Shown: one piece after another, positions 1-64,000 of the stretch | How the letters are laid out: each line of letters begins with the position of its first letter | Position numbering within the stretch: position 1 is the stretch's first letter | Assembly (NCBI RefSeq): GCF_028745735.1 | Contig: NZ_JAQZSM010000021.1 | Location: forward strand, 1-64,000 | Origin: Roseinatronobacter alkalisoli | GTDB lineage: Bacteria > Pseudomonadota > Alphaproteobacteria > Rhodobacterales > Rhodobacteraceae | Reading direction: 5' to 3' | DNA length: 64,000 bases | Notes under the pieces: generated by a model | What the model was told of the DNA's origin: nothing | Seen by the model: the letters and a program-made list of their open reading frames with translations, nothing else | The model's database searches: none | Position numbers and translations under genes: made by a program

Positions 1-46
1 GCCCAGACCTGACTCTATGAAACCTGTTGGCCAGCCTGCCCGAGGG

Positions 47-136
47 CGTGAAATGGCTGCCCGCGATGCCGTGAAACGCGTGCCCGAGATCACGCGAAAT
101 CACTGCCCAAATTCCGCGAAATGCGCAGTCGGTTGG
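47..136. repeat. Iterated 22-23 bp repeat array, possible IS end
   Basis: Four imperfect units start at 47, 70, 93 and 115: CGTGAAATGGCTGCCC, CGTGAAACGCGTGCCC, CGCGAAATCACTGCCC and CGCGAAATGCGCAGTC. The step is 23, 23 and 22 bp. Regularly iterated blocks of about this length are typical of IS21-family ends, where they bind the transposase. That suggests the left edge is the terminus of an IS whose body lies outside the window, but this is an inference. No gene is seen in 1-162. Confidence 0.4.
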
Positions 137-162
137 TGGCGATGTACTCCACTATCGCTCTG

Positions 163-945
163 TTAGTCGGTTTGGGGCATTATTTGTGCTAGTTCATCGG
201 TGGGACTAGTCTTGTAAGCATCGCAAAGATGGAAAAGCTGCAGTCCGACCGACTTCCGCAGCGTCGCTAGCGCATCTCTAAACCGCAACCAACTGGGGTT
301 TCCGCTGTCGCAACGTAGCGTCACCAAGTCGATTTCTTCAACTTGAACGAAGAACGTTAGGATCGTTTTCGTCAATGATTGGAGTACCAGATCCAGTTCG
401 CCACCCTGGGGTAGCCCCTTTCGTAAATCAAGTAACCTGAACCGCAGACGGTCCAGCGATTGGCGAACCCGGTCGGGGAACTCTGCGTCAAACGACTCCC
501 AGAGTGCGCGGTGGTCCTCAAATTCTGAGACTATGTCCTTCGCAAGCTGGGGTGCCTGTTGCCGTGTTTGCAGAAGCACGAGGCTTTGCGCGTAGCCTTT
601 CGTGCGAACCTCCGCGATCAACGCCTCATGGTCACGTTTCCACTGAAGGAGAAGTTCGGGCTTGTGAGGCGAAGAATCCTTATCAACGATGTCACCGCAT
701 TCCCTGCAAAGCCACAAGCCATTTGAGATGTGCTTGCGCTGTTCCGGAGTTTGGTTCTCATCGTAGCGCGGCCCGTTGCTTGCGGCGGCCCTAATGTGAG
801 CGGCATGACCGGTTCTCAGGCTCTTCTCCTGATCCGAATGTGGCCCCGCAGTCAACTTAAGGCAGTCAGGATTCGAACAGAAGTGCGCAGCTCGTTCTGC
901 AAGTGTTTGTTTGGTTCTGGGTGAGAACTCATCTCGCGCCCCCAT
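163..945 (-). CDS. HNH-type nuclease-like protein
   Basis: This 260-aa protein has an N-terminal HNH-like zinc-binding fold. C23 and C28 are followed by GHAAHI (residues 46-51), the GPRYD segment typical of these proteins, and NGLWLCRECG with C80 and C83. The remaining ~150 residues look helical and match nothing I recognise. HNH domains cut DNA or RNA in restriction and phage-defence systems. The gene is the last of the minus-strand defence run, 109 bases after the HEPN-like gene, so it could share its transcript or be independent. I cannot tell from sequence whether it is catalytically active, because the classical HNH triad is not fully obvious. Confidence 0.7.
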   Translation of the reverse strand: MGARDEFSPRTKQTLAERAAHFCSNPDCLKLTAGPHSDQEKSLRTGHAAHIRAAASNGPRYDENQTPEQRKHISNGLWLCRECGDIVDKDSSPHKPELLLQWKRDHEALIAEVRTKGYAQSLVLLQTRQQAPQLAKDIVSEFEDHRALWESFDAEFPDRVRQSLDRLRFRLLDLRKGLPQGGELDLVLQSLTKTILTFFVQVEEIDLVTLRCDSGNPSWLRFRDALATLRKSVGLQLFHLCDAYKTSPTDELAQIMPQTD

Positions 946-1054
946 AGACTTCTCCTTCGGCCGCTCTGTGGCAGCTAGTTTTCTTTAGGCTCTCTCCACA
1001 GCTCTCCGCAGCGCATCAATGGTGTATCGGGCCAAGTTACCTTGGAGCCAACTA

Positions 1055-2008
1055 TCAACGTTCGTTATTGTCGTCTTCGTAGTCGGACCAATCGTCAGCA
1101 GGAGCATAATATTCTGCTGCATCGTAGGTCTGCGTCTTCTTGTATCGATCGCTGAGCCCAACGGCTGCGAGTTTGGAGAGGCCGGCAATCTTGAGGCCGC
1201 AGGCTACGCATTCAAAATGCGTCGGGAGGTACTCCTGCGTCTCGATGATTTCGTCGTCGTCGAGCTTCTGCGTTGGGGCTGAAACCGGCTCTCCCAGCAC
1301 AAGTGCGGTCGACGCACATGACGGACAGTCGACTCTATGACCGTTTTGACGGGTGGCCCACACTGACGCCTGCGTTTGCAGCGTCGTACGCTCGTGTTCT
1401 GGCTTGGCGTTCCAGACCTTCTTGTGCGCCTCAACGTCGCCCCTCACGGCTTTCGCGCTCTCATCTGCAGCTGCATCGATCAGCTTCCTGGCAACTTCCG
1501 CTTCGTCTTCGCCAAGGAATTCATCAAGTGGGATGCTCATTGACGTCAGAAGGATTTGGCAAGTCTGATAGAATCTTGGTTGCCAGGTCGATCCCCTAAT
1601 TCCCTCGAATGCGAGTTCGCCAGTATGAAGCTCGGCATTGCGCTTACCGGTATGCACGACACCGAAGCTCTCGTGCTCCTTGGTGAACTCCGGCAGTATC
1701 CCTGAGAGGCGCTTGAACACCTCGCTGATTGCGATGGATCTCGGCGAGAACCTCTCTTCGAACGGAGTGAAGCCAAGCGCAAAATAGAGGTTCGATCCAT
1801 TTTTATCGGCTTCTGCAAGCAGCGCGGGGCTTACATTTGCAAGAGCGGCGCGGGCAAGAAATTCTAGAGCGAGGCTCGACCAGAGAGCATATTCCCATTT
1901 ATCGCTGTCATATTCATCCATGTTCTGGATGTAGCGCACAGCCTTCGCGTAGAGTGCCTCCGGATCGAAGGTTGCCGGCGTTGCGCCCGGCTTGATTGTC
2001 GTCTTCAT
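1055..2008 (-). CDS. HEPN-like protein with C-terminal zinc-binding module
   Basis: This 317-aa protein is not a family I can name. Residues 15-130 are helical and end in KRNAELHTG, which gives R123-N124-x3-H128. That is the RNx3H form of the Rx4-6H motif of HEPN ribonucleases. Residues 228-270 hold CPSC (C228, C231) and CVAC (C267, C270), a likely zinc ribbon. The C-terminus is very acidic. Its ATG overlaps the stop of the dioxygenase gene by 4 bases, so the two are probably translationally coupled. I infer an RNase effector of the Gabija-like operon. The motif is short, so a chance match remains possible. Confidence 0.55.
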   Translation of the reverse strand: MKTTIKPGATPATFDPEALYAKAVRYIQNMDEYDSDKWEYALWSSLALEFLARAALANVSPALLAEADKNGSNLYFALGFTPFEERFSPRSIAISEVFKRLSGILPEFTKEHESFGVVHTGKRNAELHTGELAFEGIRGSTWQPRFYQTCQILLTSMSIPLDEFLGEDEAEVARKLIDAAADESAKAVRGDVEAHKKVWNAKPEHERTTLQTQASVWATRQNGHRVDCPSCASTALVLGEPVSAPTQKLDDDEIIETQEYLPTHFECVACGLKIAGLSKLAAVGLSDRYKKTQTYDAAEYYAPADDWSDYEDDNNER

Positions 2009-2667
2009 TTTAGCCCTCCCAAATATACTCTCTCAATAGTACGATCCTCTCGTCCTAGCGGTATCGGCGAACGGGCATGCAGCATGCGCCAGTTGTCGAT
2101 TATCAGGGTATCCCCCGGACGAATGAGGGCAATCGACAACGAGGCACGTTTCGCAAGCCAATTGCGAATCTGGGCGTCGGCGGTGTCGCCAACTTTGCTC
2201 GCTGGCCGAAGAAATATTTCATCCCATCGTAGGAGATCGGTGCCATCCGACGTACGTTCGAGCAGGCGAAGAAGCGCAAGGGCTCCATCGCGGGGCCGGC
2301 GTGGCTTGAAGATTGCGCGTGCGAGAGTGTCTCGAGAAATGGTGTTGACGAGCGCGCGGCCATCGATCAGCAATGTGGGAACGTCATCATATCCAATTAG
2401 GCATCGTAGGAGTAAGTAGCGCGGTGGTCTGCGCCAATGGGCAAGATCGGTATGAAACGGAAAACGGCCCAGTCCAAAGTTCCCGCTATATGTATTCGGA
2501 GCCGATTCTTCGCGAGGAATTAAAGTTTGGACAAGGCCGCCTTCCCAAGGCGTGAGCGGATCGCCGAGTTCGTTAGCGACTTCGACGATGTCAGCATTAG
2601 GACGATGCTGGGAGATTAGGGCGTAGCCGCTTTCGGTAATTTTTTGTCTCAGATCGAACCCCATCAT
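2005..2667 (-). CDS. TauD/TfdA-like Fe(II)/2-oxoglutarate dioxygenase
   Basis: This 220-aa protein carries the facial triad of the family: H72-T-D74 in FPFHTDLAHWRRPPRY, and H197 in IDNWRMLHAR. An arginine about 12 residues later (R209 region) would bind 2-oxoglutarate. Members couple decarboxylation of 2-oxoglutarate to hydroxylation of a small molecule or a side chain. The protein is shorter than classical TauD (about 280 aa). It overlaps its neighbours by 4 bases on both sides, inside an OLD-UvrD defence operon, where such an enzyme is unusual. Its substrate cannot be read from sequence. A nucleotide, nucleic acid or protein target is speculation. Confidence 0.75.
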   Translation of the reverse strand: MMGFDLRQKITESGYALISQHRPNADIVEVANELGDPLTPWEGGLVQTLIPREESAPNTYSGNFGLGRFPFHTDLAHWRRPPRYLLLRCLIGYDDVPTLLIDGRALVNTISRDTLARAIFKPRRPRDGALALLRLLERTSDGTDLLRWDEIFLRPASKVGDTADAQIRNWLAKRASLSIALIRPGDTLIIDNWRMLHARSPIPLGREDRTIERVYLGGLK

Positions 2668-2888
2668 TTCTCAGTCATTCTAGTTGGCTTCTGGGCTATC
2701 GGCAGCTCGCCGACTCGATATCGAGCGACGGCATGATGTAGATTGCCCCGCGAACCATGCTGTCGCGGAAATGCGTCTTGCATGAAATCGCGGGGCTTAT
2801 CGTATGTTCGATCGTGTGAGACAACGGGCTTTGGTTTTGGACGATAGTCTCCATGTGCTTCTTGAAGTGGGTTCAGAGTTGCTCTCAT
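2664..2888 (-). CDS. Small coupled protein of unknown function, 74 aa
   Basis: This short basic ORF is rich in H, R, K and P and has no motif I recognise. It is kept because its ATG overlaps the helicase stop (ATGA) and its own stop overlaps the dioxygenase start in the same way. A chance ORF would rarely fit both junctions. It could be a regulatory or adaptor subunit, or only a spacer that carries ribosomes from the helicase gene to the dioxygenase gene. Confidence 0.5.
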   Translation of the reverse strand: MRATLNPLQEAHGDYRPKPKPVVSHDRTYDKPRDFMQDAFPRQHGSRGNLHHAVARYRVGELPIAQKPTRMTEK

Positions 2889-4645
2889 GCTGCGACCGGA
2901 TCAGGAGGCAGAGCGACGAGATTGTTCTCACCAAACAGCTCTGTGAGCTTCGCCATCGCTGCGGGACTAACGAGTTGCGTGAACAGCAACGCTAGGCGGA
3001 CCTGGGGTCGCGAACATGCAACATAGAACAAATTTCGATTGTTCTCGAAGAACTCCTGCTTATCAGCGGGAGGTGCTGCATCCATCCATTCTAGGGTTTG
3101 GACAAAGTTGTACTTGTTCCAGCCACGTCCCACGACCACCAAAACATTCTCGAACTCCGCGCCCTTCACGCCGTGCTTTGTGGCAAATGGCGTGTGCCCG
3201 TCGATGAAACGATCCAAAGCTATCAATTCCGTATAGCTAACCGCCCGCAGCCCTCGAAGCTGGGTGATCCGGCGCGACTCTCCTTCTACGGGTTCATCTC
3301 CTGCCTCAGCGAGCTTCGCTTCGCGTTGTTCCACAGCGGCCGGCAGCCGCATGTGCGGCTGGGCGGCGATGAAATCGATTATTTCACCAATCGTTCCGGT
3401 CTGCCGCAACGCGATGAGAGCGTTCATGCCATTGGTCCAGGCAATTTTGTCTTCGTGACGGCGGATGCGTGGCATACCGGACCCGAATGCCTCGAACATT
3501 TCCCCATAACGGTTGGCCTCAAATGCCGCGCAAGCGGGTTCAAGCTGGTCCGCAAGAAACTTGATGTGAGGATCTTCCTTCTTCAACCAGGGATCGTTGA
3601 ACTGGCCATAGATGCTCCGAATGTTTTCGTAGCCCTGTTCCCGAGCAAGAATACTATGACTGAGCATTAGGATTTTGGTTTTCTCTACAGACAGATCCCA
3701 GCCTTCGGCAGCCAGCCGATCCTTCACACACTGAAAGTAAGCACGAGCTGCCTCAGGACTGGTGTCATCTTTCCAGTGGCCTCCTCCTTGTCCGGTTCGC
3801 CGCTGCCCCGGCCAGTCGTTTGTATGAAATACACGGGCCTCACCCTGCGCAGCGGGATCGCTAACCATCTGCGGCAAGTCTGGGCGCATACGGTTCAGGA
3901 CTTGCACAATCGGATCGACCGATCGGAAGTTCGCTTGCTTGGCGATAACCTCAAGTGTCTGGTGCTCCACCAGCCCGCATCCCTCGCCGTAAATCTTCTG
4001 CCAATGGTCGCCGAAAAGACCGATCAACGGGCCTTCACCTCTATCAAGAAACCATTCTTTCAACGCATCAACGAATCCGGCATCCGTGTCCTGATATTCG
4101 TCGATAAGCAGAATGGGATATCGCGAAGTCAGAACTCGGCGAAACTTGGGGCGGCTTATCGCCTGGATCATCAGTGACAGTACATCTTCATGGCGAAGTG
4201 AAACCTGATCGTCCGTAACGCCGGGGTAGCCGAGTTCATAGTGGATACGACGCTGACCGATGCCGCCGGTGTCCGCAAGTCGCTCTTCCCATGTCGGCAA
4301 CCCGGGAACCAGTTCACGAAGCGTAGGCTGGAAATCTTGGAGGACTGACCAGCAAAAACCGTGAACGGTTTCGGGTCTCACGGCAGGATGCGCGTTCGTT
4401 CTGGCAATGATTTCGTCTTTGGCGACGTTGGTGTAGGTGATGCAGCCAATTTGTTGGCGCTGCCGCAGCAACGCGGAGCCTTGCTTTTCAATCAATCTGC
4501 GAAGTGCTTTCTCAAGAGAGTAGGTCTTTCCGGCGCCGGCACCTGCCTCTAGGCGAAAGCTGCGTCCTTCATCCAAGCAAGCGAACATGCGTTCCAGAGC
4601 AATGCGACCAGCGGCATCTGCTGGGCTTTCTTGTCCCTCAGCCAT
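2885..4645 (-). CDS. gajB: UvrD/PcrA-type helicase, Gabija GajB-like
   Basis: This 586-aa superfamily 1 helicase shows Walker A EAGAGAGKTYSL (around residues 33-44), motif II LLIDEYQDTD, motif III IGLFGDHWQKIYG, and motif VI NLFYVACSRPQVRLAL near the C-terminus. In Gabija, GajB is thought to respond to DNA ends or nucleotide depletion and to activate GajA. This copy is somewhat longer than the usual ~500 aa. Its start overlaps the stop of the OLD gene by 8 bases. Pairing with an OLD nuclease defines class 2 OLD/Gabija modules. The Gabija label is inferred from this pairing, not from a profile search. Confidence 0.82.
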   Translation of the reverse strand: MAEGQESPADAAGRIALERMFACLDEGRSFRLEAGAGAGKTYSLEKALRRLIEKQGSALLRQRQQIGCITYTNVAKDEIIARTNAHPAVRPETVHGFCWSVLQDFQPTLRELVPGLPTWEERLADTGGIGQRRIHYELGYPGVTDDQVSLRHEDVLSLMIQAISRPKFRRVLTSRYPILLIDEYQDTDAGFVDALKEWFLDRGEGPLIGLFGDHWQKIYGEGCGLVEHQTLEVIAKQANFRSVDPIVQVLNRMRPDLPQMVSDPAAQGEARVFHTNDWPGQRRTGQGGGHWKDDTSPEAARAYFQCVKDRLAAEGWDLSVEKTKILMLSHSILAREQGYENIRSIYGQFNDPWLKKEDPHIKFLADQLEPACAAFEANRYGEMFEAFGSGMPRIRRHEDKIAWTNGMNALIALRQTGTIGEIIDFIAAQPHMRLPAAVEQREAKLAEAGDEPVEGESRRITQLRGLRAVSYTELIALDRFIDGHTPFATKHGVKGAEFENVLVVVGRGWNKYNFVQTLEWMDAAPPADKQEFFENNRNLFYVACSRPQVRLALLFTQLVSPAAMAKLTELFGENNLVALPPDPVAA

Positions 4646-6713
4646 GTTCGTCTTCCTGGATCGCGTCGATCTCGAGGCCGGCAGCTTCGGCGAGGACTTC
4701 GACCGCTACTGCCTCTGGGGGGGCCACAGGAGCAGGATTACCCTGTGCCAACCACCTCAAACCTTCAGCGATGTATCGGGGAACACTCCATTCGGTGTTT
4801 GTGATCGCATACTGCAGAGCAAAGGCGGACTTTTTCTGCTCCGCAGCGAGTTCATACGCCGCCGCTGCAACATCTTCCTCCCCAAGCGCGAAAAGGCCAG
4901 GGTTCGCGATTATGAACGCATCTTCGAAGCTGCGCCCGCAAGCTCCACCATCCTGTTCGGGAATCTGGTATGCGATGCGCCTGCCATTGGTAATCTTCTC
5001 GTCTGGTGTTTTGATGAGCAAGGCAGCCGGGGATATATCGGCACCGTACAATGCCTTCAGACAACCGTTGCTTGTGAATTGCCCTTGCGCGACAGGTACG
5101 GCCTCGCGCTTGTTGTTTGCATTGGGACGAACCGTATCTATGTCCGTAATAATCAATGTGCGGAGTTCGAGGAACGTCAGCAAATCGAAGAAGCGATGAG
5201 CATAGGCTCCGCCTACTTCCATGACTGTTAGGTATTGGCTCCCCAGTTGCGGTGCTCCAGGTGCCGCACTGTCCGTTTTTCGAATCATTGTCGGAAGGAG
5301 GAGGCGTTCCGACGTTCCCTCGATCAAGACGGCCTTATCTGCAAAGAACAGATCGCAACGTGTGAGGGTCAAATACTGATGTAGAAACTCCCGATCAGGC
5401 TCGGGCGCAGCTCCCATGCCCCGGCGCAGGTCTTTGATGATGGTTCGCCGAACGCCATCTTCGTCCGCCTTCGACAGGAAATAACGCATGGATTCAAAGC
5501 GGGCCTCGTTAGCCATGTGCGGAGAATGCGTCGTAACGACAAACTGGACAGGCCAAGGGAGGTTATCATTCAATTGAGTGACGAAAGCATTCGTGATCTG
5601 ATCGAGTTGCCGAATGAATACCTCCTGCATCTGGGGATGAAGGTGCGCTTCCGGCTCTTCGATAAAGATTAGATGCACGCCAGCCGCCGTCGGTGTCGCC
5701 TGATACTCACGAAAGAAGCGCAAGATTTGCAGTAGCATGAAGACGAGATTACGCACGCCGAGACCATTATAGGTTTCTGGAAGTGTTATCCCGTTTTTCC
5801 CGACATAGCGGACCTTGGTGTGATCGCTCAGCAATCTCTCGACGTCAAAGCTTGTCTCAGTGATGAGCCCTGGGTCAGCCAGTCCGGGGTAGCCGAACAG
5901 CTCGAAGGTGGGCAGCAGCGATGTGAGCTTTACATTGAAGTCGCTGTGCAGATCGCTTTGAATGCCTTCGACAGCGATTTTCAGCTGCTCGGCGGTAGTC
6001 CTTTTTTCAGGATCGATCGGATCGTTTAGCGCCGACTGAAAAAGTATTTCTACTACTTTTCCAAGAACATCTCGTTCGCGTTTCGTGTCATCGTCCAATC
6101 CACGTTGTGCATTGATGAAACCGCCTTGTATTATAGTAGTGAGCATTCTCGTTTCGAGAGGCTTCCTATTCGTGGGGTCGTTAGGATCAATCGCCTCTAA
6201 TACCGAGCTGTAGGCGACAGGAACCCGTGCTCCCAGAGCACGGAAAAGCGCACTTTTGGCATTCTCTCCATCTTCTTCTGGTGCAGGGAGATCGGCGAAG
6301 AGCAATGCAGTTGCGTTGGGTCGAGGGCCAAAAGTCAGGACAAGACGCGCATATGTACAATCTGGATTTAGGTCGATGATGCACTCGCCCAATGCTCCGA
6401 GGTCCGGCATGTCAACGTCGTACAAAACATCAATTATTATACGAATAACGGGAAGGGTATCCAGTACGTCGGATACCTCCGCTCCGGCACTGAACGCCTC
6501 AAAAGCGTTCCAGAATTTCTCGTGACAGCCGAGAGAAAAATCTTCGAGACGGAAGGTGAGAGTCTTTTCTGAGAGGAGTCGGCGGAAAAGCTCTGCAATC
6601 GATGTTTTGCCGCTATTGTTTCGTCCCACGATCAGCGTGGTTCTATCTTCGAAACCAATCTCGACGTCCTGCAGCAATCGGAAGTTTTCAATCTTCACAT
6701 TGTGTAGCTTCAA
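4638..6713 (-). CDS. gajA: OLD-family ATPase/TOPRIM nuclease, Gabija GajA-like
   Basis: This 691-aa protein starts with an ABC-type ATPase: Walker A GRNNSGKTS (residues 30-38), the signature-like stretch GLGVRNLVFMLL, and Walker B HLIFIEEPEAHLHPQ near residue 355. A TOPRIM nuclease domain follows: FFADKAVLIEGTSERLLLP near residue 470 and TLIITDIDT near 525, with the conserved E and the DxD acidic residues present. Such proteins cut DNA and are restrained by nucleotide binding. It is the first gene of the coupled operon and is about 110 residues longer than typical GajA, so it may be a divergent clade. Confidence 0.82.
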   Translation of the reverse strand: MKLHNVKIENFRLLQDVEIGFEDRTTLIVGRNNSGKTSIAELFRRLLSEKTLTFRLEDFSLGCHEKFWNAFEAFSAGAEVSDVLDTLPVIRIIIDVLYDVDMPDLGALGECIIDLNPDCTYARLVLTFGPRPNATALLFADLPAPEEDGENAKSALFRALGARVPVAYSSVLEAIDPNDPTNRKPLETRMLTTIIQGGFINAQRGLDDDTKRERDVLGKVVEILFQSALNDPIDPEKRTTAEQLKIAVEGIQSDLHSDFNVKLTSLLPTFELFGYPGLADPGLITETSFDVERLLSDHTKVRYVGKNGITLPETYNGLGVRNLVFMLLQILRFFREYQATPTAAGVHLIFIEEPEAHLHPQMQEVFIRQLDQITNAFVTQLNDNLPWPVQFVVTTHSPHMANEARFESMRYFLSKADEDGVRRTIIKDLRRGMGAAPEPDREFLHQYLTLTRCDLFFADKAVLIEGTSERLLLPTMIRKTDSAAPGAPQLGSQYLTVMEVGGAYAHRFFDLLTFLELRTLIITDIDTVRPNANNKREAVPVAQGQFTSNGCLKALYGADISPAALLIKTPDEKITNGRRIAYQIPEQDGGACGRSFEDAFIIANPGLFALGEEDVAAAAYELAAEQKKSAFALQYAITNTEWSVPRYIAEGLRWLAQGNPAPVAPPEAVAVEVLAEAAGLEIDAIQEDEHG

Positions 6714-6761
6714 TTTCTACGCCCCCAAATATAATTCCACCGTCTAGTCGTTAGTTCTGTA

Positions 6762-6767
6762 ATTATA
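6762..6767 (-). promoter_or_regulatory. Possible -10 box upstream of the Gabija-like operon
   Basis: The minus strand reads TATAAT here, about 50 bases before the OLD start, in an AT-rich gap (6,714-6,895) that separates this operon from mcrC. I see no convincing -35 element at 17 bp, so this is only a candidate promoter. I see nothing else in the gap. Confidence 0.3.
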
Positions 6768-6895
6768 CATCATGAGATGTCCGATTCGGATCGGCGCAAC
6801 GAGTATTTTTGCATGGCTCTAACTGCTTCTGAAGCCATGAATTTTCATTGCTTCTCTATTTTTCTCAAATATTGCTCGGGCCGCCTGCAGGCTCA

Positions 6896-8182
6896 TCACG
6901 AAACTAATCTCGTCAGCAGGATATCTGCCCTGGGAGGAATGCCGTTTTCCGTGTAATGGATCATGGCGTAAGTGATGATCTCCCAATTCTTTCTTTGTTG
7001 GACCTGAGCCAAATCGACTTGCCAGATTTCCACTCTGCGGTCTGTGGCGGTATAGTGCCATGACGTTGGTGGCGTGCGCTTCCGTCCAGGATAAAGAAGT
7101 ATGACGCGGCTTGCGTTATAGACCGCCCCATAGGACGCGAGTTGGTAAAGATCGGCTTGGCTCACATTTGGCGCGGAGCCTGAATGTTCGCCGAGATCCT
7201 TCCATTTCGTATCAATGACCAGTGGACCTTCAGGCGTGTCAATGACGATATCCGGGATCAGAGGGTAGGCACCATGCTGCAACAGGGCGTGCTGTCGGCG
7301 CTGAACCGACACTGATCCGGGCGGAAGAACCCGTTGCAGCCAGCGGGCAACATACCGTTCAAACAGCAGGTTCATCGGAAAGAGCAACGAAATGCCCGTG
7401 CGGTGTCCGGAACTCGTGTTTTGCCACTCTGCTTCCAGCAACATGCGCGCAAGTATATGCGCCTGACGAAAGCGCTCATTCATCCGGTTCCAGACGATCC
7501 GCTCCCTCAGAGGGACGGGGCTGGCGGGGATGTCGATGAAGCGCTCTGTCAGGTTAGCGATCCGGCGACGCAGAGGCTCGGAGCACACAAAGGGGATGAC
7601 GCGCAACAGGCTGGCCTTGAACAGCCGGTTGAGCGGCGTGTTCTCGGAAAACTCGTCAAACCGGCAATGCAGGCGGGAAGGATCAACCGAGCGGCGAACG
7701 ATCTGCTGCCGCACATCGAGCGCTCCTCGCAGCTTAGGCAGAATATCCTCTTCAGGCACATAGTCGCGCGTCAGACCGGATTTCGCTTGTTCTGCCAGGC
7801 GTTTGACAAACAGATTGATAAAGGCTTCGAGAAGGTCGCTGTCCTGTGCGCCCATCTGCGCGATCTGCCCTTCTGAAAGCGGTATGTCGAAGGCGACCGC
7901 AATCATCCGCACAAGGGTCGCTCGCAATGCACCGTCCTCGTCGGCGAGCTTGGGCAGGATTTCCAAACTTATCCCTGGAACGGAAATAATGCCGCAAACC
8001 TGCTTGGTTTCCAGCTTCCGAAAACCGCGCGCCAGCACGCCGTTCTCTGCCACGCCAAGCCTGCGGGCAGCCGTGATTGCGGCAAGATGCAGTTGCTCGG
8101 CTTCTCCTTCGCTGATTCCGTCGGGTCCAATGGGCAGAGAGGACCATTCCGGCAGCGAGTAATGGCTTTTCTGTTTGGGCAT
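6896..8182 (-). CDS. mcrC: McrC family restriction endonuclease subunit
   Basis: This 428-aa protein has the McrC layout: an N-terminal beta-rich region, a helical middle with ENTPLNRLFKASLLRV, then the nuclease core near residues 310-330, LIPDIVIDTPEG followed by VIDTKWK. The latter is the PD-(D/E)xK motif that cuts DNA. McrC assembles on the McrB GTPase ring to cleave modified DNA. Its ATG shares one base with the mcrB stop (TAATG), so the pair is translationally coupled. The gene looks intact. Confidence 0.9.
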   Translation of the reverse strand: MPKQKSHYSLPEWSSLPIGPDGISEGEAEQLHLAAITAARRLGVAENGVLARGFRKLETKQVCGIISVPGISLEILPKLADEDGALRATLVRMIAVAFDIPLSEGQIAQMGAQDSDLLEAFINLFVKRLAEQAKSGLTRDYVPEEDILPKLRGALDVRQQIVRRSVDPSRLHCRFDEFSENTPLNRLFKASLLRVIPFVCSEPLRRRIANLTERFIDIPASPVPLRERIVWNRMNERFRQAHILARMLLEAEWQNTSSGHRTGISLLFPMNLLFERYVARWLQRVLPPGSVSVQRRQHALLQHGAYPLIPDIVIDTPEGPLVIDTKWKDLGEHSGSAPNVSQADLYQLASYGAVYNASRVILLYPGRKRTPPTSWHYTATDRRVEIWQVDLAQVQQRKNWEIITYAMIHYTENGIPPRADILLTRLVS

Positions 8183-10035
8183 TATTCCTGTCCCAGAAGA
8201 GCCATGTAAGCTGCTTCAGGGTATGCGCCTTCTTCCCGAAAAACATCGGAATAGCGATACCGATCCTCAGCAAATCCCTCAGCCCCCTTGGGAACCGGAA
8301 TAGGGGTTCGATTCAGGAAGCCGTCGCCGCCGCCCAGAACAATGCGAACCCGTTCAATGTCGTCATGGAAATACTCACGCAGCAGCGGGATGACCTTGAA
8401 TGCCATGACGCGATCGAGTTCGGCTTTCGTCTTGACGCCCATAAACCAGGCGTGGCCGATCTGGGCATCCTCTCCCAGAAAATAGATAAGGCGTAGATTG
8501 AGGTTGTCCAGAATGGCTGCAAGATCGAGCGCACTATCGTCGAGCTCGATGCCTGCGAGTTCTGCGGAATCGGGTGGCAGTTCCTCAAACACGAAACGCC
8601 GACGCAGTGCTGTATCCAGCAGCGAGATGGATCTGTCGGCCGTGTTCATCGTGCCAAGGATGTACAGATTGGCCGGAAGAGAGAATGAGGTCTTGGAATA
8701 AGGAAGTGTGACGGTGATCGCCGCAGGCGCTCCCCGTCTCTTGTCCGCCTCCAGAAGCGTGATGAGTTCGCCCAGAACCTTCGAGATGTTGGCGCGATTG
8801 ATCTCGTCAATGATGAGGACATGGTTGCCGGCCTGCTTCGAAGCCCGCTCTGTCATCACTTTCAGCACACCTGCTTCGGGTTCGAGCGTGAAGCCTGCGC
8901 CCGATGCCATCGGCTTGGGTCGCAGTCCCTCGACGAAATCTTCGTAGGTATAGCTTTGGTGGAAGGTGACGAAGCCGATGCGCCCGTCCTTGACCAGTTG
9001 CTCATAGGACGCGCGCACTGCACCCGGATCGTACGCCACTTGGCCTAGACATATCTCGACGGCGCGTTGTGCGGTGCTGAACGTCTTGCCCGTACCCGGA
9101 GGGCCATAGAAGATCGTATTCAGTTCAAAACCGGATGGAGCTGGCACGACGGCTTCTTCATCCAGTTTATCTGTCGAGTGCGCCTTCTTTTCTTTCGGCT
9201 TCTGCCAGACGGGCCTGAAGTCACCTTCGTAGAAATCGACGTGTGAACCATGCTTGGCTTCAAGGCTCTTGCGCAAAGTCAGAAGTGCGTCATCGAGCTT
9301 GGCTATGCTCATAGCACCGACATCGGCTGCGGTTGTGGCCCCGAAGCCAGCCAGAATATCCCGTTTATGCTGGCCGGCGCTGATGCGCTCGAAGCTGTCA
9401 GGAAAAAGCAGGAAGGGCAGGATATGACGCAATTGCCGATTTTCGCCGTTCACCTGTATCTCGAACCAACTGGCAAATGCGCCGCCGTCCCCGAGCAGGC
9501 GTCGACGTTCATCAACAGGCCTGGATTTGAGATCCTGCATGGCGGTAATCAACAGAACGAGCTCGCGCCATTTATTGTTGTTATATCCTTGGCCAGCCCG
9601 GCCGACACCGTAAAGAACCTGTTCGGTTAGGGCCGCCACATCTAGCGGCAAATCCTGGCCCGACCAGGACCAAACCTCGCGGACTTTCCGATCCTTGGTC
9701 GGGGGAGAGACATCGCGGCGCTGGAAGGCATAAAGTAGCCAGATCAGCTCGGCCATCAGGCAGTGCGCTTCAGCGGTTGCGTCAGACAGCTGGACTTTCA
9801 GCTTTTCGAAGAACTTGCCTTCGCCCTCATCGAGGTTCTGCACGTAGGTACGCTGCAACTCCGCAAAGTGTTCAGCGGTCCAGAGTGAGCGTCCAGGTGA
9901 AAGCAGGGAACCATCGCCGATCAGGCAATCAGTGCGAAGACGATCCATCGTCTCGTAAAGGGGAGAAAGATCAGCATCTGGGTTATAACGGGCCACGAAA
10001 ATTCCTCGGAAATACTTAGATAACCAGTGCGGCAT
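8182..10035 (-). CDS. mcrB: McrB-like AAA+ GTPase of McrBC restriction
   Basis: This 617-aa protein has a C-terminal AAA+ motor. Walker A is YGPPGTGKTFSTA near residue 310, Walker B is LIIDEINRANISKVLGE, and the McrB signature LGTMNTADRSISLLD lies near residue 463, followed by the arginine-rich ALRRRF sensor. The N-terminal ~290 residues would recognise the modified base, but they do not look like the classical E. coli McrB domain, so the target modification is open. It is transcribed away from the conjugation genes, which begin about 250 bases further on. Confidence 0.88.
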   Translation of the reverse strand: MPHWLSKYFRGIFVARYNPDADLSPLYETMDRLRTDCLIGDGSLLSPGRSLWTAEHFAELQRTYVQNLDEGEGKFFEKLKVQLSDATAEAHCLMAELIWLLYAFQRRDVSPPTKDRKVREVWSWSGQDLPLDVAALTEQVLYGVGRAGQGYNNNKWRELVLLITAMQDLKSRPVDERRRLLGDGGAFASWFEIQVNGENRQLRHILPFLLFPDSFERISAGQHKRDILAGFGATTAADVGAMSIAKLDDALLTLRKSLEAKHGSHVDFYEGDFRPVWQKPKEKKAHSTDKLDEEAVVPAPSGFELNTIFYGPPGTGKTFSTAQRAVEICLGQVAYDPGAVRASYEQLVKDGRIGFVTFHQSYTYEDFVEGLRPKPMASGAGFTLEPEAGVLKVMTERASKQAGNHVLIIDEINRANISKVLGELITLLEADKRRGAPAAITVTLPYSKTSFSLPANLYILGTMNTADRSISLLDTALRRRFVFEELPPDSAELAGIELDDSALDLAAILDNLNLRLIYFLGEDAQIGHAWFMGVKTKAELDRVMAFKVIPLLREYFHDDIERVRIVLGGGDGFLNRTPIPVPKGAEGFAEDRYRYSDVFREEGAYPEAAYMALLGQE

Positions 10036-10199
10036 GCAATATTCGTCTTCCGACTGGCGCGAGTCGGTCCAGCTTGCATAAGAAACCAGAAAAGCTCTTT
10101 TTGTCCAGTATACAGAGGCATTTGGGGGAAAGCCTTCCCCCTGGTCGGCACTGGCGTTGCCGACGCACCCTCTTCTGCGGGGAGACTCCGCAACGCCCC

Positions 10200-10286
10200 C
10201 TTCAGAGTGAGAGTGAGGACGGGTTTTCCGTGACGGGTTGAGGGCTGGAAGAGAGGCTTCCGGTGCCCGTCGCGGAGATCATCCCG
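10200..10286 (+). promoter_or_regulatory. Leader element copy A, before ardC
   Basis: This 5' leader closely resembles the stretch at 11,678-11,765. Shared blocks in order are CTTCAGAG, then GTGACGGG, TGGAAGAGAGGC (copy B CCGGAGAGAGAGGC), CCGG and CCGTC, after which both run into an ATG. Two similar leaders before two separate genes of one element suggest a shared cis-acting signal such as an operator, a promoter or a structured RNA. The rest of 10,036-10,199 shows no gene. Confidence 0.5.
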
Positions 10287-11249
10287 ATGGCCAGACACGA
10301 TCGCAGCCCCGCTGACGGTGGCGCGCGCAGCAACCTTTACGACGACATCACCAACAAGATCATCGCCGAGCTGGAGCAAGGGCGTCTGCCCTGGGTCCAG
10401 CCCTGGGGCTCGTCGCCGGATACCGCCCCGCTGGGCCTGCCGAGAAATGCTTCAACCGGCCGGTCCTATTCAGGCATCAATATTCTCATCCTCTGGGGCG
10501 CTGTCATCCAGCATGGTTTTCCCGGTCAGGCGTGGCTCACCTTTCGCCAGGCGCTTTCGCTTGGCGGCAATGTCCGCAAGGGCGAGCGCGGCACCACCGT
10601 CGTTTATGCCGACCGCTTCACCCCCGAGGACGAAAAGCGCCGGGCCAGCGAGACGGGTGAGGATGCGCATGCCATTCCATTCCTGAAGCGGTTCACGGTC
10701 TTCAATGCCGCACAATGCGATGGCCTGCCCGATGACATCACGGCAGTCGCGCCGCCACCCCCGCCGGGCACGATCGAACCTCGGGTCGAGGCGCTGATCC
10801 GGGCCACCGGCATCGACTTCCGTATCGGTGGCAATCGCGCCTTCTATATGCCGTCCCTCGACTATGTGCAGGTGCCGCCTCCGCAAGCCTATTTCGAGCC
10901 GATCAACTGGCATCGGACGGCCCTGCACGAGCTGGGTCACGCCAGCGGCCATCACAGCCGTCTCAATCGCGATCTGACCGGATCTTTCGGCTCGAAGAAA
11001 TACGCCTTCGAGGAAATGATTGCGGAACAGACCGCGGCCTTCAGCTGCGCCGCGCTCGGAATCGTGCCGACCGTGCGCCATGCCGATTACATCGGGTCGT
11101 GGCTGGAGGTCATGCGCGAGGATTCCCGCGCCATTGTCCGCGCGGCCTCGCAGGCCAGCAAGGCGGCGGACTGGTTGCTGTCGCATCTGCCGGGCGAGAA
11201 CACCGTGGAGCTGGATGCCAGTGTAACCGACCGGAGGGCTGCGGCATGA
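10287..11249 (+). CDS. ardC: ArdC-like antirestriction protein with zincin domain
   Basis: This 320-aa protein has an N-terminal ssDNA-binding (DUF1738) region, with YDDITNKIIAELEQGRLPWV and KGERGTTVVYADRF. A zincin-like metallopeptidase domain follows, with HELGHASGHHSRL near residue 214 and a downstream EEMIAE. ArdC proteins coat incoming single-stranded DNA during conjugation and counter restriction. I use the ATG at 10,287, where homologues usually begin (MARHDRS). An in-frame GTG at 10,263 would add eight residues. The stop overlaps the next gene by four bases. Sitting beside McrBC, it would help the element enter restricting hosts. Confidence 0.9.
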   Translation: MARHDRSPADGGARSNLYDDITNKIIAELEQGRLPWVQPWGSSPDTAPLGLPRNASTGRSYSGINILILWGAVIQHGFPGQAWLTFRQALSLGGNVRKGERGTTVVYADRFTPEDEKRRASETGEDAHAIPFLKRFTVFNAAQCDGLPDDITAVAPPPPPGTIEPRVEALIRATGIDFRIGGNRAFYMPSLDYVQVPPPQAYFEPINWHRTALHELGHASGHHSRLNRDLTGSFGSKKYAFEEMIAEQTAAFSCAALGIVPTVRHADYIGSWLEVMREDSRAIVRAASQASKAADWLLSHLPGENTVELDASVTDRRAAA

Positions 11250-11641
11250 TCCTTCTGACCGGCACACAGTGCGACCGCCTGCTGGCAAATGGTCGCCAGC
11301 GCGATCAGGATCACATCCCGGTCGTGAAGTTCTTCAACCCCCTCGGCGAGGGCGTCTGGCTCGCCACCGAACTCGATGAGGAAGGCGACATCATGTTCGG
11401 CCTGGCCGATCTCGGTTCTCCCGAACTGGGCTCGTGGAGCCTGAGCGAGATGCAGTCAGTCCGGTTTCCCTTCGGCATGGGCATCGAGCGTGATCTGCTG
11501 TTCACCGGGGATTTCCCGATCTCGGTCTGGGCCGAGGCCGCCCGTGAGACCGGCAGCATCCGCGCCGCCGAGCGTCTGCTCTACCGCGTCGGCGCGGCCT
11601 TTTCCCGTACATCCGCCGATACAGAAAACCGGAGTGCCTGA
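11246..11641 (+). CDS. DUF2958 domain protein
   Basis: This 131-aa protein matches the DUF2958 pattern: LLTGTQCDRLLANGR, then PVVKFFNPLGEGVWLATELD, DIMFGLADLGSPELG and a late ERDLLF. The function is unknown, but the family regularly travels with ArdC in alphaproteobacterial conjugative elements. The ATG lies inside the ardC stop (ATGA), so the two are likely co-translated. Confidence 0.85.
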   Translation: MILLTGTQCDRLLANGRQRDQDHIPVVKFFNPLGEGVWLATELDEEGDIMFGLADLGSPELGSWSLSEMQSVRFPFGMGIERDLLFTGDFPISVWAEAARETGSIRAAERLLYRVGAAFSRTSADTENRSA

Positions 11642-11677
11642 TTTCCGGGTTTCAGGTTCTGCGGCTGGCGTCGCTCT

Positions 11678-11765
11678 CTTCAGAGGAAGAGGGCGGCGCT
11701 TCGCTTCGTGACGGGCTGATAGCCGGAGAGAGAGGCTCACCGGCGTCCGTCATGGAGTAACTGAC
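11678..11765 (+). promoter_or_regulatory. Leader element copy B, before the parB-like gene
   Basis: This is the second copy of the leader described at 10,200-10,286. It starts CTTCAGAGGAAGAG, contains GTGACGGGCTGATAG and CCGGAGAGAGAGGC, and ends directly before the ATG at 11,766. The strongest match is in the central GTGACGGG to CCGTC part. The region may carry both the promoter and a regulator site. Confidence 0.5.
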
Positions 11766-13286
11766 ATGGCCACTGCCGTTCAGAAGATCACCCTGTCGTC
11801 CTCGCGCGACATTCCCTTCAACAAGCTGGTTCTCAGCCAGTCCAACGTCCGGCGCGTCAAAGCCGGGATCTCGGTCGAGGAACTGGCCGAGTCCATCGCC
11901 CGCCGCGGCCTGATCCAGTCTCTGCATGTTCGCCCGGTGGTGGATGCCGAGGGCAAGGAAACCGGCATGTTCGAGGTGCCCGCTGGCGGTCGCCGTTTCC
12001 GCGCGCTGGAACTGCTGGTCAAGCAGAAGCGCCTCGCCAAGGTCGCGCCGGTCCCCTGCGTCGTGTCGGAGGCCAGCGCCGATGTGCTGATCGACGAGGT
12101 ATCGCTCGCCGAGAATATCGAGCGTGCACCGTTGCATCCGCTCGACCAGTTCCGCGCCTTCCAGGCCATGCGCGAGAAGGGCATGACCGAGGAGGCCATC
12201 GCCGCCGCCTTCTTCGTGGATGCCAAGGTGGTGAAGCAGCGCTTGCGTCTGGTTTCCGTCTCACCGGCCTTGCTCGACGTCTATGCCGAGGACGGCATGA
12301 CGCTGGAACAGCTCATGGCCTTCAGCGTCAGTTCTGACCATGCCCGTCAGGAGCAGGTCTGGGAAGCGATCAAGGATGGCTGGCAGAAGGAACCCTACCA
12401 CATCCGCCGCCTGCTGACCGAAACCACGGTCCGCGCCGCCGACAAGCGGGCAGTGTTTGTCGGCATTGCTCCCTATGAGGAAGCTGGTGGCTGCGTCTTG
12501 CGCGATCTCTTCCAGCAGGACGATGGCGGCTGGCTGCAAGATCCGGTGCTGCTCGACCGGCTGGTGGGCGAAAAGCTGAAGGCCGAGGCCGAAGCTATCG
12601 CCGCCGAGGGCTGGAAGTGGATCGAGGTCGCCATCACCTTTCCTTACGGTCACGATCATGGCCTTCGCCAGATTGTCGGCACCACGGTCGATCTGAGCGA
12701 CGAGGAACGCGCCACCCGCGAGGCTCTGCGCGACGAATATGATCGGCTTGAAGCCGAATATGGCGAGGCGGACGAACTGCCTGACGAGATCGACGCCCGC
12801 CTCGGGGAGATCGAACAGGCACTGGAAACCTTCGAGCGCCGTCCAATGACCTTCGGCCCGGATCAGATCGGCATTGCCGGTGTGTTCATCAGCATCGACG
12901 CCGATGGCGCATTGCTGGTCGAGTGCGGCTATGTTCGCGCCGAGGATGAAACGCCTGCGGAACCGGAGACTGAGATCGTTGACCCGGAAACCGGCGAGGT
13001 GATCCAGCGGGCAGAACCGGAGGTGAGCCGCATGCGTGCGGTTATCACGCTGGGCGGTCAGCCGGTCGAACAGGAGGATGACGACGAGACCGAGACCATC
13101 AAGCCTCTGCCTGATCGTCTGGTAAGTGAGCTGACGGCGCATCGGACCTTGGCATTGCGTGATGCCGTCGCGGTGAACCCGCATGTCGCCATGACGGCAC
13201 TGCTCCACCGGCTGGTCATGGATTGCTTCATGCCGCATTCCAGTCGCGGTTGCCTGGAAGCACAAGTCCGGGAGGTTCATCTGTGA
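11766..13286 (+). CDS. ParB/RepB/Spo0J-like protein, 3' end lost
   Basis: This 506-aa product has the ParB N-domain, with LVLSQSNVRR, EELAESIARRGLIQSL, the CTP-binding GGRRFRALELL, and EVSLAENIER, followed by a helix-turn-helix region. The middle contains acidic stretches. Homologues in related elements are, as I recall, clearly longer. Here the frame ends shortly after HRLVMDCFMP in unrelated sequence. The DNA that follows encodes a relaxase C-terminus in another frame, so a deletion has cut the gene. The N-terminal domains are intact, so a partly functional protein is possible. A role in element maintenance or gene control is inferred from the family. Confidence 0.82.
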   Translation: MATAVQKITLSSSRDIPFNKLVLSQSNVRRVKAGISVEELAESIARRGLIQSLHVRPVVDAEGKETGMFEVPAGGRRFRALELLVKQKRLAKVAPVPCVVSEASADVLIDEVSLAENIERAPLHPLDQFRAFQAMREKGMTEEAIAAAFFVDAKVVKQRLRLVSVSPALLDVYAEDGMTLEQLMAFSVSSDHARQEQVWEAIKDGWQKEPYHIRRLLTETTVRAADKRAVFVGIAPYEEAGGCVLRDLFQQDDGGWLQDPVLLDRLVGEKLKAEAEAIAAEGWKWIEVAITFPYGHDHGLRQIVGTTVDLSDEERATREALRDEYDRLEAEYGEADELPDEIDARLGEIEQALETFERRPMTFGPDQIGIAGVFISIDADGALLVECGYVRAEDETPAEPETEIVDPETGEVIQRAEPEVSRMRAVITLGGQPVEQEDDDETETIKPLPDRLVSELTAHRTLALRDAVAVNPHVAMTALLHRLVMDCFMPHSSRGCLEAQVREVHL

Positions 13287-13641
13287 ACATCACATCGAAC
13301 AGGGGAACGCCACCCGGAGCCGCGACGGGCGTGTCGTCTATCGCCGCAATCTGCTCGCTAAACTGCGCGAGCGGGAGGTGGAGCGCGTCGGTATGGAATT
13401 GGCGAAGAGCAAGGGGTTGCCATTCCGGGACGCCGCAGATGGCGAGCATGTCAGCGGTAAGTTCACCGGAACCGTGCAGCTATCGAGCGGCAAGTTTGCC
13501 GTGGTAGAGAAGAGCCACGAGTTCACCCTTGTCCCGTGGCGGCCCGTCATCGACCGTCAGCTCGGCCGCGAGGTCGCTGGCGTTGTGCAAGGCGGAGCGG
13601 TGTCGTGGCAGTTGGGGCGGCAGCGGGGGCTGGGCTTGTAG
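13270..13641 (+). pseudogene. C-terminal remnant of a DUF3363 relaxase
   Basis: In the frame ending at 13,641 the sequence encodes an uninterrupted relaxase-like C-terminus: RVVYRRNLLAKLREREVERV, then SSGKFAVVEKSHEFTLVPWR, PVIDRQLG and AVSWQLGRQRG. This is the end of the DUF3363 (VirD2/TraI-type) relaxases found in alphaproteobacterial elements. The catalytic nicking domain and most of the protein are gone. The left boundary, about 13,260-13,290, is the deletion junction with the parB-like gene. Without another relaxase the element cannot start its own transfer. Confidence 0.78.
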
Positions 13642-13700
13642 AGCGGCAAGTGTTGTGTGCTGCCCGATCCCTTTTGATATCCCCATTCTGGTCCATTCTA

Positions 13701-14588
13701 TCAGGGCGGAAAAAGATTCTCTCCCATGAAGTCCACGAAAACCCGGAGTTTCGGGGACAGGTGGCGGCTTGAGGGCCAGAGGATACGGAAGCTGCCCGAA
13801 TGCGTGACCACATCGTCCAGCACCGACACCAACGTCCCTCTGGCGAGCCGGTCCCGGATTGCAAAGTCAGGAAGGCATGCAAGACCGATACCTTCCTCTG
13901 CGAGGTGTATCAGCGGCTCGATCGCACTGGCGACAGTCACCGTAGGAATTTCGGCGGACTTCGGCTTGCCGTCGCAATGCAAGGGCCATTCCTCGATTTT
14001 GCCGGTGCTCGGAAAACGATGGCGCAGGCCCCGATGCTTCGACAAGTCGGCCACAGTTCGGGGCCTGCCATGCTCAGCAAAATATGACGGCGAGCCAACC
14101 AGCCTGTAGTTGAACGTGCCGAGCATGCGGGTCATCAAACGCGAGTCGCGGATTTCCCCGGTGCGGACAACCGCGTCGAAACCTTCCTCGATCACATCCA
14201 CCCGCTGGTCAGTGAAATCGAGGTCCATTTCGATATCAGGCCATGCCCGCGCGAACGCGGTGATCGTCGGCATCATCAGCATGCCGACAAGCGGCAGGCT
14301 GACCCTCAGTTTGCCGCTCGGCATGCCCCTTGTCTGTAACAGTTCCAGTTCTGCGGCCTCCAGTTCGCAGAAGATGCGACGGCATCTTTCGAGAAAGAGC
14401 GCCCCTTCCGGTGTCAGGGTGATTGTTCGCGTCGAGCGGTGGAGCAGGCGGACGCCGAGCCGATCTTCCAGTCGTGCGACCGATTTGCTTATCGCCGATG
14501 ATGAGACGCCAAGTTTCTGCCCGGCAGCGGTGAAGCTGCGCAACTCGGCTGCCTGAACGAAGGCGTTGAGTGATCCGAGGCTATCCAT
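13701..14588 (-). CDS. LysR family transcriptional regulator
   Basis: This 295-aa protein has a standard LysR helix-turn-helix, with SFTAAGQKLGVSSSAISKSV and LEDRLGVRLLHRSTR, and a CrgA/PBP2-type effector domain with GFDAVVRTGEIRDSRL. It is divergently transcribed from the MFS gene and probably controls it from the shared 170-bp promoter region. The pair forms a cargo cassette between the relaxase remnant and the conserved LysR-traG part of the element. The inducer is unknown. Confidence 0.88.
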   Translation of the reverse strand: MDSLGSLNAFVQAAELRSFTAAGQKLGVSSSAISKSVARLEDRLGVRLLHRSTRTITLTPEGALFLERCRRIFCELEAAELELLQTRGMPSGKLRVSLPLVGMLMMPTITAFARAWPDIEMDLDFTDQRVDVIEEGFDAVVRTGEIRDSRLMTRMLGTFNYRLVGSPSYFAEHGRPRTVADLSKHRGLRHRFPSTGKIEEWPLHCDGKPKSAEIPTVTVASAIEPLIHLAEEGIGLACLPDFAIRDRLARGTLVSVLDDVVTHSGSFRILWPSSRHLSPKLRVFVDFMGENLFPP

Positions 14589-14603
14589 CGCAATTCCATT
14601 GCT

Positions 14604-14615
14604 GACATAAATGTC
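14604..14615. promoter_or_regulatory. Candidate LysR operator in the LysR/MFS promoter
   Basis: GACAT-AA-ATGTC is an inverted repeat lying 16 bases from the LysR start. A possible MFS promoter follows: TTGAAC at about 14,625, then 17 bases, then TTTAGG. LysR proteins usually bind imperfect dyads in such divergent promoters. The assignment rests on the dyad and its position only. Confidence 0.35.
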
Positions 14616-14757
14616 CGAAGTGACTTGAACTGTAGCCTAGTTTTCACTTTAGGGGAAGCCGTCTAGCTTTGGGGTCATGTCGCAATCGGCAGATTATGCA
14701 GTCTTTCCAAGGCGCTCCGTCTGCAGGTGGCTATTCAGACAAGGCAGAGGCGGATCA

Positions 14758-16014
14758 ATGACAACACCAAACGATACACTAGCCATCAGACCCGGCAACG
14801 CGGCTTCGGATGCGCCCGACCGGCTACCGCTGGCGGCGCTTCTGGCGCTGACCATGGCGGCGTTCATAACTATCCTGACTGAAGCGCTGCCAGCGGGCCT
14901 GCTTCCGCAAATGGCAGATGGCCTTTCGGTTTCCGAGGCGTTGGTCGGGCAACTCGTCACCATTTATGCCATTGGCTCGCTGGTTGCAGCCATCCCGCTG
15001 ACGACCGCGACACAAGGATGGCGCCGCCGTCCGCTCCTGCTACTGGCAATTGGTGGTTTTGCCATCGTCAACACAGTGACAGCGATATCCGATAACTATG
15101 CCGCCACGATGGTTGCCCGCTTCTTTGCCGGGGTGTTCGCGGGCCTGCTCTGGGCGCTGGCGGCAGGGTATGCAGCCCGTATGGTTCCTGAGCACCTAAA
15201 GGGACGGGCCATCGCAATCGCGATGGCGGGAACGCCGATTGCGCTTTCGCTTGGTATTCCTGCTGGCACCTTACTCGGCGCGACAGTTGGTTGGCGTGCC
15301 ACCTTTGGTCTTATGAGTGTGCTGACCGTTGTCCTCATATTCTGGGTCTTGGCGAAGGTGCCTGACTATCCCGGTCAGGCACGCGGTAAGGGCTTTTCCA
15401 TTGGGACGGTCTTCATGTTGCCGGGTATCCGATCGGTGCTGTTCGTGACGCTCGCCTATGTCCTCGCCCACAACATTCTCTATACATATATCGCCCCGTT
15501 TCTCGTGCCTGCGGGCCTCGCTGATCGGGTGGATCTTGTGCTGCTGGTCTTCGGTATGGCCGCAATCGTCAGTATATGGATCGTCGGCATATTGATTGAT
15601 CGATGGCTGCGCGAACTGGTGCTGGCAAGCACAGTCCTGTTCGGACTTTCCGCTCTGGCCCTCGGTGTTGCCGGAACCTTGCCGTTGGTGGTCTATATGT
15701 CCGTGGCGATTTGGGGGCTGGCCTTCGGTGGGGCCGCGACCCTGTTCCAGACGGCTTCAGCAAAGACGGCTGGCAAGGCGACTGATGTGGCACAGTCCAT
15801 GATCGTAACAGTCTGGAATACCGCAATTGCAGGTGGTGCGATCGCTGGCGGCCTGTTGCTTGAAACCTTCGGTGTGTCTTCTTTCTCGTGGGGTGTGCTG
15901 GCATTACTTGTTGCCGCACTGGTTGCCGCCTGGGCAGCGCGCACACACGGTTTCGCGTCCTCGCGGAAAACCGATCGGCAAAGTACGAGCATAAACACCA
16001 GCAATGGCCGTTGA
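14758..16014 (+). CDS. Major facilitator superfamily transporter
   Basis: This 418-aa protein has about 12 predicted membrane segments. It shows the loop motif GWRRRPLLL after TM2 and the helix-5 region TPIALSLGIPAGTLLG, as in DHA1-type drug or sugar efflux pumps. I use the ATG at 14,758 (MTTPND), which follows a purine-rich stretch; the frame is open further upstream. Its end overlaps the next LysR gene by 11 bases. The likely role is export of a small molecule across the inner membrane under control of the divergent LysR. The substrate is unknown. Confidence 0.88.
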   Translation: MTTPNDTLAIRPGNAASDAPDRLPLAALLALTMAAFITILTEALPAGLLPQMADGLSVSEALVGQLVTIYAIGSLVAAIPLTTATQGWRRRPLLLLAIGGFAIVNTVTAISDNYAATMVARFFAGVFAGLLWALAAGYAARMVPEHLKGRAIAIAMAGTPIALSLGIPAGTLLGATVGWRATFGLMSVLTVVLIFWVLAKVPDYPGQARGKGFSIGTVFMLPGIRSVLFVTLAYVLAHNILYTYIAPFLVPAGLADRVDLVLLVFGMAAIVSIWIVGILIDRWLRELVLASTVLFGLSALALGVAGTLPLVVYMSVAIWGLAFGGAATLFQTASAKTAGKATDVAQSMIVTVWNTAIAGGAIAGGLLLETFGVSSFSWGVLALLVAALVAAWAARTHGFASSRKTDRQSTSINTSNGR

Positions 16015-16981
16015 AGCCATGCGAAGGTTGAAGATATCGGTGCAGAACGAGCCATTGCGGTTGCTGCATCGTCGCATCCCGATGGCTGCTCTGATTCAGG
16101 CGCTCGCCGTTGCCGAATATCTTAGCTTCCACCGCGCCGCTCTGGCGCTCGGCACCAGCCAGTCGAGCGTCAGCACCCGGATCAAGGCGTTGGAGGCGGA
16201 CCTTGGCATCATTTTGTTTGATCGCAACACGCGCGGTGTCCGACTGACCAAAGCGGGACGCTGCTTTGTCGGTCAGGTTGATGACGCCTTGGGTATCCTC
16301 GATCATGCGATCAAAACCGCCGGGATGCAGGCGCGCGGCGAGGACGGCGAGCTTCGGATCGGCATTCATGCCTTAACGGCGGGCTGCTTTCTCCACCGCC
16401 TGCTGGAGCGGTTCCACGACAATCATCCTGGCGTCCGCCTGCACATTACCGAAAGCACCGCACACCACGCGCAGTTCATGGTGCGCGAAGGCAGGCTCGA
16501 TGTCGCTTTCATGGCCTGCACGCACGAGATCCCCGACCTCAATTCCCGAGTGATCTGGCGCGACCGCCTGATGGTGGCATTACCGCCAATGCACCCTCTG
16601 GCGGCACAGATAGATGTTGAATGGCGGCAGCTTGCACAAGAAACCTTCCTTGTTCGCCAAGGCGGCTCCGGCCCGCAGGTTCACGGCTTGATCGTGGCAC
16701 GCTCGGCCGGGAAATGGCCGGTGCCGTCGATCCAGCGTTTCGATGTCGGGGGCAGCGCGCTCTTGTCGATGATTGCGGCCGGGCATGGGATTTCGCTTTT
16801 CGTCGAGGAGATGACGACAGCCGTTGTCGCAAATGTTGCCTTCCTGCCGATCCGTGATGAGCCTGAAACCGTCGCCTTTTCGGCTGTCTGGGCGCCGCGC
16901 AACCGCGATCCTGCACTGGTGAACCTGCTGACTCTGGCGTCAAAAGCGAGCCGCGCGTACCCGAAATCTGATTCGCGGTAG
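16004..16981 (+). CDS. LysR family regulator of the conjugative element
   Basis: This 325-aa protein has the LysR helix-turn-helix, with SFHRAALALGTSQSSVSTRI and EADLGIILFDRNTRGVRLT, and a periplasmic-binding-like effector domain. A LysR gene directly before traG recurs in related alphaproteobacterial elements, so this one is probably part of the backbone rather than of the MFS cassette. The start may be 16,004 or 16,019 (MRRLKIS). The overlap with the MFS gene suggests that the cassette joined close to its original 5' end. Confidence 0.82.
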   Translation: MAVEAMRRLKISVQNEPLRLLHRRIPMAALIQALAVAEYLSFHRAALALGTSQSSVSTRIKALEADLGIILFDRNTRGVRLTKAGRCFVGQVDDALGILDHAIKTAGMQARGEDGELRIGIHALTAGCFLHRLLERFHDNHPGVRLHITESTAHHAQFMVREGRLDVAFMACTHEIPDLNSRVIWRDRLMVALPPMHPLAAQIDVEWRQLAQETFLVRQGGSGPQVHGLIVARSAGKWPVPSIQRFDVGGSALLSMIAAGHGISLFVEEMTTAVVANVAFLPIRDEPETVAFSAVWAPRNRDPALVNLLTLASKASRAYPKSDSR

Positions 16982-17135
16982 CTCTCAACGAACAGTGCCA
17001 AAATGGTGCCGTCGCCACCTATCCGAATTACCGCCGATAGTATCCGGCGGCCCTACGGATGCACTTTTGCTGTTGCTCCACCCACAATTGCCCATTCTCT
17101 GATCGGCTCTGTCACTCTTGCTGATTGGAGCCACG

Positions 17136-19127
17136 ATGCGCGGAGGCAGAATACTCTGGGGTCAGATCACCGTCGTCTTCACCATCGTTCTGATGATGAC
17201 TTGGGCTGCGACGCAATGGGTGGCGTTCCGGTTCGGCTTCCAGCCACAGCTTGGAAGCCCCTGGTTCGATCTGGCGGGCTGGTCGGTTTATTATCCGCCA
17301 GCGTTCTTCTGGTGGTGGTTTTCCTTCGACGCCTATGCGCCCGCGATTTTCATCGAGGGTGCGATTATCGCCGCGTCTGGTGGGTTTCTTGCGATTGCCG
17401 CCGCCATCCTCATGTCGATCATCCGCGCGCGCGAAGCCTGCAACGTCGCCACCTACGGTTCGGCGCGATGGGCCGAGGATCGCGAAATCCATGCAGCCGG
17501 GCTGCTTGGCCCCGATGGTGTCCTGCTCGGTCGCCATCGCCAAGACTATCTGCGTCATGACGGACCCGAACATGTGTTGTGCTTTGCGCCCACGCGGTCG
17601 GGCAAGGGCGTCGGGCTGGTCGTGCCGACACTGCTCACCTGGCCGGGAAGCTGCATCGTCCATGACATCAAGGGCGAGAACTGGACCTTGACGGCAGGGT
17701 TTCGGGGAAAGCATGGTCGCGTTCTGCTGTTCGATCCGACCAATGCGAAGTCGTCAGCGTACAACCCGCTGCTGGAGGTGCGGCAGGGCGAGTGGGAGGT
17801 GCGCGACGTTCAGAACATTGCGGATATACTGGTCGATCCCGAAGGCAGCCTCGACAAGCGCAACCATTGGGAAAAGACCAGCCATAGCCTGCTCGTCGGC
17901 GCGATCTTGCACGTCCTCTATGCCGAGCAGGACAAGACGCTGGCGGGTGTAGCCAACTTTCTGTCCGATCCGCGCCGACCGGTTGAAGCCACGTTACGCG
18001 CGATGATGGGCACGCCGCATCTGGGCGAGGCAGGCGTTCATCCGGTCGTAGCCTCATCCGCGCGCGAGCTGCTGAACAAGAGTGAGAATGAACGTTCCGG
18101 CGTTCTCTCGACCGCCATGTCGTTTCTCGGCCTCTACCGCGACCCGGTTGTGGCGCGTGTCACAAACCGTTGCGATTGGCGCATTGCCGATCTGGTCGGC
18201 AGCCCACAGCCGGTCGCGCTCTACCTTGTTGTTCCGCCGAGCGACATCAACCGCACCAAGCCGCTGATCCGGCTCATCCTCAACCAGATCGGACGCAGGC
18301 TGACCGAGGAACTGACACTCTCCGGCAAGAGGCATCGCCTGCTTATGATGCTGGATGAGTTTCCGGCATTGGGCAGGCTCGACTTCTTTGAATCTGCGCT
18401 CGCGTTCATGGCCGGTTACGGCCTCAAATCCTTCCTGATCGCCCAGAGCCTGAACCAGATCGAGCGTGCCTATGGGCCGAATAATTCGATCCTCGACAAT
18501 TGCCATGTGCGCGTCGCCTTCGCCACAAATGATGAACGCACCGCCAAGCGCGTGTCGGACTCGCTCGGCACCGCGACCGAGTTGCGCGATTCCACCAACT
18601 ATGCCGGGCATAGGCTGGCCCCGTGGCTGGGGCATCTGATGGTCTCGCGGCAGGAAACCGCGCGGCCGCTGCTGACACCCGGCGAGATCATGCAGCTTCC
18701 GCCAACCGACGAAATCGTCATGGTGGCGGGCACGCCGCCGATCCGGGCGCAGAAGGCGCGCTATTTCGAGGATGCCCGATTACAAGAGCGCATCCTGCCG
18801 CCGCCCGACCTGGCAGCCGCATCGACGGCCGCGCCGTCAGCGCCAACCGACGACTGGACAAGCCGTGTCGTCTTGCCAGCAAAGAGGCCCACAGCAACCA
18901 CCGCAAGCGGCACCGAGGCCGATCCGGACAATGCCGGTATCCGCCGCGAGCCCGAATTGCCCGAGCATGAGGAAATCGTTCCGCCGCCGCCATCGCCCGC
19001 TCAGGAGTTCGACATTCTGGACGACGAACCGGACGTTGATGCGGCAATGGCCCGCGCGCTGCGCTCGCGCATGCGGATGGTCGCGCGGCAGGCGTCCATG
19101 AACCTCGATGACGGCATTGAGCTTTGA
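17136..19127 (+). CDS. traG: TraG/VirD4 type IV coupling protein
   Basis: This 663-aa protein has two or three N-terminal membrane segments (to about residue 100) and a RecA-like motor. Walker A is CFAPTRSGKGVGLVVPTLL near residue 149 and Walker B is LLMMLDEFPALGRLD near 402. It brings the relaxase-DNA complex to the type IV channel at the inner membrane. I use the ATG at 17,136 behind TTGGAG; an in-frame TTG lies at 17,118. The acidic, proline-rich tail is typical. The gene looks intact although its relaxase partner is missing from this element. Confidence 0.93.
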   Translation: MRGGRILWGQITVVFTIVLMMTWAATQWVAFRFGFQPQLGSPWFDLAGWSVYYPPAFFWWWFSFDAYAPAIFIEGAIIAASGGFLAIAAAILMSIIRAREACNVATYGSARWAEDREIHAAGLLGPDGVLLGRHRQDYLRHDGPEHVLCFAPTRSGKGVGLVVPTLLTWPGSCIVHDIKGENWTLTAGFRGKHGRVLLFDPTNAKSSAYNPLLEVRQGEWEVRDVQNIADILVDPEGSLDKRNHWEKTSHSLLVGAILHVLYAEQDKTLAGVANFLSDPRRPVEATLRAMMGTPHLGEAGVHPVVASSARELLNKSENERSGVLSTAMSFLGLYRDPVVARVTNRCDWRIADLVGSPQPVALYLVVPPSDINRTKPLIRLILNQIGRRLTEELTLSGKRHRLLMMLDEFPALGRLDFFESALAFMAGYGLKSFLIAQSLNQIERAYGPNNSILDNCHVRVAFATNDERTAKRVSDSLGTATELRDSTNYAGHRLAPWLGHLMVSRQETARPLLTPGEIMQLPPTDEIVMVAGTPPIRAQKARYFEDARLQERILPPPDLAAASTAAPSAPTDDWTSRVVLPAKRPTATTASGTEADPDNAGIRREPELPEHEEIVPPPPSPAQEFDILDDEPDVDAAMARALRSRMRMVARQASMNLDDGIEL

Positions 19128-19137
19128 AGGAGAGGCA

Positions 19138-19575
19138 ATGAGACCCCGCACACGCATGAACGTCTATTTCGACCCGGAACTGCTCAAACAGGTCGAGGCC
19201 CTGTCGCTGCGCCGACAGGTCTCGAAGTCCGCAATTATCGAGGCGGCGGTCGCCTCCTTCCTGTCGGGCGACACATCGGATCGGCTGGAAGCGGCCATGT
19301 CGCGCCGGCTGGACAGGATCAGCCGCCAGATCGACACGCTCGACGAAGACCTCGCCATCCTCGGCGAAATCATTTCGCTGTTCATCCGCTTCTGGCTGAC
19401 GACCACCCCGCCGCTGCCCGACAACGCCAAACAGTCCGCCCGCATCAAGGGGAATGAACGGTTCGAGGGCTTCATGCTGAGCCTTGGCCGCAGGCTGGCT
19501 ACCGGGGACAGGTTTTTGAAAGAACTGTCGCGCGACGTCGAGCCGGATAGCGATGCGGCCCCGGACCCAAGCTGA
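19138..19575 (+). CDS. CopG-type ribbon-helix-helix protein
   Basis: This 145-aa protein starts with a ribbon-helix-helix fold, RMNVYFDPELLKQVEALSLR then VSKSAIIEAAVASFL. A helical region with a hydrophobic stretch (ILGEIISLFIRFWLTT) follows. The ATG lies 8 bases after AAGGAGAGG, right behind traG. In related elements a gene of this kind sits between traG and trbB. It may act at the transfer origin or repress the transfer genes; both are inferred from position. Confidence 0.82.
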   Translation: MRPRTRMNVYFDPELLKQVEALSLRRQVSKSAIIEAAVASFLSGDTSDRLEAAMSRRLDRISRQIDTLDEDLAILGEIISLFIRFWLTTTPPLPDNAKQSARIKGNERFEGFMLSLGRRLATGDRFLKELSRDVEPDSDAAPDPS

Positions 19576-19591
19576 CGATTCATCATAATCA

Positions 19592-20203
19592 TCAGGAACC
19601 TATGTTGGCAGCCGCCAATGCAATCCCGAAGCCGACCAGCAGGACGCCGAAAGTCCGGTCGATCCAATGGCGCACGCCGAAAATCCGCTTCTGGATACGC
19701 GGAGCGCCAAAGAACAGACTGACAGCGGAAAACCACACCACATGAGCCAGCGAGATGAACAGCCCGTAGGCAATCCGTGTCGCCAGCGGCGTATCCACCT
19801 GAATGACCTGCATGAACAGGCTGACGATGAAGATGGTGGTCTTCGGGTTCAATACGTTCGTCAGGAACCCTATCCGTAGGGCCCCAAGATCAGACAGGGT
19901 CTTTTCGTTCGTCGCAACCGGACCCTCTACCTTGGAGCTGAACAGCATCTTCGCGCCCAGCGAGACCAGATAGGCCGCGCCAACCAGCTTCATAATGTTG
20001 AACAGGCCCGGTGACTCGCGGATCAGCACCCCGATGCCGAGCAGCGTATAGCTGACATGCACCAGCACACCCAAGCCGATGCCGAGCGCGGTCAGAATGC
20101 CCGCGCGGTGGGAGAGCGACAGCGAGTTGCGCGACACCATGGCGAAGTCCGGCCCCGGGCTGATAACGGCGAAGATGGTGATGACGGCGAGCAATTCGGC
20201 CAT
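19592..20203 (-). CDS. LysE/RhtB family amino-acid exporter
   Basis: This 203-aa protein has about six membrane helices and the LysE/RhtB opening ITIFAVISPGPDFAMVSRNS, plus GFLTNVLNPKTTIFIVSLF. The family exports amino acids or their analogues across the inner membrane. It is transcribed divergently from a LysR gene, its probable regulator. The two form a cassette inserted between the ribbon-helix-helix gene and trbB, which are normally adjacent. Confidence 0.9.
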   Translation of the reverse strand: MAELLAVITIFAVISPGPDFAMVSRNSLSLSHRAGILTALGIGLGVLVHVSYTLLGIGVLIRESPGLFNIMKLVGAAYLVSLGAKMLFSSKVEGPVATNEKTLSDLGALRIGFLTNVLNPKTTIFIVSLFMQVIQVDTPLATRIAYGLFISLAHVVWFSAVSLFFGAPRIQKRIFGVRHWIDRTFGVLLVGFGIALAAANIGS

Positions 20204-20296
20204 AGGCGCATCCTTTCGGTTTTCCCTTTGCGTAACGCGGTGATGACGACGGCAAAAACGATGACTTCTGACAGAATGTGTGAGAATAAATCACCT

Positions 20297-21184
20297 ATGA
20301 GACAGCACATCACATCGCTCCCCGCGCTCGCCTGCTTTCGGGTTGCTGCCGAGCTTGAGAGTTTCAGTAAGGCAGCGGATCGCCTGAGTCTGACGCACGG
20401 CGCTGTCAGCCGGGCGGTACGGCTGCTTGAGGCAGACCTTGGCACGTCCCTGTTCGAGCGCCGCAATCGTGCGGTTTTTCTGACAGATGCGGGGCGCAGG
20501 CTGTCGCAGGTGGTTGCGCGGGGTCTCGGCGAGATCGAAGAGGAAGCGCAGCGCATCAAAGCCGAATACGCCAACGCGCCCGTCACAGTGTCGTGCGAGC
20601 CGACCCTGATGATGCGCTGGCTCATCCCCCGGATGCCGCAATTCCACGCCGCGCATCCGGCCGCCGATGTCCGCCTGCTGGCGGGCGGCGGGCCGGTGTC
20701 CCTCGGATCGGGCATAGACCTTGCCATCCGCCGCAATGACTTCACCTGGCCGGAAACCTACCTTGCGCAGCACCTTTTCGATGAGCGGATAGGCCCGGTC
20801 TGCCGCCCCGACAAGGCTGCGGCCTTCTTCGATTCCGACCGGATAAATGCGGCGACCATGCTGCTGCATACGCGCACGCGGCCCTCAGCCTGGACGACAT
20901 GGGCCGAAATCGCTGGCGAAACTTCTCCGGCCAATCCCGGACAGGATTTCGAGCATTTCTATTTCAGCCTGCAAGCGGCCGTCGCGGGCCTGGGTGTCGC
21001 AATCGGGCCGTGGCATCTTGTTCAGGACGATATTCGCGCGGGAATGCTTGCCGCGCCCAAAGGCTTCCATGTGGATGGAAGCGCGTATTTCGTGCTTTCG
21101 GCGCGAGAACCGGAAAGCGACTCGCCAGCCGCCGTATTTCGACACTGGCTGGCCAATCTGGCGTCCGGGGAAACACAGGCATAA
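20297..21184 (+). CDS. LysR/GcvA-type regulator
   Basis: This 295-aa protein begins MRQHITSLPALACFRVAAEL and has the helix-turn-helix SFSKAADRLSLTHGAVSRAV with EADLGTSLFERRNR. The effector domain resembles GcvA/DsdC-type regulators (GSGIDLAIRRND). I start it at 20,297; an in-frame ATG lies 24 bases upstream, and the open frame beyond that lies over the LysE gene. It probably activates the divergent lysE-like gene. Confidence 0.86.
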   Translation: MRQHITSLPALACFRVAAELESFSKAADRLSLTHGAVSRAVRLLEADLGTSLFERRNRAVFLTDAGRRLSQVVARGLGEIEEEAQRIKAEYANAPVTVSCEPTLMMRWLIPRMPQFHAAHPAADVRLLAGGGPVSLGSGIDLAIRRNDFTWPETYLAQHLFDERIGPVCRPDKAAAFFDSDRINAATMLLHTRTRPSAWTTWAEIAGETSPANPGQDFEHFYFSLQAAVAGLGVAIGPWHLVQDDIRAGMLAAPKGFHVDGSAYFVLSAREPESDSPAAVFRHWLANLASGETQA

Positions 21185-21339
21185 CCGCCGCCGCCACTTC
21201 AACCCATCCTATTCGCCGCCGTTCCCCGCTGATGCCCGCGCGCTCGTAAATACTTGTTGAAGCAGTCCAATTTCGGGCTTTCTTAATCAACCTCGATGCG
21301 GGGACCGTCTGTCGCGCCCCGCGAGAAATCGGGGCCTGG

Positions 21340-22335
21340 ATGACTGCCACACACCACAGACCGGAGGCGATTCAGCGCGGCGCACGCATGTTGCGCACCG
21401 CGCTCGGCCCCGCCATTGCCCGGCTGCTCGAAGACCCGGCCGTGGTCGAGGTGATGTTGAACCCGGACGGGTGGTTGTGGGTCGACCGCCTGCCTGAAGG
21501 GCTGTCCGAAACTGGTGAGCGCCTGTCAGCTGCCGATGGCGAACGCATCGTGCGGCTGGTCGCGCATCATGTCGGTGCAGAAGTCCATTCGCGTAGTCCG
21601 CGCGTCTCGGCCGAACTGCCGGAGAGCGGCGAGCGGTTTGAAGGTCTACTGCCGCCGGTTGTCGCCGCGCCGGCCTTCGCCATCCGCAAGCCCGCCGTCG
21701 CTGTGTTCACGCTCGACGATTACGTCGCCGCCGGCATCATGTCCGCCAATCAGGCTTTGAGCCTGCGCGTGGCCGTTTCCTCGCGCGCCAACATCCTCGT
21801 GGCTGGCGGCACCAGCACGGGCAAGACCACGCTGACCAACGCGCTGCTCGCCGAGGTGGCGAAGACGCAGGATCGCGTCGTCATCATCGAGGATACGCGC
21901 GAGCTGCAATGCGCCGCGCCGAACCTTGTGGCAATGCGGACGAAAGATGGTGTGGCGACGCTCTCCGATCTGGTCCGTTCCTCGCTGCGCCTGCGCCCCG
22001 ACCGCATCCCAATCGGCGAGGTGCGCGGCCCCGAAGCCCTCGACCTCCTGAAAGCCTGGGGAACAGGGCATCCCGGCGGCATTGGCACCATCCATGCCGG
22101 TTCCGGCATCGGCGCGCTGCGTCGTCTCGAGCAGCTAATCCAGGAAGCGGTCGTCACCGTCCCGCGCGCCCTGATCGCGGAAACCATCGACCTTGTTGCC
22201 GTCCTTTCCGGGCGCGGTTCCGCGCGCCGGTTGGCCGAACTCGCCCACGTCGAAGCGCTGGGGCCGGACGGCGACTACCGCGTCACGCATTCCATCCCTT
22301 TGGCAATCCCCACCAGCACAGGAGAATCTTCATGA
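21340..22335 (+). CDS. trbB: TrbB conjugative transfer ATPase (VirB11-like)
   Basis: This 331-aa secretion ATPase carries Walker [17 protein letters not shown] near residue 155, the Asp box [12 protein letters not shown], Walker B-like [18 protein letters not shown] and the His box [13 protein letters not shown]. It forms a hexamer at the cytoplasmic base of the type IV channel and powers pilus assembly and DNA transfer. It opens the trb operon and overlaps trbC by four bases. All key motifs are present. Confidence 0.94.
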
Positions 22336-22664
22336 TCCGCACGCTCACGCGCGGCTATCGCCGCATGGCGACCGTCGCATCCACCCTTGCCATCAGCATC
22401 ATGCTCGCGCCGGTCGCCCATGCGTCCGGTTCATCAATGCCGTGGGAAGCGCCGTTGCAATCCATCCTCCAATCCATTGAGGGGCCGGTCGCCAAGATCA
22501 TCGCCGTCATCATCATCATCATGACTGGCCTGACGTTGGCCTTCGGCGATACGGGTGGCGGTTTTCGCAAGCTGATCCAGATCGTGTTCGGCCTGTCGAT
22601 TGCGTTCGCCGCGTCGAGCTTCTTCCTGTCGTTCTTCTCGTTCGGCGGCGGGGCGCTCATCTGA
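22332..22664 (+). CDS. trbC: TrbC pilin (VirB2-like)
   Basis: This 110-aa protein has a signal sequence ending around APVAHASG, followed by two long hydrophobic helices (PVAKIIAVIIIIMTGLTLAF and LIQIVFGLSIAFAASSFFLS). This is the layout of the conjugative pilus subunit. It overlaps trbB (ATGA) and trbD (TGATG). Confidence 0.88.
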   Translation: MIRTLTRGYRRMATVASTLAISIMLAPVAHASGSSMPWEAPLQSILQSIEGPVAKIIAVIIIIMTGLTLAFGDTGGGFRKLIQIVFGLSIAFAASSFFLSFFSFGGGALI

Positions 22665-22945
22665 TGGCGGCGGGCCTCGAACAACTCGATGCGGTGCCGG
22701 GATTTTTGGTCCCGGTCCACAGGGCGCTGACCGAGCATATCCTGCTCGGCGGTGCTCCACGCTCCATCGCCATCATGAACGGGACGCTTGCCGGGGCCGT
22801 GGGCCTTGGCCTGCGTCTCTGGCTGGTCGGCATCGCTATCTGGGCGGTCGGGCATTTTCTGGCGGTCTGGGCGGCAAAGCGCGATCCGCTCTTTGTCGAG
22901 GTGGGGCGCAGGCATCTGCGTATCCCGGCATTTCTGTCGGTGTGA
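22664..22945 (+). CDS. trbD: TrbD (VirB3-like) inner membrane protein
   Basis: This 93-aa protein has a central hydrophobic hairpin, GTLAGAVGLGLRLWLVG then AIWAVGHFLAVWA, and ends KRDPLFVEVGRRHLR, a pattern typical of VirB3/TrbD. It anchors the TrbE ATPase in the inner membrane. The start overlaps the trbC stop, and trbE follows after 9 bases. Confidence 0.88.
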   Translation: MAAGLEQLDAVPGFLVPVHRALTEHILLGGAPRSIAIMNGTLAGAVGLGLRLWLVGIAIWAVGHFLAVWAAKRDPLFVEVGRRHLRIPAFLSV

Positions 22946-22954
22946 GGGACGTCC

Positions 22955-25465
22955 ATGATGAACCTTGCCGAATACCGCCGCACCGCTGCGCGTCTCGCCG
23001 ACTATCTGCCTTGGGCTGCGCTGGTCGGCTCGGGCGTTGTCCTGAACAAGGACGGTTCGTTCCAGCGCACAGCCAGGTTTCGCGGTCCCGATCTGGATTC
23101 CGCTGTCGCTGCGGAGGTGGTCGCTGTCGCCGGACGCATTAACAATGCCGTGCGACGTCTCGGCGCCGGCTGGAGCATCTTCGTCGAGGCGCAGCGCTCA
23201 GCTGCTGCGACCTATCCCGACAGTACCTTCCCTGACACCGCATCTGCGTTGCTTGACGCTGAACGGAAAGCTGCCTTCGAGGAGGCCGGGGCGCATTTCG
23301 TATCCGGCTATTTCCTGACCATCCTCTGGCTGCCACCCGCCGAGGACGCCGCGCGCGCCGAAACCTGGCTCTATGAGGGCCGCGAGCAATTCGGCGTCAA
23401 TCCATGGGAGCTGTTGCGCGGCTTTGTGGATCGCACCGACCGCATCCTGGCGCTGCTCGACGGTTTCATGCCGGAGTGTCGCTGGCTCGATGACACCGAG
23501 ACGCTGACCTACCTGCATTCGACGGTATCCACGAACCGGCATCGCCTCCGCGTGCCCGAGGTACCGATGTATCTCGATGCTTTGCTGGCTGATCAGCCTC
23601 TGACCGGCGGGCTGGAGCCGCGGCTCGGCGATCAGCACCTTCGCGTGCTGACCATCACCGGCTTTCCGACCGCGACAACACCCGGACTGCTCGACGAGAT
23701 GAACCGGCTGGCCTTCCCGTATCGGTGGAGCACGCGGGCGATCCTGATGGACAAGACTGACGCAACCCGGCTGCTGACCCGCATCCGGCGCCAATGGTTC
23801 GCCAAGCGCAAGAGCATCGCCGCGATTCTCAAGGAGGTGATGACCAACGAGCAGTCCGCGCTCGTGGACACCGATGCCGCGAACAAGGCCGCCGATGCGG
23901 ATATGGCTTTGCAGGAACTCGGGGCGGACGTGGCGGGCATGGCCTATGTCACCGCGACCGTCACGGTCTGGGATGCTGATCCGCGTATCGCCGACGAGAA
24001 ACTGCGGTTGGTCGAGAAGATCATCCAGGGCCGCGACTTCACCGCCATGGCCGAGAACGTCAACGCGGTGGACGCATGGCTCGGATCGCTTCCGGGGCAC
24101 GCCTACGCGAACGTGCGGCAGCCGCCCATCAGCACTTTGAATCTCGCCCACATGATCCCGCTTTCGGCGGTGTGGGCGGGGCCGGAACGGGACGAGCATT
24201 TCGGCGACGCTCCATTGCTTTACGCCAGGACCGAAGGCTCCACCCCGTTCCGGTTATCCCTTCATGTCGGCGACGTGGGCCACACCCTCGTCGTCGGCCC
24301 CACGGGTGCAGGCAAAAGCGTGCTGCTTGCCCTCATGGCCTTGCAGTTCCGCCGCTACGAGCTTTCACAGGTCTTCGCCTTCGACTTCGGCGGCTCGATT
24401 CGCGCCGCAGCCCTCGCCATGGGAGGCGACTGGCACGACCTCGGCGGCGGGCTGACGGATGGGGCGGACAATTCCGTTTCGCTTCAGCCGCTTGCCCAGA
24501 TCGACGACGCTTATGAACGGGCATGGGTCGCTGGCTGGCTGGGCGCGATCCTCATGCGCGAGGGCATCGCGATCACGCCCGAGGTGAAGGAACATATCTG
24601 GACGGCGCTGACCTCGCTGGCCTCTGCGCCGGTCGGGGAACGCACCATCACCGGCCTTGCGGTTCTGCTGCAATCCGGAGAGCTGAAACAGGCGCTCCGC
24701 CCATACTGCATCGGCGGTGCCTATGGGCGGCTGCTGGATGCAGAGGCCGAACATCTGGGTTCGGCGGATGTTCAGGCGTTCGAGATCGAGGGGCTTGTCG
24801 GAACCGGCGCGACCCCGGCTGTCCTGTCCTACCTGTTCCATCGCATTAGCGACCGGCTCGACGGCCGGCCCACGCTGCTCATCATCGATGAGGGCTGGCT
24901 TGCACTCGATGACGAGGGGTTCGCCAGCCAGCTTCGTGAATGGCTCAAAACGCTGCGCAAGAAAAACGCCTCCGTCATCTTCGCCACGCAAAGCTTGTCC
25001 GACATTGATGGAAGCGATATCGCGCCTGCGATTATCGAGAGCTGCCCGACGCGGCTTCTGCTGCCGAACGAGCGCGCCATCGAGCCGCAGATCACCGCCA
25101 TCTATCGCCGCTTCGGTTTGAACGACCGACAGATCGAAATCCTCGCACGGGCCACGCCGAAGCGGGATTACTACTGCCAGAGCCGCAGGGGAAATCGCCT
25201 GTTCGAGCTTGGCCTGTCCGAAGTCGGGCTCGCGCTCTGCGCTGCATCCTCCAAATCCGATCAGGCCGCCATCGAGCGCATCCACGCTGAGCATGGCCGC
25301 GAGGGTTTCCTCGCCGCCTGGCTGCGTGAGCGCGGCGTGGATTGGGCCGCGGATCTGATTCCGGACCTCACCAATCTCGCAACCGAAAGTAAGCCCCTAC
25401 CGCTCACGGTTCCCGAGAGCGGCGACATCAGACACACCCCGGAGGAAAAGGAGACGACCCCATGA
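22955..25465 (+). CDS. trbE: TrbE conjugative ATPase (VirB4-like)
   Basis: This 836-aa protein has the CagE/TrbE N-terminal domain and a C-terminal motor with Walker A VVGPTGAGKSVLLALMAL near residue 450, Walker B TLLIIDEGWLALDDEG near 640, and KKNASVIFATQSLSDI. It energises assembly of the type IV secretion channel. ATG codons at 22,955 and 22,958 are both possible starts. The gene has full family length and overlaps trbJ by four bases. Confidence 0.94.
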   Translation: MMNLAEYRRTAARLADYLPWAALVGSGVVLNKDGSFQRTARFRGPDLDSAVAAEVVAVAGRINNAVRRLGAGWSIFVEAQRSAAATYPDSTFPDTASALLDAERKAAFEEAGAHFVSGYFLTILWLPPAEDAARAETWLYEGREQFGVNPWELLRGFVDRTDRILALLDGFMPECRWLDDTETLTYLHSTVSTNRHRLRVPEVPMYLDALLADQPLTGGLEPRLGDQHLRVLTITGFPTATTPGLLDEMNRLAFPYRWSTRAILMDKTDATRLLTRIRRQWFAKRKSIAAILKEVMTNEQSALVDTDAANKAADADMALQELGADVAGMAYVTATVTVWDADPRIADEKLRLVEKIIQGRDFTAMAENVNAVDAWLGSLPGHAYANVRQPPISTLNLAHMIPLSAVWAGPERDEHFGDAPLLYARTEGSTPFRLSLHVGDVGHTLVVGPTGAGKSVLLALMALQFRRYELSQVFAFDFGGSIRAAALAMGGDWHDLGGGLTDGADNSVSLQPLAQIDDAYERAWVAGWLGAILMREGIAITPEVKEHIWTALTSLASAPVGERTITGLAVLLQSGELKQALRPYCIGGAYGRLLDAEAEHLGSADVQAFEIEGLVGTGATPAVLSYLFHRISDRLDGRPTLLIIDEGWLALDDEGFASQLREWLKTLRKKNASVIFATQSLSDIDGSDIAPAIIESCPTRLLLPNERAIEPQITAIYRRFGLNDRQIEILARATPKRDYYCQSRRGNRLFELGLSEVGLALCAASSKSDQAAIERIHAEHGREGFLAAWLRERGVDWAADLIPDLTNLATESKPLPLTVPESGDIRHTPEEKETTP

Positions 25466-26253
25466 CAATCAAAATGCCCCGGATCACGCGTATGGTGAGC
25501 GCCTCAGCGCTGGCGATTGCGCTTGCCTCACCCCTGGCGCTGGCCCCGGTGTTCATGACACCAGCCCATGCGTTCTTTGGCTTCGGTCGCATCGTTTATG
25601 ACCCGACCAACCACGCAGAGAACCTGTTGACCGCTGCCCGGACGCTGGAACAGATCAACAACCAGATCACCTCGCTCCAGAACGAGGCGCAGATGCTGAT
25701 CAACCAGGCCCGCAACCTCGCGAGCCTGCCTTACTCGTCACTTCAGCAACTCCAGCAAAACGTCCAACGGACCCAGCAGCTTCTGGGGCAGGCCCAGAAC
25801 ATCGCTTTCGACGTCCAAAGCATCGACCAGATGTTCCAGCAGGACTACGGCAACCTGTCTCTGACAGTGACCGACGCCCAAATGATCACTGATGCGCGCT
25901 CGCGCTGGGAGAATACAGTCGGAGGCTTGCAGGATGCCATGCGGGTGCAGGCCGGTGTGGTTGGCAATATCGACAGCAACCGTACGCAGATGTCGGAGCT
26001 TGTCGGCCATAGCCAAGGGGCGACCGGTGCGCTTCAGGCAACGCAGGCCGGCAACCAGCTTCTCGCTCTTCAGTCGCAACAGCTGTCCGACCTGATTGCG
26101 GTCATCTCGGCCAATGGACGGGCGGAGGCCTTGTCGGAGGCGGAGCGCGCCACGGCCGCCGAACAAGGGCGCATCCAGCGCGAGCGCTTTCTGACGCCCG
26201 GCAGCGGCTATCAGCCGGGCATTGCGCGGATGTTCAACCGCAGCATCAACTGA
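25462..26253 (+). CDS. trbJ: TrbJ (VirB5-like) channel or pilus-tip protein
   Basis: This 263-aa protein has a signal peptide that probably ends at MTPAHAFFGFG. A long glutamine-rich coiled region follows (LEQINNQITSLQNEAQ, LQQLQQNVQRTQQLL), with a conserved C-terminus around PGSGYQPGIARMFN. It is a periplasmic component of the trb mating channel. Confidence 0.88.
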   Translation: MTIKMPRITRMVSASALAIALASPLALAPVFMTPAHAFFGFGRIVYDPTNHAENLLTAARTLEQINNQITSLQNEAQMLINQARNLASLPYSSLQQLQQNVQRTQQLLGQAQNIAFDVQSIDQMFQQDYGNLSLTVTDAQMITDARSRWENTVGGLQDAMRVQAGVVGNIDSNRTQMSELVGHSQGATGALQATQAGNQLLALQSQQLSDLIAVISANGRAEALSEAERATAAEQGRIQRERFLTPGSGYQPGIARMFNRSIN

Positions 26254-26267
26254 CCGGGAGGCACGCC

Positions 26268-26528
26268 ATGGATGGCAAGATGCTGGCCCGACTCGGGCCC
26301 GTGGTATTCATCGCCATCGCCTTGACAGTGACCGCCATCGAAATGGCGCGGAAGGACGAACCTTCCGCGCCCCGTCCTGCGCCAGCTCTTCAACCGTCGG
26401 CCGATCCGCTGCGCGAGAGCCTGCGCCGTTGCCAGCAACTGGGAGAGGCCGCAGTGAGCGATCCCGACTGCCTCGCCACCTGGGCAGAAAGCCGCGATCG
26501 CTTCCTTGGCCGCAACGAGGCGCGCTGA
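26268..26528 (+). CDS. trbK: TrbK-alt-like entry exclusion protein
   Basis: This 86-aa protein has one N-terminal membrane segment (GPVVFIAIALTVTAIEM), then a proline-rich linker and a conserved tail with LRRCQQLGEAAVSDPDC and WAESRDRFLG. Proteins of this kind lie between trbJ and trbL and are annotated as TrbK-alt. A role in blocking redundant DNA entry is inferred from position. It starts 14 bases after trbJ. Confidence 0.82.
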   Translation: MDGKMLARLGPVVFIAIALTVTAIEMARKDEPSAPRPAPALQPSADPLRESLRRCQQLGEAAVSDPDCLATWAESRDRFLGRNEAR

Positions 26529-26530
26529 GC

Positions 26531-27907
26531 ATGGGCAACACCGGCGTCATCGACAATTTTCTGGGAGTTTTCACCTCCTATATCGACAGCGGTTTTGGCC
26601 TGCTTGGCGGCGAAGTGGCGTTCATCGCCACCACCCTGATCGTCATCGACGTGACGCTGGCTGCGCTGTTCTGGGCCTGGGGCGCGGATGACGACATTAT
26701 CGCCCGGCTGATCAAGAAGACCCTGTTTGTCGGCGTCTTCGCCTACATCATTTCCAACTGGAACACTCTTGCCCGGATCGTCTTCGACAGCTTTGCTGGT
26801 CTCGGCCTTATGGCGGCAGGTAGCGGGTTTTCCGCACAAGATTTGATGCGGCCAGGCCGGGTGGCGCAGACCGGCCTCGATGCCGGTCGTCCGTTGCTCG
26901 ACTCCATCTCCGACCTCATGGGCTGGATCGCGTTTTTCGAGAACTTCATCCAGATCGCCTGCCTGCTCTTCGCCTGGGCACTGGTGGTGCTGGCCTTCTT
27001 CATCCTCGCCATCCAGCTCTTCGTCACTCTGATCGAGTTCAAGCTGACCACTCTCGCGGGCTTCGTGCTGATCCCCTTCGGTCTGTTCGGCAAAACGGCC
27101 TTCATGGCCGAGCGGGTGCTCGGCAATGTCATCTCATCCGGCATCAAGGTGCTGGTGCTCGCCGTTATCATCGGTATCGGCTCGACGCTGTTCGGCCAGT
27201 TCACCGCAGGCTTTGGCGGAGTAACGCCGACGATAGACGACGCGATGGCAATCGTACTGGCGGCGCTTTCGCTACTCGGGCTCGGCATCTTTGGTCCCGG
27301 CATCGCCACCGGCCTTGTTTCGGGTGGCCCGCAACTGGGCGCGGGCGCAGCTGTGGGGACTGGCCTTGCTGCTGGCGGCATGGTGCTGGCGGGTGGTGCG
27401 GCCGCAGGTGGCGCGGCCATGCTCGGCGCGAAAGGTGGCGCTGCGGCTCTGTCAGGCGGAGCCGCAGCCGTTCGTGGCGGGGCAACCGCCGCAGGGGCGG
27501 CCTCTGCCGCCTACAGCCTCGGCTCGCTCAGTCAGACTGGAGCTGCCGGTATTGCCTCCGGGCTTGGCGGCGTCGCCCGCGCAACAGGATCGGCTGCCAT
27601 CTCGCCCCTCAAACGTGCCGCCGCTCAGGCATCCCAGACCGTCAGTTCCAGCTTCTCCGAGGGCGCAAAGGCCGGGTTCGGTGCGAGCGGCGGCACCTCC
27701 ACCATGAACAATGTCGGTGGTGACGTGGGAGCTTCCGCTGCGGTTTCATCAGCCTCAACTGCGGGCACGCCGCCCGCCTGGGCGCAGCGGATGCAGCGCT
27801 CTCAGGCGATGAACCACGGGACGACCATGGCCGCGCACGCCGTCCGCTCCGGCGACAGCCACGGTGGCGGCTCCTCCGTCAACCTTTCCGAAAGGGACCG
27901 CTCATGA
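26531..27907 (+). CDS. trbL: TrbL (VirB6-like) polytopic membrane protein
   Basis: This 458-aa protein has six or more membrane helices in residues 30-280, then a low-complexity Gly/Ala/Ser tail (GGAAAVRGGATAAGAASAAY) ending in a conserved TPPAWAQRMQR segment. TrbL forms part of the inner-membrane pore. I use the ATG at 26,531, directly after trbK; the frame is open further upstream but overlaps trbJ and trbK. It overlaps trbF by four bases. Confidence 0.92.
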   Translation: MGNTGVIDNFLGVFTSYIDSGFGLLGGEVAFIATTLIVIDVTLAALFWAWGADDDIIARLIKKTLFVGVFAYIISNWNTLARIVFDSFAGLGLMAAGSGFSAQDLMRPGRVAQTGLDAGRPLLDSISDLMGWIAFFENFIQIACLLFAWALVVLAFFILAIQLFVTLIEFKLTTLAGFVLIPFGLFGKTAFMAERVLGNVISSGIKVLVLAVIIGIGSTLFGQFTAGFGGVTPTIDDAMAIVLAALSLLGLGIFGPGIATGLVSGGPQLGAGAAVGTGLAAGGMVLAGGAAAGGAAMLGAKGGAAALSGGAAAVRGGATAAGAASAAYSLGSLSQTGAAGIASGLGGVARATGSAAISPLKRAAAQASQTVSSSFSEGAKAGFGASGGTSTMNNVGGDVGASAAVSSASTAGTPPAWAQRMQRSQAMNHGTTMAAHAVRSGDSHGGGSSVNLSERDRS

Positions 27908-28593
27908 ACCTCTTCAGACGACCTGCAACGCATTACGGCAAAACGCCGGAACCAGAGACTCCCTATCAGAAGGCTGCGCAGATCTGGGACGAGCGTATCG
28001 GCTCGGCCCGTGCGCAGGCGAGAAACTGGCGGTTCATGGCCTTTGGCTGTCTGATCCTTTCGGCAGGCTTCGCCGCTGCCCTTGTCTGGCAGTCGGCGCG
28101 CGGGACAGTGGTGCCCTGGGTTGTTCAGGTCGACAATCTCGGCCAGGCGCAGACCGTCGCCCCGGCGGCTGCCGATTATCGTCCCACCGATCCCCAGATC
28201 GCCTTCCACCTCGGCCGCTTCATCGAGCAGGTTCGCGCGATCCCCGCCGACGCCATCATTGTCCGGCAGAACTGGCTGCGCGCCTACGAGTTCACCACGG
28301 ATCGCGGCGCAGCAGCCCTGAACGACTACGCCCGCGCCAACGACCCGTTCACCCGCGTCGGCCGCCAGCAGGTCGCCGTCGATGTGTCATCGGTGATCCG
28401 GGCATCGCCGGATTCCTTTCGCGTTGCCTGGACTGAGCGCCACTATGAGAATGGCCAGCTTTCCACAACCGAGCGTTGGATCGCGATCCTGACAATTGTC
28501 ATCCAGACCCCGCGCGACGCCGAACGTCTGCGCGCCAACCCACTCGGCATCTATGTCAACGCGATTTCATGGTCACGGGAGATGAGCCAATGA
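27904..28593 (+). CDS. trbF: TrbF (VirB8-like) channel protein
   Basis: This 229-aa protein has a cytoplasmic N-terminus, one membrane segment (FMAFGCLILSAGFAAALVW) and a VirB8-type periplasmic domain with VPWVVQVDNLGQAQ, AYEFTTDRG and FRVAWTERHYENGQ. It links the inner- and outer-membrane parts of the channel. Its stop lies in ATGA, a form that normally couples trbF to trbG, but here an antisense cupin gene lies in between. Confidence 0.9.
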   Translation: MNLFRRPATHYGKTPEPETPYQKAAQIWDERIGSARAQARNWRFMAFGCLILSAGFAAALVWQSARGTVVPWVVQVDNLGQAQTVAPAAADYRPTDPQIAFHLGRFIEQVRAIPADAIIVRQNWLRAYEFTTDRGAAALNDYARANDPFTRVGRQQVAVDVSSVIRASPDSFRVAWTERHYENGQLSTTERWIAILTIVIQTPRDAERLRANPLGIYVNAISWSREMSQ

Positions 28594-28601
28594 TCACCAC
28601 C

Positions 28602-28967
28602 TCAGATTGTCGCCCCCTGCGGAGCCGTGAAGGTGTCATCAACGACATTCCCGGTGTTCAACACCTCGGCGGGCTCGAAGATCAGGATCTCCGCTTCTTC
28701 GTCGGCCGCTGTCCGGTGCTCGACGCCACGCGGGACGACGACGAACTCTCCCGGTCCCAGATCACAGATCCTGTCGCGGAACTCGACACGGAAACGTCCT
28801 TTCCAAACGAGGAACATCTCCTCGCAGTCGTCATGATGATGCCAGGGGAAGACACCCTGGACCTTGACGATCTTCACTTCCTGCCGGTTGAGGCTGGCGA
28901 TCACTTTCGGACGCCAATGTTCCGAGAAAAGCGAAAGTTTCGTGTCAATACTGCCGGTCTGAATCAT
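28602..28967 (-). CDS. Small cupin protein inserted head-on in the trb operon
   Basis: This 121-aa single cupin shows FPWHHHDDCEEMFLVWKG (metal-binding His/Glu set) and LGPGEFVVVPRGVEHRT (second cupin motif). The minus strand has AGGAG about 11 bases before the ATG, so it carries its own ribosome site, and that site lies in the DNA immediately before trbG. Such proteins bind a metal or small ligand; the role is unknown. It is not a usual trb gene, and it is oriented against the operon. Confidence 0.85.
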   Translation of the reverse strand: MIQTGSIDTKLSLFSEHWRPKVIASLNRQEVKIVKVQGVFPWHHHDDCEEMFLVWKGRFRVEFRDRICDLGPGEFVVVPRGVEHRTAADEEAEILIFEPAEVLNTGNVVDDTFTAPQGATI

Positions 28968-29006
28968 GTGCCCCGTTCTCCTAAAAGATTGTTTCGTCGT
29001 CCCTTT

Positions 29007-29975
29007 ATGTATTCATGGGGTCTCGCGTTTGCCAGTTTGGTTCTGGCGGGCTGCGCGACCAATAGGACACCGCAATTCAGTTACGACGACGACGTGCCGC
29101 CGCTGCCCAGTGTCCAGATGGCCGCTGCCGATGACAGGCCGCGTCCGCTGCATACGCCCCCGGCCTGGACTGTCGGGCGCGGCGGCGCGGCTGCTGAAAC
29201 GTCGGCTGGCCGTGTGGAGAACGCCAATGCTGCCGCACGTGTCGAGCCACGCCGGGAAGGTTACTACAACGCTATCCAGATCTACCCATGGAGCGAAGGC
29301 GCGCTCTATCAGGTCTATGCCGCCCCCGGCCAGATCACCAGTATCGCGCTGGAGCCGGGCGAGAGCTTGACCGGCGCGGGACCGATTGCAGCAGGAGATA
29401 CTGCCCGCTGGATCATCGGCGACACCGAGAGCGGATCGGGAGCAAACCGTCGCGTCCATATTCTCGTCAAGCCGACCCGTCCTGACATCGCGACCAACCT
29501 TGTCGTGACCACAGACCAACGCACCTACATGATCGAACTGCGCGCCCGCGAAGCCCTTTATATGCCGTCCGTGGCATGGGCCTATCCCGCGCCGCCAGCC
29601 GGCCAGCGCCAGACCGTTCCGGCCGCGCCTGTCATTCCGGCCGAGGTCGGGCGCAACTATCGCTATGGGTTGACTGGTGACACGCCACCCTGGCGGCCGA
29701 TCACCGTCTTCGACGATGGCCGCCGTGTCTATGTCATCTTCCCGCACGGCATCGTGCAGGGCGAAATGCCGCCGCTCTTCGTGCTCGGCGCCGATGGTGA
29801 GCCGCAGGTCGTTAACAGTCGTGTCCATCAGAATACCCTCATCGTGGACCGGCTGTTCGGCGCGGCTGAGTTGCGCCTTGGAAGCGGTAACCGGCAGCAA
29901 ACGGTCAGGATCACACGCATCGAAGAGCAGCAGGCAACCACCCGACCCGCATCCACCGGAGGTTCGCGGTCATGA
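29007..29975 (+). CDS. trbG: TrbG (VirB9-like) channel protein, 5' end altered
   Basis: The body is clear: a lipobox-like LVLAGC, then TPPAWTVGRGG, EGYYNAIQIYPWSEGALYQV, PGQITSIALEPGE, WIIGDTESGSG and THILVKPTRPD-type beta repeats. It is a VirB9 family outer-membrane-complex protein. I start at 29,007 (MYSWGLAFASL), which gives 322 aa but a signal sequence without positive charge. The frame is open back to the trbF stop, yet that part lies over the antisense cupin gene and its ribosome site. The native start was probably lost when the cupin cassette arrived, so the true start is uncertain. Confidence 0.8.
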   Translation: MYSWGLAFASLVLAGCATNRTPQFSYDDDVPPLPSVQMAAADDRPRPLHTPPAWTVGRGGAAAETSAGRVENANAAARVEPRREGYYNAIQIYPWSEGALYQVYAAPGQITSIALEPGESLTGAGPIAAGDTARWIIGDTESGSGANRRVHILVKPTRPDIATNLVVTTDQRTYMIELRAREALYMPSVAWAYPAPPAGQRQTVPAAPVIPAEVGRNYRYGLTGDTPPWRPITVFDDGRRVYVIFPHGIVQGEMPPLFVLGADGEPQVVNSRVHQNTLIVDRLFGAAELRLGSGNRQQTVRITRIEEQQATTRPASTGGSRS

Positions 29976-31108
29976 CTGAAAACACTGACATTATGGACGC
30001 TACTGCCCCGATGCGGCTGCGTGCCGAGCCGCCGCGTGTTACCCGCCTGTCCCGCAAGATGCTGGCGGGTGTTGCTGCGGTCGCGCTTCTCGGCATCGGC
30101 GGAGCGCTGGTCTACGCGCTTCAGACCCGCGATGCCGGACAGGGCGGGGGCGAACTCTATTCGACCGAGAACCGGCCCACGGCGGATGGTCTGAACGAAC
30201 TTCCGGGCGACTATACCGGCCCGGTTCTGGGGCCAGCGCTGCCCGGTGATCTCGGCCGCCCGATCCTCGATGCGCAGGAGCGTGGGCAACCGATTGCACC
30301 GCCCGCAATAATGACACCTGCCGTCGATCCGGAGGAAGAACGCCGCCGTGCCGAGGAAGAGGCTGCACGTCTCAGCAATGTGTTCTTCCAGTCCGGACCG
30401 CGCACAGGGACGCCAGCCGGAACAGCCGCAGGCCTTGCCGGTCTCGACCTTGGCGGGCAGCCGGCAACGCAGGATCGGCATTCGGCTTTCCTGAACGCCC
30501 CTGCGGACCGGCAGATCGTCGCCCCGGATCGCGTCGTGCCGCCTGCCTCGCCCTATATCCTGCAGGCCGGTTCGGTGATTCCGGCGGCACTCATCACCGG
30601 CATCCGTTCCGACCTGCCGGGCCAGATAACAGCGCAGGTGACCGAAAACGTCTATGATAGCCCGACCGGCTCGCTGCTCCTGATCCCGCAAGGCACGCGC
30701 ATCATCGGGGAATACGATGACGGCGTGACCTTTGGTCAGCGCCGGGTGCTGCTCGTCTGGAACCGACTGATCCTGCCGGGTGGACGCTCCATCGTTCTGG
30801 AACGCTTGCCGGGCGCAGACGTCAGCGGTTACGTGGGTCTTGAGGATGGCGTCGATTATCATTGGTGGGATCTGATGAAGGCTGCCGGACTCTCAACGCT
30901 GCTTTCAGTCGGAACCGAGCTCGCCGCCAGCGACGAGGACCGCCTGATTCGCGCCATCCGTGACGGGGCGCAGGACACCATCAATCAGGCAGGTCAGCAG
31001 ATCGTCCAGCGCCAGTTGCAGGTCGCGCCGACGCTCACCATCCGCCCGGGCTTCCCGGTCAGGGTCATCGTAACCCGCGATTTAGTTTTCGAACCAGCCG
31101 GAGGTTGA
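29972..31108 (+). CDS. trbI: TrbI (VirB10-like) channel protein
   Basis: This 378-aa protein has one membrane segment (MLAGVAAVALLGIGGALVYAL, near residues 30-50), a proline-rich periplasmic linker with a charged EEERRRAEEEAARL helix, and the VirB10 beta-barrel core (YILQAGSVIPAALITGI, LIPQGTRIIGEYD, GVDYHWWDLMKAAGL). It spans the envelope and senses ATP use by the motor proteins. It overlaps trbG by four bases. Confidence 0.93.
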   Translation: MTENTDIMDATAPMRLRAEPPRVTRLSRKMLAGVAAVALLGIGGALVYALQTRDAGQGGGELYSTENRPTADGLNELPGDYTGPVLGPALPGDLGRPILDAQERGQPIAPPAIMTPAVDPEEERRRAEEEAARLSNVFFQSGPRTGTPAGTAAGLAGLDLGGQPATQDRHSAFLNAPADRQIVAPDRVVPPASPYILQAGSVIPAALITGIRSDLPGQITAQVTENVYDSPTGSLLLIPQGTRIIGEYDDGVTFGQRRVLLVWNRLILPGGRSIVLERLPGADVSGYVGLEDGVDYHWWDLMKAAGLSTLLSVGTELAASDEDRLIRAIRDGAQDTINQAGQQIVQRQLQVAPTLTIRPGFPVRVIVTRDLVFEPAGG

Positions 31109-31110
31109 CC

Positions 31111-31338
31111 ATGACGAAATTGAAGCTGGGGCCGCTGTCCGACGACAAGCCCGTGAAGGTCACGGTAGAGCTGCCGGCGTCGCTTCACCGCGATCTGCTC
31201 GCCTATGCCGAGGTGCTAGCCCGCGAAACGGGGCAGCCCGCCGCCGAACCCGTGAGACTCATCGTGCCTATGCTGGAACGCTTCATCGCCACGGATCGCG
31301 GTTTTGCCAAGGCGCGGCGCGTGGAAAGGGGGAGTTGA
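31111..31338 (+). CDS. DUF2274 protein, last gene of the trb operon
   Basis: This 75-aa protein reads MTKLKLGPLSDDKPVKVTVE, then LPASLHRDLLAYAEVLAR, a ribbon-helix-helix-like start typical of DUF2274. It regularly follows trbI in this type of element, possibly as a regulator. The ATG at 31,111 sits behind GGAGGTTGACC, a strong ribosome site. It marks the end of the conserved transfer region. Confidence 0.85.
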   Translation: MTKLKLGPLSDDKPVKVTVELPASLHRDLLAYAEVLARETGQPAAEPVRLIVPMLERFIATDRGFAKARRVERGS

Positions 31339-31392
31339 TCCCATCAACTCGGTGCTCCGCGCGTGTAGTCTTTCGATTGTCCTACCTTCTGG

Positions 31393-31480
31393 TTTCAAAG
31401 GGTCGGGTCGCCGATTTCAAATGGTCGGCACTTGACTTTCAATCGGTCAGGTGCGTAACTCCAATCGGCCGAATAGAGAC
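31393..31480. repeat. Four tandem 22-bp imperfect repeats
   Basis: Units start at exactly 31,393, 31,415, 31,437 and 31,459. Their first 14 bases are TTTCAAAGGGTCGG, TTTCAAATGGTCGG, TTTCAATCGGTCAG and CTCCAATCGGCCGA; the last eight bases vary. Blocks like these occur at IS21-family ends as transposase binding sites, so this is likely the scar of an older insertion at the edge of the transfer region. It lies just before the ATPase gene at 31,490 and may overlap its promoter. Confidence 0.5.
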
Positions 31481-31489
31481 AAGCTGAAC

Positions 31490-32716
31490 ATGTACCCGAG
31501 ATTCGCTAAGGAGAGAATAGAGGAGGCGCTGTCAGACACTCGCGTCGTTCTGATCTCCGGGCCGCGTCAGTCGGGGAAAACGACACTCGCAATGGATGTC
31601 GCAGCCGACAGGACACCTTTCCTGACATTGGACGATGCCAACGTACTGCGGTCCGCAGTCGATGATCCGGTCGGGTTCGTCCGTGGTCTGGATCGTGCCG
31701 TGATCGACGAGGTGCAACGTGTTCCCGACCTACTCCTCGCGATCAAGAACTTGGTCGATGATGACAAGACTCCAGGTCGCTTCCTCCTAACAGGATCGGC
31801 CAACCTCATGACCCTCCCGAAGGTTGCAGATTCCCTTGCCGGGCGCATGGAAGTCATCAGGCTTCTGCCGTTAAGCCAATCTGAGATCATTGGCACCAAG
31901 TCGAATTTCATCGATCGAGCCTTTGCAGGAGAAATGCCTTCGGCAGACCACATAGTCGTTGGCAATGAACTGATCGAGATCGTTTTGTCCGGCGGCTATC
32001 CGGAGGCACTTGGTCGGAAAAGATGGGCGCGCAAGCAAGACTGGTACCACGGTTACCTTGATGCAATCGTTCAGCGTGACGTGCGCGACGTGGCTCAAAT
32101 CGATCAGCTTGCGGTCATGCCTAAACTGCTGTCCGTGCTCGCTGAACATTCAGGGCAGTTGGTCAATTACTCAGCCATCGGCGGCGCGCTTGATCTCAAT
32201 CACGTGACGACACGGAAATATGTAAGCGTCTTTGAGAGCCTCTATCTTGTTCATACATTACAACCATGGTTCTCGAACCGTCTGAAGCGTCTGACAAAGT
32301 CGCCCAAGCTGCACTTCCTCGATGCTGGACTGCTCGCATCGATGCGCGACGTGTCACCAGATGTGGTTGCGAAGGATAAAACTTGCTTCGGCTCGATCCT
32401 GGAAACCTTTGTGTTCAGCGAACTGCGTAAGATCGCTTCTTGGAGCGAACAGAAATGCTCTTTCGCTCATTTCCGGGACAAGGATAAGAACGAGGTAGAC
32501 TTGGTTTTGGAGAATCGTCGCGGCGACGTCATCGGGATTGAAGTCAAGTCTTCAGCGACCGTATCAGCGGCTGACTTTTCCGGCATGCGGAAATTGGCCG
32601 ATGCATGCGGGGATAAGTTCGTGCAGGGGATGGTGCTCTATGATCACGATAAGATCGTTCCTTTCGGAGAGAACATCTTCGCGGCCCCGCTTTCGAGCCT
32701 TTGGAGTTCGTCATGA
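31490..32716 (+). CDS. AAA ATPase with DUF4143 nuclease-like domain
   Basis: This 408-aa protein has Walker A SGPRQSGKTTLAM (residues 23-35), Walker B-like AVIDEVQRVPDLL, and LLTGSANLMTLPKVADSLAG of the AAA_14 group. The C-terminal DUF4143 region has EVDLVLENRRGDVIGIEVKS, a PD-(D/E)xK-like E-D-ExK arrangement. Such proteins are common in bacterial and archaeal genomes and are often linked to mobile DNA. The ATG at 31,490 is preferred over an upstream in-frame GTG at 31,451. Its stop overlaps the start of the interrupted GHKL gene, so the two formed an operon. Confidence 0.83.
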   Translation: MYPRFAKERIEEALSDTRVVLISGPRQSGKTTLAMDVAADRTPFLTLDDANVLRSAVDDPVGFVRGLDRAVIDEVQRVPDLLLAIKNLVDDDKTPGRFLLTGSANLMTLPKVADSLAGRMEVIRLLPLSQSEIIGTKSNFIDRAFAGEMPSADHIVVGNELIEIVLSGGYPEALGRKRWARKQDWYHGYLDAIVQRDVRDVAQIDQLAVMPKLLSVLAEHSGQLVNYSAIGGALDLNHVTTRKYVSVFESLYLVHTLQPWFSNRLKRLTKSPKLHFLDAGLLASMRDVSPDVVAKDKTCFGSILETFVFSELRKIASWSEQKCSFAHFRDKDKNEVDLVLENRRGDVIGIEVKSSATVSAADFSGMRKLADACGDKFVQGMVLYDHDKIVPFGENIFAAPLSSLWSSS

Positions 32717-32930
32717 ATAATGTTCAAGAAGTCCCATTTCGAGTTTCTGCCCGAACGGCTCGCCTGATTGGGCGCGAAAATGTCGCTACCGCAGAAAGCG
32801 CGATCAGCGAGTTGGTCAAGAACTCCTATGACGCCGATGCTTCGTTCTGCATTGTCCGGATATCGCCAACCTACACGGGGGTTCCGGAGAAGATATCAAA
32901 GGACGAATTCGACCGATTGTCAGGTTGGGG
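32713..32930 (+). pseudogene. GHKL ATPase gene, 5' fragment
   Basis: The fragment encodes MNNVQEVPFRVSARTARLIG and ESAISELVKNSYDADA, the N-box helix of Hsp90/MORC/histidine-kinase ATPases, including the catalytic E and the conserved N. The reading frame runs into the IS21 element at 32,931 and stops at once. Joining it to the segment after the IS, with one copy of the 9-bp duplication removed, restores a single frame (SGWG then LNPENHYD). It was therefore one gene with the fragment at 35,428. Confidence 0.8.
32922..32930. repeat. Target site duplication, left copy (AGGTTGGGG)
   Basis: AGGTTGGGG directly precedes the left inverted repeat of the IS21-family element and recurs at 35,428-35,436 directly after the right repeat. 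The length is near the upper end for this family, where 4-8 bp is usual, so one of the nine bases may match by chance. Confidence 0.85.
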
Positions 32931-33043
32931 TGTTGATTGTCACTGAGACCTGACCCTGCAGCGACCAAAATTGTCACCGAGAACTGACCCATGTGCAACC
33001 TTTCCCCGGCGTGAATCAGCTGGGGATTATCGGAGTGTTAGAC

Positions 33044-34573
33044 ATGGGATTTTTGAGAATTATTCGGAAGTGGGCGTTGCGTGACGGGATGCCCATTCGC
33101 GAGATTGCACGGCGGACGGGTGTATCTCGAAACACGATCAAGAAGTATCTGCGGGCGGGGATTGTCGAGCCAGAATTTCAAACACCGGACCGCCCGAGCA
33201 AGTTGGATCCGTATGCTGAGAAGCTGACAGCCTGGCTGGTGTCTGAGCAGCGCAAATCACGCAAGGAACGGCGCACGGCCAAGCAGATGCATGCCGATCT
33301 GGTGCAGCTTGGATTTGACGGTTCCTATGAGAGGGTCGCGGCCTTCGTGCGGGACTGGAAGGGCGAACGACAGCGCGCACAACGCACGGCAGATCGCGGG
33401 GTCTTCGTGCCGCTGGTGTTCCAGCCTGGCGAGGCATTCCAGTTCGACTGGAGCGAGGACTTGGCCTATGTCGGCGGTGAGCGCATCAAGCTTCAGGTGG
33501 CCCATATCAAGCTGTCGCACAGCCGGGCGTTTCTTGTGCGGGCCTATTTGCTGCAGACACATGAGATGCTGTTCGATGCGCATTGGCATGGCTTCCGGGT
33601 GTTTGAGGGCGTGCCGGGACGCGGCATCTACGATAATATGAAGACCGCCGTCGACCGGGTTAGGGCTGGCAAGAAGCGCGATGTGAATGCGCGGTTTTTA
33701 GCGATGACCAGCCACTATGTCTTTGATCCCGAGTTCTGCAATCCAGCTGCGGGCTGGGAGAAAGGACAGGTCGAGAAGAATGTGCGTGATGCGCGTCACC
33801 GGCTCTGGCAGCTCATGCCAGCCTTCCCGGACCTTGAAGCGCTGAATGGTTGGCTGGAAGAACGCTGCAAGCTTCTTTGGGCTGAGACTGCACATGGAGC
33901 ATTGCCCGGAAGCATTGCCGATGTCTGGGAGGTCGAGAAGCCGACCCTGATGCCACTTCCCACGATGTTCGACGGGTTTGTCGAAGAGAGAAAGCGCGTG
34001 TCACCCACCTGCCTGATCAACTTTGATCGGAACCGCTATTCTGTGCCAGCCAGTTTCGCGAACCGTCCTGTTAGTCTGCGCATCTACCCTGAACGGCTGG
34101 TGGTTGTGGCAGAAGGCCATGTGGTCTGCACGCATGAGCGCATCATTGAACGATCCCACCGCCAGCCAGGGCGCGTCATCTATGACTGGCGGCATTATCT
34201 GGCAGTAGTTCAACGCAAGCCCGGAGCGTTGCGCAATGGCGCGCCATTCGTCGAGATGCCGGAACCCTTCCGCAAATTGCAGGCGAAGATACTACGTAAG
34301 CCAGGCGGAGACCGAGAGATGGTCGATATCTTGTCGCTGGTTTTGCATCATGACGAACAGGCCGTGCTGTGTGCAGTGGACCTGGCACTGGAGGCTGGCG
34401 TGCCCACCAAGACCCATGTGCTGAACCTGCTTCACAGGCTGGTGGACGGAACACCGACAGACCGACCCGATGTGACCCCACCGCCAGCCCTTTCTCTGAG
34501 CAAAGAACCCGAGGCCAATGTCGCGCGCTACGACGTGCTACGCACCACGGGAGGAACACGCCATGCGTCATGA
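33044..34573 (+). CDS. istA: IS21 family transposase IstA
   Basis: This 509-aa protein has an N-terminal helix-turn-helix ([20 protein letters not shown]) and an rve-type DDE core: D in [15 protein letters not shown] in [15 protein letters not shown], and E in [17 protein letters not shown] start it at ATG 33,044 ([10 protein letters not shown]). The open frame upstream begins within the IS end and is unlikely to be used. It overlaps istB by 11 bases. Confidence 0.92.
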
Positions 34574-35354
34574 TCCAGCGGGAGCTGCCATCGTCATCAT
34601 GCTGCGGAGCTTGAAGATGCCTGGCATGGCACATGCTGTGCAAGATCTGCTTGAACAGGGATCACCCGCTTTCGAAGCATCCATGCCAATGTTGTCACAG
34701 CTGCTCAAAGCCGAAATGGCAGAACGCGAGGTGCGTTCCGTCGCCTATCACATGAAGGCCGCCCGCTTTCCGGCCTACAAGGACCTCTCCGGCTTCGACT
34801 TTGCCGCCAGCGAAATCCGTGAAGCCTTGGTGCGCCAACTCCATCGCTGTGAATTCCTGGATGGTGCCGAGAATGTGGTGCTGATCGGCGGCCCCGGAAC
34901 CGGGAAATCACATGTGGCAACGGCCCTTGGCATTCAGGCAATCGAACATCACCGCAAACGCGTGCGCTTCTTCTCGACCGTCGAACTGGTTAACGCTCTG
35001 GAGCAGGAAAAAGCCCAAGGCAAGGCTGGGAAGATCGCCGAGGCGCTGGTGAAAACTGATTTGGTGATCCTGGATGAGCTGGGATATTTGCCATTCAGTG
35101 CATCAGGCGGCGCATTGCTCTTCCACCTCCTAAGCAAACTCTACGAACGCACCAGCGTCATCATCACCACGAACCTGAGCTTCAGCGAATGGGCAACCGT
35201 CTTCGGCGACGCCAAAATGACCACCGCGCTGCTCGATCGCCTCACTCATCGCTGCCATATTCTCGAGACCGGCAATGACAGCTACCGCTTCAAGGCCAGC
35301 TCCGAGACAGCGAAAAAGAAAAGGAAGGAGACAGCGGCATTGACGACAACATAG
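34563..35354 (+). CDS. istB: IS21 family helper ATPase IstB
   Basis: This 263-aa AAA+ protein shows Walker [18 protein letters not shown], Walker [18 protein letters not shown], and the IstB pattern [20 protein letters not shown]. IstB selects the target DNA and activates IstA. It starts at ATG 34,563 inside the end of istA. The basic C-terminal tail is typical. Full length. Confidence 0.92.
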
Positions 35355-35427
35355 CGCTGAGAGCATAACCACTGGGTGGGTCAGATCTCGATGAAAATGC
35401 CGGGTCAGGTCTCAGTGACAATCAACA

Positions 35428-35745
35428 AGGTTGGGGCCTGAATCCCGAAAACCACTACGATCTTTCTGGCAAAACGGCTAATCTTTTGCCGTGCCTCGCC
35501 GATGAGCAAAGTCCGGAGGCCGCGCTCATTCGGAACCTTGTGACGATCACAGTGATCGATGATGGTTCGGGTATGGGAAACGACGCCATCCGTGAGGCAT
35601 GGATGGTCATCGGAACAGCGAACAAAGAACTTGATTCTTCATCCAAGCTTGGGCGCACCAGGACCGGAGCCAAAGGGATCGGCAGATTCGCGCTTGATCG
35701 ACTGGGAGCACGATGCCAACTGCACTCGAGCACCATCACAGAACG
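35428..35745 (+). pseudogene. GHKL ATPase gene, second fragment
   Basis: In frame with the 5' part it encodes the G1 box TVIDDGSGMGNDAIREAW and, after the lid region, RTRTGAKGIGRFALDRLG, the G2-like box. ATP-binding residues D and G are present, so the protein was active before disruption. Homology stops near 35,740, where IS481 sequence takes over, so the C-terminal domains are missing and cannot be identified. The left 9 bases are the second copy of the IS21 target duplication. Confidence 0.78.
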
Positions 35746-36221
35746 TGGTGACCCAACTCGTCGAGAAGGCAGACAGGAAGTCCGCCTGAGAGTTCTTGCA
35801 GATCATGCTCGAAGCAGTGCCTTATCGCGTCCACACCATTTTGACCGACAACGGCATCCAGTTCGCTGAGCAACCACGCAATCGCAACACCGCATATTCA
35901 AGGCCAATGCGTTTCGACATGATCTGTGAGGCCAATGGTATCGAGCATCGCCTTACCAAGCCAAACCATCCGTGGACCAACGGTCAGGTGGAGCGCATGA
36001 ACCGCACGATCAAAGACGCGACGGTCAAGCGTTTCCACTACGATGACCACGACCAACTGCGCACCCACTTGGCGGACTTCATGGCAGCCTACAACTTCGC
36101 GCGCAGGCTCAAGACCCTCGGCGGTCTCACGCCCTATGAATACATCTGCAAGATCTGGACATCCGAGCCAGACAGATTCATCCTAAACCCGATCCAACAG
36201 ATGCCGGGACTGAACACCTTA
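35745..36221 (+). pseudogene. IS481-family transposase, C-terminal remnant
   Basis: The sequence encodes the second half of an IS481 transposase: VVTQLVEKADRKSA, then an in-frame TGA (35,787-35,789), then EFLQIMLEAVPYRVHTILTD, NGIQFAEQPRN, PNHPWTNGQVERMNRTIKDA and GLTPYEYICKIW. The catalytic DNGIQF aspartate and the GQVER glutamate are present, but the N-terminal half is missing and the frame is broken. The family ending PGLNT lacks its stop and runs into IS110-type sequence. End positions are approximate. Confidence 0.8.
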
Positions 36222-37380
36222 TGGTTAGCAACTGTATCTCTCAGGGCGCCGGGGCCGCCCATTTCTGTCGGTTCTTGCATAGCGCGTTCGCGATGGTGAC
36301 CAGCTTTCTGGCGACGGCGGTGATGATGACCTTGTGCGGCTTGCCAGCCTTTCGGAGGCGATCTGCGAATGACTTCAGGCTTGGGTTGTGATGTGCTGCG
36401 ACTAAGGCCGCCTGGAACATCACGTGCCGCAGGGCACGGCGACCACCGGCGATTGCTCGTTTCCCGCGAAGGGTTTCGCTGTCATGCGCGACCGGGGCCA
36501 AGCCGGTGAGTGCGGCGGCTTCTTCGCCGGTGATGGTGTCGATCTCGGGCATTTCTGCGATCAGAACCGTGCTGGCAACCGGGCCGATGCCCGGGATGGA
36601 ACGGAGAACGCCGGCCATCTCCGACAGCTGATTATCGCTCGCGATGGCCCGGGTGATCCGGTCTTCCAGTTCCTTGATCAGGCTGTCGATCCGTTACTTC
36701 AACTCGGTGCCGAGGTCCTCGAACATCGCGGCGGTGCCCAGTTTCTGATGTGCGCGGATTTGGGCCAGTAGCCGTTTTCGCATCTCGACCAATTGTGCTC
36801 GTTTTGACGTCAAGGCTCTGAGAATGCGTAGCTTTTCTGCGGGGAGACTGCGTCCTGCTTCGGGGCGGAAAGCAAAGAAGCGGGCGATGAGTTCCGCATC
36901 GATCCGATCGGTCTTGGCGCGTGTGCCACGGCTTTGTGCAAACGCCTTCACCTGAGCGGGGGGCACCTGGCGGGCCGCTACACCTTCTGCCTCCAAAAGC
37001 ACCCAGAGCGGCCATTCCTGACCGCCAGTCGATTCAAAGCAGACAACGGCATCCCGATCCCGGGCAAGATCCGCTACGACAGCATGACCTGCCGGGGTGT
37101 TTGGGGCTCTGCAGCAGTGCCCATCGGGGAGGCAATGAACGTCAAGCCAATCGCGGCTGACATCTATGCCGATAACGCGGCCATGTGATAGATCGTCCAT
37201 GCTCTCTTCCTTCTGGTGCGCGGTCCTGCAAGGCCGCAATCAACTGTTCGAGACGATGAAGAGAGGCGGTGCCGAAAGGCTAAGAAACGTGGTCATGCCA
37301 CAAGGGTCAGACGTCGCGCACCACCCCGCCATCGGCCCTGGCCGGGGCCGGGGCCAGTTTAGCAAAACCCAGTTACAGAA
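36222..37380 (-). mobile_element. IS110-family element, approximate limits
   Basis: The element contains one minus-strand transposase gene (36,241-37,200) with a non-coding stretch on its 5' side (to about 37,380), where IS110 elements encode their guide or recombination RNA. IS110 elements lack inverted repeats and often make no target duplication, so the ends given are estimates from where IS481 homology stops and unrelated sequence begins. The 263 bases between the transposase start and druA otherwise show no gene. Confidence 0.6.
36241..37200 (-). pseudogene. IS110 transposase with internal stop codon
   Basis: From ATG 37,200 (MDDLSHGRVIGIDVSRDWLD) the frame encodes the DEDD RuvC-like domain, with ESTGGQEWPLW and TDRIDAELIARFFAF. 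It is interrupted by TAA at 36,694-36,696 (codon 169) within GTELK-stop-RIDSLIKELE. The same frame continues to 36,241 with the C-terminal HhH/Tnp20 part SIPGIGPVASTVLIAEM, TGLAPVAHDSETLRGKRA and RRALRHVMFQAALVA. Without the stop it would be 319 aa, a usual length. One nonsense mutation has therefore inactivated an otherwise complete gene. Confidence 0.85.
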
Positions 37381-37502
37381 GGGTCATGATTGCGCTGACC
37401 GGTCCGACACGGCAATGTCGACATTTAGCGGATACGGCTAGGTAGTCTTGTCGTCGGACGGTAGTATAGAGTAGGCATGTAGACGACCGGCGGGGGGATA
37501 GA

Positions 37503-38732
37503 ATGAACGGCAAAAACGCAATAATCAATGTTGCCTCTCGCGAGGCTAATATAAAACGGAAGTTGCGCCGACATCTGCATGCACTAGGCTTTGAGAAGTC
37601 CGACGAGGGTGCGCTTCGCATTCGAGGGTCCGGTAAGGACATTGTTCGCACACTACACCGCGCGCAACGGCAAGAGCGGCTCTGGGTAAACCGCGAGTTC
37701 ATTGCTGCCAAGACCGAGAAGCTGCTGAGGCATTTTGCGTCTGGCAAGGAAATTGATCCTACGAGGATATCACCGGTACTCGAACGCGTATCTGCGGGAA
37801 CTCCGCAAGGCGATCTGTTTCGCCTCGCGTCGCTGACATGGTCAGTTCCGGTTTCAAATGGGTTCGGCAGGCGGCTGCGGTATCTCGTCTGGGATGAAAG
37901 CAACGGTAAGCTGATGGGCCTCATTGCCATCGGAGACCCGGTCTTTAACCTTGCGGTTAGGGACAGACTCATTGGCTGGGACAGCCATGACAGAAGCGCC
38001 CGTCTCGTCAACGTGATGGATGCTTACGTTCTTGGAGCCATCCCTCCCTACAACGAGTTGCTGGGCGGGAAACTTGTAGCCTGCTTGCTTCGGAGCCGGG
38101 ACTTATACGACGATTTTGCGCGCACCTATGGCGGTTCCACCGGAATAATCTCGAAAGAGGAGAAAAAGGCGCGACTGCTCGCTGTTACCACATCGTCATC
38201 AATGGGGCGATCGTCGGTCTACAATCGTCTCAAGCTTGGGGGGCAGCAGTATCTGAAATCTATCGGCTACACAGGAGGTTGGGGGCACTTTCATATACCG
38301 GATCGGTTATTTTTGGAGTTGCGCGATTACCTGCGCGATATCGACCATAACTATGCAGACCAGCACCGTTTTGGCCAAGGGCCAAACTGGCGTTTGCGAA
38401 CTACAAGGGCAGCACTTTCAGCGCTCGGGTTCAAGGAAGACATGTTGCGGCACGGAATTCAGCGTGAGGTCTTCATTTGTGAACTAGCCAAGAACGCAGT
38501 CAAGATATTGCACACCGGCAAGGGGAAGCCTGACGTCGGAGAACTCCTCTCTGCCAAAGAAATATCTGAACTGGCGCTTGAGCGCTGGATGGTGCCTCGC
38601 GCCAAGCGCAGGCCTGAGTTCAAGGACTGGGATTCGAGCGATCTTGTTGACCTCTTTGGAAATCAGACCCGTCTGCTGCGCAACCAGCTTAAAAGCTCCG
38701 ACCTGTTCAAGGATACGGCCTCGGGGTCATAG
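37503..38732 (+). CDS. druA: Druantia DruA-like protein (DUF4338)
   Basis: This 409-aa protein has the DUF4338 core of DruA: RYLVWDESNGKLMGLIAIGD, then RLIGWDSHDRSARLVNVMDA, AIPPYNELLGGKLVACLLRS, and a later GRSSVYNRLKLGG with GWGHFHIPDRLF. DruA is the marker of type I Druantia anti-phage systems; its biochemical role is not established. It starts behind a GGGGGATAG ribosome site. The next gene begins 6 bases after its stop. A large DUF1998 helicase three genes on supports the assignment. Confidence 0.85.
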   Translation: MNGKNAIINVASREANIKRKLRRHLHALGFEKSDEGALRIRGSGKDIVRTLHRAQRQERLWVNREFIAAKTEKLLRHFASGKEIDPTRISPVLERVSAGTPQGDLFRLASLTWSVPVSNGFGRRLRYLVWDESNGKLMGLIAIGDPVFNLAVRDRLIGWDSHDRSARLVNVMDAYVLGAIPPYNELLGGKLVACLLRSRDLYDDFARTYGGSTGIISKEEKKARLLAVTTSSSMGRSSVYNRLKLGGQQYLKSIGYTGGWGHFHIPDRLFLELRDYLRDIDHNYADQHRFGQGPNWRLRTTRAALSALGFKEDMLRHGIQREVFICELAKNAVKILHTGKGKPDVGELLSAKEISELALERWMVPRAKRRPEFKDWDSSDLVDLFGNQTRLLRNQLKSSDLFKDTASGS

Positions 38733-38738
38733 TCGGCC

Positions 38739-41600
38739 ATGGTTGTGCCTTTGGACCAATGGCAGGAGCGAATGGAGCGGCATTTTGCGTCGCTTGCAGA
38801 GCGTCGCGCGACGTCCGGGTTTCCTCTCTTTGCGCTGGAGCATGGCCTGGATGAAGGTGAACTGGAGGAAATCGGCAAGCAACTACGGGCACGCCTCAAT
38901 ACGGGGCTGAGACTGGCGCCGCACTGGTTGCTCTGGACAATCTACGCAGCAGAGAGGGGATACACCTACGAAGGCGGTGAATATTGGCAGTCTTTTGAGG
39001 ATGTCACACCTGGTTGGGATTCCCGAGACCGGTACCGGGTTACGGCTTGGTTCTCGAAATTCCAATCAACCTACAATGGCGTGGTTCCTTCCGGACCATG
39101 GGCATCGCATTTCAGCATAATCGCCTGGCCAATCACCCATGCGGTCTTACCGCGCTATCTGCAGCAGCAGTTTGCCCGGACGTTATATGATCTGCGATTC
39201 ATGCTTGCGCGGCTGACGACGATCGAGCCTGCGGTAATTGGCCGTTTGATCGCCAATAATGTCTACCATGCGTCGACACGATTCGAGCAGTTTCTCCAGC
39301 AAGAAGAACTGGTCGGCCGTATCGTCCTTGCGCTTCTGCACCAAGATCTACGTGAAGGTGAAGAGCCGCTTCTGCCCGCTACGCTCGATCGGATCGTTGC
39401 CGATCTTGAGCAGATGCGACACGCCCGCAGTTGGCTGAGAGAAGCGAGTCGCGTTGTAGCTGACCGCTTCAAAGGCATTGGTCGCGGCGCCGCGCCTACA
39501 TCTTCCGGTGAAGTCCAGGCTTCAGCGGAACGGCAGTTGCAGGAAGCCAGGCCTGATATCCGGCCCGATTTGCGCTTGCGATATGTCGGCGACGGGCGTT
39601 GGACGCTCGTGATTGACGTCCCCAATTTCAAGGCAATTGCCGCAGTCAACCCGGATATTCGGCAATTTCTTCGGCAGTCCCGTTCGAAGTTGAACGGCGA
39701 TGACGTCAGGCGGCCGGCTGGCTGGGTCCTGTCCGGTAACCGCCGTGCGGTTCTTAAGGCATGGCCAGACCCGTCCAGACCGCTGGTCAGTTTCGAGTCA
39801 CCCAACGGAGTCGTTGATCATCTTCTTGAGAGCGAATGCCGGATGAGCCCAGGCCCGATTTGGCTCTTTCGCATCGGCGGCGACGGCACCGCCCGCGAAA
39901 TTGTCAGCCGCCTGATGCGCCCCGGTTATGCTTACATCCTGGCGTCGCCCGATGAATTTGAAGACTTGCAAGAAGGCATGACAGGTTGTGCCATCGACTG
40001 CAGCGATATCTGCGCTGTCCGAGTTTCGGTGCCTTCCGATGTGTCCGACGATTATATGCAATGGCTGCGGAGGCGGAATCTGGAACTTGCAAGAACCATC
40101 CGTGTCTGGCCTGCGGGTTTGCCCGGCCGGAATTGGGATGGAGAAGGGCGCAGTGAATGGCTGACATCCGAGAGCCCGTGTTTCGGAATCGTTCCGGATC
40201 ACCCGGTGGACTCCTACATCGTCACACTCGATGACGGCGCGGCAATGGCCTTCCAGGCCGGGGAACCGGGAGAACCAACCTTCATTCAGCTACCGCAACT
40301 GGCGGCGGGGACACATCGGCTCAACGTCAAGGCGCGCCGCAGTGCGGCTCTGGATGGACTCGGGGGGGTGCCCACGCATGAGGGGTATCTGGAGCTCAGG
40401 GTACGCGAACCTGAACCGTGGATCCCCGGGACGAACTCGCATGTAGGTTTGGTGGTCACGAGCAACCCGCATGACGCCGCACTGGACGTGTTTTGGGAAA
40501 ATGAGTTGGACCTCACGGTTTTCGGACCCGAAGGCCGTCAGGTCATCCCGCATGTGAGCCTTGAGGATGCCAAAGGCGAGGAGATCTACAGTGCTCAGGT
40601 CTGTCCACCGATGGACCTGCCGATCTTCCCGGAAACTTGGAAAAAGCGATTTCTGGAGTACCTGCGGCGGGAAAATGCCGAGTGGCGCTACCTTGAAGCC
40701 GCTTCTGGCCTTCTCACTATCGAGGGGCAGGAACTTGGGCGGTTCGATGTTCGGTTCGATCACGATGCACTGCCGGTTCGCTGGGTACTGCGCCATCGAG
40801 GCGAAGCTGTTTCGCTTCGGCTTGTCGACGATACGGGGCAAGAAGGCGCGGAACCGAAATGCCGCTTTTTCAGCATGGAGACGCCAACCCGGATCGAGCG
40901 CCTCGATGCTGGGAGTGCCCTTTCGGGATTCGATGTTCAGTCCCCAGGCGGGCTCTTTATCACCCAAAACGGTAAGTTCCGGGACTTGGTAATCGTCAGC
41001 ACCGGGCTGTCCGGCAGCGGCTTGGAGGGCTTGGGCGTTCAGCCTGTCTACGACAGTATTGCCGATAGTCCCAAATCTATCATCAAGCATATGAGAATAT
41101 TGCGCTACTGGAGGACAGCGCGGCTCGCAGGCTTCCTTGCCAACGCGCGGCGGGCTCAGGTGGTGATTGGTCTGACCACTCGTCTCCACGGCGCCCTGGC
41201 CGGGCGAGACTGGGGCCGGGCCGAGGCTGCTTTCATGAGAAGCAATGATCGGGAGAATGGTTTCGATCATCTGCAATCGTTGCTTGATCACAGGGGTGGT
41301 TTTCCGGCCGTGCTGCGGCGCGATGCCGTGAGCATCGAGGGAGGAAGAAAGGCGATCGCGAGTTGGTATGCCGAGTTGGCCGCGCGCTATGGCGTTTGCT
41401 CCGATCAAGCGCTTTGCACCCTGGCAGTCGACATAGCCAGTCGGCCGCACGAGGTGCCGCGCCTTTACCGTGACAGGCTGCCGGCGCTTCTCAAACGCAT
41501 CATGGCGAAGCCACTGTTGCTGCGCGGCGCTCGCATTGTCGCACTTAGCCACGCCTGCGCGGACAATGGACCTGCAGAATTGCTGCCGAGGTGGGAATGA
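38739..41600 (+). CDS. Druantia-operon protein, 953 aa, family not recognised
   Basis: I recognise no catalytic motif. The N-terminal third is helical with conserved-looking LAPHWLLWTIYAAERGYTYE and GPWASHFSIIAWPITHAVLP. The rest reads as beta-rich domains (RYVGDGRWTLVIDVPNF, PTFIQLPQLAAGTHRLN), and the C-terminus is helical again. It occupies the position where type I Druantia normally encodes smaller DruB and DruC proteins, so it may be a fusion or a replacement of them. Four-base overlap with the next gene shows it is part of the operon. Confidence 0.7.
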   Translation: MVVPLDQWQERMERHFASLAERRATSGFPLFALEHGLDEGELEEIGKQLRARLNTGLRLAPHWLLWTIYAAERGYTYEGGEYWQSFEDVTPGWDSRDRYRVTAWFSKFQSTYNGVVPSGPWASHFSIIAWPITHAVLPRYLQQQFARTLYDLRFMLARLTTIEPAVIGRLIANNVYHASTRFEQFLQQEELVGRIVLALLHQDLREGEEPLLPATLDRIVADLEQMRHARSWLREASRVVADRFKGIGRGAAPTSSGEVQASAERQLQEARPDIRPDLRLRYVGDGRWTLVIDVPNFKAIAAVNPDIRQFLRQSRSKLNGDDVRRPAGWVLSGNRRAVLKAWPDPSRPLVSFESPNGVVDHLLESECRMSPGPIWLFRIGGDGTAREIVSRLMRPGYAYILASPDEFEDLQEGMTGCAIDCSDICAVRVSVPSDVSDDYMQWLRRRNLELARTIRVWPAGLPGRNWDGEGRSEWLTSESPCFGIVPDHPVDSYIVTLDDGAAMAFQAGEPGEPTFIQLPQLAAGTHRLNVKARRSAALDGLGGVPTHEGYLELRVREPEPWIPGTNSHVGLVVTSNPHDAALDVFWENELDLTVFGPEGRQVIPHVSLEDAKGEEIYSAQVCPPMDLPIFPETWKKRFLEYLRRENAEWRYLEAASGLLTIEGQELGRFDVRFDHDALPVRWVLRHRGEAVSLRLVDDTGQEGAEPKCRFFSMETPTRIERLDAGSALSGFDVQSPGGLFITQNGKFRDLVIVSTGLSGSGLEGLGVQPVYDSIADSPKSIIKHMRILRYWRTARLAGFLANARRAQVVIGLTTRLHGALAGRDWGRAEAAFMRSNDRENGFDHLQSLLDHRGGFPAVLRRDAVSIEGGRKAIASWYAELAARYGVCSDQALCTLAVDIASRPHEVPRLYRDRLPALLKRIMAKPLLLRGARIVALSHACADNGPAELLPRWE

Positions 41601-42673
41601 CAATCACCGAACTCACCCCGGATGAGGTTTTAGGCTACTGCCGGGCTTCGCTTGGAATAGGGACCGAGCCTTCCGGGCTTGACGACATCCTGCTGGCCGG
41701 CCTCTTGCGTCGTGCAGCAGGAATACACTGTCCATGTTCAAGGTCCGCGCTGCGTGCTGCCCTCACAGAAAGCCTCGCATACTTAAATCCGGATCGCGGC
41801 GCACTTGCTGATCAGTTGGACAATTTGATTGAGGCCATGATCGTCGCCGGCGACTTGTTGGAGTTATCCGACGTCGCGACCGATGATCCTGAGGTCAAGG
41901 GAACTTGGGTATTTGCAGCGCCACCATCTTTTGTAGTTCGCCGTACCGGAAACATCTTCCTGACCGGATTCGCTCCCGATCAGGATGGCTTCCTGCCGGA
42001 ACACCTGGCCCGGCGCGTGATCCGCTCCCACGTGACGCAGTTTATCGCGCCTGAGCCCGGCGAGGATCTGATCGAGCAATTGATCGCGCACGGGTTGCAT
42101 CAGTTGTCCGAGGCCGTCTGGCTCAGATCGCCTAAGGCGCAAGCCCCAGAACAACTGATCCAACGTTTCGAAAATCAACTGGCCTCTCAGCCGACGTGCG
42201 GCCCGGTATCCGGTCTCGAAATACTCGATCGGGATACCAAGGTCACTTACTATCGCGGCCGATGGAGCGCACCGAGTGGCCAGACCGGAACATTCGTCGC
42301 ACGCCGCCCGCAGGAGTTCGGAGCGCCCCTCTGGAGCTTTGCCGAACTCGTTGATGGCACGCTGAAGCGCATCGTCGATCTGCCTCCCAAGCATTATCGT
42401 TGGCGCGGATGCGATGCCGCGTGGCATCTACAAATGGCGATCGACCGCAGTGCGGGACAGCCACAGCAATACCGGCGCGGCTCGACAGATGCCGGTGTTC
42501 GTTTCGATTTCTTTTCGCCGTTGCCACTCTGGGCGCAGCGCCGATTGATGGTTCTCGGTCACGAACGTCCACGCAGCAGCAGCTTGTTCGCGTACGAGAT
42601 CCCCGTGGCAGAGGCGGCAGAAGAAGAAAAAAACCTTCAGGAAAGCTTGTGGCTGGCGCCGACGGACGCGTAA
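41597..42673 (+). CDS. Druantia-operon protein, 358 aa, family not recognised
   Basis: The start ATG overlaps the preceding stop (ATGA), and druE follows after 21 bases. The protein has a helical N-terminus (LLRRAAGIHCPCSRSALRAA), a middle with SFVVRRTGNIFLTGF, and a basic C-terminal half with KVTYYRGRWSAP and PKHYRWRGCDAAWHLQMAI. I see no known enzymatic motif. By position it would correspond to DruD of type I Druantia; this is inference from gene order. Confidence 0.7.
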   Translation: MTITELTPDEVLGYCRASLGIGTEPSGLDDILLAGLLRRAAGIHCPCSRSALRAALTESLAYLNPDRGALADQLDNLIEAMIVAGDLLELSDVATDDPEVKGTWVFAAPPSFVVRRTGNIFLTGFAPDQDGFLPEHLARRVIRSHVTQFIAPEPGEDLIEQLIAHGLHQLSEAVWLRSPKAQAPEQLIQRFENQLASQPTCGPVSGLEILDRDTKVTYYRGRWSAPSGQTGTFVARRPQEFGAPLWSFAELVDGTLKRIVDLPPKHYRWRGCDAAWHLQMAIDRSAGQPQQYRRGSTDAGVRFDFFSPLPLWAQRRLMVLGHERPRSSSLFAYEIPVAEAAEEEKNLQESLWLAPTDA

Positions 42674-42694
42674 GAATATGGGAGGGGGACAAGT

Positions 42695-45600
42695 ATGCAG
42701 ACAATTAAAGAAACCATAGAAAATCTGCACAGCTCGCTGAGTGACTATATCGAGGCGACGTACCACATCAGTGCCCCGTCGTTGATTGCGCAGCGGCAAC
42801 GCCTTCTTGAACGTGATGGCGTAATTCATCGCGTCCCTTATCTTGAGTCGACGCCCAAATACCAAACGGGCGATACATTCGGCTCAATGATTGGACTGCC
42901 GCCGGCAGCGCAGACGCTCTTTTCACGATTGAGTGCTCCGAGAGACGGCCGTCCCCGGTTGATCTACGACCCTCCCTACAAGCACCAGGCCGAGTCGCTT
43001 CGTCACAATCTCATCGACGGAAAAAACCTGGTCATTATGACCGGGACTGGTTCGGGAAAGACGGAATCCTTCCTTCTTCCGATCCTGGGCAAATTTGCGC
43101 AGGAGGCGCAGACGCGTCCCGGCGTCTTCGCCGAGCAGCCGGCGATGCGGGCACTGATCATGTATCCCATGAATGCGCTTGTGAACGACCAATTGGGACG
43201 CCTTCGCGCATTGCTGGGCGATCCGCGTCTTGTCAGCACGTTCAAGGAGTGGTGCGGCCGCCCGCCTCGGTTTGCCCGATACACAAGCCGTACGCCCTAT
43301 GCGGGCATTCGCACGTCGAAGAAGGATTCGTCGCGACTACAAGCCTTTGATAGCTTCTACGTCGATGTTCTCAGGCGTGCGGATAGCGACGATGCGGATG
43401 AGAAGGCACAGGCTGTTGAGTTGCTAACCGCCCTGAAGGATCGTGGTAAATGGCCAGCAAAGCCCGATCTTGAGGCCTGGTACGGACAAAAGGGCAGCGC
43501 CTGGCAAGACCGGAAGACGGGAGAGTTCGTCAGGGCGGTTACGCTACCGGACGATTCCGAATTGCTGACTCGACACGAAGTCCAGGCCACGCCACCTGAC
43601 TTGCTCGTCACGAACTATTCAATGCTCGAATATATGCTCATGCGACCGATTGAGCGGCCAATCTTTGACAGGACGCGTGAGTGGCTTGCTGACAATCCGG
43701 ATGAGACTTTTCTGGTGGTGCTCGACGAAGCGCACCTCTATCGCGGCGCCGCCGGCGCGGAAGTGGGATTGCTGCTAAGACGGCTGCGCGACCGGATCGG
43801 CGTCCCCGAAGAACGTTTCAGGGTCATCTGCGCGACAGCCAGTTTCAAAGATGCGGGTTACGCTCCGGCGTTTGGATCGCAGCTCTCGGGCATCCCGGCT
43901 CATACCTTCGTTCCAATCGAAGGCACACTTGATCTCAAGGAAGGTGCCGGGAAGGGAACGTTGGCGGACGCCGAAGCCCTGTCCGGGATTGATCTGAATG
44001 GGTTCTACGAGGCGGACACCGACGATGCCAAGCTGGCATTGATCACGCCGTTGCTCGACTACCGAGACGTCACGGGTGCGGAATCAACAGAACGAGGGCT
44101 CTTCGATGCGCTGAAATCAATTCCTCCAATGTGCGCGCTGATCAACGCGACGATGAAGGAAGCCCGGCCTATCGCTGAACTTGGCACCTTTCTGTTTGCC
44201 GATGATGTACCGTCCAAAATGGCCGACGAAGCCGTCACTGTCTTGATGGCGCTCGGTAGCATTGCGAGGCCGGAGCCAAACCTGCCCGGACTGCTGCCAT
44301 GCCGCATCCACTACTTCTTTCGGGGCCTGCCCGGTCTTTGGGTCTGTATGGACCCGGACTGCAGCGAACTCGCGGAGGATCAACGTGATGGCATCTGCGG
44401 GAACATGTACTCGCAGCCGTCAGAAGAATGCGGCTGCGGGGCCCGGGTGCTTGAGCTGTTCACCTGCCGAAACTGCGGAACCGCCTACGCTCGCGCTTAT
44501 ACCGACGACGTCGATTCACCGCGTGCTCTCTGGTCCGAGCCGGGTGAGCAGTTGCGCATGGCGAGTGGCGAGACAAACCCGTTGCTGCCTATCGACTTGC
44601 TTCTTGAGCAGCCTGCGCACGACGATGGCGCGGAACCTGCCGACTACGATCTGGAAACAGGACAGCTGAATCCGCTCTCCCCCGGACCCCGCATGCGAAC
44701 GGTCTTCATACGGCAGGACCGGCTCAACGATACGGCCGACGACGAGAATGAGAACGATACCAGTTTCGAGTCGCGCGGCCAGTTCACACCGTGCGCCGTT
44801 TGCGGCAAGACCGCGCGCTTTGGGCGAAGCTATGTGCAGGACCATCAGACCAAGGGCGACCAGCCCTTTCAGGCGTTACTGGCCCGACAAATTCAAATTC
44901 AGCCTCCTGGGCCACAGGAAGCGACACCCTTTGCACCTTTGCGCGGCCGCAAAGTGCTCGCCTTCTCGGACTCCCGACAAGTGGCAGCTCGTCTCGCACC
45001 AAATCTGCAGATGTATTCCGAGCGGGATTCTCTACGCCCCCTGATCATCAGTGGCTTCAATTGGCTCAAGGAACAGGATGCAATTCGTCCTCACCTGAAC
45101 CTCGACGACCTATATTTTGGTGTGTTGCTCGCCTCCAAACGCCTGAACGTGCGTCTGCGTCCGGAAATGCGGGGTGGAGAAAACTTTGATGCTGAAGAGG
45201 TTGTAGACGAGGCGGTCCACAAAGATGATCTGGATGATCCGTCGACCTTATTGAGCCTGCTGCTGGAAATTCGGTCACACCGCCCTCCGGAGTCACTGCT
45301 TAGCAGCATGCTGACGACCTTGACCGATAGGTTTTGGGGAATGGAACCCCTGGCGCTCGCAACGTTGAAAGAAAGCGATCGCCACACAAAGAAAATACTG
45401 GGCCTACCGTCGATACCGGGGGTCGCTGAGACCGACGAGGCCAAACTTGCGATTGCGCGCTACTGGTTGCGGTGTTGGAACAACAACGGCTTCAGGCTTG
45501 CGCAGATGCCGGGCACCTGGATCAATCGCCCGCCATCAGAAGGATTTCGGGTCAAGCCGCGAAACCCGAAAGCCAAGATCAAGGCGATTGAATCCGTCAT

Positions 45601-48256
45601 CGACGATAAGGCCGCCAGGAAGATCTTTTGGGATAGTTGGTCGCCAGAACTGCTAAAGTGGTTCACGCAATCGGTGGAGAGTGGGTATCGTTGCCTGAAC
45701 GGCAGCGAGCTTTCGCTCCAGTTTGATGGCGCCTGGGTGCATTGCTCAAGTTGCAAATCAGTCCATCGTCCTATCCCCGGCATTGAAAGCTGCCTTGACT
45801 GCGGAAGTGATACCGTCTCCGCCCTTGATCCAGATGCCGACCAGGTCTTCCTTGCGCGCAAAGGTTTTTATCGCAAACCGGTTACGCAGGCCCTTGAGGA
45901 TCCGCCGCGGCAGCCGATGGCGCTCATTGCCGCTGAGCACACCGCCCAGCTCAACGCACCGCAAAACGAGGATGTGTTCTCCAAGGCGGAAGAGAATGAG
46001 CTCTTATTCCAGGATATCGCGCTAAGCGGAAGCGGCCTCGGCGGGCGTTCCACCGCGATCGACATTCTGTCCAGCACGACGACGATGGAAGTCGGTATTG
46101 ACCTCGGGGCCTTGTCGGGCGTGGCCCTGCGGAACATGCCACCGGGGCGCGCCAACTATCAGCAGCGGGCAGGCCGCGCGGGTCGCCGCGGCAATGCTGT
46201 GGCCACAGTCGTAGCGTTTGGGAGCGCAGACAGCCACGATGAGCACTATTTCTCCCAGCCCGACGAGATGATCCGGGGAGATGTGATCGACCCGAAGTTG
46301 ACATTGGACAACCCCGAGATCGTGCGCCGTCACATCCGCGCGTTCCTCTTGCAGAACTATCACCAGGATCGTCTTCCGATCATCGACCCGGACCAGCCAC
46401 ACGACCTGTTTTCGGTTCTGGGAAGCGTTTCCGGCTTTCGAAAGGCGGATTCACTTTTGAATCGGGACGACTTCGCCGTATGGCTCGCCGGTAACGAGGT
46501 GGCGTTGCATACGCGTATAGCCGGCTGGATTCCGGAGCAGTTATCCAAAGAAGATCGGGCCCTTCTCCTCGGCGAATTCGTCAATGATTGCCTTCAAGCT
46601 GTGGATGAGGCCATCGCTCCTGGTCCAGGCGAGGAGGATGAAAGTGAGGATGGAGACGATGAAGCCGGGGGCGATGAGGAAGCGGCCGAAGAGGGAGAAG
46701 AACGGCCGCAGCAAGCGTCCAGTCCAGGCAAGATGCTGGACCGGCTCCTCTACTGCGGGAAGCTTCCCCGATACGCATTTCCGACCGATGTTGCGACCTT
46801 CCACGTATTCGATCGCGACCGGTCGTCCCGCCACCGGCACATCATGAAGTTCGCGCCCTCTCAGGGTTTGCCGATAGCGCTATCCCAATATGCTCCGGAC
46901 AAGCAGGTCTGGATTTCGGGCAAGTGTTATACATCGGGTGCGATCTACTCGGTCATGAAGGACGACCGCTTTCAGGCATGGGAGAACAAGCGTCTCTACA
47001 TGGAATGCAGCGATTGTGGTTTTGCCCGAACGTTCGACACGGGCGAAATCGTCCGCAACGACACGACCGACTGCGAGGCCTGCGGCGGTGAAAGCACATT
47101 TGGTCCCGCCCGCTACTGGATACGGCCGCCGGGGTTCGCGCATCCGGTCAGCGTCGAAGAGATGACGTCGCCTGATGAAATCCCGGAAACCAGCTATGCC
47201 ACGCGCGCAAAATTGACGATGGGCACGCCCGGAGACGATGAGGGCTGGACCGAAGCCAACGAGCGCATTCGTAGCCTGAAAACCCGGCGGCATCTCTTGG
47301 TGTCGAATACCGGCCCGCAGCAGGAGGGATATAACTACTGTGTCAAATGCGGGCGAATAGAAGCGAGCAACACGCCCTCGCCGATGCTGGCGGCGCCGCA
47401 TCGCAAGCCTTTCCCGGACGATGACGACAAGCTCATGTGTGACGGAATCGGACCAAGTCGCCATTTGGTGCTCGGGACTGACTTCATTACGGACATCGCC
47501 CTGTTCTCAATGCGCGTAGCCGCGCCGCTCAAGCTGAAGCCGGGGCACTACTCAACGGACGTAGCGCTGCGAACTGCTAGCGAAGCGCTGGCCAAGGCGG
47601 CATGCCAGATACTGGAGATCGAGCCCGGCGAGTTGATGGCCGAGTATCGGCCGGCGCTTACCCCGGCCGGCAAGAGCGGGTTGGAAGCAGAGATCTTCCT
47701 CTATGACACGCTTCCTGGCGGCGCCGGTTTTGCAAGTCAGTTTGCAGATCGGGGACTTGAGCTGTTTCAGCGCGCACTCCACTTGCTGAAAGCCTGCCCC
47801 GAGGACTGTGACGCTTCGTGCTACCGCTGTTTGCGGAGCTTCAAGAACAAATTCGAACATCGCCTGCTCGACAGGCATGTCGGAGTCGAACTGCTGGAAT
47901 ATCTGCTGACAGGACAGAACCCCGGATTCAGCGTTGAACGCCTCAAGCGATCTACCGCCTTGCTGCTGAACGATCTCCTCCGGCGCGACGAAGGGATGGC
48001 GACATTCGAGGCTGGCCCAATAATCACCTATGGGAATGGGAAGGCAGTCACAGCTCCAATTCTAGCTGAATGCAAAGGGCGGAAGTTCGTCATTGCGCTT
48101 TCCGGTCCTTTGACGACAGGTCATCCCGCTGATCCTGCCATTGCCGAACTTCGGGACAGCGGCACCGAGTATCAAGTCATTGTGGAGAATGAACTTGTCA
48201 TTCGGGGGAACCTCCCAACAGCAACACGTACCATCTACCAACAGATTACCGGTTGA
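42695..48256 (+). CDS. druE: Druantia DruE-like giant helicase (DEAD/DUF1998)
   Basis: This 1,853-aa superfamily 2 helicase has Walker A VIMTGTGSGKTESFLLPIL near residue 118, motif II LVVLDEAHLYRGAAGAE near 342, motif III-like VICATASFKD, and the C-terminal helicase lobe with LSSTTTMEVGIDLGALSGVA and YQQRAGRAGRRGN near 1,120-1,160. Cys pairs near 555-600 and 1,440-1,470 look like zinc-binding modules. The C-terminal DUF1998 region carries YDTLPGGAGFASQF and a final CPEDCDASCYRCLRSF cluster. DruE is the common core of all Druantia types. It has a strong ribosome site (GGGAGGGGGACAAGT). Confidence 0.9.
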   Translation: MQTIKETIENLHSSLSDYIEATYHISAPSLIAQRQRLLERDGVIHRVPYLESTPKYQTGDTFGSMIGLPPAAQTLFSRLSAPRDGRPRLIYDPPYKHQAESLRHNLIDGKNLVIMTGTGSGKTESFLLPILGKFAQEAQTRPGVFAEQPAMRALIMYPMNALVNDQLGRLRALLGDPRLVSTFKEWCGRPPRFARYTSRTPYAGIRTSKKDSSRLQAFDSFYVDVLRRADSDDADEKAQAVELLTALKDRGKWPAKPDLEAWYGQKGSAWQDRKTGEFVRAVTLPDDSELLTRHEVQATPPDLLVTNYSMLEYMLMRPIERPIFDRTREWLADNPDETFLVVLDEAHLYRGAAGAEVGLLLRRLRDRIGVPEERFRVICATASFKDAGYAPAFGSQLSGIPAHTFVPIEGTLDLKEGAGKGTLADAEALSGIDLNGFYEADTDDAKLALITPLLDYRDVTGAESTERGLFDALKSIPPMCALINATMKEARPIAELGTFLFADDVPSKMADEAVTVLMALGSIARPEPNLPGLLPCRIHYFFRGLPGLWVCMDPDCSELAEDQRDGICGNMYSQPSEECGCGARVLELFTCRNCGTAYARAYTDDVDSPRALWSEPGEQLRMASGETNPLLPIDLLLEQPAHDDGAEPADYDLETGQLNPLSPGPRMRTVFIRQDRLNDTADDENENDTSFESRGQFTPCAVCGKTARFGRSYVQDHQTKGDQPFQALLARQIQIQPPGPQEATPFAPLRGRKVLAFSDSRQVAARLAPNLQMYSERDSLRPLIISGFNWLKEQDAIRPHLNLDDLYFGVLLASKRLNVRLRPEMRGGENFDAEEVVDEAVHKDDLDDPSTLLSLLLEIRSHRPPESLLSSMLTTLTDRFWGMEPLALATLKESDRHTKKILGLPSIPGVAETDEAKLAIARYWLRCWNNNGFRLAQMPGTWINRPPSEGFRVKPRNPKAKIKAIESVIDDKAARKIFWDSWSPELLKWFTQSVESGYRCLNGSELSLQFDGAWVHCSSCKSVHRPIPGIESCLDCGSDTVSALDPDADQVFLARKGFYRKPVTQALEDPPRQPMALIAAEHTAQLNAPQNEDVFSKAEENELLFQDIALSGSGLGGRSTAIDILSSTTTMEVGIDLGALSGVALRNMPPGRANYQQRAGRAGRRGNAVATVVAFGSADSHDEHYFSQPDEMIRGDVIDPKLTLDNPEIVRRHIRAFLLQNYHQDRLPIIDPDQPHDLFSVLGSVSGFRKADSLLNRDDFAVWLAGNEVALHTRIAGWIPEQLSKEDRALLLGEFVNDCLQAVDEAIAPGPGEEDESEDGDDEAGGDEEAAEEGEERPQQASSPGKMLDRLLYCGKLPRYAFPTDVATFHVFDRDRSSRHRHIMKFAPSQGLPIALSQYAPDKQVWISGKCYTSGAIYSVMKDDRFQAWENKRLYMECSDCGFARTFDTGEIVRNDTTDCEACGGESTFGPARYWIRPPGFAHPVSVEEMTSPDEIPETSYATRAKLTMGTPGDDEGWTEANERIRSLKTRRHLLVSNTGPQQEGYNYCVKCGRIEASNTPSPMLAAPHRKPFPDDDDKLMCDGIGPSRHLVLGTDFITDIALFSMRVAAPLKLKPGHYSTDVALRTASEALAKAACQILEIEPGELMAEYRPALTPAGKSGLEAEIFLYDTLPGGAGFASQFADRGLELFQRALHLLKACPEDCDASCYRCLRSFKNKFEHRLLDRHVGVELLEYLLTGQNPGFSVERLKRSTALLLNDLLRRDEGMATFEAGPIITYGNGKAVTAPILAECKGRKFVIALSGPLTTGHPADPAIAELRDSGTEYQVIVENELVIRGNLPTATRTIYQQITG

Positions 48257-48261
48257 AGTAG

Positions 48262-48516
48262 ATGATAGAACTGGTTGGTATCGGCGAGGGCAAGGAATTC
48301 GAGGCTGCATTGCATTTGCGCAAGCAACTGCTTGCCGTCTGGCCTGATCTCAGCCAGCACGCTGACGACCATGTGAAGATCTTCGTCGGCTTGAAGCTTT
48401 ACGGCCATCCAATCGAAGACATCGATCTGTTTGTGGTGGGGCAATTCTCCGAGCCACGCGAGTTTGACATCGAGACCGCAGCATCGTGGTCCGCCCTGAA
48501 CGAACACTCGCTTTGA
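48262..48516 (+). pseudogene. Truncated gene after druE, NERD-like N-terminus
   Basis: The 84-codon frame starts 5 bases after the druE stop. It encodes MIELVGIGEGKEFEAALHLR and VGLKLYGHPIEDIDLFVVG, which looks like the start of a nuclease-related (NERD-type) helicase or nuclease. It ends shortly after EPREFDIE in sequence that does not continue the fold, next to IS-derived DNA. I read it as the cut-off last gene of the Druantia operon. The family call is tentative. Confidence 0.5.
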
Positions 48517-48540
48517 ACCGCCCCGGGTTTTCCGGAACCG

Positions 48541-48870
48541 TCACAGGGCTGGACGGGCCACGAATGGATGGCTACCCCGTGGAACTGTAGAAGGGCGCAA
48601 GATGCTGGCGGATACCGGACAGATCGACAACCGCTCAACCGAGCGCAGCAAGTGATCTTGCGGGACATGCCCTTCGATCGAAAACTCATTGAATAGCGCG
48701 CTCTGCGGTTTTGCCGCAACCCCATCATCGCCGTCCACCGCCGCCAAACCTGAAGAAAGTGAATTAGCAATCAGCCAAGCAATAAAGCAGAGTTTTTCAA
48801 CAGAATAGGCAGAAAGCCGCCCTTGCAAGCTATGAAGAACTGGCACAAAACTCAAGCCAGCGCTGTTCAA
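48541..48870 (-). pseudogene. IS1182-family transposase remnant
   Basis: On the minus strand the frame gives LFNEFSIEGHVPQDHLLRSV, the N-terminus of IS1182-type transposases. A shift of frame then yields DLSGIRQHLAPFYSSTG and a stop, where the family normally continues. Upstream lies GTTGAAAAACTCTGC, common near the ends of such elements. Only the first ~60 codons remain. It marks the right edge of the defence island. The junction near 48,514 (TGAACCGCCCCGGGTTTTCC) may belong to yet another IS end. Confidence 0.65.
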
Positions 48871-48909
48871 GAGACAGTCTTACTACCTGCCGGGATGTGA
48901 CATCCTAGT

Positions 48910-50283
48910 CTAGATAATGGTGCCGTAAAGCTGCCATTCCAGTTCCGTTACTTCCATGGAAAGCGAATAGTGTTCGCCTCGCTTCACGGCGGCGAACATC
49001 TGATGCAGAGGTGCCCCCAGAATGGACTTCATCGCTGTGGACCCATCAAATCGGTTGATCGCGTCCAGCCAACCGCCGGGCATGGCGGGATAATCGGCTG
49101 CGCCTTCCGGCCCTTCGGCACCCGGACCTTTTCCTGCGTCTATTCCGTCCAGTGCAGCCCCCAGCACGATAGCGGCGACAAGGTAAGGGTTGGCGTCGAC
49201 ACCGGCTACGCGGTGTTCAAAATGGCGGGTTTTCGGCGCACCGGATGGAATGCGCAGCGCGACATTGCGATCTTCTGCGCCCCAGGTATTGGCCGCCGGT
49301 GAATAGATTTTCCCGGCGAACCGACGCCAGCTGTTCAGCACAGGCGCAAGCACCAGCATCGATTCGGCCATACTGTCGCGCACGCCGCCAATGGCGCTGA
49401 GCATGCGCGGCGACAACGTGCCATCTGCCGGGTCCGCAAAGATATTCACGCCGGACGCGTCTGTCATCGACAGGTGCAGATGCATCCCCGAACCGGAGCT
49501 TTGTGCAAAGGGTTTCGACATGAAACAGGCTTCCATGCCGAAGCGCCGCGCGGTGGTGCGCAGCAGGCGTTTGCAGCGCACAATGTCATCCGCGGCGCGG
49601 GCCAGTTCCCGGTAGCGCAAAGTCAATTCGAATTGTCCCACCGCATATTCGGAAATCAGGCTTTCCATCGGCAGGTCCAGCGCCGCGGCACCCTCATAAA
49701 CAGCGTCAAAGAACGGTGCCATCTCGTCCAGTTCATCCACCGACATGCAGTTGGTACCGGACAGCCTGCGGCCTGTCATCGGTGCGCGGGCGGGTTGGGG
49801 CTTCCCGACTGCATCCCTGTCCTTGTCGATAAGGTAGAATTCCAGCTCCAGCGCGCCCATGGGCGTGTATCCCATCGCAACCGCGCGAGCGATCTGGGTC
49901 ATCATTGCGTTGCGCGGGTCAAAGGGTGTTGGGGCACCTTCGGGCGTTTCCATCTGCAACAGCACCATGCCCCGCCCGGTCGCTGTCTGATAGCCAAGCG
50001 TATGGGGAACTGGCCAGCAACGGCTGTCGCCCCCGCCATCGGTCATCACGGCGATGGCCGCGTCAACGTCATGGCCTGACACATCCTGCGCAAACAGCGA
50101 CGCGGGCATGCCGCGCCCGGATGTGAACAGGCTTTCCAGTTCATGGCGCCGGATGATCTTGCCCCGCCCGATGCCGTGCAGGTCGCTGAGGATGATGTCG
50201 ATCGCCTGAACATCCGGATAGGCAGCCAGAAAGCCCTGCGCCTCGGACAGGGGTGCTTTCTGAAGGGGCGCAGTGGGTGTCAT
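48910..50283 (-). CDS. Glutamine-synthetase-like gamma-glutamyl amide ligase
   Basis: This 457-aa protein has the GS fold: ALELEFYLIDKD, EYAVGQFELTLRY, the ATP-site GSGMHLHLSMTD, and NVALRIPSGAPKTRHFEHRV, with PYLVAAIVLGAALDGI. The family includes PuuA, GlnA4 and other enzymes that join glutamate to amines other than ammonia. It is the last gene of a minus-strand operon with an aldehyde dehydrogenase and an SDR, which favours amine catabolism over ammonia assimilation. Its ATG follows GAGGACAAGAAG. The exact amine is unknown. Confidence 0.85.
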   Translation of the reverse strand: MTPTAPLQKAPLSEAQGFLAAYPDVQAIDIILSDLHGIGRGKIIRRHELESLFTSGRGMPASLFAQDVSGHDVDAAIAVMTDGGGDSRCWPVPHTLGYQTATGRGMVLLQMETPEGAPTPFDPRNAMMTQIARAVAMGYTPMGALELEFYLIDKDRDAVGKPQPARAPMTGRRLSGTNCMSVDELDEMAPFFDAVYEGAAALDLPMESLISEYAVGQFELTLRYRELARAADDIVRCKRLLRTTARRFGMEACFMSKPFAQSSGSGMHLHLSMTDASGVNIFADPADGTLSPRMLSAIGGVRDSMAESMLVLAPVLNSWRRFAGKIYSPAANTWGAEDRNVALRIPSGAPKTRHFEHRVAGVDANPYLVAAIVLGAALDGIDAGKGPGAEGPEGAADYPAMPGGWLDAINRFDGSTAMKSILGAPLHQMFAAVKRGEHYSLSMEVTELEWQLYGTII

Positions 50284-50301
50284 CTTCTTGTCCTCGTGGG
50301 T

Positions 50302-51741
50302 TTATCCGGCGAATGTATAGGCTGTTTTCACCGATGTGTAGAATTCTGCTGCATAGCTGCCCTGTTCCCGTGACCCGAAGCTGGACGCTTTGCGCCCCCC
50401 GAAAGGGACGTGATAATCCACACCGGCGGTCGGCAGGTTCACCATCACCATCCCGGCGCTGGAATGGCGCTTGAATTCACGCGCATGGCGCAGACTGGTG
50501 GTGCAGATGCCCGATGACAGACCGAACTGGGTGTCATTGGCCAGATACACGGCCTCGTCAAAATCATCCACCTTGATCACGCTGGCGCAGGGGCCAAAGA
50601 TTTCCTCGCGGGCGCTGCGCATCATGTTGCGGGCCCCCAGAAACAGCGCGGGGGATTGAAAATACCCGTCCGTGCCCCGATCAAGGCGCCCGCCACCCAG
50701 CACCTCGCAACCCTCTTCCGCTGCCAGCGCGACATAGGACAGGTTGCCGTCAAGCTGGTTCTGCGATGCCACTGGCCCGATCTGCATGCCTTCGGTCAGG
50801 GCATGTCCGACCTTCAGCGCCTGCATCTGGCGGCTGAGTTCCGCAACGAATGCGTCGTGAATGCCCGACTGCACGATCAGCCGCGATGACGCAGTGCAGC
50901 GCTGACCAGTCTGAAAGAACGCACCGTTCAGGCAGGCAGATACGGCGGTTGCAAGATCCGCGTCATTCATGACGACCATCGGGTTCTTGCCGCCCATCTC
51001 CATCTGCAATTTCTTCATGTTTGCGGCGCAGCCCGCCGCCAGTTGCCGCCCGACAGGCACCGAACCGGTAAAGGAAATGCCTGCGATGCGCGGATCAGCG
51101 GTCATTGCTTCGCCCACGACCGAGCCGCGCCCCATGACAAGGTTGAACACCCCTGCCGGGCAACCGGAACCGTGGATGATTTCTGCCAGAATATGCGCGC
51201 TTCCCGGCGTCAGTTCCGCGGGTTTGAAGATGACGCAATTGCCATAGGCCAGCGCGGGCGCGATTTTCCACGCGGGAATTGCAATTGGGAAGTTCCAGGG
51301 CGTGATCAGGCCGACAACGCCCAAAGCTTCGCGCGTAACCTCCACATCCACATCCGGGCGGACCGAGGCCAGCGCATCACCCGTCAGCCGCAACGCCTCG
51401 CCGGCGAAAAAGCGGAAGACATGCGCGGCGCGGCGGGTTTCCCCCAGTGCTTCGGGCAGAACCTTGCCTTCTTCGCGCGCCAGCATCTGCGCGATTTCAC
51501 CTTCGCGGCGGGTGATTTCAGCGGCCACGCGGTCCAGCAGATCGGCGCGCACCTGTGGCGATGCCGCCGCCCAGACAGGGGCCGCAGCCGCGGCGGCCGA
51601 AGCTGCGTCGGCCACATCCTGCGCGCGCCCACGGGCATAAGTCCCGATCAGGTCGGTCACATCCGACGGGCTGCGGTTCTCAGAAGCGTCATCCGCCCCG
51701 CGCCATGCGCCGCCGATCAGGTTTTCAAAAGTCTTGCCCAT
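50302..51741 (-). CDS. NAD(P)-dependent aldehyde dehydrogenase
   Basis: This 479-aa protein has VVGLITPWNFPIAIPAWKIA, the catalytic Glu in LQMEMGGKNPMVV, the catalytic Cys in GAFFQTGQRCTASSRLIV, and PFGGRKASSFGSREQG near the end. I start it at ATG 51,741 (MGKTFENLIGG), because the upstream extension reads into the intergenic gap. It probably oxidises the aldehyde formed by the neighbouring SDR, before or after glutamylation. The gene is 18 bases from the ligase gene and 19 from the SDR gene. Confidence 0.9.
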   Translation of the reverse strand: MGKTFENLIGGAWRGADDASENRSPSDVTDLIGTYARGRAQDVADAASAAAAAAPVWAAASPQVRADLLDRVAAEITRREGEIAQMLAREEGKVLPEALGETRRAAHVFRFFAGEALRLTGDALASVRPDVDVEVTREALGVVGLITPWNFPIAIPAWKIAPALAYGNCVIFKPAELTPGSAHILAEIIHGSGCPAGVFNLVMGRGSVVGEAMTADPRIAGISFTGSVPVGRQLAAGCAANMKKLQMEMGGKNPMVVMNDADLATAVSACLNGAFFQTGQRCTASSRLIVQSGIHDAFVAELSRQMQALKVGHALTEGMQIGPVASQNQLDGNLSYVALAAEEGCEVLGGGRLDRGTDGYFQSPALFLGARNMMRSAREEIFGPCASVIKVDDFDEAVYLANDTQFGLSSGICTTSLRHAREFKRHSSAGMVMVNLPTAGVDYHVPFGGRKASSFGSREQGSYAAEFYTSVKTAYTFAG

Positions 51742-51760
51742 GGCTGTCTCTCCTGTCGCC

Positions 51761-52522
51761 TTAGTCAGCGGTTGCGCCGCCATCGACCGGGATCAGCGCC
51801 CCGGTCATGTATTCTGCCGCGTCGGAGGTCAGAAAGGCCGTGACGCGCGCGATGTCTTCGGGGGTGCCGACGCGCCCCATCGGGATATTGGCCCCATAGC
51901 GGGCCAGCGCCTCGGCACGCGCGCGCCCTGTCAGCCCCGCCGCAAGCATGGGGGTGTCGGTATCGCCGGGACAGACCGCGTTGATGCGGATGCCTTCATG
52001 CGCATGGTCCTGCGCCATGCAGCGGGTCAGTTGCGCGACTGCCGCTTTCGAAACGGCATAGGCGACCGCCCCCTTCGCGCCGACCAGCGCCCAGTCCGAT
52101 GCGATGTTGACAATTGCCCCGCCGCCCTGCGCGCGCAGCGCAGGCAGCACTGCGCGCGACAGGCGGAAAACCGCGCCCAGATTGACATCCATGATCCGGT
52201 TCCAGACGGCATCGGTGGTGTCTTCGGCACGGCCATGGCTCAGAAGCCCTGCGTTGTTGATCAGTATGTCCACCCGCCCGAAGGCCGCGATTGCGGCCTT
52301 GATGACCGCTTCGGGGGCTGCGCTGTCCGACAGGTCAGCTGCGTGAAACACAACCTCGGTTCCTTCGGCCCGCAGCGCATCGGCCAGTTCGCGCCCGGCA
52401 TCTTCGCGGCGTCCAACCAGCAGTAATGCATGCCCCTGCGCGGCCAGTGCGCGGGCGATGGCGGCACCGATTCCCGATGTCGTCCCGGTAATGATGGCGC
52501 AGGTCTTCGCGCTTGGTGTCAT
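51761..52522 (-). CDS. Short-chain dehydrogenase/reductase
   Basis: This 253-aa classical SDR shows TGTTSGIGAAIARALAA (NAD(P) site), the NNAGLLSHG structural motif, catalytic Ser in IVNIASDWALVG, and YAVSKAAVAQL (Y-x3-K). It ends in the usual GALIPVDGGATAD. It is the first gene of the minus operon, and a TGCGATCGCA palindrome lies 39 bases before its start. An alcohol dehydrogenase role on a hydroxylated intermediate fits the operon, but the substrate is not known. Confidence 0.9.
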   Translation of the reverse strand: MTPSAKTCAIITGTTSGIGAAIARALAAQGHALLLVGRREDAGRELADALRAEGTEVVFHAADLSDSAAPEAVIKAAIAAFGRVDILINNAGLLSHGRAEDTTDAVWNRIMDVNLGAVFRLSRAVLPALRAQGGGAIVNIASDWALVGAKGAVAYAVSKAAVAQLTRCMAQDHAHEGIRINAVCPGDTDTPMLAAGLTGRARAEALARYGANIPMGRVGTPEDIARVTAFLTSDAAEYMTGALIPVDGGATAD

Positions 52523-52560
52523 GTGTATTCCTATGGTTGGCGTTGAGTATGGCTATCTTT

Positions 52561-52570
52561 TGCGATCGCA
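52561..52570. promoter_or_regulatory. Palindromic operator, copy 1 (TGCGATCGCA)
   Basis: A perfect 10-bp palindrome lies 39 bases upstream of the SDR start, in the divergent promoter region. The same sequence recurs at 52,680 and 57,598, also directly before genes of this cluster. A GntR/FCD regulator is encoded at 56,578-57,276 and is the most likely binder. The site position suits repression. Confidence 0.65.
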
Positions 52571-52679
52571 TAAGTCAATTGAGACCTTTTGTTTCGCGAT
52601 GAATTTTCAAATATACTAATAAATATCATTATTAGAACAAAATTTTTCTCTTGCGTGATGGTGTGTTCATATACGAAAA

Positions 52680-52689
52680 TGCGATCGCA
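52680..52689. promoter_or_regulatory. Palindromic operator, copy 2 (TGCGATCGCA)
   Basis: The same 10-bp palindrome lies 15 bases before the start of the plus-strand operon, close to its ribosome site (GGAG). Bound protein here would block transcription of that operon. Its centre is 119 bp from that of copy 1, so looping between the two is conceivable. Confidence 0.65.
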
Positions 52690-52704
52690 AATATGGAGTG
52701 CCGC

Positions 52705-53637
52705 ATGGAACAGGTTTCACACACACCTTCGGTTGCGATTCTGGGCGCTGGCCTTATTGGTGCCGGTTGGGCGGCCCTGTTCGTGCATCACGGCGCGAAT
52801 GTCCGGGTCTGGGATCCGGCAGCGGACGCGCTTGAGCAGCTTCAGGCGCGCATGCGCGCGCCGCTTGCGCAACTGGCGGATGTGTCACCGGATGCGGGGC
52901 CACGCGGCACACTGACGCTTTGCGCGTCCCTGTCTGATGCAGTGCGCGATGCGGATCTTATTCAGGAAAACGCACCGGAGAGTATTCCAGTCAAACATGC
53001 GCTTTATGCGCAGATTGAACCGCTGATGGCGGCGGGCGCGGTGCTTGCGTCATCCACATCGGCGCTGACATGGTCCGACCTTGGCCCCGGCCTGCAGGAT
53101 CCGTCGAAACTGATTACCGCGCATCCGTTCAACCCGCCGCATCTGGTTCCGCTCGTTGAAATTTACGGCACTGACCCCGCGCGCCTTGCGCGTGCCGAAG
53201 CGATCTATCGTTCAGCAGACCGCGTGCCTGTGCGCCTGAAGAAAGATGCCACCGGGCATATTGCGAACCGTCTGGCATCAGCGCTATGGCGTGAAGCGGT
53301 TCATATGGTTCAAGATGGCATCGCGGATGTGGAAGCGATTGACGCCGCGTTGGTCAACGGGCCGGGGCTGCGCTGGTCGGTGCTGGGGGCGCAAATGGCC
53401 TATCATCTGGGCGGTGGTGCGGGCGGCATGGCGGGCTATCTGGCCCATCTGGGGCCAAGTCAGGAACGCCGCTGGGCCGCATTGGGCAGCCCGACTTTGA
53501 GTGCCGATGTGCAGAACGCGCTTGTGGCCGGGGTGGCGCGCGAAGTCGGCGGGCGCAGCATCCGTGAACTGGAAGACGCCCGCGACAAGGCACTGATCGC
53601 GGTGTTGCGCGCCCGCAAGGTGGCCCCCCATGTCTGA
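52705..53637 (+). CDS. 3-hydroxyacyl-CoA/L-carnitine dehydrogenase-like enzyme
   Basis: This 310-aa protein has an N-terminal Rossmann fold (VAILGAGLIGAGWAALFVHH, VWDPAADAL), the catalytic region SSTSALTWSDL and ITAHPFNPPHLVPLVEIYG, and a C-terminal helical domain. Family members oxidise hydroxy acids such as L-carnitine, L-gulonate or hydroxyacyl-CoA with NAD. The ATG at 52,705 follows GGAGTGCCGC; another in-frame ATG lies 12 bases upstream. It overlaps the racemase-like gene by 8 bases. Substrate unknown. Confidence 0.85.
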   Translation: MEQVSHTPSVAILGAGLIGAGWAALFVHHGANVRVWDPAADALEQLQARMRAPLAQLADVSPDAGPRGTLTLCASLSDAVRDADLIQENAPESIPVKHALYAQIEPLMAAGAVLASSTSALTWSDLGPGLQDPSKLITAHPFNPPHLVPLVEIYGTDPARLARAEAIYRSADRVPVRLKKDATGHIANRLASALWREAVHMVQDGIADVEAIDAALVNGPGLRWSVLGAQMAYHLGGGAGGMAGYLAHLGPSQERRWAALGSPTLSADVQNALVAGVAREVGGRSIRELEDARDKALIAVLRARKVAPHV

Positions 53638-54334
53638 ACTGGCCGTGACCATGCCGCGCATCGCGCTGATCCATGCGCTGGAAGAATCGGTTGCCCCGAT
53701 CCGCGACGCCTTTGCCCGGCTCTGGCCCGAAGCGCAGATTGCCGATCTGCTGGACACATCGCTTTCCGCTGATCTGGCGCGTGCAGGCAGGCTGGATCAG
53801 GCGATGATAACCCGTTTTCTGAAGCTGGGGCGCTATGCGGCTTTGGGCAGTGGTGCGCAGGACACACAGGCGATTCTGTTCACTTGCTCGGCCTTTGGCC
53901 CGGCGATTGATGCAGTCAGGTCCGCGCTGTCCATCCCTGTCCTGCGCCCCAATCAGGCCGCCTTCGCAGAAGCGCTGATTTTGGGCGCGCGCATTGCGCT
54001 TGTCGTGACGTTTCCGCCCTCGCTGCCTGCGCTGATGCGCGAGCTTCAGGATATGGCCAGTGCGCTGGGCAAGACCATTCACATCACCCCCATTCTGGCC
54101 GATGGCGCGTTGGCCGCGCTGAAGGTCGGCGACGGGGCTGGCCATGATGCCATTGTTCTTGCGGCCTGCAAGGATATCGGCGCGCAGGATGTTGTCCTGC
54201 TGGGCCAATTCAGCTTAGCGCGCGCCGCCAGGGTTTTGCAGCCCTGCTTCGGCTGCCCCGTCATTACAACCCCCGACAGTGCCGTGCGCGCCCTGCGCCG
54301 CCTGCTTCCTTGTCCTGAAAGGACCGCATCATGA
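53630..54334 (+). CDS. Asp/Glu racemase superfamily protein
   Basis: This 234-aa protein shows [17 protein letters not shown] with a candidate catalytic Cys, [14 protein letters not shown], and the second-half motif [16 protein letters not shown]. The usual second active-site Cys region is present only as [13 protein letters not shown] near the C-terminus. Members racemise or isomerise acidic amino acids, hydantoins or maleate. It is co-translated with the aminotransferase (ATGA), so it may set the stereochemistry of that enzyme's substrate. Confidence 0.75.
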
Positions 54335-55716
54335 ACGAACACACAAACCTGTCGTTGGCGCAGATGGACCAGATGAGCCTGTTTCACCCTGTCACCTCGA
54401 TCAGCGATCTGCAAAAGAACGGCCCGTCCATTTATACCGCCGCCGAGGGCGTGACGATCACGCGCGACACGGGCGCAACGCTGCTGGACATGGGCGCGGG
54501 GCTTTGGTGCGTGAATGTGGGCTATGGCCGGAAAGAACTGGTGCAGGCCGGGGCCGAGGCAATGCAACAGCTTAGCTTCCAGCATTTCTTTGGCGGCGCG
54601 TCGGCGGAACCGACCATCCGTCTGGCCGACCGCCTGCTGGGCCTGTTTCGCGACACGGTGCCGGGATCGGACATGGCCCGGGTGTTCTTTGGCAACTCCG
54701 GTTCAGACGCCAATGACACTGCCGTCAAGCTGGTGAATTACTACAACAACCTGCGCGGCAAACCGGCCAAGAAAAAGATTATCGCGCGCGAAGGGGCCTA
54801 TCACGGCCTGACACTGGCATCCGGCAGTCTGACGGGCATCAAATCCTATCACACGGCTTTTGACATGCCGCTGGACAATGTGCTGCATACCAGTTGCCCG
54901 CATTATTTTGCCTTCGGCAAGGATGGCGAAAGTGAAGCGGCATATACTGACCGCCTGATCACTGAACTGGAAGACATGATCGCCTATGAGGGTGCAGACA
55001 CGATCGGGGCCTTCATCGCGGAGCCCGTCATGGGCACCGGCGGCGTGTTCCTGCCGCCCGAAGGGTATTTCGAAAAGCTGCAGGATGTTCTGGACCGCCA
55101 TGACATTTTGCTGATCGCGGATGAGGTCATCACTGGCTTTGGCCGGACCGGCAACTGGTTCGGGTCGGGCACATATGGCTTGCGTCCTGATATCGTGTCG
55201 CTGGCCAAGGGCCTGACCAGCGCCTATTTCCCGATGTCGGCATCGATCATTTCCACCCGGATGTGGGAGGTGTTTGAAAATGCATCCGACGAAATGGGCG
55301 TTGTCATGCACGGCTTTACCTATTCCGGCCACCCGGTGGGTGCCGCCATTGCACTGGCCAATCTTGACATCATGGAGCGTGAAAACCTGGCCGGTCGTTC
55401 CGCAACCCTTGGGCCGGTCCTGCTGGAGGCGCTGCGTACCCGCGTGGGTGACAGTCCCTTCGTTGGCGATATTCGCGGCATCGGCCTGATGGCGGCGGTC
55501 GAATTCACCGGTTTTCCGCAGGGCGCCGCCCCGCACAAGATTGTGGCCAGACACGCCACTGTGGCAGGCGTTCTGACACGGGCGCTGCCCTATCTGCCGG
55601 TTACGTCGTTTTCGCCGCCGCTTTCCGTCACCGAGGCCGAGATCATCGAGGCCGCAGATCGCTATGCGCGCGCCCTGAAAGCGGCAACACCGGAACTTGA
55701 GGCCCTGATGAAATGA
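54331..55716 (+). CDS. Class III PLP-dependent aminotransferase
   Basis: This 461-aa protein has [57 protein letters not shown], the cofactor Asp in [15 protein letters not shown] and the PLP lysine in [18 protein letters not shown]. The group covers omega-amino acid, diamine and beta-alanine type transaminases, often with pyruvate as acceptor. It overlaps both neighbours by four bases. A terminal amine of the pathway intermediate is the likely substrate. Confidence 0.9.
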
Positions 55717-56411
55717 AGATCGGCATTCTTCAGACCGGGCGAACCCCGGTTGAATTGCGCGCGAAACATGGCGATTATGACGACCTGTTTCGCGCGTTTT
55801 TGGCGGGGCAGGGGTTCACTTTCGAAACCTTCGCCGTGTTGGACGGGGTTCTGCCCGCCGGACCCAATGATGCGGATGGCTGGTTGATCACCGGGTCGCG
55901 CTTTGGTGTCTATGAAGGGCACCCATGGATTGCGCCGCTGGAATCGTTCCTGCGCGCGGTCTATGCCAAGGGCGTGCCGATCATTGGTGTCTGTTTCGGG
56001 CACCAGATTCTGGCGCAGGCGCTGGGTGGCAAGGTCGAAAAATTTTCGGGCGGCTGGTCGGTCGGGGCAACGCAGTATGACACCGACACCGGATCGAAGC
56101 GCATCATGGCATGGCATCAGGATCAGGTGACGCAGCCGCCAAAAGATGCGCGGGTTGCCGGACATACTGACTTTTGCGAAAACGCGATTCTGGTCTATGG
56201 TGACAAGGCGTTGACGATGCAGCCGCATCCGGAATTCACCCCTGAATTCATGGTCGATCTGCTGGATGCGCGCGGGGTGGTTCTGCCGCCCGAAACCGCT
56301 CAATCGGCACGAAAGGGAATGTCTGCGGAACTCGCAACGGAGGATATTGCCGATATGTTTGCTGAATTCCTTCGCCGACCAAGACCGGATGTGACGAATA
56401 ATGCACCCTGA
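55713..56411 (+). CDS. Class I glutamine amidotransferase-like hydrolase
   Basis: This 232-aa protein has the nucleophile Cys in [17 protein letters not shown] and the His-Glu pair in [11 protein letters not shown]. There is no synthetase domain, so it is a free-standing hydrolase such as PuuD, which releases glutamate from gamma-glutamyl amides. Its coupling to the aminotransferase, and the GS-like ligase in the divergent operon, support that role. It ends the plus operon; the GntR gene starts 166 bases on. Confidence 0.85.
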
Positions 56412-56577
56412 GAAATGGGGCTTCCGGTGCGGCGCAATATCAAATGGCGTCATGGCGCCTGATCATTTACCCTATGCTACATCATCAGTAGCTGGGTCGC
56501 ATTGAGATGAAGGTCTTAACGAAGCGCGTGGCAGTTTCACGTTGCGGCAAACCAGGTCTGAACTGCCTGTCCGGGGA

Positions 56578-57276
56578 ATGGAAAAACACTTGAAGAAGCA
56601 AGACCCGATCGGATTGTCCCCCGTGGAAATCCAGCCATTGCATGAAATCGTTTATGAGCGGTTGCGGCACGCGCTTATGTCTGGCCAGCTTGAACCCGGT
56701 CGCAAGCTGACATCGCGCAAGCTGGCCAAAGAGCTTGGAACCAGCGACATGCCTGTGCGCTCTGCCTTGCTGCGTTTGCAGGCGTTGCATGCGTTGGACC
56801 AGTTGCCCAACGGATCAATGGTTCTGCCTGCCATGACCCGCGAACGGTTTGACGATCTGATGATGACGCGGCTGATCTGCGAACCCGCCGCCACGCGCCG
56901 CGCCGTCGCGGCTCTGGACCGCGGCGGGTTGCTGAAGCTGCGTCAGGTTGCGGTTGCGCTGACCGCCGCTGCCGAGGATCAGGATATCGACGCCTATCTG
57001 CTGCACAATCACGACTTCAAATTCGGGATCTACACAGCCTGCGGTTCACCGTCACTGTTGTTCCTGATCGAAACGCTCTGGCTTCAGGTCGGGCCGTTCC
57101 TGCGCCAGTTCAGCGGCCAGTTCGACAATGACCTGCGCGGGATTTTGGAACTTGATTATCATGATGAGATTGTCAAACGTCTTGAAGACCGCGACGGGGA
57201 GGGGGCGGCCGAACTTCTGGCGCGCGACATCCGCGAAGGGCATGCCTATCTGATGGAAAACGCACGGTTCGAATAG
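56578..57276 (+). CDS. GntR family regulator, FCD type
   Basis: This 232-aa protein has a winged helix-turn-helix (YERLRHALMSGQLEPGRKLT, LAKELGTSDMPVRSALLRLQ) and an all-helical FCD effector domain with metal-binding candidates in LLHNHDFKFGIY and HDEIVKRLEDRDGEGAAELL. I start it at ATG 56,578; an open extension to a TTG at 56,542 is less likely. It sits in the middle of the genes that carry TGCGATCGCA sites and is the best candidate for their repressor. Confidence 0.87.
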   Translation: MEKHLKKQDPIGLSPVEIQPLHEIVYERLRHALMSGQLEPGRKLTSRKLAKELGTSDMPVRSALLRLQALHALDQLPNGSMVLPAMTRERFDDLMMTRLICEPAATRRAVAALDRGGLLKLRQVAVALTAAAEDQDIDAYLLHNHDFKFGIYTACGSPSLLFLIETLWLQVGPFLRQFSGQFDNDLRGILELDYHDEIVKRLEDRDGEGAAELLARDIREGHAYLMENARFE

Positions 57277-57288
57277 CGTCGGGCGTAT

Positions 57289-57318
57289 CTGTCCCGGGCT
57301 GAACACTGGTCGGGACAG
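57289..57318 (+). terminator. Hairpin after the GntR gene
   Basis: CTGTCCCG and CGGGACAG form an 8-bp stem with a 14-base loop starting 13 bases after the GntR stop. There is no T-run, so it may be a weak or factor-assisted terminator. Confidence 0.4.
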
Positions 57319-57448
57319 TGCCCATATCTTTGATGAGCCCATGTGCGAATAATGTGGGCCATAGGCGTGCCGTGCCCGCCAAAGCATGGTCACTCCAATT
57401 GAAATCACGTCAACCAGCAGGCACCGGGCAAGGCCCGGCCCGCAACGT

Positions 57449-57526
57449 TGTGGGACGGGTGCTTTGTGCGTGGTCCAAAATGTGATCGCAGATTCGTTCC
57501 GCAAGTTCTGCAGGCATCGTCCCACA
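57449..57526. other. Long-range inverted repeat in a non-coding gap
   Basis: TGTGGGACG (57,449-57,457) and CGTCCCACA (57,518-57,526) could pair across 60 bases. The loop contains TGTGATCGCA (57,481), a one-mismatch form of the operator. The surrounding gap 57,277-57,649 has no gene I can support. The repeat may be a structured leader, an operator pair or the scar of a small element. Confidence 0.3.
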
Positions 57527-57595
57527 TTTGCGCTGAAAATAACGACTTTTCCATAAAATGTATAGCATTTATCATTAAGACATCTAATTTACTTG

Positions 57596-57609
57596 ATTGC
57601 GATCGCAAT
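57596..57609. promoter_or_regulatory. Palindromic operator, copy 3 (ATTGCGATCGCAAT)
   Basis: This is the longest version, a perfect 14-bp palindrome 40 bases before the aldehyde dehydrogenase start in AT-rich DNA. It contains the same TGCGATCGCA core as the copies at 52,561 and 52,680. Position and symmetry suit a GntR-type repressor dimer. Confidence 0.7.
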
Positions 57610-57649
57610 ATTTTGTATCTCTTTCTCAAGAAATGACCGGAGGTGAAAG

Positions 57650-59080
57650 ATGCGCCTGGACAAGGCTTATATCGGCGGCGGGTGGCGCAACACCGAGGTT
57701 GTGGCAGAGCATGACATCATCAATCCCGCCACCGGCGCATCGATCGGCACCTTGGCCCTGAGTGGTGCGGCGGACGGCGCGCGTGCTGTCGTTGCGGCCC
57801 GCGAAGCGTTCGACGCATGGGCCGAAACCCCTGTGGCGGAACGCAAGGCGGTGCTGGAACGTGTCCTTGCCTGCTATGAGGCGCGCAAGGATGATCTGGC
57901 CGCCGCCATGACCACAGAGATGGGTGCGCCGGCAACAATGTCGGCTGCGGCGCAATACGGGGCAGGGCGCGGCCATCTGGCTGATTTCATCAACGCGATT
58001 GACAAGGTTCACTGGCTCAGCACACCTGATGTGGGCGACGGCACCGACCGGATCGCGATGGAGCCCATGGGCGTCGCGGTTCTGATTACCCCCTGGAACT
58101 GGCCGATGAACCAGATCACCCTGAAGGTGGGTGCGGCGCTGGCGGCGGGCTGTACGATGGTGCTTAAACCATCCGAACTTGCCCCCCTTTCGGCGCAGAT
58201 ATTCGCCGAAATCATGGATGCGGCCAAGGTTCCGGCTGGCGTGTTCAATATGGTCTTCGGCACCGGCCCGGATCTGGGCGAGGCTTTGGTACGCCACCCT
58301 GATGTGGCCACCGTGTCGCTGACCGGGTCCACCCGCGCGGGCGCTGCTGTCACCCATGCTGCCGCCGATGATATAAAGCGTGTCAGTCTGGAACTGGGCG
58401 GCAAGGGCGCGTGCCTTGTCTTTGCTGACGCCGATCCGGTTGCCGCCGGCCGGGAGACGGCGATTTCCATGTTTCGGAACACGGGCCAGTCCTGCAATGC
58501 ACCGTCGCGCATGCTGGTGGAACGCAGCGTCTATGATCAGGTCGTGGCAGCTGTGGCGGATGTGGCGCGTGGCCTTGTTACGGGCGATCCCGCCGATCCG
58601 GCGACCGAGATGGGCCCGCTTGCCAACCGCGCGCAGTTCGAGCGCGTCAAGGAATTTCTTGCCAAAGGCAAGCAGGAGGCGCGCCTTGTCACTGGTGGCG
58701 GCGCATCTGAGGATGGCGGTTTCTTCATTGAGCCGACTGTGTTCGCCGATGTGACCAACGACATGACCATTGCGCGCAAGGAAATTTTTGGCCCGGTCCT
58801 GTCCGTCATTCCTTTCGACACCGAAGCGGAGGCTATCGCGATAGCCAATGACAGCCCCTATGGCCTTGCCGCCTATCTGTGGACGCGTGATGGCGACCGG
58901 GCACGGCGGCTGGCGCGCAAGCTGCGCAGTGGCATGGTCCGGCTGAATGGCACCGATGTTCCGTTCGGTGCGCCCTTCGGCGGCTTTGGTCAGTCCGGGA
59001 TCGGCCGCGAAGGGGGTGTCTGGGGCATTGAGGAATTTCTGGAGGTTAAGGTCATCAGCGGCTGGCCAGATATGGCGTGA
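57650..59080 (+). CDS. NAD(P)-dependent aldehyde dehydrogenase
   Basis: This 476-aa protein has VAVLITPWNWPMNQITLKVG, the catalytic Glu in RVSLELGGKGACLVF, the catalytic Cys in MFRNTGQSCNAPSRMLVE, EIFGPVLSVIPFD, and PFGGFGQSGIGREGG. It is distinct from the aldehyde dehydrogenase at 50,302 and starts its own transcript behind operator copy 3, with AGGTGAAAG as ribosome site. It is followed by glyoxalase-fold and amidase genes. The aldehyde it oxidises is unknown. Confidence 0.92.
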   Translation: MRLDKAYIGGGWRNTEVVAEHDIINPATGASIGTLALSGAADGARAVVAAREAFDAWAETPVAERKAVLERVLACYEARKDDLAAAMTTEMGAPATMSAAAQYGAGRGHLADFINAIDKVHWLSTPDVGDGTDRIAMEPMGVAVLITPWNWPMNQITLKVGAALAAGCTMVLKPSELAPLSAQIFAEIMDAAKVPAGVFNMVFGTGPDLGEALVRHPDVATVSLTGSTRAGAAVTHAAADDIKRVSLELGGKGACLVFADADPVAAGRETAISMFRNTGQSCNAPSRMLVERSVYDQVVAAVADVARGLVTGDPADPATEMGPLANRAQFERVKEFLAKGKQEARLVTGGGASEDGGFFIEPTVFADVTNDMTIARKEIFGPVLSVIPFDTEAEAIAIANDSPYGLAAYLWTRDGDRARRLARKLRSGMVRLNGTDVPFGAPFGGFGQSGIGREGGVWGIEEFLEVKVISGWPDMA

Positions 59081-59195
59081 TTGCGGCTGAGAGAACGGGA
59101 CAATGAACACCGGCCCCGCGGTGCTGGTCGGATATATGGACGCAGGTATTGGTATCTTTCGGCGCAGGTCTTTGAAACAACGTAGGAAAAGCGAC

Positions 59196-59630
59196 ATGCA
59201 TTATCTGCACACCATGGTCCGTGTCACCGACATAGACGCATCGCTGAATTTCTACTGCACCTTGTTGGGTCTGCGCGAAACAGACCGGATCGTCAGCGAA
59301 GAAGGCCGCTACACCAATGTATTTCTGCGCGCCGAAGGGGATATGGACAGCGGGTGCGACGGGCCGGAACTGGAGCTGACCTTTAACTGGCATCCCGAGG
59401 ATTACACAGTCGGTCGCGGATTCGGGCATCTGTGCTTTGCGGTGGATGATATCTATGACACGTGCCAGCGTCTTAGCGATGGCGGCGTCACTATCAACCG
59501 CCCGCCGCGCGATGGTGTCATGGCCTTTGTGCGCTCTCCTGACGGGATTTCTATAGAGCTTATCCAGACCGGCGAAAGACTGCCCCCGCGCGAACCCTGG
59601 GCGTCGATGCCCAACACGGGCAGTTGGTGA
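59196..59630 (+). CDS. Glyoxalase/vicinal oxygen chelate protein
   Basis: This 144-aa protein matches lactoylglutathione lyase: MHYLHTMVRVTDIDASLNFY, CTLLGLRETDR, ELTFNWHPEDYTVGRGFGH and SPDGISIELIQTGERLPP, including the metal ligands H, E, H and E. It may detoxify a reactive ketoaldehyde made in the pathway. I use ATG 59,196 behind AGGAAAAGC; upstream in-frame codons are less likely. The amidase gene follows after 5 bases. Confidence 0.85.
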   Translation: MHYLHTMVRVTDIDASLNFYCTLLGLRETDRIVSEEGRYTNVFLRAEGDMDSGCDGPELELTFNWHPEDYTVGRGFGHLCFAVDDIYDTCQRLSDGGVTINRPPRDGVMAFVRSPDGISIELIQTGERLPPREPWASMPNTGSW

Positions 59631-59635
59631 CGATC

Positions 59636-61057
59636 ATGGCGGATCTTTTCAAACTCAGCGCCTTCGATCTGGTCGCAAAACTCAAATCCGGCGCGGTGGC
59701 CCCCACACAGGCCGTCGAAGCGGCGTTTGACCGGATTGCAGCGGTGGAAGATGACATCAGGGCATTGCCAACGCTGTGCAAGGATCGTGCCCTTGCCGCC
59801 GCCAGGCAGATAGAGGCAAGCGGCGATGCCCGCAAACATGACCCGACCTGGCTGGCGGGATTGCCCATTGCCGTCAAGGATCTGAACGATGTGGCCGGGG
59901 TGCGCACGACCTATGGATCGCCGATATTTGCCAACCATGTGCCGGACCGTTCCGACTATATGGTCGAGCGGCTGGAAGCCAATGGTGCGATCGTGATTGG
60001 CAAGTCGAACACGCCTGAATTCGGCGCGGGCGGCAATACGTTCAATCAGGTGTTCCCGCCCACTGTGACGCCCTGGGACACGCGGATGACGGCCAGCGGG
60101 TCATCGGGTGGGGCGGCTGCGGCACTGGCTGCGGGCGAGGTCTGGATGGCGACGGGATCAGATTACGGGGGTTCCCTGCGCACTCCGGCGGCATTTTGCG
60201 GAATTGTTGGCCTGCGCCCGTCGCCGGGCCGGGTGGCGAACGGGCCGAACCCGTTTCCTTTTGATACGATCGCGGTCGAGGGGCCGATGGCGCGCAATGT
60301 GCGCGACGTGGCGCTGATGCTTGACGCGATGGCGGGTATCCATCCCGGCGATCCCCTGTCCCTGCCAGCCCCCGCGCTGCCCTTTGCCGATGCCGCGCGG
60401 CCCGATGACCGCCCGCGCCGTGTTGCCTATAGCCGGGATCTGGGTGTTTCGCCGGTTCATAAGGACGTGGCGGATGCCTGCGACAGGGCGGTTGAACAGC
60501 TTGCCAGCGCAGGCTGGGAAATCACCGAGGATATTCCCGACTTCTCGAAGGCGATGGAGACATTCCACGCCATTCGCGCCGCGTATTTCGCCGCAGGCAA
60601 GTCCGAACTTGTGGCCGCGCACCGGGATATGTGGAAGCCTGACAATATCTGGAACACCGAACGCGGCCTAACCCAGTCCGGCATGGTTCTGGCAGAGGCG
60701 GAGCGCCAGCGCGGCATCCTGTTTCAGGCGATGGTTGCCTTCTTCGAAACGCATGATCTGTTGCTTGCGCCCTGCACCTGCATGCCGCCCTTCCCGGTCG
60801 GGATCAGCAGCCCCAGTGAACTGAACGGCTATATCTTCAAGGACTACATGGATTGGCTGCAACTGACCGCGATGCTGTCGATCACCTCCTGCCCGATCCT
60901 GTCGCTGCCTGTCGGGCTGACACCAGAGGGGCTGCCGGTCGGAATGCAGGTCTGCGGTCCGCCGCGTGGCGACCGTGGCGTAATCGCCGCCGCATTTCAG
61001 ATGGAAAAGCTACTCGGACTGGCAGGATCGGTCCCGATTGATCCGCGTAAATTCTAA
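59636..61057 (+). CDS. Amidase signature family hydrolase
   Basis: This 473-aa protein carries the Ser-cisSer-Lys triad: GLPIAVKDLNDVAGVRT (Lys), TASGSSGGAAAALAAG (cis-Ser) and GSDYGGSLRTPAAFCG (nucleophile Ser). It hydrolyses a carboxamide. It is probably co-transcribed with the aldehyde dehydrogenase and glyoxalase genes. ATG 59,636 is preferred over an upstream TTG. Its end overlaps the converging GntR gene by four bases. The substrate may be an amide intermediate of the same pathway; this is inference. Confidence 0.9.
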   Translation: MADLFKLSAFDLVAKLKSGAVAPTQAVEAAFDRIAAVEDDIRALPTLCKDRALAAARQIEASGDARKHDPTWLAGLPIAVKDLNDVAGVRTTYGSPIFANHVPDRSDYMVERLEANGAIVIGKSNTPEFGAGGNTFNQVFPPTVTPWDTRMTASGSSGGAAAALAAGEVWMATGSDYGGSLRTPAAFCGIVGLRPSPGRVANGPNPFPFDTIAVEGPMARNVRDVALMLDAMAGIHPGDPLSLPAPALPFADAARPDDRPRRVAYSRDLGVSPVHKDVADACDRAVEQLASAGWEITEDIPDFSKAMETFHAIRAAYFAAGKSELVAAHRDMWKPDNIWNTERGLTQSGMVLAEAERQRGILFQAMVAFFETHDLLLAPCTCMPPFPVGISSPSELNGYIFKDYMDWLQLTAMLSITSCPILSLPVGLTPEGLPVGMQVCGPPRGDRGVIAAAFQMEKLLGLAGSVPIDPRKF

Positions 61058-61755
61058 CCCGTGCTGGACATGATGTCATGAAAACTACGACGCAACCGAA
61101 CGACACTCAGCACGTTTTCACGGGCCTCCGACATATGGCGGCAGGTCAGTTCCACAGCCGCATCGACATCGCCGCGGCAAACCGCATCGACGATGGCGCG
61201 GTGATCGTCGCGCGCGGCGGCAAAGCTGTTCAGATTGGTGACATCCAGCCAGACATAGGCCTGGCACCGGTCCAGCACGCCGTCCAGCAAGCTGCACAGC
61301 AAGCTGTTGCCGCTGTGCCGCGCGATGATGCGGTGCAGGTCGATCCCGATCTGCATCTCGCGCAGGTCATCCTGCATCGTGCGGTCCGGCAGGGCGGCCA
61401 GCCGGTCGCATTCGTCAATGATCGCGCGCAGTTCTGCGCGTCCGGCGTCGTCAATTGCCTTCGTGGCCAGCTTCGTAGCCTCTGCTTCCAGCACGTCGCG
61501 AACGTCATACGCTTCGTTCACGGTGTCGATGTCGATGCGCATGACCGAATAGCCGTTGCGCGGGCGGGGCAGAACAAAACCGTCATGTTCAAGGCGGCTC
61601 AGCGCTTCTCGAACCGGTGTGCGGCTTACCTCAAGACGGTTCGCCAGATCTGCCTCGGAAACCCGCGATCCGGGCGACAGTTGCCCGGTTATGATCAGCA
61701 TCTTGATCGCCTCATAGGTCGTCTGTCGCAGGTTGCTGCGGTGCGAGTTGTTCAT
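61054..61755 (-). CDS. GntR family regulator, FCD type
   Basis: This 233-aa protein has a winged helix with AIKMLIITGQLSPGSRVSEA and LANRLEVSRTPVREALSRLE, then an FCD domain with DLHRIIARHSGNSLL and DDHRAIVDAVCRGDVDAAV, whose D/H residues would bind a metal. I start it at ATG 61,755. The frame is open upstream but lies antisense to the amidohydrolase gene. It is divergent from that gene and likely controls it through the TGTATACA site. Confidence 0.88.
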   Translation of the reverse strand: MNNSHRSNLRQTTYEAIKMLIITGQLSPGSRVSEADLANRLEVSRTPVREALSRLEHDGFVLPRPRNGYSVMRIDIDTVNEAYDVRDVLEAEATKLATKAIDDAGRAELRAIIDECDRLAALPDRTMQDDLREMQIGIDLHRIIARHSGNSLLCSLLDGVLDRCQAYVWLDVTNLNSFAAARDDHRAIVDAVCRGDVDAAVELTCRHMSEARENVLSVVRLRRSFHDIMSSTG

Positions 61756-61837
61756 CGGGCAATTTCTCTGCGGGTATTGAAAGAAGAAAGGCCTAACCCA
61801 GGACAATGCAGTTGACAAGTCCAACGTCGACAGAAAG

Positions 61838-61845
61838 TGTATACA
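61838..61845. promoter_or_regulatory. Palindrome TGTATACA in the GntR/amidohydrolase promoter
   Basis: This 8-bp palindrome lies between the divergent GntR and amidohydrolase genes. FCD-type GntR regulators commonly bind TGTATACA-like sites. It could also contain a -10 box, since TTGACA occurs at 61,812 although the spacing is too long for a standard promoter. Confidence 0.4.
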
Positions 61846-61908
61846 AAAAAGAATGCAAACAACAGGAGGAGTGGCGCAGGCTGGCTTTTGTCCCGGCGTC
61901 CGAACTGA

Positions 61909-63573
61909 ATGAACGCAGATCTTATCATTACCGGTGCATCCGCACTGACCATGGACCCCCAGAACCCCAAAGCAGCGGCGGTTGCCATTGCTGACGGGCG
62001 TATCATCGAGGTCGGAACGGATAATGCCGTCATGGCCCATGCCGGACCTGACACACGCATCGTCAAGGCAAATGGCGCGACATTGCTGCCGGGTTTCATA
62101 GAGGCGCATATGCATCTTTTCGGTGGCGGGGCGTCGCTGAAGCACCTGCTGCTGACGGGAACCAAGGGCTTTGACGCCATCTGCGAAAAGGTTCAGGCCC
62201 ATGCAAAGGCCCATCCCGATGCCAAGGTGATTTATGTGCAGGGTGTCGATTACGACATGCTCGATGGTCAGTCCTTTGACCGCCATATTCTGGACCGGAT
62301 GATTGCGGACCGCCCGCTTGCCTTTGTCGCCTTCGATTTCCATACCATGTGGGCCAATACGCGCCTGCTGGAAGACGTCGGGTTGCTGAAGGGCAAGCAA
62401 CTCGGGCCGGGCAATGAGATTGTTATGGGCGATGACGGGCTTGCCACCGGCGAGCTGCGCGAAGTCGAGGCGTTTGGCCCGGTAGACATTTATGCTGGTG
62501 AACAGCGCAGCGGTCTGGGTCTGGCCACAGGCGGCGAACCCGACCCGGCCCCCACAGAGCAGGAGCGCGCCAGGGACAAGGCCGATATTATGGCCGGCCT
62601 GAAATGGTGCGCCAGACATGGCATCACTTCGATCCACAACATGGACGGCAATCTTTACACGCTCGATCTGCTGAAAGAGATCGAGGCAGATGGCAATCTG
62701 ATCTGCCGGGTCAAGGTGCCCTTCCATTTCAAGAATTTCATGGGCCTTGAGATGCTGAACAAGGCATCAATGATGCATGAAACCTATCAGGGCGACTGGG
62801 TGAATTCCGGGATGGTCAAATGCTTCTGTGACGGTGTCATGGAAGGGTTCACAGGCTATCTGGTTGAGGATTACGCCGACAGGCCCGGCTATCACGGAGA
62901 GCCGCTTTTCACCGAAGAACAGATGACCGCAATGATGGTCGAAGCCGATCGCCGCGGGTTGCAGATTGCGGTGCATTCCTGTGGTGATGGCGCTGTCCGG
63001 CAGGTTCTGAACGGCTATGAAGCCGCGCAAAAGGCCAATGGTGCCCGCGATGCGCGCCACCGGGTCGAACATATCGAACTGATTCAGGAAAGCGATATTG
63101 CGCGTTTCAAGGAACTTGGCGCGATCGCGTCCATGCAACCGCCGCATCCGCCGGGTGCAATGGATTTTCCTGTCGAACCGGCCAAGACGCGGATCGGGCC
63201 GGATCGCTGGCATCTGGCCTATGCCTGGCGCCGGATGATCGATGCGGGTGCGCATGTGGTGTTTTCGTCCGATTGGCCAGTGGCGCGGATCGACGTGCTG
63301 GCGGGCATCCATGCGGCCCTGACCTGGGAACCGTGGGAGCCGCACCTGCCCAGACAGACCGTCACGCTGCATGAAGCGCTGGCAGGCTACACGATTGAGG
63401 GCGCATATGCAGAACACGCAGAAGACCGCAAGGGGCTGATCAAAAAAGGTTATCTGGCCGATTTTGTTCTGCTTTCCGGCGATATCGAAGCGACCCCTGT
63501 GACGGATATTCCCGGTCTGACGCCCGTAATGACAATCTGCGGTGGAAAGGTGACACATGAAACCGGAAACTGA
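61909..63573 (+). CDS. YtcJ-like amidohydrolase
   Basis: This 554-aa protein belongs to the metal-dependent amidohydrolases: [18 protein letters not shown] (HxH ligands), a [20 protein letters not shown] segment, [26 protein letters not shown] and [13 protein letters not shown] (catalytic Asp). Relatives hydrolyse N-acyl groups, cyclic amides or similar bonds. It starts at ATG 61,909 and overlaps the ABC ATPase start by 17 bases, so hydrolysis and uptake are probably linked. Confidence 0.88.
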
Positions 63574-64000
63574 TTTCAAAACCCCCTCGGTCGCGGCCGA
63601 AGGGATCGTCAAGGATTTTGGCACCTTCACGGCGCTGAAGCGGGTTGATCTGACGATTGACCAGAACGAATTTTTCACGCTTCTGGGTCCGTCCGGTTGC
63701 GGCAAGACCACGCTGCTGCGGCTGATCGCGGGGTTCGAGGCCCCGACAGAGGGCGAGATCAAGCTGATGGGCGAGAATATCGCCACCTTGCCCCCGTTCA
63801 AGCGATCGATCAACACCGTCTTCCAGAACTACGCGCTGTTTCCACATATGACGGTCAGCGAGAATATCGGTTTTGGCCTGAAGATGCTGGGAAAACCCCG
63901 CGCCGAGATTGCCGCCCGCGTGGATGAGATGCTGGCGCTGGTCAAGTTGCAGGATTTCGCCAAGCGGCGGACCGGGCAGTTGTCGGGCGGGCAGCAGCAG
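63557..64000 (+). CDS. PotA-like ABC transporter ATPase, partial at the edge
   Basis: The first 148 codons are present. They encode [20 protein letters not shown], Walker [19 protein letters not shown], the Q-loop [20 protein letters not shown] and the start of the signature QLSGGQQQ. This is the polyamine/spermidine-type (CUT1/PotA) importer ATPase. Uptake of a polyamine-like compound would suit the amine-degrading genes upstream. The rest of the gene and the permeases lie outside the window. Confidence 0.9.

Follow-up and report, generated by a model that had tools for sequence, protein, structure and literature searches.

The stretch of Roseinatronobacter alkalisoli DNA analyzed here (64,000 nucleotides, referred to as the window) probably carries an anti-phage operon of the Druantia type that belongs to a separate sub-lineage, with the gene order druA-P953-druD-druE-H655 and with the last gene, H655, truncated in the window copy. 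We infer the anti-phage defence function of the operon from sequence, and the roles of its proteins would be those proposed below. The genes, all on the forward strand, are as follows.

37503..38732, + strand: DruA, 409 aa (DUF4338/PF14236); PADLOC DruA1 709 bits, Pfam DruA 277 bits
38739..41600, + strand: P953, 953 aa; without a PADLOC, Pfam or NCBIfam match, in the slot of DruB plus DruC
41597..42673, + strand: DruD-like protein, 358 aa (ATG at 41597); PADLOC DruD1 models PDLC00010 445 bits and PDLC00012 391 bits
42695..48256, + strand: DruE, 1853 aa, YprA-family SF2 helicase with MZB; PADLOC DruE1 2045 bits
48262..48516, + strand: what is left of H655, the fifth gene, at its 5' end, located by tblastn and translation; homologous part 48262-48474/48477

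Six bases separate druA from P953, P953 and druD overlap in an ATGA, and the gap 5' of druE is 21 bases. The first-pass annotation had called DruA and DruE clear and had placed two genes between them, the first encoding a 953-residue protein without a known domain. This description holds: the PADLOC scores of 709 and 2045 bits leave the identity of DruA and DruE clear, the open reading frames lie at the coordinates claimed, with 358 residues for the second gene when read from the ATG at 41597 (a GTG start at 41591 gives 360 aa, 41591-42673), and P953 was blank in the PADLOC scan up to an E value of 1 as well as in the Pfam and NCBIfam scans. The description of the operon as a four-gene variant proved incomplete; four genes do stand in the window, and most relatives add a fifth, which is truncated here. 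In DruE, Pfam placed DEAD, Helicase_C and MZB (MrfA zinc-binding) domains above cut-off and called no nuclease domain, and the related sequences in the PDB sequence search included two large helicases (9tu7, 9wae) and YprA (6znp). Insertion-sequence genes lie just upstream of druA (32993-36299; IstB, 265 bits, and an integrase-core fragment), and the genes at 21340-31108 have translations that we take to resemble a conjugative type IV secretion cluster.

By profile comparison, P953 is a different subunit from DruB and DruC, and the greater part of it is homologous to a family of SNF2-linked proteins of about 1000 aa. With a P953 profile of 14 rows (L063 and L077 left out) and a 7-row profile of the SNF2-linked homologs, hhalign returned Prob 99.9 and an E value of 2.4e-36 over 744 columns (residues 4-839), and the reversed SNF2-linked target used as a control gave Prob 0.2. 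HMM searches in both directions across 373 open reading frames gave matches at E values up to 0.1 that were confined to the P953 and SNF2-linked families. Against DruB and DruC, each represented by a profile of two rows (E. coli and P. putida), the P953 profile reached Prob 0.4 and 0.1, respectively; PADLOC found neither protein in the four window open reading frames, and tblastn of the window gave nothing scoring over 60 bits. Of the two options in the first-pass annotation, a DruB-DruC fusion or a different subunit, the second is thus the one borne out, and the fusion was rejected on this profile comparison with its two-row DruB and DruC profiles. Nevertheless, window-type and canonical (E. 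coli/P. putida) DruD, which share one PADLOC name, reach only Prob 20.8 (271 columns) at similar depth, so that a very remote link between P953 and DruB or DruC may exist.

That P953 is a fused and strongly diverged DruB-DruC, so that two genes of an ordinary type I system would have merged here, is in our judgment very improbable. Such a fusion would account for the position of P953 in the gap between DruA and DruD, the same slot as DruB plus DruC, for its size, which is of the same order as E. coli DruB and DruC together (548+627 = 1175 aa), and for a window DruA that is 67-72% identical to canonical DruA. It is opposed by the hhalign probabilities of 0.4 and 0.1, from two-row profiles that leave room for remote structural homology, by the missing PADLOC match to DruB or DruC and by the existence of a stand-alone family of about 1000 aa that matches P953 over most of its length; moreover, the SMC-like stretch of P. 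putida DruC, itself a weak match, has no counterpart in the PADLOC scan of P953. Searches for additional DruB and DruC homologs returned the query's own record among plasmids, three short weak matches in 398 genomes, one in 274 genomes and none in viral contigs. When 299 genomes were searched for the DruC1 family, 124 gave a match; the matches listed were weak (best E value 8.9e-8) and fell mainly at model positions ~150-385, where P. putida DruC matches SMC-like models, and we set them aside.

An AlphaFold model of P953 from 8 rows was unusable (mean pLDDT 36.3), the wider family gave a single, irrelevant match to PDB sequences (E value 0.47), and the large partners of other Druantia types (L066, L067, L068, L070) did not match P953. 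The invariant residues of P953 are scattered along the whole protein.

The SNF2-linked homologs were found in eight loci (L003, L005, L006, L007, L018, L019, L020 and L022), and an SNF2 open reading frame adjoins the P953 homolog in seven of them, the exception being L006, near a record end; since L003 and L022 look like one locus (identical BLAST values), the count would become six of seven. The best models for the SNF2 proteins of L005 and L007 are DpdE, BrxHI and DrmD. L003, L005 and L022 have a second Druantia-like layout, consisting of DruE, a NERD-helicase and a weak DruD-like protein, with a long DruA in L003 and L005 and with the SNF2 and P953-homolog pair on the opposite strand. For example, L005 contains DruA1 (584 bits, long model), DruE1 (1528 bits), a NERD-helicase and DruD (22 bits), with two MzaB-like ATPase genes upstream. 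The remaining five loci (L006, L007, L018, L019, L020) combine a DISARM-like layout with the P953 homolog, and the SNF2 gene is adjacent in four of the five. PADLOC confirmed DrmA and DrmB in L007 only, a DISARM-like island of Rhizobium (682 and 282 bits, respectively). UvrD-like genes are annotated in L006 and L007, and BLAST found a NERD-helicase in L006, L007 and L019.

P953 itself was found in 16 loci, the window included. The others are those of Nitrosococcus watsonii plasmid pNWAT01 (L001) and Sinorhizobium medicae (L002, one of four matching plasmid records examined), contigs of Pacificimonas, Cucumibacter, Aquibium, Pararhodobacter, Maritimibacter, Paracoccus and Roseovarius (L024-L030), the IMG/VR contig L063 and the genomes L016, L017, L055, L056 and L077. 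Identity to the window P953 ranges from about 35% (L002) up to 88%. The order druA-P953-druD-druE is kept in 15 of the 16 loci. L002 lacks a druA match above 60 bits, its P953 is frame-shifted and an IS3 element splits its druE; elsewhere, a contig end falls inside druE of L056, and druE of L029 is read in two frames. Each of the seven gene pairs tested is under purifying selection, with dN/dS values of 0.04-0.14. For the comparison of the window with L026, the values were 0.11 for DruA, 0.13 for P953, 0.11 for DruD and 0.05 for DruE. The values for P953 against two relatives (0.13 and 0.14), the gene order kept in 15 of 16 loci and the ATGA overlap with DruD argue that P953 is a real gene.

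P953 is rare in the genome samples searched, with near-full-length copies in 3 genomes of a sample of 292 from the order and in 2 of 398 sampled from the phylum, both counts including the window's genome. Scans of viral contigs with P953, the P953 alignment and two SNF2-linked proteins as queries found one relative, L063, and none beyond it. One further locus, L057, with DruD and DruE of the same clade, was excluded from the 16 because it has no readable DruA or P953; at 11527-13008 its DruD gene begins with an N-terminal part that is unrelated to DruD, and neither DruA nor P953 was found, apparently because of a deletion. In addition, genome G139 has a short P953 match (residues 443-551, 39%), and no Druantia gene was found nearby.

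Directly 3' of druE, most relatives encode a protein of about 655 aa, H655, which was detectable in 14 of the 15 P953 loci in which the position is readable. It is complete in nine of the 16 loci (L016, via L073, L025, L026, L028, L029, L030, L055, L063 and L077), runs to a contig end in L024 and L027, is shortened in the window, L002 and L017, and is unreadable in L056. The Nitrosococcus locus has no detectable H655 and four other genes that are intact, which suggests that H655 may be accessory. In the window, tblastn matched the remnant at 96% over residues 1-71 of H655 (94% over 1-72 in a second search). After codon ~71-72 the sequence is unrelated and reaches a stop, the SF1-helicase part is missing, and no other H655 copy was found in the window's genome; the junction may be a misassembly. 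The unrelated sequence 3' of the remnant is followed by a glutamine synthetase gene, which is encoded on the opposite strand.

H655 is a helicase of the SF1 type and carries a candidate nuclease at its N-terminus. Its helicase region is of the SF1/Schlafen type according to Pfam (SLFN-g3, AAA_19 and UvrD, mostly below cut-off), and residues 126-453 match NERD-type helicases in profile comparison (Prob 98.3). At the N-terminus, a D-I-D ... I-E-x-K pattern is present in all eight rows shown, L070 included, and presumably resembles that of PD-(D/E)xK nucleases; the Pfam NERD model matched this end weakly (E value 0.069, in one of five fragments), as did the NERD-helicases in hhalign (8 columns, Prob 2.3). 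An AlphaFold model of H655 from 6 rows was unusable (mean pLDDT 35.8). An H655 homolog (35-38%) also follows a type II/IV-like DruE in L070 (2955-15651), where a 1013-aa protein without a clear domain is encoded upstream of DruE and genes for a cytosine methyltransferase and an MvaI/BcnI endonuclease follow.

Given the truncation, the window copy may be impaired. That it is a decaying, inactive system whose effector was removed with H655 is a real possibility, if one that we rather doubt: H655 is cut after ~71 codons in the window, L002 and L017 also have shortened copies, insertion-sequence genes lie close upstream, and an IS3 element interrupts DruE of L002. The other four genes of the window, however, are intact and under purifying selection, a result that carries little information on how long ago the truncation happened, and in Nitrosococcus four intact genes stand without a detectable H655. 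These same losses could also be read to mean that H655 is dispensable and that the effector is P953, as a hidden nuclease or another toxic enzyme. Of the 15 readable loci, 4 lack H655 or have a broken copy while P953 is kept (frame-shifted in L002), and DruE is without a Pfam-called nuclease domain. Nevertheless, we consider an effector role for P953 unlikely, as Pfam, NCBIfam and PDB-sequence matches to P953 are absent, the wider family yields isolated weak ones only, and its spread-out invariant residues point to no known catalytic site.

In the unrooted DruE tree, which has several long branches among the other rows, the P953-type proteins and L057, which was included, form one clade (100/100), and the split that sets this clade and the SNF2-linked L003 and L005 apart from the remaining rows has a support of 100/99. 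Type I DruE proteins of E. coli and P. putida group with a haloarchaeal protein (100/99) on the opposite side of this unrooted tree from the P953 type. The careful DruE tree was built without L024, L025, L028 and L029; L002, with its broken DruE, L056, with the contig end inside DruE, and L077 were left out of every DruE tree, and the DruA trees are without L002 and L077. Canonical DruA falls beside Nitrosococcus DruA, with bootstrap values of 96, 86 and 88 in three builds. In aligned sequence, window DruA is 72% identical to that of P. putida and 67% to that of E. coli, compared with 37% and 35%, respectively, for DruE, whereas within the P953 group DruA and DruE diverge in step (69/69 for L017, 75/76 for L027). 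This difference suggests that DruA was exchanged between lineages. The DruA tree points in this direction as well, but since a single clade of all P953-type DruA was not rejected by an AU test (p 0.234), we argue the exchange from identity levels. Read from its trees and identities, the locus is a mosaic in which DruE joins the SNF2-linked lineage and DruA lies near canonical type I.

In the mechanism that we propose for the operon, DruE would be the DNA-engaging motor, as extrapolated from work on Druantia III, and P953 would most likely be a sensor or adaptor that docks on the large helicase, DruE, and gates it, a role assigned by analogy. DruA and DruD would be accessory parts. In complete loci, H655, with its SF1-type helicase and putative N-terminal PD-(D/E)xK nuclease, would help to process or cut the DNA opened by DruE. 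A 2026 preprint on Druantia III argues that DruE is a shared core whose activation is set by subtype-specific partners; in it, DruE loads onto intermediates that contain ssDNA, and the partner typical of each subtype is proposed to detect infection and to govern activation (PMC13192584). A second report describes activation by a phage tail protein (PMC13316683). We regard a Druantia-type defence operon with these roles as the best explanation of the data because of the locus order (15 of 16), the homology of P953 to the SNF2-linked proteins, the SNF2 adjacency (7 of 8), the split in the DruE tree, the presence of H655 in 14 of 15 readable loci, the purifying selection and the core position of DruE in the preprint (PMC13192584).

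Relative to known systems, the operon is best labelled a sub-lineage of its own inside type I as broadly drawn by PADLOC. The new subtype raised in the first-pass annotation is reasonable in this sense of a sub-lineage, but DruA, DruD and DruE are already filed under type I by PADLOC. As in canonical type I (DruABCDE; E. coli, L061/L062), DruA, a protein in the DruD slot (weak against E. coli DruD itself) and a full-length DruE by PADLOC are present in like order. DruB and DruC, by contrast, were found neither by PADLOC in the four open reading frames, by tblastn in the window nor with the P953 profile, and are replaced by P953, which has no detectable homology to them; DruE is 35-37% identical, and P953 loci mostly add the fifth gene 3' of DruE. 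The SNF2-linked Druantia-like loci (Leisingera L005, Paracoccus L003 and G273 L022) resemble the P953 operons in having a P953 homolog and a NERD-type helicase, with a weak DruD-like protein in L005 and with a DruE in L003 and L005 that adjoins the P953 group in the tree (100/99). They differ in that their P953 homolog and its partner, an SNF2 helicase, are encoded on the opposite strand from DruE, their DruA-like protein is 659-686 aa (L005, L003) and two MzaB-like ATPase genes are present in L005. DISARM-like islands (Rhizobium L007 and similar layouts) likewise have a P953 homolog, with a NERD-helicase in L007, but their motor is DrmA plus the SNF2 helicase, and BLAST found no DruA or DruE in them. 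Window DruE scores far higher with DruE models than with DrmA (45 bits). The 25 families listed, of 42, for this protein do not include DrmB, and none of the other three proteins matched DrmB.

Druantia type III (DruH-DruE) also combines a DruE-family helicase with one large partner (>1000 aa). The STY4851-family protein beside the DruE3 gene of L067, which we take to be DruH, nevertheless has no P953-family profile match (Prob 0.2). The partners DruM, DruF and DruG (type II), DruH (type III) and DruF and DruL (type IV) were without a PADLOC match in the four open reading frames, where type IV is defined, and DruM and DruG are named for type II, as in PMC8565338, and the type III partner as in PMC13192584 and PMC13316683. 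No description of this gene set was found in the paper listings and passages searched, and an earlier mention may exist elsewhere; the same sources yielded no phage assay of this variant and, for Druantia type I, neither a worked-out mechanism nor domains for DruB and DruC.

Because P953 goes unrecognized by PADLOC, Pfam and NCBIfam, existing tools would probably call such loci incomplete type I systems. We suggest, at a little under even confidence, that P953 founds a family of portable helicase partners, which switches between motors of the YprA type (DruE) and the SNF2 type and links Druantia with DISARM-like immunity, having in this lineage displaced DruB-DruC, or the reverse, with DruA exchanged between lineages. 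The retention of DruA, DruD and DruE with one unrelated protein in place of DruB and DruC shows which parts of Druantia are exchangeable, and the P953 family, as a common subunit, connects Druantia with SNF2-linked, DISARM-like clusters.
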